NCBI GenBank assembly: GCA_021297985.1
Contig: JAJTGU010000106.1
Coordinates: 1 to 40,412, forward strand
Length of the DNA: 40,412 bases
Direction: 5' to 3'
DNA from: Rubrivivax sp.
GTDB lineage: Bacteria; Pseudomonadota; Gammaproteobacteria; Burkholderiales; Burkholderiaceae_C
Notes under the pieces: model-generated
Databases searched by the model: none
What the model was told of the DNA's origin: nothing
The model's input: the letters and a program-made list of their open reading frames with translations, nothing else
Part shown: positions 1 through 40,412 of the stretch, piece by piece
Numbering within the stretch: the stretch's first letter is position 1
How the letters are laid out: each line of letters opens with the position of its first letter
Program-made: the position numbers and the translations under genes

Positions 1-1224
1 ATGTTCGGCGTGTCGGCGCTGTATGGCAGCACCTTCGGTCTGTTCCTGCTGCCCTTGCAGCAGAGCCTGGGCTGGAGCCGTGGCGAGATCGCCTTCGCGC
101 TCACCCTGGCCACCCTGTTCACGCCGCTGGTCGCGCCGTTGACCGGCTGGGTGGTCGACAAGGTGCCGCTGCGCCCGCTGATCCTGGTGGGCGTGGTGCT
201 GCAGTCGCTGAACTTCGCCGCCTTCTCGATGATGGAAGGCAGCGTGTGGGTGTATTACGGCCTGTGCCTGTCGCTGATGGTCACGGCCGCCGGCGCTTCA
301 CTGCTGACCCTGGCCAAGCTGGTGCAAGGCTGGTTCGACCGCTCATTGGGCCGGGCCCTCGGCCTGCTGTTCGCCTGTGGCGGTGTCGGCGGCATCCTGC
401 ATCCGCTGTGGACGCAGGCCGTCATCAGCCAGTTCGGCTGGCGCCAGGCCTTCATGGTCATGGCGGGCCTGAGCCTGCTGATGTGCAGCGTGGCGGCGCT
501 CTTGTTCGCGCGCGAACGCGACCCCGCTGCGCGCCGGGGTGGATCCGCCGTGCCGGCTGCGCACCCGCCCGCCGCCGCGGCTGCGGCTGCGGCTCCCGAA
601 ACCAACGGCCCCGGCACCATGGCCGCCTTCCTGCGCGACGCCATCTGGTGGAAACTGGCCTTGTTCAACATGCTGTTCGCACTCGGCGTGGGGGCCATCT
701 TCATGCACTTCGCGGCGCTGCTGCAGGACCGCGGTGCGACCCCCGGGCAGGCCGCCCTGGCGATGAGCCTGGTCGGCGTCGGGGGCCTCACCGGCAACCT
801 GCTGGCCGGCTGGCTGGCCGACCGCATGCCGGCGTCGCGGCTGGCGGTCATCTTGATGGCCGTGCCCATGCTGGCCACGCTCGTCATCTACACCGGTGGC
901 GGGCTGTGGGTCAGCATCGCGGCGGGCGGCTTGCTGGGCCTGTGCTCGGGCGGGGACAACAGCGTCAGCCTGCTTCTGGCGCGCCGCTACTTCAGTGCCG
1001 AGACCTTCGGCCGCGCCAGCGCCACGCAGATGGTGGCCACGGCCGCGGGCGGCGGCATCTCGCCCTGGCTGGCCGGCGTGGTGCACGACCGCACGGGCAG
1101 CTACGACCTGGCCTTGATCATGGCAGCAGCTTGCATGGGCGCCGCGGCGCTGGCCGCCTGGTGGCTGCCGGAGAGCCGCGCGGCCACCCTGCCACGCGAC
1201 GACACCGTGACCGCCCGGTCCTGA
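1..1224 (+). CDS. MFS transporter, probably 5'-truncated by the window edge
   Basis: Major facilitator superfamily permease of the inner membrane; substrate unknown. The reading frame is open from base 1 and happens to begin with ATG, but that Met lies inside what looks like the first membrane helix (FGVSALYGSTFGLFLLPL), so the true start is probably upstream of the window. The loop after helix 1 reads GWSRGEI, and the helix 2-3 loop GWVVDKVPLRP is the usual MFS A-motif region. About 407 residues are present with roughly twelve hydrophobic segments, split by an Ala/Pro-rich linker near residues 180-200. It ends 3 bp before the next gene and probably feeds the hydrolases and peptidases that follow with substrate. 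Family assignment is firm, substrate unassigned. Confidence 0.85.
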   Translation: MFGVSALYGSTFGLFLLPLQQSLGWSRGEIAFALTLATLFTPLVAPLTGWVVDKVPLRPLILVGVVLQSLNFAAFSMMEGSVWVYYGLCLSLMVTAAGASLLTLAKLVQGWFDRSLGRALGLLFACGGVGGILHPLWTQAVISQFGWRQAFMVMAGLSLLMCSVAALLFARERDPAARRGGSAVPAAHPPAAAAAAAAPETNGPGTMAAFLRDAIWWKLALFNMLFALGVGAIFMHFAALLQDRGATPGQAALAMSLVGVGGLTGNLLAGWLADRMPASRLAVILMAVPMLATLVIYTGGGLWVSIAAGGLLGLCSGGDNSVSLLLARRYFSAETFGRASATQMVATAAGGGISPWLAGVVHDRTGSYDLALIMAAACMGAAALAAWWLPESRAATLPRDDTVTARS

Positions 1225-1227
1225 GCC

Positions 1228-2418
1228 ATGCACCGCGGGCGCAACGCTTTGCTGGCCGTGCTCAGCCATGACGCGGCCGGGCTGCTCGTTGCCGCGCTGG
1301 TGGGCCTGCTCTTCTTCGGCCTGGCGCGGGTGGCACCCGATGCGCTGCGAATGCCGCTCGTCGCGGTGGGTGTGGCACTGAGCCTGCTGCTCGGCCTGGC
1401 CTCTGCGCGCCACTTGTGGACCTTGTCGCGCGCACGAAGGGCGACGCCGCCGCCGGGCCGTTTGGTCGATGTGGGCGGCTATCGCGTGCACCTGCTGGCC
1501 GAAGGCAAGGTGCCGCCCGGGCGCGTGCCCGTGATCTGGTTTGCCGGCGGCCATGCCAGCGGCTACGGCATGCACCACCTGCACCGCGCGTTCCGCGGCG
1601 AGACACGCTCGATCCTGATCGACCGGCCGGGCACCGGCTGGAGCGACACCGGCCCCTTCCCGCGCACCACAGCCCGCGAGGCCGACGAGATGGTGCTGGC
1701 ACTGGAACGAGCCGGCGAGAAAGGCCCGTTCATCTGGGCGGGTCACTCCTTCGGCGGGCTGCTCGCGGCCAACATCGCGCGCCGCCGGCCTGAGTTGGTG
1801 CACCTGCTGGTGCTGCTCGACCCCACGCCGCTGGAGACCATCGTCTTCGGCCCGCGCCTGTCGGCGCTGAAGGACATGCGCCGCGGCGCCTGGCTGGGCG
1901 GGCTGGCGCAGCTTTTCGGCGTGAACCTGCAAGAACGGCACAACGCCCGCATGGCCCAGGTGCCGGCCTACAAGCAGGCCATGGAGGCCACGCAGGCCGT
2001 GCTCGGGCCCGAGGTGGCCGCCGCCAGTGCGGTGCAGGCCAACGCCGGCCACTTCTTCGCACAGGCGTCCATCTACAGCGAACTCAGCCCCGAAGGCGTG
2101 GCCGCGGTGGCCTGGGACACGGTGGTCTATGACCGCGACCTGGGCGACCTGCCGGTGTGGCTGGTCGGCCCGAAGGACGACGAGGACGGCGACATCGCCC
2201 TGCTGCCCGAAGCCCGGGCCGGCAGCGACGCCAACGCTCGCCGCATGTTCCGCTTCTTTGCGGCCACGCGCGAACGCTACCTGGCCACGTCGACCCGCTC
2301 GCGGCGTGTCGTCGCGCCCAAGGGCGCCGGCCACAACTTCGTCTACGAGCTCCCGGACTGGACGATTGCCGTGATGCGCGAGGCCATCTGCGGCGCACCG
2401 GCGGAACCGAAGCCATGA
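1228..2418 (+). CDS. Alpha/beta hydrolase with N-terminal membrane anchor
   Basis: Serine hydrolase of the alpha/beta fold, 396 aa. Two hydrophobic segments (about residues 17-35 and 43-60) precede the catalytic domain, so the protein is probably anchored in the inner membrane. The nucleophile elbow is GHSFGG with Ser174; a Gly-rich stretch after the first core strand (FAGGHASGYG) and a C-terminal GAGHNF supply a plausible oxyanion region and catalytic His. The substrate could be an ester, amide or peptide. It starts 3 bp after the MFS stop, and its TGA overlaps the ATG of the next gene (ATGA), which points to translational coupling within one operon. No clear Shine-Dalgarno is seen before this ATG. 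Confidence 0.85.
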   Translation: MHRGRNALLAVLSHDAAGLLVAALVGLLFFGLARVAPDALRMPLVAVGVALSLLLGLASARHLWTLSRARRATPPPGRLVDVGGYRVHLLAEGKVPPGRVPVIWFAGGHASGYGMHHLHRAFRGETRSILIDRPGTGWSDTGPFPRTTAREADEMVLALERAGEKGPFIWAGHSFGGLLAANIARRRPELVHLLVLLDPTPLETIVFGPRLSALKDMRRGAWLGGLAQLFGVNLQERHNARMAQVPAYKQAMEATQAVLGPEVAAASAVQANAGHFFAQASIYSELSPEGVAAVAWDTVVYDRDLGDLPVWLVGPKDDEDGDIALLPEARAGSDANARRMFRFFAATRERYLATSTRSRRVVAPKGAGHNFVYELPDWTIAVMREAICGAPAEPKP

Positions 2419-4145
2419 CCGATCAGACTTCACAGACCCCGGCCCGAGCCGCACTGGCCGCCCTGGCGGATCAGTACTGGGCCTTCGAGTGCCATGCGTT
2501 GCCCTTGTCGGCCGTGCTCGCCGGGCAGCCGCTGGCCGATGCCGTGCTGTTCCGCGAGTCGGCGGCTGACCACCTGCGCCGCGACCAGGATGCCGCGCAG
2601 TTGTTGGAGCAGGCCGAACAGATCGACGCCGGCCCCCTGCAGGCCCAGGAGCGCGCCACGCTGGCGCTGATCCGGCGCGAACTGGCGGGGCTGCGGGCGC
2701 AGCACGCTGCCGACTCGTGGCAGAGGCCCTGGCTGTTCCCCGCCGGGCCGGACTTCACCGCGATGTTCTGGGCCAACTCGACCAGCGTCGGTGATGCCGC
2801 CGCAGCGGCGCTGTACGTCGACCGTCTGGCCGGCTTGCCCGGCTACCTGCGCGACGTGCAGTCCAACATCGAGGCCGGCCATGCGCGCGGCTACCGCTAC
2901 CCGCGGGTGGTGCTGCAGAGCGCGGAGGCCAACACGCGGGGCATCCTGGCCGCGGCGCCCGAAGCCTCGGCCTGGCTGTCGCCCTTCAAGCGTTCTCCGG
3001 CGGCGGCGCAACCCGCCGTGTTGGCCCAGGCCGAGCGCGCCCTGGGCGTGGTGCGCGAAGCCCTGATGCCGGCCCTGCAGGCCTGGGCCGATTTCCTGGA
3101 AGGCCTGGTGCAGCTAGGCGCGCGCGAATCGCTGAGTTGCGTGGACGGCCCGGCCGGCGCTGCGTACTACCGCACCTGGGTGCGGCACTTCACCAGCACC
3201 ACCGACGACCCCGACGAGGTGCACGCGCTGGGTCTGGCCGAAGTGGCGCGGCTGGAGCGCGAGATCGAAGCCGTGGCCCGAGACGCCGGCTACGGCGGCA
3301 ACGTGCCGGGCTACCGCGCCTTCCTGGCATCGGACCCGCAGTTCGTCGCCCCGTCACGCGACGCCCTGCGCGAGAGCATCGAGGCCCTTTGCAAGCGCGT
3401 GGACCGGCGCATCCCGGAGTTCTTCGGCCTCATCCCGCGCATCACCTACGGCGTGCAGAGCATCCCCGATGCCGTCTCGGCGCGCATGCCACCGGCCTAC
3501 GCCCAGCCCAGCCCCGCCGATGGCTCGTCGGCCGGTATCTTCTGGATCAGCGGACTGCCGTCCAAGGCGCCGAGTTACCTGCACCCGGCGCTCGTGGTGC
3601 ACGAAGCCTGGCCCGGCCACCTGATGCACATGGCGCTGATGAACGAGCAGGCCGAGCTGCCGGCCTTCCGCCGCTACGGCGCCGTCAAGTACACCGCCTG
3701 CGTCGAGGGCTGGGCGCTGTACTGCGAAACGCTGGGCATCGAGATGGGCCTGTACACCACGCCGCACGAACACTACGGGCGGCTGGAGATGGAGATGTGG
3801 CGCGCCGTGCGCCTGGTGGTCGACACCGGCATCCACGCGCGGGGCTGGAGCCGCGAGCAGGCCGTGGCCTACATGGCCGAGCGCCTGAGCCTGTCGCGCG
3901 AGACCATCGAAGGCGAGGTCGACCGCTACGCGGCGCTGCCCGGGCAGGCGCTGGGCTACCAGATCGGCAACCTCAAGCTGCGTGAGTTGCGCCGCCGCGC
4001 CGAGGCGCAGCTGGGCACGCGCTTCCGGCACCGCGACTTCCATGCCGCCGTGATGAGCGCCGGCGCCGTGACGCTGCCGGTGCTGGATGATCTGGTGAAC
4101 GACTGGCTGCAGCGCCAGGCCGGCGAGGCCCTGCATGCCGCTTGA
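2415..4145 (+). CDS. DUF885 family metallopeptidase-like protein
   Basis: A 576-aa protein of the DUF885 family, whose members carry a zinc-metallopeptidase-like signature. The hallmark HEAWPGH is present (His396, Glu397, His402), matching the family's HExxPGH pattern, and is followed by a conserved-looking stretch (YTACVEGWALYCE) that would supply the further metal-binding Glu. No signal peptide is visible, so it is probably cytoplasmic. I chose the ATG at 2415, which overlaps the previous stop as ATGA; the frame is open further upstream but that part overlaps the previous gene. It probably cleaves peptides imported by the operon's transporter. Family call is strong; peptidase activity is inferred from the motif. 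Confidence 0.85.
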   Translation: MTDQTSQTPARAALAALADQYWAFECHALPLSAVLAGQPLADAVLFRESAADHLRRDQDAAQLLEQAEQIDAGPLQAQERATLALIRRELAGLRAQHAADSWQRPWLFPAGPDFTAMFWANSTSVGDAAAAALYVDRLAGLPGYLRDVQSNIEAGHARGYRYPRVVLQSAEANTRGILAAAPEASAWLSPFKRSPAAAQPAVLAQAERALGVVREALMPALQAWADFLEGLVQLGARESLSCVDGPAGAAYYRTWVRHFTSTTDDPDEVHALGLAEVARLEREIEAVARDAGYGGNVPGYRAFLASDPQFVAPSRDALRESIEALCKRVDRRIPEFFGLIPRITYGVQSIPDAVSARMPPAYAQPSPADGSSAGIFWISGLPSKAPSYLHPALVVHEAWPGHLMHMALMNEQAELPAFRRYGAVKYTACVEGWALYCETLGIEMGLYTTPHEHYGRLEMEMWRAVRLVVDTGIHARGWSREQAVAYMAERLSLSRETIEGEVDRYAALPGQALGYQIGNLKLRELRRRAEAQLGTRFRHRDFHAAVMSAGAVTLPVLDDLVNDWLQRQAGEALHAA

Positions 4146-4896
4146 CCCCACCAGCGGCGTCTTCTACGAGGTGCAGGGCCAGGGCCAGCCCTTGCTCATC
4201 GGCTTGCCGCTGATGGCCTCGTTCACCGCGATCTTCGGTGACGAGCTGCAACCGGTGCTCGACGGCTACCTGCAGCCGCTGCTCGACCGCTACCGCGTGC
4301 TGTTGGTGGACTACCCCAGCATCGGCGGCAGCCGTGACATCGCGCCGCAGGCGCTCACCGCCGACCGGGTCTGCGCCGACCTGCTGGCCGTGGCCAGCGC
4401 AGCCGGCTTCGACAGGTTCGCCTACTGGGGCTACTCCTGGGGTGCCGCCGTCGGCCTGCAACTGGCCGCGCGCACCGACCGCCTGAGCGCGCTGGTGCTG
4501 GGGGGCTGGCCTCCGCTGGGCGCCCCGTACGCGGGCATCCTGCAGGCGACGCGGCTGAAGCAGGCCGACCCGGAACCGTCGTCGCTGAAGGTGCTGCGCT
4601 CGAAGGAACAGTACCGACAGTGGGAGACCTGGTACAGCAGCATGCAGGGCTGGCCCGAAGCCGACTCGGTGCAGCGCATCGCCTGCCCGAAGATGGTCTT
4701 CTTTGGTAGCGATGGTGATCTGGTCGAAGCCGGCATCCCGATCCGCATCGCCTCCATCATCCGCGAGCACCGCGACGAACTGCTGCAACAGGGCTGGACG
4801 GTGCACGAGATCACGGGCCAGGGCCATGGCGTGTGCATGGCGCCGGGGCTCGTCGTACCACCCGTGCGCGCCTTCCTCGACCGGGTTCTCGCATGA
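4135..4896 (+). CDS. Alpha/beta hydrolase (soluble)
   Basis: Compact 253-aa alpha/beta-fold hydrolase with no signal peptide. The nucleophile elbow is GYSWGAA with Ser101, the acid may lie in the FFGSDGD segment, and the catalytic His is in GQGHGV near the C-terminus. It overlaps the end of the DUF885 gene by 11 bp, and its own stop overlaps the start of the M3 peptidase gene as ATGA, so it sits firmly inside the operon. It could be a proline-iminopeptidase-like amidase, an esterase or a C-C hydrolase; the sequence alone does not decide. It is unrelated in detail to the membrane-anchored hydrolase two genes upstream. Confidence 0.8.
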   Translation: MPLDPTSGVFYEVQGQGQPLLIGLPLMASFTAIFGDELQPVLDGYLQPLLDRYRVLLVDYPSIGGSRDIAPQALTADRVCADLLAVASAAGFDRFAYWGYSWGAAVGLQLAARTDRLSALVLGGWPPLGAPYAGILQATRLKQADPEPSSLKVLRSKEQYRQWETWYSSMQGWPEADSVQRIACPKMVFFGSDGDLVEAGIPIRIASIIREHRDELLQQGWTVHEITGQGHGVCMAPGLVVPPVRAFLDRVLA

Positions 4897-6959
4897 ACAC
4901 CCGCCCATCCCCAGCCGCACAGGCCCTGCTGGCTCCCTGGTCAGGCCCCTATGGCGGCTTGCCGCCGCTGGCCGGCGTCGACCCTGCGGCGCTGGAGGAA
5001 GCCCTGCGCGCCGCCATCGAAGCCAAGCGTGCCGAATTGCAGGCCATCGCGGCGAACCCCTCAGCACCCAGCTTTGAGAACACCGCCGAAGCACTGGAAG
5101 ACTGCGGCCGGGCCCTGGATCGCCTCTTGTGCGTGCTCCGTGTGCATGCCAACAGCCTGAGCCTGGGCGATATGCCTGCCGTCGCACAGCGCCTGGCCCC
5201 CATGCTGGCGGCGCTGGACGACGAGATTGCGCACGACGAACGGCTGTTCGCGCGGCTGAACGAAGTCTGGAACCAGCGCGGCCAGGCCGGGCTCACTTCC
5301 GAGCAGCAGAGACTCCTGGACGTGCTGCGCGCGCGCATGCAGCGGCGTGGTGCCGGCCTGCCACACGACGCCAAGCGGCGCCTGGCCGAGATCAACGCAA
5401 GCCTGGCTGCGCTGTCGTCTCAGTACAACCAGAACCTGATCCACGAGGCCGGGCGCCAAGCGGTCTTCATCGAGGACGAGTCCGGACTGGACGGCCTGCC
5501 CGACGCCTTGCGGCAGGCCGCCGCAGCGGCGGCCACGGAAAAGGGTCGGCCGGGCATCTGGGCCATTCCCAATGCGCGTGGCTCGGTCTGGCCCTTCCTG
5601 ACCCTGGCCACGCGGCGCGATCTGCGCGAACAGGTCTGGCGGATGTGGACCCAACGCGGCGACAACCCAGGGGCGAACGACAACAAGCCGATCGCCGCAC
5701 AGATCCTGCAATTGCGCGGCGAACTGGCGCGGCTGATGGGAAGCCCCAGCTACGCGCACTTTGCACTGGCGGACCGCATGGCCCGTACGCCCGAGACGGT
5801 CTTGGCCCTGCTGGAGCGCACCTGGCGCAGCGTCAAGCTCGCCGCGCAGGCCCAGATTGCCGACTACCAGGCCATCGCCGACCGCGAAGGCGCCGGCATC
5901 CGCCTGGCCCCGTGGGACCGCCAGTTCTATGCAGAGAAGCTGCGGCGCCAGCGTTTCGGCCTGGACGGCGATGCGGTGAAGGCGCACCTGCCCCTGGAAG
6001 CGGTGCTGCAAGCCATGTTCTGGGCCGCCGGCCGCGTGCACGGCCTGGCCTTCAAGCCGCTGGCCGACGCACCCTTGATCCACCCCAGCGTCCGGGTCTA
6101 CGCGGTCAGCCGCGGCGAAGAGCCGGTGGGCGTCCTGTACTTCGACCTCTTCAACCGCCCGGGAAAGGCGCACGGCTCGTACCAGATGCAGTACCGCGAG
6201 GCCGAGAACTTCCGCGGCCGGGTGTTGCCGATCGCCGCCGTCTACTCCACCTTCCCGCCTCCACCCGAGGGCCAGCCCGTGCTGCTGCCCTGGGAATACG
6301 CCAACGTCTTCTTCCACGAGTTCGGCCATGCGCTGCACATGCTGCATTGCACGTCTGCGTACCGTTCGCTGGGCAGCCAGCATGTGGCCTGGGACTTTGT
6401 CGAGTTGCCGGCGCTCATCAACGAACGCTGGCTGCGCGACCCTGAGCTTCTGGCCCGCTTTGCACGGCACCACGTCACCGGCGAGTCCATGCCCGCCGAC
6501 CTGATCGACCGCATCCAGCAGGGCCTGAAGTACGACCGCATCTTCAGCCTCAACCCGGACTTCCTGCTGCCAGCCATCGTCGACATGCGGTTGCACCTGC
6601 TGGCCGATGGCAGCGGCCAGCCCATCGACCCTGTGCAGGTGGAGAACGACACACTGGCCGAGTTGGGCATGCCCGAGGCCTGGGACCTGATCATGCGGGT
6701 CACGCACAACTTTCACCTCTTCATCGGCGCCTACGCAGCGGGGCTGTACTCGTACCTGTGGGCTGACGTGATGGCGGCCGATGCGGTGGAAGCCTTCGAG
6801 CGTTCGCCCGGCGGCCTGTACGACGCCGACACGGCAAGGCGCTGGATCGAGAAGGTGCTGAGCGTCGGCCATCGGGTGGCCGCCGACGACGCGTTCCGCG
6901 ACTTCGCCGGACACGATCCGGATCCGGCGCCGCTGCACCGGCGTTTCGAGTTGGTCTGA
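4893..6959 (+). CDS. M3 family oligopeptidase (Dcp/OpdA-like)
   Basis: Zinc metallopeptidase of family M3 (thimet oligopeptidase/peptidyl-dipeptidase group), 688 aa, the usual length. The zinc motif is HEFGHALH with His475, Glu476 and His479; the third ligand is expected in FVELPALINE about 25-30 residues downstream. The N-terminal helical part (SFENTAEALE) is typical of the family. There is no signal peptide, so it is cytoplasmic and hydrolyses short peptides. The start is the ATG overlapping the previous TGA; upstream in-frame codons would run into the hydrolase gene. With the DUF885 protein it gives this operon two metallopeptidases. Confidence 0.92.
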   Translation: MNTRPSPAAQALLAPWSGPYGGLPPLAGVDPAALEEALRAAIEAKRAELQAIAANPSAPSFENTAEALEDCGRALDRLLCVLRVHANSLSLGDMPAVAQRLAPMLAALDDEIAHDERLFARLNEVWNQRGQAGLTSEQQRLLDVLRARMQRRGAGLPHDAKRRLAEINASLAALSSQYNQNLIHEAGRQAVFIEDESGLDGLPDALRQAAAAAATEKGRPGIWAIPNARGSVWPFLTLATRRDLREQVWRMWTQRGDNPGANDNKPIAAQILQLRGELARLMGSPSYAHFALADRMARTPETVLALLERTWRSVKLAAQAQIADYQAIADREGAGIRLAPWDRQFYAEKLRRQRFGLDGDAVKAHLPLEAVLQAMFWAAGRVHGLAFKPLADAPLIHPSVRVYAVSRGEEPVGVLYFDLFNRPGKAHGSYQMQYREAENFRGRVLPIAAVYSTFPPPPEGQPVLLPWEYANVFFHEFGHALHMLHCTSAYRSLGSQHVAWDFVELPALINERWLRDPELLARFARHHVTGESMPADLIDRIQQGLKYDRIFSLNPDFLLPAIVDMRLHLLADGSGQPIDPVQVENDTLAELGMPEAWDLIMRVTHNFHLFIGAYAAGLYSYLWADVMAADAVEAFERSPGGLYDADTARRWIEKVLSVGHRVAADDAFRDFAGHDPDPAPLHRRFELV

Positions 6960-6968
6960 GCCCGTGCC

Positions 6969-8012
6969 GTGAACGCCTTCCTGCGCAACGCCTGGTACGT
7001 TGCCGCCTGGTCGCACGAACTGCAGGCGGGCCAGTTGCTTGCCCGCACGATCGTCGGCGTACCGCTGGTTCTGTGGCGTACGGCTGACGGCGCGATTGCC
7101 GCACTCGAGGACCGCTGCGTACACCGCCACGCACCACTGTCGCGCGGCCGACTCGAAGGCGATGCTCTGCGCTGCGGGTATCACGGCTTGAAGTTCGCGC
7201 CCGACGGCCGCTGCATCGAGGTGCCCGGCATGGACTCGCCGCCGCCGGCGGCCTGCGTGCGGCGCTTTACCGTTGTCGAGCACCGGTGCTGGGTGATGGT
7301 GTGGACGGGCGATGACGCGGCGAGCGCCGACACCGGTCTGCTGCCCGACAACTTCTCCTGCGAATCGTCCGAGTGGGCCTATCGCCCGGGCTACTTGCAC
7401 TACGAGACTCCCGTCGAACTCATCGCCGACAACCTGCTCGACTTCTCGCACCTGAGCTATGTGCATGCGGCCACGTTCGGCGGCGGCGGAGACGACACAC
7501 TTGCGCGCGTGCCGCCACGGTTGGAACGCCTGTCGCGCGGCGTTCGTGTGCGGCGAGACATCTCCCGGGTGCCGCCGCCCGCGTACTACCGCCCGCTCTG
7601 GGATCATGACGGCCCGGTCGACCGCTGGCTGCACTACGAATTCCTGCTGCCCGGCACGCTGCTGATGCATTCTGGCGCGCAGCCCGCCGGCATGTCCGCG
7701 GAAGACGCCGAAGGCCAAGGCACCGGCGTTCGCTTCCAAAGCTGCCAGGCCCTGACCCCCGAGACGGCCACGAGCACCCACTACTTCTTCATGGAAGCAC
7801 ACCGCGCCGACCGCGGCGATGCAAACGTCACCGAGGCCTTGTACCAAGGCCTCTTGACAGCCTTCGAGGAAGACCGCGCGATGATTGCCGCGCAATGGCA
7901 CAACCTGCAGCACGCGCCAGACCGTCGCATGCAGCCATTGCACATGGACGCGGCACTGACCCACTATCGCCAGGCCTACGCCGCCGCACTTCGAACCGAG
8001 ACTGCGACCTGA
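6969..8012 (+). CDS. Rieske non-heme iron oxygenase, VanA-like
   Basis: Oxygenase component of the vanillate O-demethylase/pheophorbide-a-oxygenase-like Rieske group, 347 aa. The Rieske [2Fe-2S] ligands are Cys50-x-His52 (CVHRH) and Cys69-x2-His72 (CGYH). The mononuclear iron site is visible as N155-x2-D158-x2-H161-x4-H166 (DNLLDFSHLSYVH). Such enzymes hydroxylate or O/N-demethylate aromatic and related compounds, using electrons from a separate reductase. No VanB-like reductase or ferredoxin is encoded in this window, so the partner must be elsewhere. The start is a GTG 9 bp after the M3 stop; the N-terminus FLRNAWYVAAW is typical for the family. The gap to the next gene is 6 bp. Confidence 0.9.
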   Translation: MNAFLRNAWYVAAWSHELQAGQLLARTIVGVPLVLWRTADGAIAALEDRCVHRHAPLSRGRLEGDALRCGYHGLKFAPDGRCIEVPGMDSPPPAACVRRFTVVEHRCWVMVWTGDDAASADTGLLPDNFSCESSEWAYRPGYLHYETPVELIADNLLDFSHLSYVHAATFGGGGDDTLARVPPRLERLSRGVRVRRDISRVPPPAYYRPLWDHDGPVDRWLHYEFLLPGTLLMHSGAQPAGMSAEDAEGQGTGVRFQSCQALTPETATSTHYFFMEAHRADRGDANVTEALYQGLLTAFEEDRAMIAAQWHNLQHAPDRRMQPLHMDAALTHYRQAYAAALRTETAT

Positions 8013-8018
8013 TTCACC

Positions 8019-8717
8019 ATGACTCGACCCCACGCTGCCTTCGCCCAGGAACCGCTGCCCGCCTACCGCGAGTACCCGCAGCCCGAGATGATCGAACGCG
8101 CCCGCGCCTTTCATGCCGACTTGCAGCGCCGCCGCACGGTGCGCGACTTCGACAGCCGGCCGGTGCCGCGCGAGGTCATCGAAAGCTGCCTGCTGGCTGC
8201 CGGCACGGCACCATCGGGCGCCAACCAGCAGCCCTGGTTCTTCAGCGTCATTACCGACCCCGCGCACAAGAAGCGCGTGCGCGAGGCGGCCGAGGTCGAG
8301 GAGCGCAGCTTCTACAACGAACGCGCGCCGCAGGAGTGGCTGGACGCGCTGGCGCCGCTGGGCACCGACTGGAACAAGCCCTTCCTGGAAGAGGCGCCGG
8401 TGCTGATTGCCATCTTCGCGCAGAAGTACGGCGTGCACCAGGAAGGCCCACAGAAGGGCGAGAAGTTCAGCCATTACTACGTTCCGGAATCCGTAGGCAT
8501 CGCTTCGGGCTTCCTGATTGCCGCGCTGCACCATGCCGGGTTAGCGACGCTGACACACACGCCCAACCCGATGAGCTTTCTGAACAAGCTGTGCGGCCGG
8601 CCGCCTTCCGAGAAGCCAGTGATCCTGCTGGTGGTCGGCTACCCCAAGGCGGGCTGCCAGGTGCCGGTGCACGGCGGCATCAAGAAGCCGTTGGAAGCGA
8701 TTGCGCAATGGCTGTGA
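8019..8717 (+). CDS. Nitroreductase-fold FMN protein resembling iodotyrosine deiodinase
   Basis: FMN-dependent nitroreductase superfamily protein, 232 aa. It looks like the iodotyrosine deiodinase (IYD) branch rather than a generic nitroreductase: RRRTVRDF (37-44) for FMN phosphate, [13 protein letters not shown] (61-73), and [27 protein letters not shown] and GRPPSEKP as in animal IYD. The three IYD residues that clamp the amino-acid zwitterion (Glu157, Tyr161, Lys182 in human, recalled from memory) have counterparts with identical spacing: Glu95, Tyr99 and Lys120. IYD enzymes reductively dehalogenate halotyrosines. It lacks the N-terminal membrane anchor of animal IYD. It is the last gene of the run, 6 bp after the Rieske gene. 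Dehalogenase activity is inferred; a halogen-free phenolic substrate is possible. Confidence 0.85.
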
Positions 8718-8795
8718 GCCTCTGACCGACCGGCGAGCACCGCAACCTCAGTACCCTTCGCGTCCACCGAGCCCCGTGCGTACGGCGTGCCGTGC

Positions 8796-10166
8796 TCAGG
8801 GCGCCTCGGCGGCGCGCGCGACGCGAGTCGTTTGAACGAAGCCACGGCCGCACAGCAGCATCAACATTGCGGAAATCAGCAAGGCGGTGGTCGATGTGGC
8901 CGTCATCGCCAATATCAGCCCATCGGGGCGCGGTTTCAGCGCGTCGGAGATCGCACCCACCACAGCAGGGCTGAGCGAGCCCAGCACCATGTTGAACATG
9001 ATGATCAGCGAGATCAGGCGCGCGCGCAGGGGTTGTGGCGTCATCTCCTGCAGCGCGGTGGGAAACACCATCGTGCCGGCCATCAGGAAGGTGTGATGCA
9101 AGGCCATCAGCGTGAACAGCTGCACGGGGGTCTTGGCCAGATAAAGGGACGCGGCGAAAACACCACTGGCGACCGCTGCGAAGGCCAAAACCCGCACGGG
9201 CAACAGCGGGCCCAGCTTCGGTGCCAGCCACTTCATGCCCACATTGGCGATCAACAGCCCGACTCCCGCTGACACGAACGTGGCGATGCCCATCGCATTG
9301 CCCAGCTCCAGTGAGCTCATGCCCATCTGGCGCATGGCCACCGCCGGGATGAATGCGCCAGTGGCGCCAAAGCCGAACACCAGCAACCCCACCGACAACA
9401 TGAAGGTGAAAAACGTGAAGCGCTGGCTGCGCAGGAACGGCCAAACGGTCGGCTTGTCTGCGGGTGCCACGGCCGGTGTTCCATCCGCCAGCACAGTCGA
9501 CTTGCGCTTGCCGATGGGCAACAACAAGATCATCGGCACGAACACGATGCCCGGCAGCGCTGTGGCAAAGAATGCCAGACGCCAGGTCGGCAAGGCTTGC
9601 AGCACATCGGGCAGCAGGTGCCGCCAGAGGTCGATGGCGTGAATCATCCACCCACACATCGCGATGATCAGGCCTACAACCAGCCGCCCGGTGACGATGA
9701 ACAAGGAATTGGCCAACTGCCGCTGGCCGCCGCGGAACAGCTCGGGGATCAAGGCATAAGCGATGGGCAGCAAGCCGGCCTCTGCCGCTCCCACCAGGGA
9801 GCTGGCAAGGAAGAGCTGGTTGAAGTCATCCGCCAGGCCACAAGCGCCTACAGCCAGGCTCCAGACGGCGATGCAGCCGGCCAAGACCTTGCGGCGGTCA
9901 AAGCGATCTGACAACCACGCAATCGGGTAGCCCACCACGGCTGCAAACAAGGCCACGCTGAGGCCTTGCAACAGCCCGAACTGCAAGTCAGACAGTCCCA
10001 GCGCCTTGCGCAAGGGCTCGGCCTGCAGCCCGAAGATCTGCCGGTCCATGTAGGTGTACAGGCCCAATGCCACCAGCACCAGCAGGCTGATCCATGCGGA
10101 CACCGGCGCCCGCTCAGCGGCAGCGCCCTGTGGCGGCAGTGCCGCGGCCTCAGTGGAAACGGCCAT
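8796..10166 (-). CDS. MFS transporter
   Basis: Twelve-helix MFS permease, 456 aa, inner membrane. The N-terminal signature YTYMDRQIFGLQAEPLRK and the loop WLSDRFDRRKV (A-motif) resemble the spinster-like/organic-anion MFS group found in proteobacterial catabolic clusters. I place the start at the ATG at 10166, preceded by GGAG 7 bases upstream; a GTG 21 bases further upstream is a less likely start. The gene overlaps the 3' end of the M32 carboxypeptidase gene by 17 bp and is the last of the minus-strand run that begins at dgcN. It probably imports the peptide or amino-acid derivative processed by this run. Substrate unknown. Confidence 0.87.
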   Translation of the reverse strand: MAVSTEAAALPPQGAAAERAPVSAWISLLVLVALGLYTYMDRQIFGLQAEPLRKALGLSDLQFGLLQGLSVALFAAVVGYPIAWLSDRFDRRKVLAGCIAVWSLAVGACGLADDFNQLFLASSLVGAAEAGLLPIAYALIPELFRGGQRQLANSLFIVTGRLVVGLIIAMCGWMIHAIDLWRHLLPDVLQALPTWRLAFFATALPGIVFVPMILLLPIGKRKSTVLADGTPAVAPADKPTVWPFLRSQRFTFFTFMLSVGLLVFGFGATGAFIPAVAMRQMGMSSLELGNAMGIATFVSAGVGLLIANVGMKWLAPKLGPLLPVRVLAFAAVASGVFAASLYLAKTPVQLFTLMALHHTFLMAGTMVFPTALQEMTPQPLRARLISLIIMFNMVLGSLSPAVVGAISDALKPRPDGLILAMTATSTTALLISAMLMLLCGRGFVQTTRVARAAEAP

Positions 10167-11649
10167 GGCGTTGCTCCAGTTGTTCACGCAGTGCGTTGTC
10201 GGACAGTGGCTCTCCGGTGGCGTGCAGCAGCATGGCGTCCAAGTCGTGGCGTGCGCCCTGTTGCCAAATGCGCGGGGCGAGCCAGTCGCCGATGGACTTG
10301 CAGTTGCCTACGGCCAGCTGCGCGTCCAGCTCGGGCACGTCGCGCCGCAGGGCGGCGAAGCACTGCGCTGCCACCATGGCGCCCAGCAGGTACGCTGGAA
10401 AGTAGCCGAACATGCCGTGCACCCAGTGCGGGTCTTGCAAGGGGCCCTGGCTGAAAGGCGCCTGTGGGTCGACGCCGAGAAACCGCCGTACACGCTCGTT
10501 CCACCAGGCCGGCACATCATTGACCGCAATCTCGCCTTCGATCAGTGCTTGCTCGATTTCGACCCGGACGATGACGTGCAGCGGGTAGGTCAATTCGTCG
10601 GCGGCGACGCGGATGCGCCCTGGCCGGATGCGGCGCAGCAGCCGCGCCAGGTTGTCTGGCTCGAACCCGGGCTGTTCACCGAAAGCCTTGCTGAGCAACG
10701 GAGCGAGGGCCTGGCAGAAGGCGGATTGGGGTGCCAGCTGGCGCTCGAAGATCAGCGCCTGCCCCTCATGCAGCGCGGCTGAGTGCGGACCCGCCAGTGG
10801 CTGACCCAGCCAGTCACGTGGCAGGTTCTGTTGGTAGCGTGCGTGACCCGTCTCGTGGATGGTGCCGACCAGCGCCGGCAGGAAGTTGGTCTCGTCGAAT
10901 CGCGTGGCCAGGCGCACGTCTTCTGGCACACCACCGGTGAAGGGGTGCTGCGTCGTGTCCAAACGACCGGCGTTGAAATCGAAACCCAGCATCGCCATGA
11001 CCTGCTCGCACAAGCGCTGCTGCGCTTGCGCCGGGAAAGGGCCAATGGGTTCGATGGGCGGCACGGCACGCGACTGCGCGGCCAGCGCCTGTTGAACCAG
11101 CGGCGGCAGCCACCCTTGCACCTTGGCGAACAAGGGGCTCACCCGCGCCATGCGCAGGCCCGGCTCCCAGCGCTCGAGCAAGGCGTCCATGGGTCGCAGG
11201 CCCAAGGCATCGCCCAGCCGCGCAGCCGATTCGCGCGCCACCCCCACCAACGGCGTCCAGGCTTGCGCAAACGCGTCCCAGTCGTTGTTCTGTCGGGCCA
11301 GGCCCCAGGCCTGCATGGCTGCGCCGGAGGCGAGTTCACGGCGTTCGGCCAGGGCCGCGGGAATCGCCGCCTCGATGCGGTGCGCCTGGCGCATGCGCGC
11401 CAGGTTCAGCGCCGCATCGCCCGGCAGGAGCTCGTGTGCGGCAGTTTCGAACTGCCGGGTGAGGGCGGGCTCGGTTTGCAACTGCTTGATCAGCACGGCC
11501 AATGCCGCCTGGGCTGCTGCGCGTGCGGCCGCGCCGGCAGGTGGCATGTGCGTCATGCGGTCCCAGGTGGCGATGGCCTGCAGGTGCTCCAGGTCATGCA
11601 CGCGGCGGTGGTGAGCCACCAGGGCGTCGTAGGCGGGGGTGTGGCTCAT
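10150..11649 (-). CDS. M32 family metallocarboxypeptidase
   Basis: Thermostable-carboxypeptidase-1 type (Taq carboxypeptidase) zinc enzyme, 499 aa, the normal family length. All M32 hallmarks are visible: HPFTGG (235-240), DVRLATRF, the zinc motif HETGH (265-269) and the later IRVAADELTYPLHV. It removes C-terminal residues from peptides with broad specificity and is cytoplasmic. It lies 48 bp downstream of the esterase gene and overlaps the MFS gene, so it belongs to the dgcN run. In context it would release free amino acids from peptides delivered by the transporter encoded next to it. Confidence 0.93.
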   Translation of the reverse strand: MSHTPAYDALVAHHRRVHDLEHLQAIATWDRMTHMPPAGAAARAAAQAALAVLIKQLQTEPALTRQFETAAHELLPGDAALNLARMRQAHRIEAAIPAALAERRELASGAAMQAWGLARQNNDWDAFAQAWTPLVGVARESAARLGDALGLRPMDALLERWEPGLRMARVSPLFAKVQGWLPPLVQQALAAQSRAVPPIEPIGPFPAQAQQRLCEQVMAMLGFDFNAGRLDTTQHPFTGGVPEDVRLATRFDETNFLPALVGTIHETGHARYQQNLPRDWLGQPLAGPHSAALHEGQALIFERQLAPQSAFCQALAPLLSKAFGEQPGFEPDNLARLLRRIRPGRIRVAADELTYPLHVIVRVEIEQALIEGEIAVNDVPAWWNERVRRFLGVDPQAPFSQGPLQDPHWVHGMFGYFPAYLLGAMVAAQCFAALRRDVPELDAQLAVGNCKSIGDWLAPRIWQQGARHDLDAMLLHATGEPLSDNALREQLEQRHGRFH

Positions 11650-11697
11650 TCAGACCCTTAGGGTGCACGGCGCAGCGTGGTGTGGCTGGACAGGCGG

Positions 11698-12591
11698 CTA
11701 ACGCCGAAACGCAAAACGCACGCCGCGTGCGATGCCCGCCGGCGGCACCATGTTGTGGTCGTCGCCTTCGTGCACCACGGTCTCGACGTGAAAGCCTGGC
11801 GACGCCAGTGCGGCAAGTCGATCGCCGAGTTCGGTGGTGTTGGGCACCATGCGGCATTCTTCGGTCATGTCGCGGAAGTCTTGTTCGCCAGCCGGCAGGC
11901 CGGCAACGAAGCGAAAAGTGGACTCCAGACCGCCCACGCTGATCAATGCACGCGCCTTGACCTGTCCAGACCGGACTTGGTCACTGAAGGCGGCCTCGTG
12001 CGCCAGCACTGCGCAGTCGTTGAACCAAATGGACGGGCTGATGGCGACGAACTGCTGGAACGTCGCGGTGTGTCGGAAGAGTGCATGCAAGGTGGTCAGC
12101 CCGCCCAGCGAATGACCCATCAGCACCTGCTCTTGCCGGTTGATGGCCACCATCGCCTCGACGCGTGGCTTGACTTCTTCCTCGATCACGCGAAAGTAGT
12201 TGTCCATGCCGCCGAAACCTTCGGATGGCCGAGGCATCTTCGCGATGAAACCCTTCTTCAGTCGCTCGTCCGAGATCGGTGTCGTCAGGTCGATCATGCG
12301 CCGGTCCAACGCGGTGCTGACGCTGTCGGTGGGGTAGCCAATGCCCACCACGACAGGGTCGATCACGTCGGGCCAGCAGGCCTGGATGCGGGCCGTGTCA
12401 ACGGCGATGCCGAGGTGCAGGTTGCCATCGATCAAGTAAAGCACTGCATGCCCTGCTGGCGGCACGGGCCGCCGCGTCGGGATGGAGACGAACAGCCGAT
12501 AGGCGCGGCCATTGACCTTCGAGGTGAAGTCGATGACGCGGGCATTCAAGGCCATTTCGGCCGTGGGCGAAGTGGTGGTGGCGGCTTCCAT
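11698..12591 (-). CDS. Esterase, alpha/beta hydrolase of the esterase-D/Fes-IroE type
   Basis: Alpha/beta hydrolase, 297 aa, similar in layout to the COG2819 group (siderophore esterases such as IroE/BesA and related acyl hydrolases). The N-terminal part reads YRLFVSIP ... VLYLIDGN, typical of this group; the nucleophile elbow is GHSLGG with Ser161, followed by ISPSIWFND. The catalytic His is probably in EGDDHNMVP near the C-terminus. I use the ATG at 12591; the frame is open upstream but would overlap the epimerase gene. It starts 50 bp after that gene. A role in hydrolysing an ester-linked peptide or acyl group is possible; the substrate is not known. Confidence 0.82.
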   Translation of the reverse strand: MEAATTTSPTAEMALNARVIDFTSKVNGRAYRLFVSIPTRRPVPPAGHAVLYLIDGNLHLGIAVDTARIQACWPDVIDPVVVGIGYPTDSVSTALDRRMIDLTTPISDERLKKGFIAKMPRPSEGFGGMDNYFRVIEEEVKPRVEAMVAINRQEQVLMGHSLGGLTTLHALFRHTATFQQFVAISPSIWFNDCAVLAHEAAFSDQVRSGQVKARALISVGGLESTFRFVAGLPAGEQDFRDMTEECRMVPNTTELGDRLAALASPGFHVETVVHEGDDHNMVPPAGIARGVRFAFRR

Positions 12592-12641
12592 GGATTGCTT
12601 TCTGGCGTGGGAGGAAAAAGGGTCGCACGGCGTCGCTGCGG

Positions 12642-13628
12642 TCAGCCCCACAGCGCGGGCTGAGGCGGCTGCACCACACCCTGGTGGTAGGCCATGGCGG
12701 ATGCACGGTCGTCCAGCTGCAGCAAGGGCCCATCGAGATCGGCCCACCGTGCGAGTTGGGCCAACAGGAACGCGGGTGCCATGCCCAGGGAGGTGCCGCA
12801 CATGTTGCCCACCATGACATCGATTCCGAGCGCTCGCGCTTCGCGCGCCAGCGCCAGCGCCTCGGTCAGTCCGCCTGTCTTGTCGAGCTTGATGTTCACG
12901 CCTTGGTAGCGGTTCACCAGCCCCGGTAACGAAAGGCGGTCCGTGCACGACTCGTCGGCGACGAGTGGAATCGGCGAACTCAAGCCATCCAGGGCGTTGT
13001 CCGCACCTCGACTGACGGGCTGTTCAATGCATTCGATACCCAGTGAAAGCAGATCTGGCAAGAGCTTTTCGATCAAACCCCGCGTCCACGACTGGTTGGC
13101 ATCAATCACCAACCGGGCACGCGGAGCTTCGTCACGAACGACCCTGATCCAGTCCAGATGGCGGGCGCCGTCGACCTTGACCTTGATGAGAGGAGCTTCT
13201 GACAGCGCTTTGGCGCGACGCCGGGTGTCGGCCAGGCTGCCAAGGCCGATGGTGCACGCTGTCAACAGCGGACGCATCGGTTGCATGTCAGCGCTGACCC
13301 ATGCGGGTACGCCAGAGCGCTTCGCCCGAAGGTCCCACAAGGCGCAGTCCAAAGCGTTGCGGGCGCCACCGCGGGGCAGATGCGCTGCAAGGTCCTGTGG
13401 CGTCGTCGCTTCGTTCAGGTTCGTGGCAACGGACTCAATCTGCGCCCGCATCGACATCGGCGTTTCACCGTCGTAGTCCACTCCGGCTGCTTCGGCGCGG
13501 CCCACAAATCCGTCGCTATCGGTCAGTTCTACCAACAGCAGCGGCAAATCGACCATGACTTGGCCAGCAATCTCGAAGGGCTCCTTGAGAGGCCAGCTTT
13601 CTTCGGTGGCTTTGACTGCCAGCTTCAT
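12642..13628 (-). CDS. dgcA: Enolase-superfamily epimerase, DgcA/YcjG-like
   Basis: Mandelate-racemase/muconate-lactonizing subgroup of the enolase superfamily, 328 aa. The acid/base lysine pair KVK (149, 151), the metal ligands Asp176 (DANQSW), Glu202 (IEQP) and Asp225 (ADES), and the opposite-face KLDKTGG (Lys250) are all present. The last motif is almost identical to that of E. coli YcjG, the L-Ala-D/L-Glu epimerase. Because a DUF1611 gene lies in the same run, the better reading is N-acetyl-D-glutamate racemase (DgcA) of the DgcN-DgcA D-glutamate pathway; dipeptide epimerase is the alternative. The start ATG overlaps the preceding stop (ATGA). The symbol dgcA is also used elsewhere for unrelated genes. 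Confidence 0.82.
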   Translation of the reverse strand: MKLAVKATEESWPLKEPFEIAGQVMVDLPLLLVELTDSDGFVGRAEAAGVDYDGETPMSMRAQIESVATNLNEATTPQDLAAHLPRGGARNALDCALWDLRAKRSGVPAWVSADMQPMRPLLTACTIGLGSLADTRRRAKALSEAPLIKVKVDGARHLDWIRVVRDEAPRARLVIDANQSWTRGLIEKLLPDLLSLGIECIEQPVSRGADNALDGLSSPIPLVADESCTDRLSLPGLVNRYQGVNIKLDKTGGLTEALALAREARALGIDVMVGNMCGTSLGMAPAFLLAQLARWADLDGPLLQLDDRASAMAYHQGVVQPPQPALWG

Positions 13629-14983
13629 GCGGTTTGCGCGATCGCCTGCGCTGAGTACGCTCTCGGATCAAGCTTTCGCAGCACGGAGTCGATACCTTCA
13701 CGGTTGAAGCCTTTGTACCCGTCGTTGCGTTCGATGTTCTCGAGGTGCGTGACGATCGAGCCATTCATGCGAAGCTGTTCGGCCTCCTCGGCGCTGACGT
13801 GTCCATTGCGTTCCAGCTTGTCCACACGAAACGGGTCGACGGCCTCCCAGTCACCTTCGGTGAGTTCCTGGTACAGATGCGGCCAGTTGGTGAAGGGCGG
13901 CATCATCTGCAGGCCATGACTGGCCAGCTGCGATCGCAGCACCCGCTGGTCATACAGACCGGCAACGTGATTGAGTCCTGCTTCCAGAATGGATTCGCCC
14001 AACAGCTCGGAAAGCAAGCCAGCGCGCCTGTGCTTTGGGAGATCAGGCAGGGTGTCGCGAGCGAAATCGACTGACAGCTCCTCGGGTGCGAGGTCCACGT
14101 CAGCGAAGATGGTGGAGCCAATCACCGGCTGCTCAAGTACCTGGCTTCCCCAGCCAGCAAGTTCGCCGGCATAGAGCATTTCGCGACGCTCATAGCCCAG
14201 CTTCTCGAGTATGCGGATTGTCTGACGGAAGTGGCGGCGTGAACTGTCGTAGGTGTGATGGTCAATGTTGGCCCAGCCCACGCCTGCAGCGTCCTGACGC
14301 GCTTTCTGCCATCGTCCGGCAGCGCATCGCCGCATCCAATTCTCGCGTTCGGCCGTCAGCCAGAACGCGCAGGCGCGATGGGGCCCGATAGCGGCAACGG
14401 CCTGGTCGACCAAGTGCTCGACTGCTGTCAGCCCTGCATCGACGGTATCGAACTGCCTGCGCCTGGCCCGAAACGCGCCGAGAAACCAGCGTCCCTCGCG
14501 GATCGAGGCCGGGTCACTTGCTTCCGCGACATAAGCTGTTCCGCCATTTCGCTCGACGATGCCCAATGACGCCTGCTGACTCTCAAAGGCGACCGCCGTC
14601 CGCAAAGGGGCAAACGGCGCGTCCTGCGGGGCTGAGGCCAAGCCGTGAACCCGGTTGAATTGGTCGACCGATTCAACCCGAATCATGATGACTGAACGCT
14701 TGCCGCTCAGAACTGGGGGGAACAGGCCCGCAGAGTTCCGAAGCACCGCGCCGTCTTGACTCCATCCTGCGGCTTTCAAGGTCGCAAGCATCGCTTCGTC
14801 CGCGAGAATCAAATGGTCCACGATGTCGATCAAGCGGATTGCCGTCTCTTGCAGCAAGCGCTGGGCAAACACCTTGGCCTGCGGACATGCGTCGATCACG
14901 CGCGTGACCGCCCCCAGGTAGGCCTCTTGGGCCTGTACTTGGCGGTCCCAACGGACGCCGGCTGTGAGGGTCGGCTCAGACAT
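13625..14983 (-). CDS. Uncharacterised protein, possible divergent DUF1338/HglS-like VOC enzyme
   Basis: 452-aa protein that I do not recognise with certainty. Its layout resembles the DUF1338 family (2-oxoadipate dioxygenase/decarboxylase HglS, E. coli YdcJ, about 447-464 aa): a first half with VDHL ... AGLFPPV and a second with NIDHHTYD ... GWGSQVLEQPV, parallel to NHLTPR ... LEEPV in YdcJ (recalled from memory). If so, metal ligands would be His57, His242 or His243, and Glu284. The substrate-binding Arg of HglS is not conserved. The ATG at 14983 has a strong GGAGG 7 bases upstream, so I reject a longer frame reaching 15094. It sits between dgcN and dgcA, overlaps dgcA as ATGA, and probably works in the same pathway. 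Confidence 0.8.
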   Translation of the reverse strand: MSEPTLTAGVRWDRQVQAQEAYLGAVTRVIDACPQAKVFAQRLLQETAIRLIDIVDHLILADEAMLATLKAAGWSQDGAVLRNSAGLFPPVLSGKRSVIMIRVESVDQFNRVHGLASAPQDAPFAPLRTAVAFESQQASLGIVERNGGTAYVAEASDPASIREGRWFLGAFRARRRQFDTVDAGLTAVEHLVDQAVAAIGPHRACAFWLTAERENWMRRCAAGRWQKARQDAAGVGWANIDHHTYDSSRRHFRQTIRILEKLGYERREMLYAGELAGWGSQVLEQPVIGSTIFADVDLAPEELSVDFARDTLPDLPKHRRAGLLSELLGESILEAGLNHVAGLYDQRVLRSQLASHGLQMMPPFTNWPHLYQELTEGDWEAVDPFRVDKLERNGHVSAEEAEQLRMNGSIVTHLENIERNDGYKGFNREGIDSVLRKLDPRAYSAQAIAQTA

Positions 14984-15100
14984 CGCGGTTCCTCCGCAGG
15001 TCGTCGGGCGCAGCACGGTCGCGGGGTGCTTTAAGAACGACCTTGTGGGCTGACAGCTGGCGACGCGAGCCATCAGCGTCTGCAATGGACACACTCATCT

Positions 15101-16105
15101 TTAAGCTCCCATGGCTTGGACAATTGATTCAACGCCGCCGCGCATCGGATCGCAAACCGGCAACTGCAATTCGGCCTGCAGTTGATCTCGATACCGCGCC
15201 CATTCGGGTAAGGACAACGACGAAGAGTTGATGGCGACGCCCACACACCGAATGTCTGGATTGGTCAGGCGGCCCGCCTCCAGGTAGCGGCGGATGGCCT
15301 CGTCCAGCGCGGGTAGGGCAATGTGGGGGTGGTCTTCAATCGTCTGCCGCGACGGGTCGTGGCACAGCACGATGGCGTCTGGCTGAGAACCGTGCAGCAG
15401 GCCCAGCGTGACACCTGCATAGGCCGGGTGGAACAGGGCCCCTTGCCCTTCCACCACGTCCCAGTGGTCTGCATCGTTGGCCGGCGACAGCGTCTCGGCG
15501 ACACCCGCGATGAAATCGGCGACGACGGCGTCGATGGCCACCCCTTGCCCCGCGATCAGGATGCCCGTCTGCCCGGTAGCGCGGAACGTGGCCTTCATGC
15601 CCCGGGCAGTCAGGGCCCGGGTGATGGCCAAGGCGGTGTACTTCTTGCCGAGCGCGCAATCGGTGCCCACCGTCAGGACACGCCGCCCGGAGCGCCTGAG
15701 CCCAGTACCGACAGGCCAGTCGCGGTCTGCGTGGCGCACGTTGATCAACCGGGCCTGGCGCTCGCGCGCCGCCTCCACCAGTTGCGGGTAACGCTCCAGC
15801 CGCGTGTGCATGCCGCTGACCACATCCAGGCCAGCGTGCAGCGCGTCGGCCAGGGTCGGAATCCAGGCCTCGGGCAGACGCCCCCCTGGCGGCGCCACGC
15901 CGACGACGATTGAGCCCGCACCGCGCCTGGCCGCGTCTGCCGGTGCGATCACCGGCAGGCCCAGGCTCACGGTGGCTTGGGGCAAGGCCCACTGGCCGAT
16001 GACATCGGTGGGGCACCAGTCGCGCAGGCCGAAGCCGGTCTTGGCATCGGACTTCAGCGTGACGTCACCGAGGAAGATCAGGTAGGGCTTGCGCAGTGTG
16101 TGCAT
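15101..16105 (-). CDS. dgcN: DUF1611 family D-glutamate N-acetyltransferase, DgcN-like
   Basis: DUF1611 protein, 334 aa. It has a Rossmann-like N-terminal domain (PYLIFLGDVT; SIVVGVAPPGG) and a P-loop-like C-terminal domain with VGTDCALGKKYTALA (146-160), then GQTGILIAGQG and VEGQGALFHPAY, as expected for the family. DUF1611 proteins paired with a YcjG-like epimerase have been described as DgcN, which N-acetylates D-Glu before DgcA racemises it. It is the first gene of the minus-strand run. Its ATG lies only 5 bp from a 16-bp palindromic operator, and a possible -10 (TACTAT) ends 7 bases before ATG with no Shine-Dalgarno, so the mRNA may be leaderless. Family call is strong; the D-Glu role rests on the pairing. 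Confidence 0.83.
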   Translation of the reverse strand: MHTLRKPYLIFLGDVTLKSDAKTGFGLRDWCPTDVIGQWALPQATVSLGLPVIAPADAARRGAGSIVVGVAPPGGRLPEAWIPTLADALHAGLDVVSGMHTRLERYPQLVEAARERQARLINVRHADRDWPVGTGLRRSGRRVLTVGTDCALGKKYTALAITRALTARGMKATFRATGQTGILIAGQGVAIDAVVADFIAGVAETLSPANDADHWDVVEGQGALFHPAYAGVTLGLLHGSQPDAIVLCHDPSRQTIEDHPHIALPALDEAIRRYLEAGRLTNPDIRCVGVAINSSSLSLPEWARYRDQLQAELQLPVCDPMRGGVESIVQAMGA

Positions 16106-16110
16106 GAGGC

Positions 16111-16126
16111 GGATAGTATTTCATCC
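16111..16126. promoter_or_regulatory. Palindromic operator, copy A (upstream of dgcN)
   Basis: 16-bp imperfect palindrome, GGATGAAATACTATCC on the minus strand, 5 bp upstream of the dgcN start and covering its possible -10. It is one of four copies of the consensus GGAYAMWATASTATCC. It has the weakest symmetry of the four but keeps all ten invariant positions. It is probably bound by the XRE-cupin regulator encoded beside it. Confidence 0.7.
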
Positions 16127-16142
16127 ACCCCATGGTGCGCAA
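16113..16142 (-). promoter_or_regulatory. Possible dgcN promoter
   Basis: On the minus strand TTGCGC (16142-16137) and TACTAT (16118-16113) are separated by 18 bp. The -10 lies inside operator copy A and ends 7 bases before the dgcN ATG, which would put the transcription start at or next to the start codon. The -35 match is poor, so this is a tentative call. Confidence 0.4.
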
Positions 16143-16160
16143 CCCGGCCGCGCGGCCGGG
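16143..16160. terminator. Perfect GC palindrome after the regulator gene
   Basis: 18-bp perfect palindrome CCCGGCCGCGCGGCCGGG, 12 bp past the stop of the XRE-cupin gene and before the dgcN promoter. It could form a strong hairpin that ends regulator transcription. There is no T-tract, so it may instead be a chance GC-rich palindrome. Confidence 0.35.
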
Positions 16161-16172
16161 CGATCCACCGTT

Positions 16173-16832
16173 TCAGACCGGCGGCGTGTTCGCGCTCACG
16201 ACGACGGCTTCCTGGTCGCTCACGTTGCGAAACTTGTGCGGCAGCCGGCTTGAGAACAGGTAGCCGTCGCCAGGGCCCAGCACGCGCGTGGCGCCGCCCA
16301 CCGTGACCTCGACTTGGCCCTGGATCACGATGCCACCTTCGTCACCGATGTGGCTGTAGGGCGTCTTGGCTGTCTCCGCGCCGGGGGCGTAGCGCTCCAG
16401 CAGCACCTGCAGCGGCCGGCCCTTCAGGTTGTGGCCTACCTGGCGCAAAGAGATGCCGCCGCCGCCCACCTCAAGCAGTTCGCGCTGGCTGAAGAAGACC
16501 TGCGTCTCGCTCTCGGGTTCCAGCGCGAAGAACTCGGACAGCGTCATGGGAAAGCTGTCAAGGATCTTGCGCAGCGAGCCCACAGAAGGCGAAATCGCGT
16601 CGCGTTCGATGCTGCCGATGGTGGCGTGTGTCAGACCAGCGCGCCGCGCCAGTTCGCGCTGCGACAGGCCATGCATTTCGCGCAGGAAGAGCAGTCGGGC
16701 GCCTACGCCGGAGTTGGCGTCGCCGCCGCCAACGTCCGCCGCCGGTGGCTGCTTGGCGGGCTTGGCAGTCTTAGCAGGCTTGGATTCTGCGGCCGCGGCG
16801 CGGGTGCTGCGGGCGGGGCTGGGCAGGGGCAT
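16173..16832 (-). CDS. XRE family regulator with C-terminal cupin domain
   Basis: DNA-binding regulator of the XRE-cupin (PuuR-like) type, 219 aa. A low-complexity Ala/Lys/Pro-rich tail (about 1-40) precedes the helix-turn-helix domain (about 43-98, GLSQRELARRAGLTHATIGSIER), then a cupin sensor domain (about 140-215, EGGIVIQGQVEV ... GPGDGYLFSSRLPHKF). Regulators of this type commonly sense amines, amino acids or their derivatives. I use the ATG at 16832; a GTG start at 16859 is possible and neither has a clear Shine-Dalgarno. It is divergent from the serine hydrolase, and an operator copy lies in the gap, consistent with autoregulation. It is the natural candidate to bind all four palindromes. 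Confidence 0.88.
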   Translation of the reverse strand: MPLPSPARSTRAAAAESKPAKTAKPAKQPPAADVGGGDANSGVGARLLFLREMHGLSQRELARRAGLTHATIGSIERDAISPSVGSLRKILDSFPMTLSEFFALEPESETQVFFSQRELLEVGGGGISLRQVGHNLKGRPLQVLLERYAPGAETAKTPYSHIGDEGGIVIQGQVEVTVGGATRVLGPGDGYLFSSRLPHKFRNVSDQEAVVVSANTPPV

Positions 16833-16909
16833 GGCAAAAGGAGTGCGGGAGAAGAACACTTGCCAGTGTAGCCACGCGTTGCCGCAGATGGCCGGTGCGC
16901 TGCTACAGT

Positions 16910-16925
16910 GGACACAATAGTAGCC
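16910..16925. promoter_or_regulatory. Palindromic operator, copy B (regulator/serine hydrolase gap)
   Basis: 16-bp site GGACACAATAGTAGCC in the 110-bp gap between the divergent XRE-cupin gene and the serine hydrolase gene. It ends 6 bp before the hydrolase Shine-Dalgarno (GGGAG, 16932-16936). A weak promoter for the hydrolase (TTGCCG 16879-16884, 19 bp, TACAGT 16904-16909) would start transcription inside this site, as expected for repression. Confidence 0.72.
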
Positions 16926-16942
16926 AAACTTGGGAGTTGATC

Positions 16943-18253
16943 ATGCCTGCAATGTCGTCCTTGCCGCCCGGGCTGGGCAGCCAGCTGGCGGCTTCGGCCA
17001 TCGGCTTCGGCATTCCCGGCCTGGCCATTGCGCTGGCCGCGCCAGGGCGGCAGGCGCTGTTCCTGCACGGCGAGCAGCCCGCCGGCTCCGGCCAGCCGGT
17101 TGACGAAGCGACCTGGTTTTCAGTGGCCTCACTTGGCAAGCACGTGACAGCGGCCACGCTGCTGGACCTGGCCGCACAGGGGCGTCTGGACCTGACCGCG
17201 GAGATTGGCCACTTGCTGCCCGATGTGCCCGCAGCCTGGGCCGACCGCAGCGTGGCTTCGCTGCTGCACCACACCAGCGGCCTGCCGGAGTACCTGGCGC
17301 TCGCGCTGGACGCCGTGCCGACGCAGCGTTGCGACTTCATGGCCGCCTACGCCGACCTGGCGCCGGCCTTCGGCGAAGGGCAGGGTTGGCTTTACACCAA
17401 CACCAACTACATCCTTGCCGGGTTCCTGATCGCGCAGGCGGCGGGCCGGCCTTATGCAGCCGCTGTTCAAGCAATGTTTGACCGCGCTGGCGTGCCAGGT
17501 GCGGCGGTGGGCACGCCGAGCTGGGCAGCGCAGGCGCGCGGTGATGCTGCGCCGGATGCGGAAAGTGCCGCGCGTGAGGTCATTGGTGACGGCGATGCCT
17601 GCTTCACGCCCACCGGCGCGTTGGCCTGGCTGCAGGCCCTGCTGGCCAGTCCGGCCTTCGACGAAGCGCTGCGCCGGCAGATCAGCTCGCCTGGCGTGCT
17701 GGCCAGCGGCCGGCCTTCGTTGTACGGCGCTGGCTGGTTCCTCGAGCCGCTGCGCGATGGCTGGTTGATGCACCACGCAGGCCACTTCGACGGCTGGACC
17801 GCGATGGCCATCCTTGATCCTGCCTCGCGCAGCGGCGTGATCGCGATGTGCAACCTGGCGCCCGGGAACACGCGCGCCATTCGCCACCTGGCACAGCAGG
17901 CGCTGGAGGGCTACGCGCCGGGCAGCACGCCGCTGTCGCTGCCGCCCATCGAGGACCGAGCACCGGCGCTCACCGCCGCTGCGCTCACGCAACTGATCCG
18001 CCGGCCGGGCGAGGAACTAGACGCCGAACGTTTCGCGGACGAGCTGAAGAACGTCGCACAGCATGGCGGTAGCGTGCGGCGCATGCCCAACCTGTGGGCC
18101 GGCGTCGAACCCGAACGCGTGGAGCTCGTGAGCGAACTGGGCGCACCGACGCACCGCTTGCGCCGCCACCGCCTGGTCTATGCCGACCGTACGGAACACC
18201 TGCTCGCCGGCTTCACGCCCGAAGGCCGGCTCTACTGGGCCTGGGTGCTGTGA
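16943..18253 (+). CDS. Serine hydrolase, class C beta-lactamase/DD-peptidase fold
   Basis: Penicillin-binding-protein-like serine hydrolase, 436 aa. The catalytic SxxK is Ser63-Leu-Gly-Lys66 (SVASLGK), the second motif is Tyr151-x-Asn153 (YTN) and the third is HAG in MHHAGHFDGW. A C-terminal region of about 90 residues after the catalytic domain may be a separate beta domain, as in D-aminopeptidases. No signal peptide is visible, so it is probably cytoplasmic, which argues against a resistance beta-lactamase and for a D-amino-acid amidase/peptidase or esterase role. The start ATG has GGGAG 6 bases upstream. It is transcribed divergently from the XRE-cupin gene across an operator. The linear-peptide hydrolase MlrB belongs to the same broad fold. 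Confidence 0.87.
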   Translation: MPAMSSLPPGLGSQLAASAIGFGIPGLAIALAAPGRQALFLHGEQPAGSGQPVDEATWFSVASLGKHVTAATLLDLAAQGRLDLTAEIGHLLPDVPAAWADRSVASLLHHTSGLPEYLALALDAVPTQRCDFMAAYADLAPAFGEGQGWLYTNTNYILAGFLIAQAAGRPYAAAVQAMFDRAGVPGAAVGTPSWAAQARGDAAPDAESAAREVIGDGDACFTPTGALAWLQALLASPAFDEALRRQISSPGVLASGRPSLYGAGWFLEPLRDGWLMHHAGHFDGWTAMAILDPASRSGVIAMCNLAPGNTRAIRHLAQQALEGYAPGSTPLSLPPIEDRAPALTAAALTQLIRRPGEELDAERFADELKNVAQHGGSVRRMPNLWAGVEPERVELVSELGAPTHRLRRHRLVYADRTEHLLAGFTPEGRLYWAWVL

Positions 18254-18450
18254 GCGGGCGACACGTCCTCTTTTGATCCAACTCCGACCGCGAAGCGCAC
18301 GCGCACACCGACGCGGCTCAGTTTGCGCCGCCAGGCCTGTGCGAGAGATTGCGAAGAACGGATGCCAAAGCATCCATCTGCACAAAGTTCGCACCACACT
18401 GTCTCTTTTCTCCCTGCTACAACAACCGAAGATCTGGATCTGCATCCTGA

Positions 18451-18479
18451 TTGACGGACACTATAGTATCCAATACGAT
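18451..18479 (+). promoter_or_regulatory. Sigma-70-type promoter of the TonB receptor gene
   Basis: TTGACG (18451-18456), 17-bp spacer, TACGAT (18474-18479). Four or five bases of each hexamer match the consensus and the spacing is ideal. The spacer is filled almost completely by operator copy C. The expected start near 18486 leaves a short leader with AAGGAG (18498-18503) before the ATG at 18513. Confidence 0.72.
18456..18471. promoter_or_regulatory. Palindromic operator, copy C (TonB receptor promoter)
   Basis: 16-bp site GGACACTATAGTATCC, the most symmetrical of the four copies (only two mismatched pairs at positions 4/13 and none in the central ACTATAGT). It lies between the -35 and -10 of the receptor promoter, where a bound protein would block RNA polymerase. 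Confidence 0.78.
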
Positions 18480-18512
18480 GGTTCGCACCGACCCACGAAG
18501 GAGCTCTCTACG

Positions 18513-20579
18513 ATGAAGTCCGCTGCCCTTGTCCTGCTCTTGACACCCTTCGCGGCCTTCGTCGCCGCCTCTGCGGCGCGCGCCCAGGCAGTGACCACCG
18601 ACGTCATCACCATCACCGCCACCAAGCGGCCCGAACGCATCACCGACGTGCCAGCGGCCATCACCGCGATTGGCGCAAACGAGATCCGCGACCGCGGTGC
18701 AAGTGATTTGCGCGATTTGCAGTATTCGGTACCCGGCCTGAACATCCAGGAGCAAGCCCCAGGCGCCAACCGCATCCAACTCCGTGGCGTGAACGCGGGT
18801 GCTGGCTCGGGCCTGCCCATCGTCGGCACCTATGTCGACGAAGTCGGCATCACCATCGACCAGCAGCAGCGCGATGGGCCCTTCCCGCTGGTGGACCTGG
18901 CCCGCATCGAGGTGCTGCGGGGCCCGCAGGGCACTTTGTACGGCGAAGGCTCGTTGGCCGGCACCATCCGCTACATCACGCGCAACCCCAGCCTCACACG
19001 CACTGACGGCTTCATCGAGGCCAACGCCTACCGCCAGGGCGAAGGTGGCACGGGCTACCGTGTCAATGGCGCGGTGGGCGTGCCGCTCATGACCGACAAG
19101 GTGGGCCTGCGCGTGGCCGGCGGTTATGACAAGACGGCTGGCTGGATCGACTACCCACAGATCAACGCCAGCGACGTCAACAGCAGCAAGCGTTGGTTCA
19201 TTCGCCCCAAGCTGTTTGCGCAGGTCACCGACAAGCTGACCGTGTCGCTGATGTTGCAACGCTACGTTTATGAAGGAGACAGCGACAACCTCAGCAGCGC
19301 GGCCGACCCCATGGTGCGTCAGCGCAACGAGCGCTTCCCCGGTTCGGACAAGAGCGATCTGGCCAACGCCGTGGTGCAGTACGACTTCGGTCCGGTCACA
19401 CTGACATCGTCCACCGGCTACCAGAAGCGCGATCTGCTGTTCAACGCCTCGTTGGCGGGCTTCCGCGTCGTCTTCGACACGGCTTTCAAGCAGTGGAGCC
19501 AGGAAGTGCGTATCGCCTCCAACGGCGATGGCCCGCTGCGCTATTCGGCCGGCATTTGGATGCGCGACTTCAAGTCCGAGATTGACCGCACCGCCTTCCG
19601 CGGCGGCGCGGTCACCACGGCGCTGCGCCGCGTCGGCGACGACCCAGTGGATTCGACATCTTCGGCCGTCTTCGGTGACGCGACCTGGAAGCTGAACGAC
19701 CGCATCGAAATCAGCGGCGGCGGCCGATGGTTCAACGACGAGCGCTCGACCGGTTCCACGGTACCTGCCGTGGCCACCACCAGCGCCAAGTTCGACGCCT
19801 TCAGCCCGCGCCTGTCGGGCCGCTATGAATGGAACCGCAACGCATCGACCTACGCGACCGTGGCCAAGGGCTTCCGCTCTGGTGGCTTCAATGGCAGCCG
19901 CACCACCTTCGGCCCGGAAACCTTGTGGAACTACGAACTTGGCCACAAGGCTTCGCTGCTGGGGGGCAACGTCTTCTTCGACGGCGCCGTCTACTACGCT
20001 GACTACAAGGACCGTCAGGCCCAGTCGGCCGCCGAAGTCAGCCCCGGCGTCTTTGCGGCGGAAACGCGCAATGTTGGCAAGGCTTCAGGCCCGGGTGTTG
20101 AGGCCGGGCTGAGCGCACGCCTGGGCGCCGGCCTGGAACTCAGCGGCACGGTCGGCTGGAGCGACATCAAGTCAAAAGTGAGCAACACCGAGGTGCTGAA
20201 AGGCGAAGCCTTCGACTTCGTGTCCAAGGTCACAAGCTCGTTGTCGCTGAGCCAGCGGCTGCCGGTCTTCGCCGGCCTGACCGGCATGTGGCGCGTGGAC
20301 TACCAGCATGCTGACCCGTACACACAGCGTGTACGCCAGCAACTGCCTACCGGCGCGGTGTCCACGCTGCAGGACTTCCGCAGCCAGAACCAGGACTACT
20401 TCAATGTGCGAGCCGGTGTCGAAGCCAAGGGCTGGAGCCTGATGCTGGACGTGAAGAATCTGTTCGACAAACGGCCGCTGCTGTTCCCCGTGGCGCCGAT
20501 CAGCGCGTCAGGCGAGGGCGGCCACGCCGCGCCGCGCACCATCGGCCTGACCTTGCGCAGCACTTTCGGCGGCACCTGA
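18513..20579 (+). CDS. TonB-dependent outer-membrane receptor
   Basis: Outer-membrane active transporter, 688 aa. A signal peptide (about 1-24, ending AARA before QAVTTD) is followed by a possible TonB box (DVITITA), a plug domain (about 45-150, with RIQLRGV and VEVLRGPQGTLYGEGSLAGTIRYIT-type motif shown here as RGPQGTLYGEGSLAG) and a 22-strand-type barrel to the C-terminus (TIGLTLRSTF). It belongs to the large group of receptors found in catabolic loci of proteobacteria, not obviously a siderophore receptor. The start at 18513 has AAGGAG 9 bases upstream. Its promoter contains operator copy C, so it is probably co-regulated with the peptidase and D-Glu genes and imports their substrate. Confidence 0.92.
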   Translation: MKSAALVLLLTPFAAFVAASAARAQAVTTDVITITATKRPERITDVPAAITAIGANEIRDRGASDLRDLQYSVPGLNIQEQAPGANRIQLRGVNAGAGSGLPIVGTYVDEVGITIDQQQRDGPFPLVDLARIEVLRGPQGTLYGEGSLAGTIRYITRNPSLTRTDGFIEANAYRQGEGGTGYRVNGAVGVPLMTDKVGLRVAGGYDKTAGWIDYPQINASDVNSSKRWFIRPKLFAQVTDKLTVSLMLQRYVYEGDSDNLSSAADPMVRQRNERFPGSDKSDLANAVVQYDFGPVTLTSSTGYQKRDLLFNASLAGFRVVFDTAFKQWSQEVRIASNGDGPLRYSAGIWMRDFKSEIDRTAFRGGAVTTALRRVGDDPVDSTSSAVFGDATWKLNDRIEISGGGRWFNDERSTGSTVPAVATTSAKFDAFSPRLSGRYEWNRNASTYATVAKGFRSGGFNGSRTTFGPETLWNYELGHKASLLGGNVFFDGAVYYADYKDRQAQSAAEVSPGVFAAETRNVGKASGPGVEAGLSARLGAGLELSGTVGWSDIKSKVSNTEVLKGEAFDFVSKVTSSLSLSQRLPVFAGLTGMWRVDYQHADPYTQRVRQQLPTGAVSTLQDFRSQNQDYFNVRAGVEAKGWSLMLDVKNLFDKRPLLFPVAPISASGEGGHAAPRTIGLTLRSTFGGT

Positions 20580-20642
20580 AGGGGCGCGGCCGGGCGCGGG
20601 GCGGGCTGCAGAACGGGTGGGCCCAGGGGCTCGCTCGCCACA

Positions 20643-21788
20643 CTAGCGCAGCGTCTCCATCAACCGCATCAACAAACGGGTGCGCGGAATGATGCTGCTG
20701 ATGTAGAGCCGCTCGTCCAAGGTATGGCCTCCGTCGCCATCGACGCCCAGGCCGTCGAGCGTGGGCGCGATGGCGGCGGTGAAGTTGCCATCACTGCCGC
20801 CGCCGGTCTTCAGGTCGATCAACTCGAAGCCGATCTCGGCCGCCAGCCCTTTGGCATGTTCGTACAGCGCTGCGATCCCGGGTGTCTTTTCGTAGCCTGG
20901 CCGGTTGATGCCGCCCTCTACGGTCAGCGTGACGCCTTCGAGATGCGGTTTGAGGCCTCGGATGCGTCGCACGATTTCCTCGCCGATCTCGGGGTTGGGC
21001 ATGCGCACATCCACGTCCACCGTTGCGGTGTCGGGCACCACGTTGGAACGCGTGCCGCCCTTGATCAGGCCCACACTGACGGTGAGCTCGCGCGCGTAAT
21101 CAGTCATCGCTTCCAGCGCCAGCACTTGGTGCGCAATCTCGTGGATGGCGTTGCGACCGAGGTGGTGTTCGACGCCAGCGTGGGCCGCCACGCCATGGGC
21201 TGTGACCTTGAACTGGGCGCAGCCCTTGCGTGCGGTGACGATCTTGCCGCCCGAGCGTGCCGGCTCGGTGACCAGCACGTACTTCGCACGCCGCGCCTCG
21301 CGTTCGATGTGCTCGCACGAAGTGTCGCTGCCCATCTCCTCGTCGCTGACCATCAGGTGCCGCACCGGCAGGTGCGTCTTCAGGCCGTCCCGCCCGATCT
21401 GTCGCAGGGCGGCCAGCGCCAGGTAGGTGCCGCCCTTCATGTCCTCGGCGCCTGGGCCATAGGCACGGTCGCCCTCGATGCGGAACGGCAAAGGCCCGGC
21501 CAGTGTGCCGATGGGATGCACGGTGTCGATGTGGCTCAGGATCAGCAGGCCCGGGCCGGCCGCAGCCTCGCGTGGGCAGTGCCTGTCGTCTGTCGCCAGC
21601 ACGTGGTCGCCAAACCCGTCCCGGCCGGCAATGCGCTCCACCCGCACGCCGATGGCTTCATAGTCGGCCTGCACCCGGGCAGCCATGCGTGCCATGCCTT
21701 CGGGGTCGTCCGTTGGGCTTTCGATTTCGATCCAGGCGCGGATACCGGCCAGTATTTCGTCCACATTCAAGGGCTGGGCGCTTGTCAT
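20643..21788 (-). CDS. M20 family metallopeptidase, carboxypeptidase G2-like
   Basis: Zinc-dependent M20 peptidase/deacylase, 381 aa. Ligands are visible: His86 (SHIDTVHP), Asp116 (GAEDMKGG), the catalytic pair Glu150-Glu151 (SDEEMGS), Glu175 (VTEPA) and a C-terminal His in GGHTLDER; the dimerisation-lid motif AHAGVEHHLGRNAI is present. Layout fits carboxypeptidase G2, which removes C-terminal Glu, and the ArgE-like deacetylases. It could therefore release Glu from a conjugate or deacetylate N-acetyl-L-Glu made by DgcN/DgcA. No signal peptide. I place the start at the ATG at 21788 (GGAG 6 bases upstream) instead of an upstream TTG. It diverges from the M19 gene, with operator copy D in the gap. 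Confidence 0.9.
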   Translation of the reverse strand: MTSAQPLNVDEILAGIRAWIEIESPTDDPEGMARMAARVQADYEAIGVRVERIAGRDGFGDHVLATDDRHCPREAAAGPGLLILSHIDTVHPIGTLAGPLPFRIEGDRAYGPGAEDMKGGTYLALAALRQIGRDGLKTHLPVRHLMVSDEEMGSDTSCEHIEREARRAKYVLVTEPARSGGKIVTARKGCAQFKVTAHGVAAHAGVEHHLGRNAIHEIAHQVLALEAMTDYARELTVSVGLIKGGTRSNVVPDTATVDVDVRMPNPEIGEEIVRRIRGLKPHLEGVTLTVEGGINRPGYEKTPGIAALYEHAKGLAAEIGFELIDLKTGGGSDGNFTAAIAPTLDGLGVDGDGGHTLDERLYISSIIPRTRLLMRLMETLR

Positions 21789-21813
21789 CAAAGGCTCCAA
21801 AGTGAATGCTGCG

Positions 21814-21843
21814 TAGACAGCAGGAATTTATGGATAGTATATT
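21814..21843 (+). promoter_or_regulatory. Possible promoter toward the M19-soxBDAG genes
   Basis: TAGACA (21814-21819), 18-bp spacer, TATATT (21838-21843). The -10 matches five of six consensus bases and lies inside operator copy D. It would produce a leader of about 190 bases before the M19 start. Confidence 0.5.
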
Positions 21844-21847
21844 GTCC
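21832..21847. promoter_or_regulatory. Palindromic operator, copy D (M20/M19 divergent gap)
   Basis: 16-bp site GGATAGTATATTGTCC (minus strand GGACAATATACTATCC) in the 251-bp gap between the divergent M20 and M19 genes. It overlaps a good plus-strand -10 and lies 43 bp upstream of the M20 start, so it could control both directions. Confidence 0.75.
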
Positions 21848-21972
21848 ACATGTCTGCAATGTTGACTTCACTGAACCACTGCAATCCACGACTTGCGGGC
21901 ATGGGACACTGCCCTCAGCGACCGAATCGCCAGGTGCGGCGATCTCCGTTGGCCTGCATGCACACTTTATCC

Positions 21973-22006
21973 GTGACCCATCGCGCACGTTTAGTGGCTG
22001 GGTCAC
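21973..22006. repeat. 8-bp perfect inverted repeat in the M19 leader
   Basis: GTGACCCA (21973-21980) and TGGGTCAC (21999-22006) are perfectly complementary across an 18-base loop, 33 bp upstream of the M19 start. The repeat could be a hairpin in the long leader or a second protein-binding site. It is not related to the 16-bp operator. No known riboswitch is recognised here. Confidence 0.5.
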
Positions 22007-22039
22007 TGTGAGCAGACATTCAGCTCCACCAGACTCACG

Positions 22040-23032
22040 ATGAAGACCGCTCTTGACATCATCCAGGGCTGCCTGGTGTGGGACAACCATGGCTGCATGC
22101 CTTTGCGGCCGCTTGACACCAGCTTCTTGCCACAGCTGGCGCGCTGCCGTGCCGCGGGGTTTGACCACATCTCGCTGAACGTCGGCTTTGGCGACGACAG
22201 TATCGAGCAGCACCTGCGCATGATTGCCAGCTTCCGGCACTGGTTGGGCCAGCGTGCCTCCGACTACACCCTGGTGCGCACGGTGGATGACATCGAATCG
22301 GCTCGGAACAGCGGCAAGCTGGCAGTGAGCTTCGACATCGAGGGTGCCAACGCCGTTGCTGATCAGATCAGTCTGGTTCAGCTGTACTACGACCTTGGCG
22401 TGCGCTGGATGCTGCTGGCCTACAACCGCAACAGTGCTGCTGCAGGGGGCTGCCAGGACGACGACTGTGGCCTCACGGACTTTGGCCGCCGGCTGATCGA
22501 CGAGATGACGCGCGTGGGCATGGTGGTGTGCTGCAGTCACCTGGGCAGCCGCAGCGCGCAGGAGGTGCTGGAATACGCACCAGGGCCGGTCATCTTCTCG
22601 CACTCCAACCCGAGCGCGGTGCGGCCGCACCCGCGCAATATCTCGGACGCCTTGATGCGTGCCTGCGCGGCCAAGGGCGGTGTGGTGGGCATCAATGGCG
22701 TAGGCCCGTTTCTGGGTGACAACGACACCCGCAGCGATACCTTTGTGCGCCACGTCGATTACGCCGTGCAGATGATAGGCCCACAGCATGTGGCGCTGGG
22801 TCTAGACCACGTCTTCGACCAGGCCGAGGTGGACGCCGGCATGGCAGCCATGAAGGGCCTGTTTCCACCTGAACTGGGTTATGACAAGGGCATGAACTTC
22901 GTTCAGCCCGAACAGTTGGAGGCCATCGTCGATGGTTTGCTTCGACTGGGTTACGCCGAAGGCGACCTGCGGTCCATCCTGGGTGGCAACCTGATGCGCA
23001 TTGCTCGGCAGGTCTGGAAAGAGCCGGCATGA
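22040..23032 (+). CDS. M19 family (renal-dipeptidase-like) metallohydrolase
   Basis: Peptidase family M19/membrane dipeptidase-like, 330 aa, cytoplasmic. The bridging Glu101 (FDIEG), His167 (CCSHLG), His188 (FSHSNP) and Asp256 (GLDH) match the binuclear zinc site, and GLTDFGRRLIDEMTRVG is typical of the family. The first metal motif, normally HxD, reads His17-Gly-Cys19 (WDNHGCMP), so one ligand is changed. Family enzymes hydrolyse dipeptides, often with D-residues at the C-terminal side; other members act on N-acyl or lactone substrates. It lies 127 bp upstream of soxB and may be transcribed with soxBDAG. No Shine-Dalgarno is obvious; the N-terminus fits the family start. Confidence 0.85.
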   Translation: MKTALDIIQGCLVWDNHGCMPLRPLDTSFLPQLARCRAAGFDHISLNVGFGDDSIEQHLRMIASFRHWLGQRASDYTLVRTVDDIESARNSGKLAVSFDIEGANAVADQISLVQLYYDLGVRWMLLAYNRNSAAAGGCQDDDCGLTDFGRRLIDEMTRVGMVVCCSHLGSRSAQEVLEYAPGPVIFSHSNPSAVRPHPRNISDALMRACAAKGGVVGINGVGPFLGDNDTRSDTFVRHVDYAVQMIGPQHVALGLDHVFDQAEVDAGMAAMKGLFPPELGYDKGMNFVQPEQLEAIVDGLLRLGYAEGDLRSILGGNLMRIARQVWKEPA

Positions 23033-23159
23033 CAGTCCTTCGCTTTGGTGGCAGCAGGCCACTTGCAACAAGCGCCCAAAAGAAGTTGCGAGCGCCCAAG
23101 TTTTTGTTCCGCGGGCATAACTCCTTGCGTGCCTGTCGCACTACGCTTGGATCAACTTG

Positions 23160-24443
23160 ATGCCCAACCCAACACCGCCGCGCCAGCGCTACTCTGCCTG
23201 GAACCTGTTCGCAGCTGCGCGGCGCGGCCACACCGACTGGGCGCCCGCCTGGCGCGAAGCCGAGCCCAAGCCGCGCTACGACGTCATCGTCATCGGCGGC
23301 GGCGGGCACGGCCTGGCCACGGCCTACTACCTGGCCAAGAATCACGGCGTCACCAACGTTGCGGTGCTGGAAGCCGGCTGGATCGGCGGCGGCAACACCG
23401 GGCGCAACACCACCATCGTGCGCTCGAACTACCTGTACCCGGAAAGCGCGCGGTTGTACGACTTCTCGCTGCGGCAGTACGAGCGACTGGCGACCGAACT
23501 CAACTTCAACATCATGCTCAGCCAACGTGGCATCGTCACGCTGGCCCATTCACGGCACGACCTGGACGCCCAGTCTCGTTGGGCCAACGCCATGCTGTGC
23601 AACGGCATCGATGCCGAATTGCTGGACGCCCGTCAGGTGCAGGAACTTGAGCCCCGGCTGAACTTTGGCGCCAATGCGCGCTTCCCCATCGTGGGCGGCT
23701 TCATCCAGCGCCGGGGAGGGTCGGCGCGGCACGATGCCGTGGCATGGGGCTATGCCCGCGGCGCGTCGGCCTTGGGGGTGGACATCGTGCAGAACTGCGC
23801 CGTCACAGGTTTCCTCAAGCAGGGCGACACGGTCGTGGGCGTGACCACCCGCCGTGGCGATGTGCAGGGTGAGATACGCGCCGATAAGGTGGCCCTGGCC
23901 GTTGCCGGGCACTCGTCGGTGCTGGCCGGCATGGCCGGTTTTCAGCTGCCCGTGACCAGCTACGCCCTGCAGGCGATGGTGAGCGAGCCGGTCAAGCCGG
24001 TGCTCAACACCGTGACCCTGTCGCCGTCGCTGGGGGCTTACTGGAGCCAAAGCGACAAGGGCGAGGTGGTGATCGGTGGCGCGCTCGATCACTTCCCGTC
24101 CTACGCGCAGCGCGGCAGCTTCGATGTCATGCAGCACGTGGTGGCGGCCACGGTCGAGATGTTCCCCTCGCTCAGCCGCCTGCGCCTGCTGCGCCAATGG
24201 GCGGGCATCGTCGACGTGGTGCAGGACAGCAGCCCCATCATCGGCGCCACGCCGGTTCCGGGCCTGTTCATCAACTGCGGCTGGGGCACCGGCGGCTTCA
24301 AGGCCATCCCGGTGGGCGGCTGGACGCTGGCGCATGTGCTGGCCACCGGCCGCAACCACGAACTGGCAGAACCGTTTCAGCTGCAGCGCTTTCACACCGG
24401 CCGCTTGATCGACGAAGCCGCTGCCGCCGGCATCGCACACTGA
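23160..24443 (+). CDS. soxB: Sarcosine oxidase beta subunit
   Basis: FAD-dependent oxidoreductase subunit of heterotetrameric sarcosine oxidase, 427 aa. The dinucleotide-binding motif VIVIGGGGHGLATAYYLA lies at 42-59, and GGSARHDAVAWGYAR contains His191 at the position expected for the covalently bound FMN. The enzyme oxidatively N-demethylates sarcosine to glycine, passing the C1 unit to tetrahydrofolate. I chose ATG at 23160 over a TTG one codon upstream. The 127-bp gap before it has no clear promoter; it contains a duplicated GCGCCCAA. Next genes follow as D, A, G in standard order. Confidence 0.94.
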   Translation: MPNPTPPRQRYSAWNLFAAARRGHTDWAPAWREAEPKPRYDVIVIGGGGHGLATAYYLAKNHGVTNVAVLEAGWIGGGNTGRNTTIVRSNYLYPESARLYDFSLRQYERLATELNFNIMLSQRGIVTLAHSRHDLDAQSRWANAMLCNGIDAELLDARQVQELEPRLNFGANARFPIVGGFIQRRGGSARHDAVAWGYARGASALGVDIVQNCAVTGFLKQGDTVVGVTTRRGDVQGEIRADKVALAVAGHSSVLAGMAGFQLPVTSYALQAMVSEPVKPVLNTVTLSPSLGAYWSQSDKGEVVIGGALDHFPSYAQRGSFDVMQHVVAATVEMFPSLSRLRLLRQWAGIVDVVQDSSPIIGATPVPGLFINCGWGTGGFKAIPVGGWTLAHVLATGRNHELAEPFQLQRFHTGRLIDEAAAAGIAH

Positions 24444-24455
24444 ACGGAGCTGGCC

Positions 24456-24731
24456 ATGATGCAACTCCGATGCCCCCTGTGCGGTCCGCGCGCGGAAAGC
24501 GAATTCCGCTGCGGCGGCACCACCGGCATCGCGCGGCCTCCGCTGGACTGCAGCGATGAGACCTGGGGCGCGTACCTGTACTTCCGCGACAACCCCAAAG
24601 GCGAGCACGCCGAGCGCTGGTGCCACACCTGGGGCTGCGGCCTGTGGTTCAACATCCTGCGTGACACCGTGACGCACGAAGTGAAGGCGGTCTACGGCAT
24701 CACCCAGGCGCAGCCAAGGTCCTTGCCATGA
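24456..24731 (+). CDS. soxD: Sarcosine oxidase delta subunit
   Basis: Small zinc-binding subunit of heterotetrameric sarcosine oxidase, 91 aa, full length. The zinc ligands are Cys6 and Cys9 (CPLCG), His57 and Cys61 (CHTWGC). The conserved YLYFRDNPKGEHAERW segment is unmistakable for the family. The start has GGAG 6 bases upstream. The gene begins 12 bp after soxB and overlaps soxA by 4 bp (ATGA), ensuring balanced subunit synthesis. Confidence 0.95.
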   Translation: MMQLRCPLCGPRAESEFRCGGTTGIARPPLDCSDETWGAYLYFRDNPKGEHAERWCHTWGCGLWFNILRDTVTHEVKAVYGITQAQPRSLP

Positions 24732-27586
24732 GCGGCTACCGCTTGCCAGCGCCCCAGGGTGCCTGGCTAGACCGCTCACGGCCGCTGCGCTTGCAGTTCA
24801 ACGGCCGCGACGTGCCGGGCTTTGCCGGCGACACCGTGGCCTCGGCCTTGCTGGCGCAGGGCATCGTGCATGTGGGCCGCAGCTTCAAGCTGCACCGGCC
24901 GCGTGGCATCTTCAGTTGCGGGGTGGAAGAGCCCACCGGCCTGCTCGACATCGGCCTGGGCGGTGCACGCACGCCCAACACGCGCGCCACCGACATCGCC
25001 GCGCAGGACGGCCTGCAAGCCTTCACCGGCAACGCCTGGCCGAGCCTGGAATTCGACCTGGCGGCGCTCAGCTCAGGCTTTGCGGCGCTGCTGCCGGCGG
25101 GCTTTTACTACAAGACCTTCATGTGGCCGCACTGGCATGTCTTCGAGCCCACCATACGCCGCATGGCCGGGCTTGGCGTGGCGGCCGATGCCACTGACCC
25201 CGACCGCTACGACCAGGTCTCGCGCCAGGTGCAGGTGCTGGTGGTGGGTGCCGGTGCAGCGGGCGTGCAAGCGGCGCTGGCGGCTGCGCACTGCGGCCAG
25301 CAGGTGCTGCTGATGGAGGGTGCGGCGCAGTTCGAGCCCGCCTGCGCCGCCCGCCTGCCCGAACTGCAACAGGCCGGTGTGGAGGTGCACACGCGCTGCA
25401 CCGTGTTTGGCCTGTACGACCACCGGCTTGCCGCGGCCACGCAGGTGGTCGATGGCGCGGTGCGCGAACGGCTGTGGAAGATCCGGGCCGAACGCATCAT
25501 CCTGGCCACCGGGGCCTTCGAGCGGCCGATGCTCTTCCCCGACAACGACCGCCCGGGTGTGATGCTGGCCAGTGCTGTGCTTCGATATGCCACCCACTAT
25601 GGCGTCGCCTGCGGGCGCCGTGTGCTGGTGAACACGGCCTGCGACGCTGGCCACATCGCGGCCCGCGCGATGCTGGCCGCCGGCTTGAACGTTGTCGCCG
25701 TGGTGGACCATCGCCGCGCGGCGGCCGTCGATGCCATGCCCGGCGTGCCGGTGTTTCGCGGCAGCGCCATCGTTGCGGTGTTCGGCAAACGAGCGACAAG
25801 CGGTGTTGCCATCGCTGCGCATGAAGGGGGCCCCATCCACCACGTTGCGGCCGACTGCATCGCCAGCGCCGGCGGGTGGGCGCCTGCCGTCAACCTGCAT
25901 TCCATGGCCGGTGGCAAGCTGCGCTGGGTCGACGACGCAGCGATGTTCGTGCCAGTGGCCGGCGTGCCCGGCATCGAAGCGGTGGGCGCGTGTGCCGGTG
26001 TCTTCGATGCCGACGCTTCGCTGGCGCATGCCGATGCCGTGGGCCGCGGCCGCCCCGTCCCGGCTCCAGTGGGTGGCACGGGCGTGGTGGTCGCGAACAA
26101 CAGCCCGACGCCGGCGGCGCTGGCCACCCGGCGGCGCGGGCCTGGCAAGGTCTTCGTCGACTTGCAGAACGATGTCACCGCAAACGACGTGGCGCTGGCT
26201 GCGCGCGAGAACTACCGTTCGGTCGAGCACCTCAAGCGCTACACCACGATGGGCATGGCCACCGACCAGGGCAAGACGAGCAACGTCAACGCGCTGGTGT
26301 TGATGGGGGAAGTGACCCAGCGCACCCCGGGCGAGGTAGGCACCACGAAGTTCCGTCCGCCCTTCAAGCCGGTGACCCTGGGCGCGCTGGCCGGCGGCCG
26401 AAAGGGGGCGCTCTACAAGCCGCTCAAGCGCATGCCAGGGCATGCCTGGCACGATGCCCACGGCCCGCTGTGGGAGGAGTTCGGTGCTTGGCAGCGCCCG
26501 GCGGCTTACCCGCGCAAGGGCGAATCCTTGAACGCCGCCGCCGAGCGGGAGGCCTTGAACGTGCGCCAGCATGTCGGCCTGTTCGAGGCCTCGCCACTGG
26601 GCAAGATCGAGCTTTACGGACCCGATGCCGCGGGCTTCCTGGACCTGATGTACGTGGGCACGATGTCCACCTTGGCCATCGGGCAGGCGCGCTACGGCCT
26701 GCTGCTGCGCGAAGACGGCGTGATCTTCGACGACGGCATCGTCGCGCGCCTGGGGCCGCAGCACTTCTGGGTCAACACCACGTCGGGCGGCGCCGAGCGC
26801 GTCGCGCAGGCCTTCGACGAGTGGCTTCAGTGCGAGTACGTGCAGCACCAGGTACTGGTCACGCCCGTGACCTCGGCCTGGGGCAACGTCACGGTGGCCG
26901 GGCCCAAGGCCTGGGCCCTGCTGGATGCGGCGGGCTTCGAAGCGTCATTGGCACCCGCAGTCATGAAGCACATGACGCTGCGCGAGGTCCATCATGGCGG
27001 CGTGCCGATGCGGCTGCTGCGTGCCAGCTTCAGCGGTGAACTGGGTTACGAGATCAACCTGCCGGCGGATCGTGTACCGGATCTGCTGGAGAGCCTCTGG
27101 AAGGCGGGTCAGGCTTTCGGCGTGATGCCCTACGGCGTTGAGGCGCTGATGATCCTGCGCACCGAGAAGGGCTACCTGCATCTGGGCGCGGATACCGATG
27201 GCACGACCTTCCCTGGAGATGTCGGCCTCGACCGCGGCATTGCCAAGAAGACGGCCAACTTCGTCGGCCGGCGATCCCTGCTCAGGCCGGTTGCGACCGA
27301 CGCAGACCGCATGCAACTGGTCGGTCTGCTGCCGCTGGACCGCCGCACCAGCCTGCCCGTTGGCGCGCACATAGCGGCGCAGGTGCCGCCGGCCGCGATC
27401 GACGGCTTCGTCACCTCCAGTGCCTTCAGTCCGGTTCTTGGCCACCCGGTGTCGCTGGCCATGCTCAAGCGAGGCAGCCAACGCTTGGGGGAGTGCATCA
27501 CCGCGTATCACCTGGGCCAGGCGTTCAAGGCCCAGGTGGTGAAGACGCCTTTCTTCGATCCCACGGGCGAGCGGCTGCATGGTTGA
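24728..27586 (+). CDS. soxA: Sarcosine oxidase alpha subunit
   Basis: Large subunit, 952 aa. An N-terminal ferredoxin-like domain (about 10-105, FNGRDVPGFAGDTVASALLA) is followed by a pyridine-nucleotide-disulfide-type NAD+-binding domain (VLVVGAGAAGVQAALAAA near 172-189) and a C-terminal aminomethyltransferase (GCV_T) domain (about 580-945) that binds tetrahydrofolate and receives the formaldehyde-level carbon. Length and order are standard. It overlaps soxD by 4 bp and soxG by 8 bp. No glyA, purU or sdaB gene follows, unlike many glycine-betaine loci. The substrate could be sarcosine or another N-methyl or secondary amino acid. Confidence 0.95.
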   Translation: MSGYRLPAPQGAWLDRSRPLRLQFNGRDVPGFAGDTVASALLAQGIVHVGRSFKLHRPRGIFSCGVEEPTGLLDIGLGGARTPNTRATDIAAQDGLQAFTGNAWPSLEFDLAALSSGFAALLPAGFYYKTFMWPHWHVFEPTIRRMAGLGVAADATDPDRYDQVSRQVQVLVVGAGAAGVQAALAAAHCGQQVLLMEGAAQFEPACAARLPELQQAGVEVHTRCTVFGLYDHRLAAATQVVDGAVRERLWKIRAERIILATGAFERPMLFPDNDRPGVMLASAVLRYATHYGVACGRRVLVNTACDAGHIAARAMLAAGLNVVAVVDHRRAAAVDAMPGVPVFRGSAIVAVFGKRATSGVAIAAHEGGPIHHVAADCIASAGGWAPAVNLHSMAGGKLRWVDDAAMFVPVAGVPGIEAVGACAGVFDADASLAHADAVGRGRPVPAPVGGTGVVVANNSPTPAALATRRRGPGKVFVDLQNDVTANDVALAARENYRSVEHLKRYTTMGMATDQGKTSNVNALVLMGEVTQRTPGEVGTTKFRPPFKPVTLGALAGGRKGALYKPLKRMPGHAWHDAHGPLWEEFGAWQRPAAYPRKGESLNAAAEREALNVRQHVGLFEASPLGKIELYGPDAAGFLDLMYVGTMSTLAIGQARYGLLLREDGVIFDDGIVARLGPQHFWVNTTSGGAERVAQAFDEWLQCEYVQHQVLVTPVTSAWGNVTVAGPKAWALLDAAGFEASLAPAVMKHMTLREVHHGGVPMRLLRASFSGELGYEINLPADRVPDLLESLWKAGQAFGVMPYGVEALMILRTEKGYLHLGADTDGTTFPGDVGLDRGIAKKTANFVGRRSLLRPVATDADRMQLVGLLPLDRRTSLPVGAHIAAQVPPAAIDGFVTSSAFSPVLGHPVSLAMLKRGSQRLGECITAYHLGQAFKAQVVKTPFFDPTGERLHG

Positions 27587-28157
27587 GACCCAGGATGTGC
27601 CAAGCCCGCTGCGCGGGGAACCGAACGCCGGCTTGCCTTCGCCAGCCGCCGTGTCGGTTCGCGGGGTGACAGGCGTTCGCGTGCTGTCCCTGCGGCACCT
27701 GGCCAGTGGCACTGCGGCAGTCACGGCGGCGGTCGCGGCCCATGGATTGGCCCCGCTACCCGAGCCGGGCGCCTTCTGCGGCACCGACCCGTGGTTGGTG
27801 TGGGCTGGCCCGACCGAGTTTCTGTTGCTGACCACGAGCAGCGCGGTGGCCGATGGCGTGCATCGGGCACTGGCGCCGGGGCGCGAAGCGCTGGCCTGCG
27901 TGCTGGACCTGTCAGCCGGCAGCCGGGTGCTTGAACTGACGGGGCACGGCGTGCGCGATGTGCTGCCGCAACTGTTGGACGCCAACGCCGTTCCCGAGCA
28001 GGCGGGCGAAGGCACTCGAACGAGGCTGGTGGACATCGGCACCGTCGTCTTGCGCCTGGAGACCGACCGCGTTCTGCTGCTGCTCGATCAGGCGTACAGC
28101 GTCTACGCGATGCACTGGATCACCCAAGCGTCAGGCGCCGGGTCGGGTCCCGCCTAG
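27579..28157 (+). CDS. soxG: Sarcosine oxidase gamma subunit
   Basis: Gamma subunit of heterotetrameric sarcosine oxidase, 192 aa, a GCV_T-like fold that packs against the alpha subunit. It shows VSVRGVTGVRVLSLRHLA-type N-terminal strands, GTDPWLVWAGPTEFLLL (with Cys-Gly preceding) and a C-terminal YAMHWI. It overlaps soxA by 8 bp and ends the operon; the patatin gene converges from the other side 68 bp away. Confidence 0.9.
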   Translation: MVETQDVPSPLRGEPNAGLPSPAAVSVRGVTGVRVLSLRHLASGTAAVTAAVAAHGLAPLPEPGAFCGTDPWLVWAGPTEFLLLTTSSAVADGVHRALAPGREALACVLDLSAGSRVLELTGHGVRDVLPQLLDANAVPEQAGEGTRTRLVDIGTVVLRLETDRVLLLLDQAYSVYAMHWITQASGAGSGPA

Positions 28158-28214
28158 GAGGTGATGCTCAAGCGGGCGTCGCTGGGCTGGCAGCCTTGGC
28201 AGTCGCCGCAGCGG

Positions 28215-28244
28215 CCGCGCCGCCCTCAGGGCCTTGCGGCGCGG
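28215..28244. terminator. Possible bidirectional hairpin between soxG and the patatin gene
   Basis: CCGCGCCGC (28215-28223) and GCGGCGCGG (28236-28244) form a perfect 9-bp stem with a 12-base loop, spanning the 3' end of the minus-strand patatin gene and lying 57 bp beyond the soxG stop. No T-tract follows on either strand, so termination is only suggested. Confidence 0.4.
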
Positions 28245-29704
28245 TCGGCCAGGTAGGCCCGCAGCGCCGGGTTGGCCAGCGCGGCGTCCCGGCCGGCGTT
28301 GATGGCGGCATCGACGTCGGCGCGCGGCAGCGACAGCCGTGTCGGCATGTCGCGCATCCGCGCTGCACGTTCCGGCCCCAGCGATTCGGCACTGACGGTG
28401 CCCACGAAGAACGTGACGTCGTCGCAGCGCCAGGCCTGCCCGGCCGGCACATGGCGCCGCACCTGCGCGTCGCTCAGGCTGCAGCGGTGGCGGATGATGT
28501 TCTCGCGCCACTGGGACGTCATCGTCCTGAAGGCTGCCGCACTCAGGCGCGTGGCCGAGTCGATGGCGGCATCGGCCGAGGCGACACCCACGTCCACGCC
28601 CGACGGGCCGTCGCGCCGCAGCGCCCAGTCGCCGGCCGGCGGTCGCCCGGCATCGACGATGAGAAACAGCATCCTGCGCAGGCGCACCACGTCGTCCTCT
28701 CGCAAGGGGCCGTAGCTCGTGTCCGACACGGCGCGGGCGATCAGGATGCTGGCCAGCCCCTGGTTGTCGGTGAGACCGCCATCGGCCAGCTTCACGTAGC
28801 GCATGCGCTCGGGATCGCGGTAGTTGCGGATGGCGCGGGCGGTGCTGGCCAGGATGCCGGCCGTCACGCCGCCGTCGTCGGCCAGCATCGTGTCCATGTT
28901 GGGCGGCAGCGGATTCAGGCAGTCACCCGGAAAGGTCTTCAGAACAACGGGCGCGAAGGCCAGCGGCACGGCCATCGACGCGGCCACCGCCTCGGAAACA
29001 CGCAGCCGGGACAGGTCGCTGCACAGCCCGATGAACACCGGCGGGATGAAGGGGAAAGGCGTGCGGTTGTACAGGTCGGTGGCGTTGATCCACACGTCGG
29101 GCTTGTTGCGGCGGTACAGGTCGGCGAAGGTCGCGCCGCGGAAGATGTCGGCGTCCAGTGTCGCGGCGAGGTTGCTGCGGTCGTTGACGCCGCCGGCCAG
29201 CAGGCGCGCCAGGTTGCTCGGGGAGAAGAGGCTCAGTCGCAGGTCGCGTTCGAGATTGACATCCAGCACGCGCGCACGAAAGTGCTTCATGCCGTCGCGC
29301 CCGTGCAGCGCGATGTAGGCGGCGGTCAAGGACCCGCCCGAGACGCTCGACATGAAGGTCAGGTCGTCGAAGAGATCGACCTTCGGCTCCCCGGCGGCCA
29401 TCAGCGCCTGCATCACCCCGAAGGAGAAGGCCGCCGCGCGCAGACCCCCGCCCGACAGCGACAGGCCGATCGTCTCGGCCCCGACGATGCCACGCAGCTG
29501 CGAACTGCTCGCGACGAAGTCGGCGGTGATGGGCTGGTTCTGCGGCTCGTTGTCGAAGCGGGTCGCACAGCCGCTCAGCAGCAACGCTTGCAGAACCAGC
29601 CCGCCGATCCACAGGGCACGCGACCTGGTGACCGGCCGCCATGCGCTGCCGCTCTCAGGGGCCTTGCAGGCTCGTGATGCAAGCGAACTCTGTGGAGGAC
29701 TCAT
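28226..29704 (-). CDS. Patatin-like phospholipase lipoprotein
   Basis: Patatin-family lipid acyl hydrolase, 492 aa, predicted lipoprotein: a hydrophobic segment (about 30-43) ends in the lipobox LLSGC with Cys46, preceded by an unusually long 30-residue N-tail. The oxyanion hole is GGGLR (85-89), the nucleophile is Ser122 in SVSGGS, and the catalytic Asp is in the DGG of ADGGLTDN. Members hydrolyse membrane lipids. The start ATG overlaps the stop of the upstream reductase gene as ATGA. It is the last gene of an eight-gene minus-strand run and has no evident functional link to the amino-acid genes. Confidence 0.9.
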   Translation of the reverse strand: MSPPQSSLASRACKAPESGSAWRPVTRSRALWIGGLVLQALLLSGCATRFDNEPQNQPITADFVASSSQLRGIVGAETIGLSLSGGGLRAAAFSFGVMQALMAAGEPKVDLFDDLTFMSSVSGGSLTAAYIALHGRDGMKHFRARVLDVNLERDLRLSLFSPSNLARLLAGGVNDRSNLAATLDADIFRGATFADLYRRNKPDVWINATDLYNRTPFPFIPPVFIGLCSDLSRLRVSEAVAASMAVPLAFAPVVLKTFPGDCLNPLPPNMDTMLADDGGVTAGILASTARAIRNYRDPERMRYVKLADGGLTDNQGLASILIARAVSDTSYGPLREDDVVRLRRMLFLIVDAGRPPAGDWALRRDGPSGVDVGVASADAAIDSATRLSAAAFRTMTSQWRENIIRHRCSLSDAQVRRHVPAGQAWRCDDVTFFVGTVSAESLGPERAARMRDMPTRLSLPRADVDAAINAGRDAALANPALRAYLADRAARP

Positions 29705-30270
29705 GCAACGACTTTATCGAAGCGCGCCCTCGAGTACCTCGCCTGAACGAACCCGTTGTCCCAATGCCGCACGCCGTCGATCGTCCAGACGCGGTCTGCC
29801 GGCAGCGGACCGAACAGCCGGCGGCCCGAGCCCAGCAGCACCGGCACCGTGGTGAGGGTCATGCGATCCACCAGGTCGGCAGCCAGAAAGGCCTGGATCA
29901 GCTCGCCACCGTCGAGGTAGACACACTGCACACCCGTGTGAGGCAACTGCTGGAGCAGGTCTGCTGGGGCGAGGCGGGTCATGCTCACGCCATGCCCGAG
30001 CGCCTCGGGAACAGTCACGGCATCGCTGCGAGACATGACGTGGACCGGATGGTCGGGAAATGGCCAGGGGTCGAAGGCAAGCACCGTCTCGAAGGTCTTG
30101 CGCCCCATCACCAGCGCGTCGATGCCCGCCATGAACGCGGCGTAGCCGAAGTCCTCGCCGGCGGGTGCCGTGGCCTGGGCCTGCAGCAGCCAGTCCAGGC
30201 TGCCGTCGGGCCGGGCGATGAAGCCGTCGAGCGAGGTGGCGATGAACACCTGCGCCTGTGCGCGGGTCAC
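29701..30270 (-). CDS. Dihydrofolate-reductase-fold protein (RibD C-terminal family)
   Basis: 189-aa reductase of the DHFR/RibD-C superfamily, similar in layout to YyaP/YwjB-type proteins. ATSLDGFIARPDGSLDWL at the N-terminus, the NADPH-loop region MGRKTFETVL and YLDGGELIQAFL are typical. True substrate is generally unknown for this group; it is not the housekeeping FolA or RibD because the deaminase domain is absent. The start is a GTG overlapping the upstream GNAT stop (GTGA), and its stop overlaps the patatin start. Confidence 0.85.
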   Translation of the reverse strand: MTRAQAQVFIATSLDGFIARPDGSLDWLLQAQATAPAGEDFGYAAFMAGIDALVMGRKTFETVLAFDPWPFPDHPVHVMSRSDAVTVPEALGHGVSMTRLAPADLLQQLPHTGVQCVYLDGGELIQAFLAADLVDRMTLTTVPVLLGSGRRLFGPLPADRVWTIDGVRHWDNGFVQARYSRARFDKVVA

Positions 30271-30824
30271 AGCCGCCGCTCCAGCGTGATCTCGGTGCAG
30301 GCTTCGCCGCGGAACACGACGTCCTCGCTCGCGGTCGGCACGAAGTCCAGCCGCGACAGCAGGCGCAGCGACGCGGCGTTGCGCGCATCGGTGATGCCAC
30401 GCAGCCGCGTCATGCCCAGCGGCACCAGCAGCCCGGTCATGCAGGCCCTCACGGCCGCCTGCGCCCAGCCGCGCCCCTGGGCACCACGCGCCAGGCTGAA
30501 ACCAAGTTGCACCTGCGCGGCGCCCTCGCGCTGTAGGCCGATGTCACCGACCAATCGGTCGTCGTTGGCGCGGGCGATGCCGATCTGCGCCCAGTCGCCT
30601 TCACGCCAGGGTGACGGCACCGCGTCCTGCAGAAAGGCCAGGGCCGCTTCCCGATCCATGGGCTGCCAGCCCTGGTAGCGGGCGACCTCGGGGTCGCTGC
30701 GGTAGGCCAGGAAGTCGTCGATGTCGCCGGTCCGCAAAGCGCGCAGGGTCACCGCGCCGGCGGCGACGGGCAGCCGGGCCAGCAGCGGGTGATCGGTGGG
30801 GGTGGTTGGCTCGGGGGTGTGCAT
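30267..30824 (-). CDS. GNAT family N-acetyltransferase (RimJ/RimL type)
   Basis: 185-aa acetyltransferase of the GNAT superfamily, subgroup acting on protein N-termini or small amines. The substrate side begins VTLRALRTGDIDDFLAYRSDPEVARYQGW, and the acetyl-CoA-binding motif is FSLARGAQGRGWAQAAV, followed by GITDARNAASLRLLSRLDF. I use the ATG at 30824; the frame is open much further upstream but only as a shadow of the aldo/keto reductase gene. It starts 41 bp after that gene's stop. Confidence 0.88.
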   Translation of the reverse strand: MHTPEPTTPTDHPLLARLPVAAGAVTLRALRTGDIDDFLAYRSDPEVARYQGWQPMDREAALAFLQDAVPSPWREGDWAQIGIARANDDRLVGDIGLQREGAAQVQLGFSLARGAQGRGWAQAAVRACMTGLLVPLGMTRLRGITDARNAASLRLLSRLDFVPTASEDVVFRGEACTEITLERRL

Positions 30825-30865
30825 CAGTCGTACAGCATGCCACCACCGACGAGGCTGCCGCACCG

Positions 30866-31909
30866 TCAACCGCGTCGTGCAGCCCAGGGATACGCCGGGT
30901 CGGTGTAGCCCGGTGTCGACGGGTGGCCCGGTGGCACGAGGCGGTCGACCAGGGCCTCGTCGTCGGCGCCCAGGGTCAGGGCGAGGGCCCCGAAGTAGTC
31001 CTGCCACTGGTCCAGCGTGCGCGGGCCGGCGATGACGCTGGTGACGGCCCGATGGGCCAGCACCCAGGCGGTGGCGAAGTGCGCCAGCGACAGGCCTCGG
31101 CCCGCGCAGTGCGCCTGCAAAGTCTGCGCGATGTGCAGCGACTCCTCGCGGAACTCGGTCTGCATCATGCGCTTGTCGGCCCGGCCGGCACGGCTGGTCG
31201 GGTCGGGCACGGCGCCGGGGGCGTACTTGGCCGTGAGCACGCCACGGGCGAGCGGGCTGTAGGGCACGACGCCGATGCCGTGATGGGCGCAGACCTCCAG
31301 CACCTCGGGTTCGGGCTGGCGGTTCAGCAGGTTGTAGTAAGGCTGGCAGACCACCGGGCCGGCGATGTTCAGCGCCCGAGCCACGTGTACCAGCTCGGCG
31401 ATGCGCCAGCCGCGGAAGTTCGACACGCCCCAGTAGCGGATCTTGCCGTCGCGCAGCAACTGGTCGATCGCGCGCAGCGGCTCCTCGAGGTCCATGCCGT
31501 CGCTGCCGTCGAGGAAATCGCGGTGCAGGTACAGGATGTCGACATGGTCCATGCGCAGCCGCGCCAGGCTGGCCGCGCATTCGGCCAGCATCCAGCGCCG
31601 CGAGTAGCGCTGGCGGTTGCGGCTCGCGTCGGCGCCGTCGGCCATGGCGTTGCCGAGCTTGGTGGCGACGATCCAGTGCTCGCGCTGGCCGAGCAGCAGG
31701 TCGCCGAGCAGGGTCTCGGAGCCGCCGCGCGAATAGACGTCGGCGGTGTCGATGAAGTTCACGCCGTGATCGCGGGCGTGGGCGACGATGCGCCCGGCCT
31801 CGGCGGCATCGGTGCGGTCGGCGAACATCATCGTGCCCAGGCACAGGCGCGAGACCTCCAGCGCGCTCTTGCCCAACGTGCGGTAGCTCATCGTCACCGT
31901 CGTGGTCAT
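30866..31909 (-). CDS. Aldo/keto reductase
   Basis: NADPH-dependent aldo/keto reductase, 347 aa, TIM-barrel fold. The catalytic tetrad is visible as Asp54 and Tyr59 (FIDTADVYS), Lys84 (VATKLG) and His129 (YLHRDF). The C-terminal cofactor region reads SVIAGPRTLDQW. It resembles the YghZ/Tas-like oxidoreductases that act on various aldehydes and ketones. I use the ATG at 31909; a second Met six codons in (MSYRTLG) is an alternative. It lies 28 bp downstream of the PLP-enzyme gene. Confidence 0.92.
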   Translation of the reverse strand: MTTTVTMSYRTLGKSALEVSRLCLGTMMFADRTDAAEAGRIVAHARDHGVNFIDTADVYSRGGSETLLGDLLLGQREHWIVATKLGNAMADGADASRNRQRYSRRWMLAECAASLARLRMDHVDILYLHRDFLDGSDGMDLEEPLRAIDQLLRDGKIRYWGVSNFRGWRIAELVHVARALNIAGPVVCQPYYNLLNRQPEPEVLEVCAHHGIGVVPYSPLARGVLTAKYAPGAVPDPTSRAGRADKRMMQTEFREESLHIAQTLQAHCAGRGLSLAHFATAWVLAHRAVTSVIAGPRTLDQWQDYFGALALTLGADDEALVDRLVPPGHPSTPGYTDPAYPWAARRG

Positions 31910-31937
31910 GTCGGGGTTCCTTGCTCCAGTCGGCCGG

Positions 31938-33077
31938 TCAGCCGAGTTCGCCGGCCAGCCGCCAGCCGCGGCGCAGCGCCTCGGGCCATTCGCCACGATC
32001 CAGCAGCGCATCCATCGCGTCGCATTCGGCGTCGCATTGCAGTCCGTGGGCCGCCAGCCAGACATCGTCGAAGTAGGTGTGGCGGTAACGCTCGCCGGCG
32101 TCGCACAACAGCGTCACGACGCTGCCGCGTTCGCCCTGCGTCTGCATCGCGCGGGCGCAGGCCAGCGCGGCGATCAGGTTGGTACCGGTCGAGCCGCCGA
32201 CCCGGCGCCCCAGCCGCACCGACAGCGTGTGCATCGCCGCCAGGCTCCAGACATCGGGCACCTTGACCATCGCGTCGAGCACGCCGGGCACGAAGCTGGC
32301 CTCGACCCGCGGCCGGCCGATGCCTTCGATGCGCGACCCCTGCTCGATGCGCAGGCCGCGGTCGCCGCTGACGTAGTGCTCGAAGAACACCGAGCGCTCC
32401 GGGTCGACTCCGCACACCCGCGTCGCATGGCGGCAGTAATGCACGTAGCGGCCGATGGTCGCCAGCGTGCCGCCGGTGCCGGCGCTGGCGACGATCCAGC
32501 TCGGGCGGGGATGCGGCTCGCGCGCCATCTGGCTGTAGATGCTCTCGGCGATGTTGTTGTTGGCGCGCCAATCGGTGGCCCGCTCGGCGAACGTGAACTG
32601 GTCCATCCAGTGGCCGCCGCTTTCGGCCGCAATGCGTGCACTCTCGGCGTAGATCGCGGTCGGGTCCGACACGAGGTGGCAGCGCCCGCCGTGGAACTCG
32701 ATCGCGGCGATCTTGGCCGCGCTGGTGCTGGCCGGCATCACGGCGACGAAGGGCAGGCCGAGCAGCCGCGCGAAATAGGCCTCGCTGATGGCGGTGGAGC
32801 CGCTGCTCGCCTCGACCACGGTCGAGCGCTCGTGCAGCCAGCCGTTGCACAGGGCATGCAGGAACAGGCTCCGCGCCAGGCGGTGCTTCAGGCTCCCGGT
32901 GGGGTGGCTGGACTCGTCCTTGAGGTACAGGTCGATGCCCGGGAATCCCGGCAGGCTCAGCGGGATCAGGTGGGTGTCGCTGCTGCGCTGGAAGTCGGCC
33001 TCGATGCGGCGGATGGCCTCGCGGATCCAGGCCCGGCGCGCCGCGGACGCGCCCTGCTCGCGCGCTGCAGCCGTCAC
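31938..33077 (-). CDS. PLP-dependent cysteine synthase/cysteine desulfhydrase-like enzyme
   Basis: Fold-type II PLP enzyme, 379 aa. The Schiff-base lysine is Lys64 in [23 protein letters not shown] and the phosphate loop SAGTGGTLA are in place. The GSLKHRLA form is typical of a cysteine-synthase homologue group that includes the mycobacterial cysteine desulfhydrase Cds1, rather than of CysK or CysM (GSVKDR-type). It may therefore degrade L-cysteine to pyruvate, ammonia and sulfide. The start is a GTG that overlaps the thioesterase stop as GTGA; an upstream extension would be a shadow of the thioesterase gene. Confidence 0.87.
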
Positions 33078-33502
33078 GTCAGCAGCGCCCGGAACCGCTC
33101 GGGCATCGGGGCCGAGCGGCCGGCGGCGTAGTCGGTCCAGACCACCTTGGCGCCGCCCTCGGCGTAGACGACGCCCGGCTCGTCGCAGCGCGCAATGCGG
33201 TGGTAGGTCTCGAAGCTCGACCGGCCGGGGTTGGCGACATGCATCGTGACCTCGATGTCGCCCGGGAACTTGAGCTGGCGCAGGAAGTTGCAGAACGCAT
33301 TGACGATGATCGGCCCCTGGTCGTCGGCTCCCGGCTCGGCCCGCGCGCCGCCGACGTTGAAGATCCAGTCCAGCCGCACGACCTCCATGTAGCGGAAGTA
33401 CAGCGTGTTGTTGATGTGCCCCATGGCGTCCATGTCGCCCCAGCGCAGCGGCATCGTCATACGATGCACGAGCTTCAAGTTCGCGGGCAGCTCGAAGCGC
33501 AT
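33074..33502 (-). CDS. Acyl-CoA thioesterase, 4HBT/YbgC-like hotdog fold
   Basis: 142-aa hotdog-fold thioesterase. The signature [21 protein letters not shown] (given here as two parts: [10 protein letters not shown] and [11 protein letters not shown]) contains the expected active-site Asp and the HxNN motif of the 4-hydroxybenzoyl-CoA thioesterase group. It hydrolyses acyl-CoA esters of unknown chain type. It starts 5 bp after the YceH stop and overlaps the PLP-enzyme start. Confidence 0.9.
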
Positions 33503-33507
33503 GGGGC

Positions 33508-34197
33508 TCAGTTCGACGCGGGGGTCGTTTCGTCGGCCGCGACGCCCAGCTCACCGGCGAGGCGCAGCACCAGGGCCTTCAGCACGGCGACCTCGGCCGC
33601 CAGCCGCGCCTGTTCGGCCTTGATCGCCGCCAGCTCGCTGAGCGCCACCGTGTCGCTTCCGCCACTGCCTGGCACGCCGCGCATCGCCACCGGCAGCACC
33701 GGCTCGCCACACAGCAGGTGGGCCCAGCGCGCCTCGCGCTCGCCGGGAGCCTTGGCGAGCTTGACGACCCGGCCCTTGATGGCTTGTTCGTCGAGGAAAC
33801 CTTCGACGCTGGACAGGTCCGCAAACCGGTGCAGGCGCTCGCTGTTCTGGCGCAACTCCGCCACCGTCTGCGGTCCGCGCAGCATCAGCACCGCCAGCAA
33901 CGCCACCGCGGCTCCAGGCGCGGCAAGCACGCGGCCCAGGTTGTGCTCGTACTTGATCACCCGCGCGCCGCCGACCTCGAACACCAGCGACAAGGCCTTC
34001 AGCGCGTCGATGGTGGCCAGCACCTCGTCGTCGCGCAGCTCCATCGTCGGCTCGCGAGCGGTCTTCTGGTTGCAGCCGGCCACCAGCGCGTTCAGCGACA
34101 GCGGGTAGGTGTCGGGCACGGTGGCGGCCTTTTCGATCAGCACGCCCAGCACCCGCGCCTCCAGCGCCGACAGCGTGCGCAGCACGGGGATGCTCAT
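33508..34197 (-). CDS. yceH: YceH/DUF480 family protein
   Basis: UPF0502 (DUF480) protein, 229 aa, two winged-helix-like domains. [42 protein letters not shown] is the family hallmark region (key parts [11 protein letters not shown] and ACNQKT-type motif CNQKTAREP). The second domain carries [11 protein letters not shown] and [10 protein letters not shown]; a short coiled coil closes the C-terminus. Function is not established. I prefer the ATG at 34197 to the GTG one codon before it. It follows the SDR gene by 10 bp. Confidence 0.9.
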
Positions 34198-34207
34198 CAC
34201 CTTGGCG

Positions 34208-34990
34208 TCAGATGCCCTGGCCGTCGTCGGCCGAGATCGTCGCGCCGTTGATGAAGTGGCTCTGGTTGGCGCACAGCATCAACAGCAGCAGGTCCAGGTC
34301 CTCGGGCTTGCCGACGCGCTTGCGGGGCATGGCCTGCACCATCTTCTGCCCGGCATCGGTCTGCCAGACATGGTGGTTGATCTCGGTGTCGATGTAGCCC
34401 GGGCAGATCGCGTTGACGTTGATGCCGAAGCGGCCCCATTCCAGGGCCATGGCCTTGCTCATCTGCACGACGGCGGCCTTGCTCATGCAGTAGACCCCCA
34501 GCTGAGGCGACACGCGCAGCGCGGCGATCGACGCGATGTTGACGATCCGCCCGCCTGTGAAGGTGCCCGGCGCCTCGCCCTTGCTGCGCGCGATCATGCG
34601 CTTGGCGACCTCCTGGGCGACGAAAAACGCACCGCGCACGTTGGTCTGCATGACCCGGTCGTAGTCCTCCGGCGTGACGTCGACCAGGCGCTGCGTGGAC
34701 CCGACGCCGGAGTTGTTGACCAGGATGTCGATGGCGCCCATCTCGGTCTCGGCGTGGGCCACCGCGGCGCGGATGCTGGTGGGGTCGTCCACGTCCAGAC
34801 CGACGACATGGGCGTCGCCGCCATCGGCCTCGATCTCGGCGCGCAGGGCCTTCAGCCGCTCCAGGCGACGGGCCGCGAGCACGACCCCGGCACCGGCGCG
34901 GGCCAGCACCCGCGCGAACTGCGCTCCCAGGCCACTGGAGGCGCCGGTGACGAAGGCCACACGGCCGGAAAGATCGATGTCGTAGGCCAT
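34208..34990 (-). CDS. Short-chain dehydrogenase/reductase
   Basis: Classical SDR, 260 aa. Cofactor motif TGASSGLG (15-22), NNSG (92-95, a variant of NNAG), catalytic Ser154, Tyr167 and Lys171 (YCMSK), then the ICPGYIDTEI region. The absence of a basic residue right after the glycine motif together with LDVDDP near 66-70 does not settle NAD versus NADP; RR at 41-42 favours NADP. It is the first gene of the minus-strand run and is divergent from the ABC transporter genes, with 79 bp between the two starts. Confidence 0.9.
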   Translation of the reverse strand: MAYDIDLSGRVAFVTGASSGLGAQFARVLARAGAGVVLAARRLERLKALRAEIEADGGDAHVVGLDVDDPTSIRAAVAHAETEMGAIDILVNNSGVGSTQRLVDVTPEDYDRVMQTNVRGAFFVAQEVAKRMIARSKGEAPGTFTGGRIVNIASIAALRVSPQLGVYCMSKAAVVQMSKAMALEWGRFGINVNAICPGYIDTEINHHVWQTDAGQKMVQAMPRKRVGKPEDLDLLLLMLCANQSHFINGATISADDGQGI

Positions 34991-35069
34991 GAAGGATCCG
35001 GGTGTCGGCAGCGTGAAGGAAGTGCAAACGACGATAGCACGCAGCCCCGCTGGGGCATCATCGGCGACG

Positions 35070-35742
<673 letters not shown>

Positions 35743-35753
<11 letters not shown>

Positions 35754-35775
35754 TCGCGACATGATCGCGACATGA
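35743..35775 (+). repeat. Three tandem copies of an 11-bp unit
   Basis: TCGCGACATGA is repeated exactly three times at 35743, 35754 and 35765. The first copy holds the last codons and TGA stop of the ABC ATPase; the others lie in the 29-bp spacer before the permease GTG at 35783. The unit is not a multiple of three, so each copy places its ATG and TGA in a different frame. Confidence 0.9.
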
Positions 35776-35782
35776 CCCCAGC

Positions 35783-38359
35783 GTGACCGCGCGTATCGCC
35801 TGGCGGCTGCTGCCGCTGACCTGGGCCGAGTGGCATCACCACGCGCTGCGTCACATCGTCGCCCTGCTGGCGGTGGCGCTGGGCGTCGCGCTGGCGTACT
35901 CGGTGCACCTGATCAACGAGTCCGCGCTCGGCGAGTTTGCCGCCGCCGTGCGCAGCGCCAACGGCCAGCCGGACCTGAGCCTGCGCGGCCAGCGCGAGGG
36001 CTTCGACGACGCGCTGTTCGCCGAACTCGCGGCCGATGAACGGGTGGCCGCCGCCAGCCCGGTGCTGGAGATCGAGACCTACCTCCGGCGCGCCGATGGC
36101 AGCCGCGTGGCCGTCAAGGTGCTGGGCGTCGACGCGCTGCGTCTGCCAGCGCTCGCGCCGGCCCTGATGCCGCGCCCGGACGCCGGGGTCGACAACCAGG
36201 CGACGCTCGACCCGCTGGCGGTGTTTGCCAACCCGGCGGCCTTGGCGGCGGTTTCGGAAGCGGCGGCATCGGGCCCACCCCGCGCCGCCGAAACCATGCT
36301 GGAGCTGCAGTCCGGCCCCGAGTGGCGACGCTGGCTGCTGGCCGGCACCGTCGCTGCCGGCGGCGGGCCGACCCTGGTGATGGACCTGGCGGGTGCGCAG
36401 GCCGGCTTCGGGCGCGAGGGCCGGCTCTCACGCATCGACCTGCGCCTGCAGCCCGGCGAATCGGCCGCGCGCTACGTACCGCCCGAGGGCACCGCTCGGG
36501 AACTGATCGCGACCCTGCCCGGAGACGACGAGCAGCGGATATCGAAGCTGTCGCGGGCCTACCGCGTCAACCTCACGGTGCTGGCGCTGGTGGCCTTGCT
36601 GGTGGGGGCCTTCCTGGTCTATTCGGTCCTTGCGCTGGCGGTCGCGCAGCGGGCACCGCAGCTCGCGCTGCTGGGCGTGCTGGGGCTGTCGGCGCGCGAG
36701 CGCAGTCGCTGGGTGCTGCTGGAATCGGCCCTGCTCGGCGTGATCGGCAGCGGCCTCGGGCTGATCGTCGGTGCGGCGCTGGCGTTTGCCGCCCTGCGCT
36801 GGCTGGCCGGGGACCTCGGTGGCGGCTACTTTCCCGGGGTCGTGCCGCAACTGCGCTGGCATCCGGGCAGCATGGCGGTGTTTGGCGGCCTGGGTGTGGT
36901 CGCCGCGATGCTCGGCGGCTGGTGGCCCGCGCGACAGGCCGCCTCGCTGGCGCCGGCGCAGGCGCTGAAGGGCCTGGGCCAGAGCCACCGCACACCGCAG
37001 CGCCACCTTGCGATGGGTGTCGCGGCCCTGCTGCTGGCCGGGTGCGGACTCGCCTTGATGCCACCGGTCGCGGGGCTGCCACTGGCCGCCTACCTCAGCG
37101 TCGCCTGCCTGCTGCTGGGGGGGGTCGCCGCCGTCCCGCTGGTGGTGCGTCTGCTGCTCGTCCTGGCAGGGACTCCGAAGTCTCCACTGGCGATGCTGGC
37201 GCTGGAGCGGGCGCGGTTCGCACGCCACACCGCCACGGCGGCGGTTGCCGGTGTCGTCGCCAGCCTGGCGCTGAGCGTGGCCTTGACGGTGATGGTCGCG
37301 AGCTTCCGCGACGGCGTGTCGCAGTGGCTCGACCAGGTGCTGCCGGCCGACTTGTACGCGCGCAGCGCCGGCAGTGCCGCAGCGGCCGAGCAGGCGTGGT
37401 TCGACACCGCCTTGCTGGCCCGCGCGGCGACGATTCCCGGTGTCGCACGGGTCGAAGGCAGCCGCTCGCGCAGCCTCCAGTTGGCCGCCGGCCAGCCCGC
37501 GGTGACATTGATCGCGCGGCCGATCGCACAAGTCGGCGGCGCGATGCAGGCGCTGCCGATGGTCAGCGCCCCGCTGAAGGCTGCTGCAGGCGTGCCGGCG
37601 GTCTATGTCAGCGAGGCCATGGTCTCGCTGCACGGGGCGCGGCCGGGCACGCGCATGGTGCTGCCGCTGCGCAACAGCGCCGGCAGCGAGGGCCTGGAGG
37701 TCCAGGTGCTCGGCGTCTGGCGCGACTACGCCCGTCAATTCGGCACCATCGCCATCGACCTGGAGGACTACCGCCGCCTGACCGGCGACACCAAGGTCAC
37801 CGATCTGGCCCTCTGGCTGGTGCCCGGCAGCACCCCTGAGGCCGTGCAGGCGGCCCAGGCCGCGCTTCGCGCGCTGCCCGGCGACGCCGCGATGGTCGAA
37901 ACCCTGGCGGCGACCGAGTTGCGATCGATGTCGCTGCGCATCTTCGACCGCAGCTTTGCCGTCACACGCTACCTGCAGGGCATTGCCATCGCCATCGGCA
38001 TGATCGGCGTGGCCGCCAGCCTGGCCGCCCAGGTCCTGTCTCGGCGCAAGGAGTTCGGCTTGCTGGCCCACCTGGGCCTCACGCGGCGCGACGTTCGCGC
38101 GGTCGTTGTCGGCGAGACCGCGGCCTGGATGGCGGCCGGCGTCGCCATCGGCCTGGCGCTGGGCCTGGCGATCAGCGCCGTCCTCGTGCACGTGGTCAAC
38201 CCGCAGAGCTTTCACTGGCGCATGGCCCTGGTGGTGCCCGAGTGGCGGCTGGCGCTTCTGGCGCTGGGGGTGTGGGCCATCGGCATTGCGACCGCGGTCA
38301 TCGCCACACGCCGGGCACTGACACGCAGCGCGGTGCAGAGCGTCAGGGAGGACTGGTGA
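35783..38359 (+). CDS. ABC transporter permease with two FtsX domains
   Basis: 858-aa inner-membrane permease of the FtsX/MacB/LolC superfamily. One N-terminal helix (about 25-45), a periplasmic domain, a first membrane block (about 263-400), a middle membrane block (about 411-455) with a further helix near 490, a second periplasmic domain and a final block (about 732-845). The duplicated FtsX layout in one chain fits the AttF/AttG-type or YbbP-type permeases that act with LolD-like ATPases. It begins with GTG and ends overlapping the next gene (GTGA). Cargo is probably a lipid or lipoprotein-like molecule. Confidence 0.9.
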   Translation: MTARIAWRLLPLTWAEWHHHALRHIVALLAVALGVALAYSVHLINESALGEFAAAVRSANGQPDLSLRGQREGFDDALFAELAADERVAAASPVLEIETYLRRADGSRVAVKVLGVDALRLPALAPALMPRPDAGVDNQATLDPLAVFANPAALAAVSEAAASGPPRAAETMLELQSGPEWRRWLLAGTVAAGGGPTLVMDLAGAQAGFGREGRLSRIDLRLQPGESAARYVPPEGTARELIATLPGDDEQRISKLSRAYRVNLTVLALVALLVGAFLVYSVLALAVAQRAPQLALLGVLGLSARERSRWVLLESALLGVIGSGLGLIVGAALAFAALRWLAGDLGGGYFPGVVPQLRWHPGSMAVFGGLGVVAAMLGGWWPARQAASLAPAQALKGLGQSHRTPQRHLAMGVAALLLAGCGLALMPPVAGLPLAAYLSVACLLLGGVAAVPLVVRLLLVLAGTPKSPLAMLALERARFARHTATAAVAGVVASLALSVALTVMVASFRDGVSQWLDQVLPADLYARSAGSAAAAEQAWFDTALLARAATIPGVARVEGSRSRSLQLAAGQPAVTLIARPIAQVGGAMQALPMVSAPLKAAAGVPAVYVSEAMVSLHGARPGTRMVLPLRNSAGSEGLEVQVLGVWRDYARQFGTIAIDLEDYRRLTGDTKVTDLALWLVPGSTPEAVQAAQAALRALPGDAAMVETLAATELRSMSLRIFDRSFAVTRYLQGIAIAIGMIGVAASLAAQVLSRRKEFGLLAHLGLTRRDVRAVVVGETAAWMAAGVAIGLALGLAISAVLVHVVNPQSFHWRMALVVPEWRLALLALGVWAIGIATAVIATRRALTRSAVQSVREDW

Positions 38360-39507
38360 GTCGCCATGGCCTCTCACGGCGCGGATGGCTGCTCGGCGTG
38401 CTGTCCACGGCCACCCAAGCCGCCGCGACCGAGGGGGAGACAGCGCCCGATCCGGTTCGCCCTGGGCGGTCGCTGGTCTGGCCACGCGACCACGGCGCCC
38501 ACCCCGCGAACCGGCTGGAGTGGTGGTATGCCACTGGCTGGGCCGGACCGCTGGACGCGCCCACGTTCGGCTGGCAGCTCACGTTCTTTCGCAGCCGCAC
38601 CGGCCTGGCCCAGGGCAATGCCAGCCGCTTCGCCGCGCGCCACCTGCTGTTTGCGCATGCCGCGATCACCGACCTGGCCGGCCGCCGCCACCTCCACGAC
38701 CAGCGCATCGCACGCTGGAACGGCGACCCGTCGGCCCGCCCGGACTCGGCCAGCCTGGCCGACGCCGACATCCGCATCGGCCGGTGGACGCTGCGGCGCA
38801 GCGGGCCTGTTGTCCCGGACCGGTTGGGCAGCGTCTGGCAGGCGAACCTGCCGGCCGGGTCGACCACCGCACCTTGGGGTCTGGAGTTGACGCTTTCTGA
38901 AACCCAGCCTGTGCTGCTGCAAGGCGAAGCCGGCTTTTCGCGCAAGGGCCCGGACCTGGCCCAGGCCAGCCACTATGCAAGCCTGCCGCAGCTGGCGATG
39001 ACCGGAGGCCTGCGCCTGCCCGGCCAACGCGAAGCGTTGGCGGTCAGCGGCCGAGGATGGCTCGACCAGGAGTGGAGCGACACCCTGCTCCACCCCGAGG
39101 CCGTCGGCTGGGACTGGATCGGCATGAACCTGGCCGATGGCGGCGCGTTGACGGCGTTTGTGCTGCGGCGTGCGGACGGCAGCGCGCTGTGGGCCGGTGG
39201 CAGCCACCGCGGTCCTGGTGTCCAGCAGGCGCAGGTGTTTGCGGCCGACGGCGTGCGCTTCGTGCCCGGTCGCCGCTGGACCAGCGGCGCCACCGGAGCG
39301 CGCTACCCGGTGCAGTGGACCGTACACACGCCTGCAGGCCGCTTCGAGGTCCGCGCCCTGCTGGACTCGCAGGAGCTCGACGGGCGCGGGGGCACCGGTG
39401 CGGTCTACTGGGAGGGCCTGTCGGAGCTGCTCGACGCCGGTGGCCGCCGGGTCGGACTGGGCTACCTCGAGATGACGGGCTACAACGAGCGACTGCGGCT
39501 GGGTTGA
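38356..39507 (+). CDS. AttH/CrtC-like lipocalin-fold protein with Tat-type signal
   Basis: 383-aa protein related to AttH and carotenoid 1,2-hydratase (CrtC) family proteins. The N-terminus has a twin-arginine-like signal (SRRGWLLG at 7-14, then a hydrophobic stretch to about 24), so it is probably periplasmic. HPANRLEWWYATGW is the family hallmark; GRGWLDQEWSD and a C-terminal GLGYLEMTGYNE repeat the pattern seen in AttH. The GTG start overlaps the permease stop. Linked ATPase, permease and AttH genes form an att-like export unit. No carotenoid genes are nearby, so hydratase activity is unlikely. Confidence 0.87.
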   Translation: MSRHGLSRRGWLLGVLSTATQAAATEGETAPDPVRPGRSLVWPRDHGAHPANRLEWWYATGWAGPLDAPTFGWQLTFFRSRTGLAQGNASRFAARHLLFAHAAITDLAGRRHLHDQRIARWNGDPSARPDSASLADADIRIGRWTLRRSGPVVPDRLGSVWQANLPAGSTTAPWGLELTLSETQPVLLQGEAGFSRKGPDLAQASHYASLPQLAMTGGLRLPGQREALAVSGRGWLDQEWSDTLLHPEAVGWDWIGMNLADGGALTAFVLRRADGSALWAGGSHRGPGVQQAQVFAADGVRFVPGRRWTSGATGARYPVQWTVHTPAGRFEVRALLDSQELDGRGGTGAVYWEGLSELLDAGGRRVGLGYLEMTGYNERLRLG

Positions 39508-39546
39508 CAGAGGCCGTGGCCGCTTCAGGTTCGGCCCGGCTGCGCC

Positions 39547-40407
39547 TCAGGACTCCGATCCCGAGGCCACCCGCGGGGGAGGCAGGTCCACCGGGGCCGC
39601 GCGCACGCAGTTGCCGCCGACCTGGCGCGCCGCCCACAAGGCCTCTTGCGCGTCGGTCAGCAGTGCCGCCAGCGTCGTGTGGGACGGGCGCATATGGGCG
39701 ACGCCCAGGCTGACCGTGATGCGCAGCTTGCGCTGGCCATGCTGTGCGACCTCGAGCTGCTCGATCTGCTCGCGGATGCGCTCGGCCACGTCAAGGGCGC
39801 CGGTGGCGTCGGCGTGCACGAGGAAGATCGCGATCTGCCCTCCGCCGAAGCGCGCCAGCGTGTCGGCGCCGCGCAACGCCGGTGCGATCCGGCGGCGGAG
39901 TTCATCCATCAACGCCTCGGTGGCCACCGGACCCACGGCCTGGCGCAGGGTGTCGAGGTGGTCCAGGTCGACCAGCACCATGGCCGCGCCAATGCCGTAG
40001 CGTCGTGCCCGGGACCACTCGCGCTCGGCCTGTTGCAGGAACATGTCGCGCAGTGAACGGGTCTCCACACGGGCCTGCGGAGCGTGGGGCAGGTCGGCGG
40101 CAGGAACGGTGTCGGACTCCGGAGACCGGCGTTGGGCCTTGGCCAGCGCCACGGCGAGCGGGCCGGCCACGCCCAGAACCGCCAGCGCCGTCGCAACCGC
40201 CGCAGACAGCCAAGGGGCCAATCCGATCGCAGACGCCAGCGCCGCCGACCCGGCCGCCAGCCCGGCAGCGGCGAGCAGCACCAGCGCGGCGATCATGGGG
40301 GCGCTCGACCCCTTGCGCGCGCTGGAAACCGACCCTGCGGCAGGGTCGGGCAGATCAAATGCACCCAGGCGTCGGGTTGGTGCGGGCCGGTCGGGGGTGG
40401 GATTCAA
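39547..40407 (-). CDS. Membrane protein with degenerate GGDEF domain, start uncertain at window edge
   Basis: 286 residues in this window. Two membrane helices (about 38-58 and 65-90) precede a GGDEF-fold domain (about 115-280). The active-site motif reads GGGQI (188-192) instead of GGDEF, and the first metal site is VDLDHLD, so diguanylate cyclase activity is unlikely. The inhibitory I-site RxxD (Arg179, Asp182) five residues before the motif is intact, so it may bind c-di-GMP. The only start inside the window is a TTG at 40407, five bases from the edge; the true start may lie beyond it. Confidence 0.8.
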   Translation of the reverse strand: MNPTPDRPAPTRRLGAFDLPDPAAGSVSSARKGSSAPMIAALVLLAAAGLAAGSAALASAIGLAPWLSAAVATALAVLGVAGPLAVALAKAQRRSPESDTVPAADLPHAPQARVETRSLRDMFLQQAEREWSRARRYGIGAAMVLVDLDHLDTLRQAVGPVATEALMDELRRRIAPALRGADTLARFGGGQIAIFLVHADATGALDVAERIREQIEQLEVAQHGQRKLRITVSLGVAHMRPSHTTLAALLTDAQEALWAARQVGGNCVRAAPVDLPPPRVASGSES

Positions 40408-40412
40408 GGGGA

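Follow-up and report, generated by a model that had tools for sequence, protein, structure and literature searches.

Conserved palindromes point to a local regulon with a candidate XRE-cupin repressor in a probable D-glutamate-peptide gene cluster of Rubrivivax sp.

The XRE-cupin transcription factors of Pseudomonas aeruginosa, among them ErfA, PsdR, PauR and five others, are described in the part of PMC7901475 available to us as inhibitors of adjacent genes that act at palindromic sites in core promoters, most of them with one or two targets and PauR with 29 genes. One of these factors, PsdR, is associated with the mdpA/dppA3 dipeptide regulon, and the available portion of PMC10965056 places two sites around its gene. 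Palindromes of XRE proteins have also been surveyed in silico (PMC12565409, available in part). On the metabolic side, the DgcN-DgcA route turns D-glutamate (D-Glu) into L-glutamate (L-Glu) according to the available parts of PMC10845958 and PMC12363236, the latter citing Yu et al. (2023, ISME J). Among the literature matches listed, which included these parts of PMC12363236 and PMC10845958 and left subscription papers mostly outside their scope, no regulator or operator of dgcN was found.

The stretch of DNA analysed here (the window) comprises 40,412 nucleotides of a Rubrivivax sp. contig and carries an XRE-cupin gene beside dgcN- and dgcA-like genes (Table 1). The 228-residue open reading frame of the regulator matches PF01381 at residues 59–110 and PF07883 at 154–222, and thus has the helix-turn-helix plus cupin architecture; its best NCBIfam match, PuuR (PRK09943), reaches 148 bits against a cut-off of 211 and, unlike the case of PuuR, no putrescine genes were recognised among the cluster genes scanned. 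As far as the available part of PMC7901475 goes, the locus resembles the P. aeruginosa systems in this architecture, in a regulator gene that adjoins its putative targets, in palindromes within core promoters and in the metabolic nature of the targets, and palindromic intergenic sites adjoin the regulator gene as expected of a local XRE-cupin regulator. It differs from most of the systems in that source in having at least four putative operators and some ten genes, in its motif and in the presence of D-glutamate enzymes among the putative targets. The resemblance extends to PsdR, as portrayed in the part of PMC10965056 at hand, in that the regulator gene adjoins dipeptidase and peptide uptake genes and is flanked by two sites; however, uptake here would involve a TonB receptor and an MFS carrier, and the PsdR motif TTAAGNNNNNCTTAA has 0 matches in the window at up to two mismatches. 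In common with the DgcN-DgcA pathway (Yu et al. 2023, as cited in the available part of PMC12363236), dgcN- and dgcA-like genes lie in one run, but both score just below their curated cut-offs, and are accordingly called DgcN-like and DgcA-like, and an extra gene lies between them whose product has no sequence match in Pfam, NCBIfam or PDB. Among the sarcosine-oxidase subunits, three were scored, soxB reaching 652 bits (cut-off 529), soxA 1076 (1164) and soxG 36 (144).

Table 1. Genes of the cluster and putative operator sites, in window coordinates
Feature	Position	Strand	Remarks
MFS transporter	8796..10187	-	End of dgcN run
M32 carboxypeptidase	10150..11649	-	End of dgcN run
Esterase-like gene	11698..12948	-	Reading frame overlaps dgcA; true start probably near 12650
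dgcA-like racemase gene	12642..13628	-	NCBIfam DgcA 390 bits, cut-off 400
Family-less gene between dgcN and dgcA	13625..14983	-	60% identical homologue near M20 site of G538
dgcN-like gene, DUF1611	15101..16105	-	Pfam PF07755; NCBIfam DgcN 441 bits, cut-off 480
Putative operator at dgcN	16111..16126	-	Right arm contains likely -10 box TACTAT, 7 nt before ATG
XRE-cupin transcriptional regulator, HTH_3 + Cupin_2	16173..16832	-	Proposed binder of all sites
Putative operator in regulator/S12 divergent gap	16910..16925	+	Pattern and matrix match, kept in relatives
S12 hydrolase, beta-lactamase fold	16943..18253	+	Nearest solved chains: D-amino acid amidase, alkaline D-peptidase
Second, weaker palindrome GGATGCCAAAGCATCC	18360..18375	+	96 bp upstream of TonB operator; score 11.5
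Putative TonB receptor operator	18456..18471	+	Within 17-bp spacer between TTGACG and TACGAT
TonB-dependent receptor	18513..20579	+	Domain scan
M20 hydrolase	20643..21788	-	Nearest solved chain: carboxypeptidase G2
Weak match inside 5' end of M20 gene	21747..21762	-	85 bp from main operator; score 12.5; contains rare ATA codon
Putative operator in M20/M19-sox divergent gap	21832..21847	-	Overlaps promoter-like hexamers on both strands
M19 dipeptidase	22040..23032	+	Domain scan
Sarcosine-oxidase genes soxB, soxA, soxG	23157..28157	+	soxB above cut-off; soxA and soxG below

The four 16-bp palindromes that a first-pass annotation had aligned were all recovered at the same positions and on the same strands, with 10 of 16 columns identical in all four, and the motif is better given as the 18-bp TGGAYANNATANNRTCCA. 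That AT-centred palindromes of this kind are improbable by chance was borne out: at up to three mismatches the 16-mer has 8 strand-wise matches in the window, against 0.23 expected (s.d. 0.51, maximum 2, 100 shuffles). The accompanying statement that no further copy is seen in the window by eye is accurate at up to two mismatches but overlooks the two weaker sites at 18360 and 21747. The genome-wide scan proposed in the same annotation found no equally good match elsewhere; across the 4,732,485 bases (340 contigs) of the organism's own genome, every match at up to two mismatches is one of the four sites, all of which lie in upstream gaps of the cluster. At three mismatches three more places appear, two elsewhere and 21747 within the cluster, and the cumulative total of 10 strand-wise matches compares with 7 for a reversed control pattern, so that only the better matches are informative and those with three mismatches say little. 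A matrix trained on relatives' sites only ranks the four window sites 1 to 4 (33.3, 25.2, 24.2 and 23.3), with 21747 and 18360 next; since the highest scores in 100 simulated 40-kb sequences (first-order Markov) average 6.1 and go up to 17.2, this weaker pair rests on conserved position and not on score. There is some circularity in this matrix, since window-derived patterns served to locate the relatives' sites in the first place, and the fact that patterns and matrix come in part from the very sites scored counts against the interpretation developed below. The window has no match in Rfam.

With start codons refined to 16832 for the regulator, 16943 for S12, 18513 for the TonB receptor and 21788 for M20, the sites stand 5 bases from the start codon of dgcN, 17 from that of S12, 77 from the regulator, 41 from the TonB receptor, 43 from M20 and 192 from M19. 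The dgcN run, S12, the TonB receptor, M20 and M19-sox are supported as putative targets; control of the regulator's own gene, also proposed, is questionable, as the site is 77 bp upstream of that gene's start, on the far side of a likely -10 box recognised by eye. The four main sites do fall in upstream gaps. A stricter promoter scan of the window finds promoter-like pairs at two of them, TonB and M20/M19, and none at the dgcN or S12 sites, which counts against the scheme set out below.

Comparison across genomes adds to this picture at two promoters. At dgcN, 10 of 11 promoters, G031 being the exception, have a -35-like hexamer 16–18 bp before a -10-like hexamer that lies inside the operator and 6–8 nt before the ATG; the pairs score 7–10 of 12, the window's own pair standing at an unfavourable 7, and a pair scoring at least 7 at that distance occurs at 0.5% of random places in the same loci. 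As the -10-like box is so close to the ATG and no ribosome-binding site is evident by eye, the dgcN message is probably leaderless when driven from the operator promoter. At the TonB receptor gene, the operator fills the 17-bp spacer in G000, G538, G002 and G041 and covers the -10-like box in G020, G030, G011 and G072, either of which is a placement suggestive of repression.

Footprinting upstream of orthologues, a further check that the first-pass annotation had put forward, showed that the sites are retained in relatives, where the same promoters (dgcN, S12/regulator, TonB receptor and M20/sox) carry the motif. The dgcN word GGATGAAATAATATCC is identical in seven genomes (G020, G030, G011, G072, G002, G008 and G041), where it stands 4–5 bp before the ATG and has flanks that differ between two subgroups; in G538, a count by eye gives 22 paired positions out of 24 for the palindrome at dgcN. 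The S12, TonB and M20/sox sites are likewise kept, some with a changed right arm, TGAACA, which is found at the S12 sites of G002, G008, G041 and G538 and at the TonB sites of G002 and G041. This change goes with a difference in the recognition helix of the regulator, LTH(A/G)TIG(S/A)IERD versus LNHGTI(G/R)CIE(K/N)E; the covariation is partial, as in these same genomes the ordinary arms are kept at dgcN and M20, and to that extent it weakens the link between protein and sites. The S12 proteins of the relatives are 56–59% identical to that of the window. The TonB receptors are 71% identical in G008, 68% in a second copy of G072 and 37–39% in the others, and such low identity beside kept operators suggests that receptors were exchanged while operators stayed; just upstream of the second-copy receptor of G072, there is no site scoring 12 or more.

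The XRE-cupin regulator was detected in 8 of the 81 genomes of the genus, the source genome included, with all 81 tested at 1e-60 and 60 also at 1e-30; the stricter threshold missed a ninth congener, G072, whose gene is broken in two pieces with residues 75–128 or thereabouts missing, possibly through an assembly fault of the draft genome. In wider samples, it turned up in 1 of 399 genomes from the order and in two (G000 and G538) of 399 from the family; absences there are soft because at most seven candidates were scored per genome. G538 belongs to another genus and has both the regulator and the site set. The exact 18-mer is present in 7 of the 9 genomes of the genus with an intact or broken regulator (not in G002 or G031) and in 0 of the 72 others (Fisher 1.0e-8, with genomes treated as independent of kinship), and the telling part of this contrast is the absence elsewhere, because the 18-mer was drawn up from the sites of these nine genomes and G538. 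In the 60-genome sample, the 16-mer at up to two mismatches occurs at 27 distinct places, counted by hand, in 8 regulator genomes versus 21 in 52 others, four of the 27 being those that define the pattern and one (contig C226 of G011) looking like chance; counted by strand, the same sample yields 55 matches, whereas the reversed control yields 12. Less favourable to a tight association, the 18-mer with one mismatch matches in 39 of 81 genomes, many of the matches being GC-rich words, while the reversed control gives 9 matches. The exact 18-mer is present in 13 of the 399 family genomes. Two of them, G000 and G538, carry it in the cluster, and G538 has one more copy outside it; the remaining 11, out of 397 without a detected regulator, also speak against the association, with two places in G550 and a single one in each of the other ten. 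Three such places, in G708, in G671 and one of the two in G550, have no regulator or dgcN nearby, and the genes present in G708 and G671 are unrelated.

Within the genus, dgcN is present in 13 genomes. Nine of these have the close type (76–100% identity) together with sites, and in the other four, with a 51–52% type, there is no regulator at 1e-60 and the stretches read contain no site that scores 12 or more. In G031, contig C53 holds the regulator and S12 genes and C63 holds dgcN. The 11 kb that follow the regulator downstream contain no dgcN match, and the 13 kb upstream of dgcN contain no regulator match; both places have sites, two of them on the dgcN side, 129 bp apart. That sites are kept at split loci argues for action in trans over the shared ancestry of a single block of DNA, although the dgcN site of G031 is weak (19.2) and lies under the best chance-level alphaproteobacterial matches.

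These last matches come from a wider collection of regulator relatives, of which the best 80 of 135 loci were kept, 77 of the 80 outside the genus (1.52 Mb). XRE-cupins of Bradyrhizobium, Methylobacterium and Microvirga are 54–57% identical to the window regulator in aligned examples, with the recognition helix TNSTISLIESN or similar and a gene context unlike that of the window. None of the 77 outside loci shares gene context except for one dgcA match in locus L097; 76 of the 77 have no match to GGAYANNATANNRTCC at up to one mismatch, and the best matrix scores are 20.6 and 19.4. A de novo palindrome search upstream of these regulators returned TTGCGNNNNNCGCAA in 47 of 77, and in five examples inspected it stands a short way before the regulator start, which makes it a candidate operator of the alphaproteobacterial homologues.

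From these observations, we infer a scheme of binding, repression, ligand response and pathway that we consider highly probable: a local XRE-cupin repressor of D-glutamate-peptide catabolism that would act through the palindromes as operators. A dimer of the regulator would bind inverted repeats of the type described, which lie over the putative core promoters of the dgcN run, S12, the TonB receptor, M20 and M19-sox, and would keep RNA polymerase out until the cupin pocket is occupied by a releasing ligand, for which a D-glutamate-containing dipeptide or an intermediate such as N-acetyl-glutamate is the most likely candidate. Uptake and cleavage of D-amino-acid peptides would be the task of the regulated genes. 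In the DgcN-DgcA route, D-Glu is acetylated by DgcN and racemised by DgcA before a deacylase frees L-Glu, and the M20 protein could be the deacylase of the last step, so that D-Glu would be converted to L-Glu by DgcN, DgcA and M20 while N-methyl amino acids would pass to sarcosine oxidase. The S12 and M19 enzymes appear suited to peptides with D-residues and sarcosine oxidase to N-methyl amino acids, and the cluster probably breaks down D-glutamate-containing peptides; the DgcN, DgcA and PuuR models, all under their curated cut-offs, weigh against the scheme. If the scheme is correct, an operator sequence, its cognate repressor and a regulon would be defined for a Burkholderiales genus, and the make-up of the regulon would place the gene at 13625–14983, the S12 hydrolase and the TonB receptor in one pathway of D-amino-acid peptide breakdown.

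The choice of the XRE-cupin protein as the regulator, already favoured in the first-pass annotation, agrees with its co-occurrence with the sites and with its being the sole transcription-factor gene among the cluster genes scanned; no second one was found in 20 open reading frames between 4833 and 32065. That the sites are instead operators of a factor encoded elsewhere, with the XRE-cupin gene only a neighbour or a target, would account for the adjacency of one site to the regulator gene and for two features of G072 that count against the XRE-cupin reading, where sites persist despite the broken gene and two variant sites accompany a second dgcN copy that has no regulator beside it. We nevertheless hold this quite unlikely, since regulator and exact sites co-occur across the genus, G031 has both in spite of their separation, changes in the recognition helix accompany some of the arm changes and the cluster genes scanned offer no other candidate.

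Granted that the XRE-cupin protein binds, it might do so as an activator or dual regulator and not as a simple repressor; the sequence leaves the sign of control unfixed, and the site adjoining the regulator gene lies, by eye, upstream of that gene's likely promoter. Coverage of -10-like boxes or of the -35/-10 spacer is nonetheless typical of repression, and the P. aeruginosa family members are inhibitors in the available part of PMC7901475, which together leave such a mode very unlikely. The motif does contain -10-like hexamers, and its recurrence could in principle stem from the conservation of core promoters, or from AT-centred palindromes arisen by chance, without any regulator. This last explanation we find extremely improbable, because the two-fold symmetric T-GGA/TCC-A arms, which lie outside the promoter elements, are among the most conserved columns and the pattern occurs at 4 places only, at up to two mismatches, in 4.73 Mb. 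The regulon is in our view genuine and local, and the XRE-cupin protein is its well-supported candidate repressor.

Under the repressor scheme, binding may gain cooperativity from a second, weak operator on roughly the same helical face, at the promoter of the TonB receptor and possibly also at M20. Seven of the nine TonB promoters with a main site, those of the window and of G020, G030, G011, G072, G538 and G041, have a weak match 96–98 bp upstream that scores 10.5–16.0, against a background in which 5 of 283,726 positions reach 8; in G002 the score at 97 bp is 6.6, and G008 has instead a match of 15.6 at 66 bp. The independent events are fewer than the genomes, because several of these are near kin. 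At M20, a weak internal match at 66 or 85–87 bp is shared by the window and 7 of 8 relatives, G008 being the exception, and protein conservation partly explains it because the site lies in coding DNA; the window's match, however, uses an ATA codon, which is rare, accounting for 7 of the 241 Ile codons counted over 14 cluster genes. In G002 and G008, a 48-bp companion match at S12 was set aside, since by eye it looks more like the -10 box of the regulator. It is tempting to extend the scheme, in a form that we regard as rather unlikely, to operator pairs about whole helical turns apart (66, 85–87, 96–98, 129 and 158 bp) that, through a tetramer or looping, would silence leaderless dgcN and a complete gene set for D-glutamate/N-methyl peptides, for example non-ribosomal peptides of lake cyanobacteria. 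The cyanobacterial substrate is suggested by gene content and isolate names only, the lake origin being a guess, and a literature search for the link gave none among the matches listed. The spacings themselves do fall near whole helical turns, with R 0.87 at 10.5 bp (p 0.004; six spacings, post hoc and partly from weak sites) and with p 0.006 if periods between 10.0 and 11.5 are scanned.

The regulator gene itself is broken in the congener G072 (L155, 3276-3762), with about residues 75-128 missing, and the putative operators at this locus are intact despite that damage. The same genome carries a second dgcN-dgcA copy (L156), at which two variant palindromes (9243 and 9401) lie 158 bp apart; the TonB receptor of this second copy is the nearer to that of the window (68% versus 37% for the first copy). 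Another congener, G008, has an additional site ahead of a second MFS carrier gene (L135, 18670; score 30.8), as though the regulon had expanded in this genome.

Within the window, a scan of the stretch upstream of the cluster with the matrix trained on relatives' sites returned no site scoring at least 12 (see table). The unknown-family protein of the dgcN run had no match in sequence searches of Pfam, NCBIfam, and the PDB; its homologue in G538, from another genus of the family, is 60% identical, and the gene for this homologue is not part of the dgcN run but sits about 1.5 kb past the M20 operator (L163).

Window features outside the operator set
Feature	Position	Strand	Remark
Unknown-family protein	13625-14983	-	about 452 aa
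Additional peptidase-type genes (DUF885, M3)	within 2157-8717		upstream of cluster
Rieske/VanA-type oxygenase gene	within 2157-8717		upstream of cluster
Nitroreductase gene	within 2157-8717		upstream of cluster

Outside the genus, in examples from Bradyrhizobium and Methylobacterium (e.g. L043, 10014; L049, 10047), the palindrome TTGCGNNNNNCGCAA occurs shortly upstream of the start of the XRE-cupin homologue, and it is a likely operator of this alphaproteobacterial branch.
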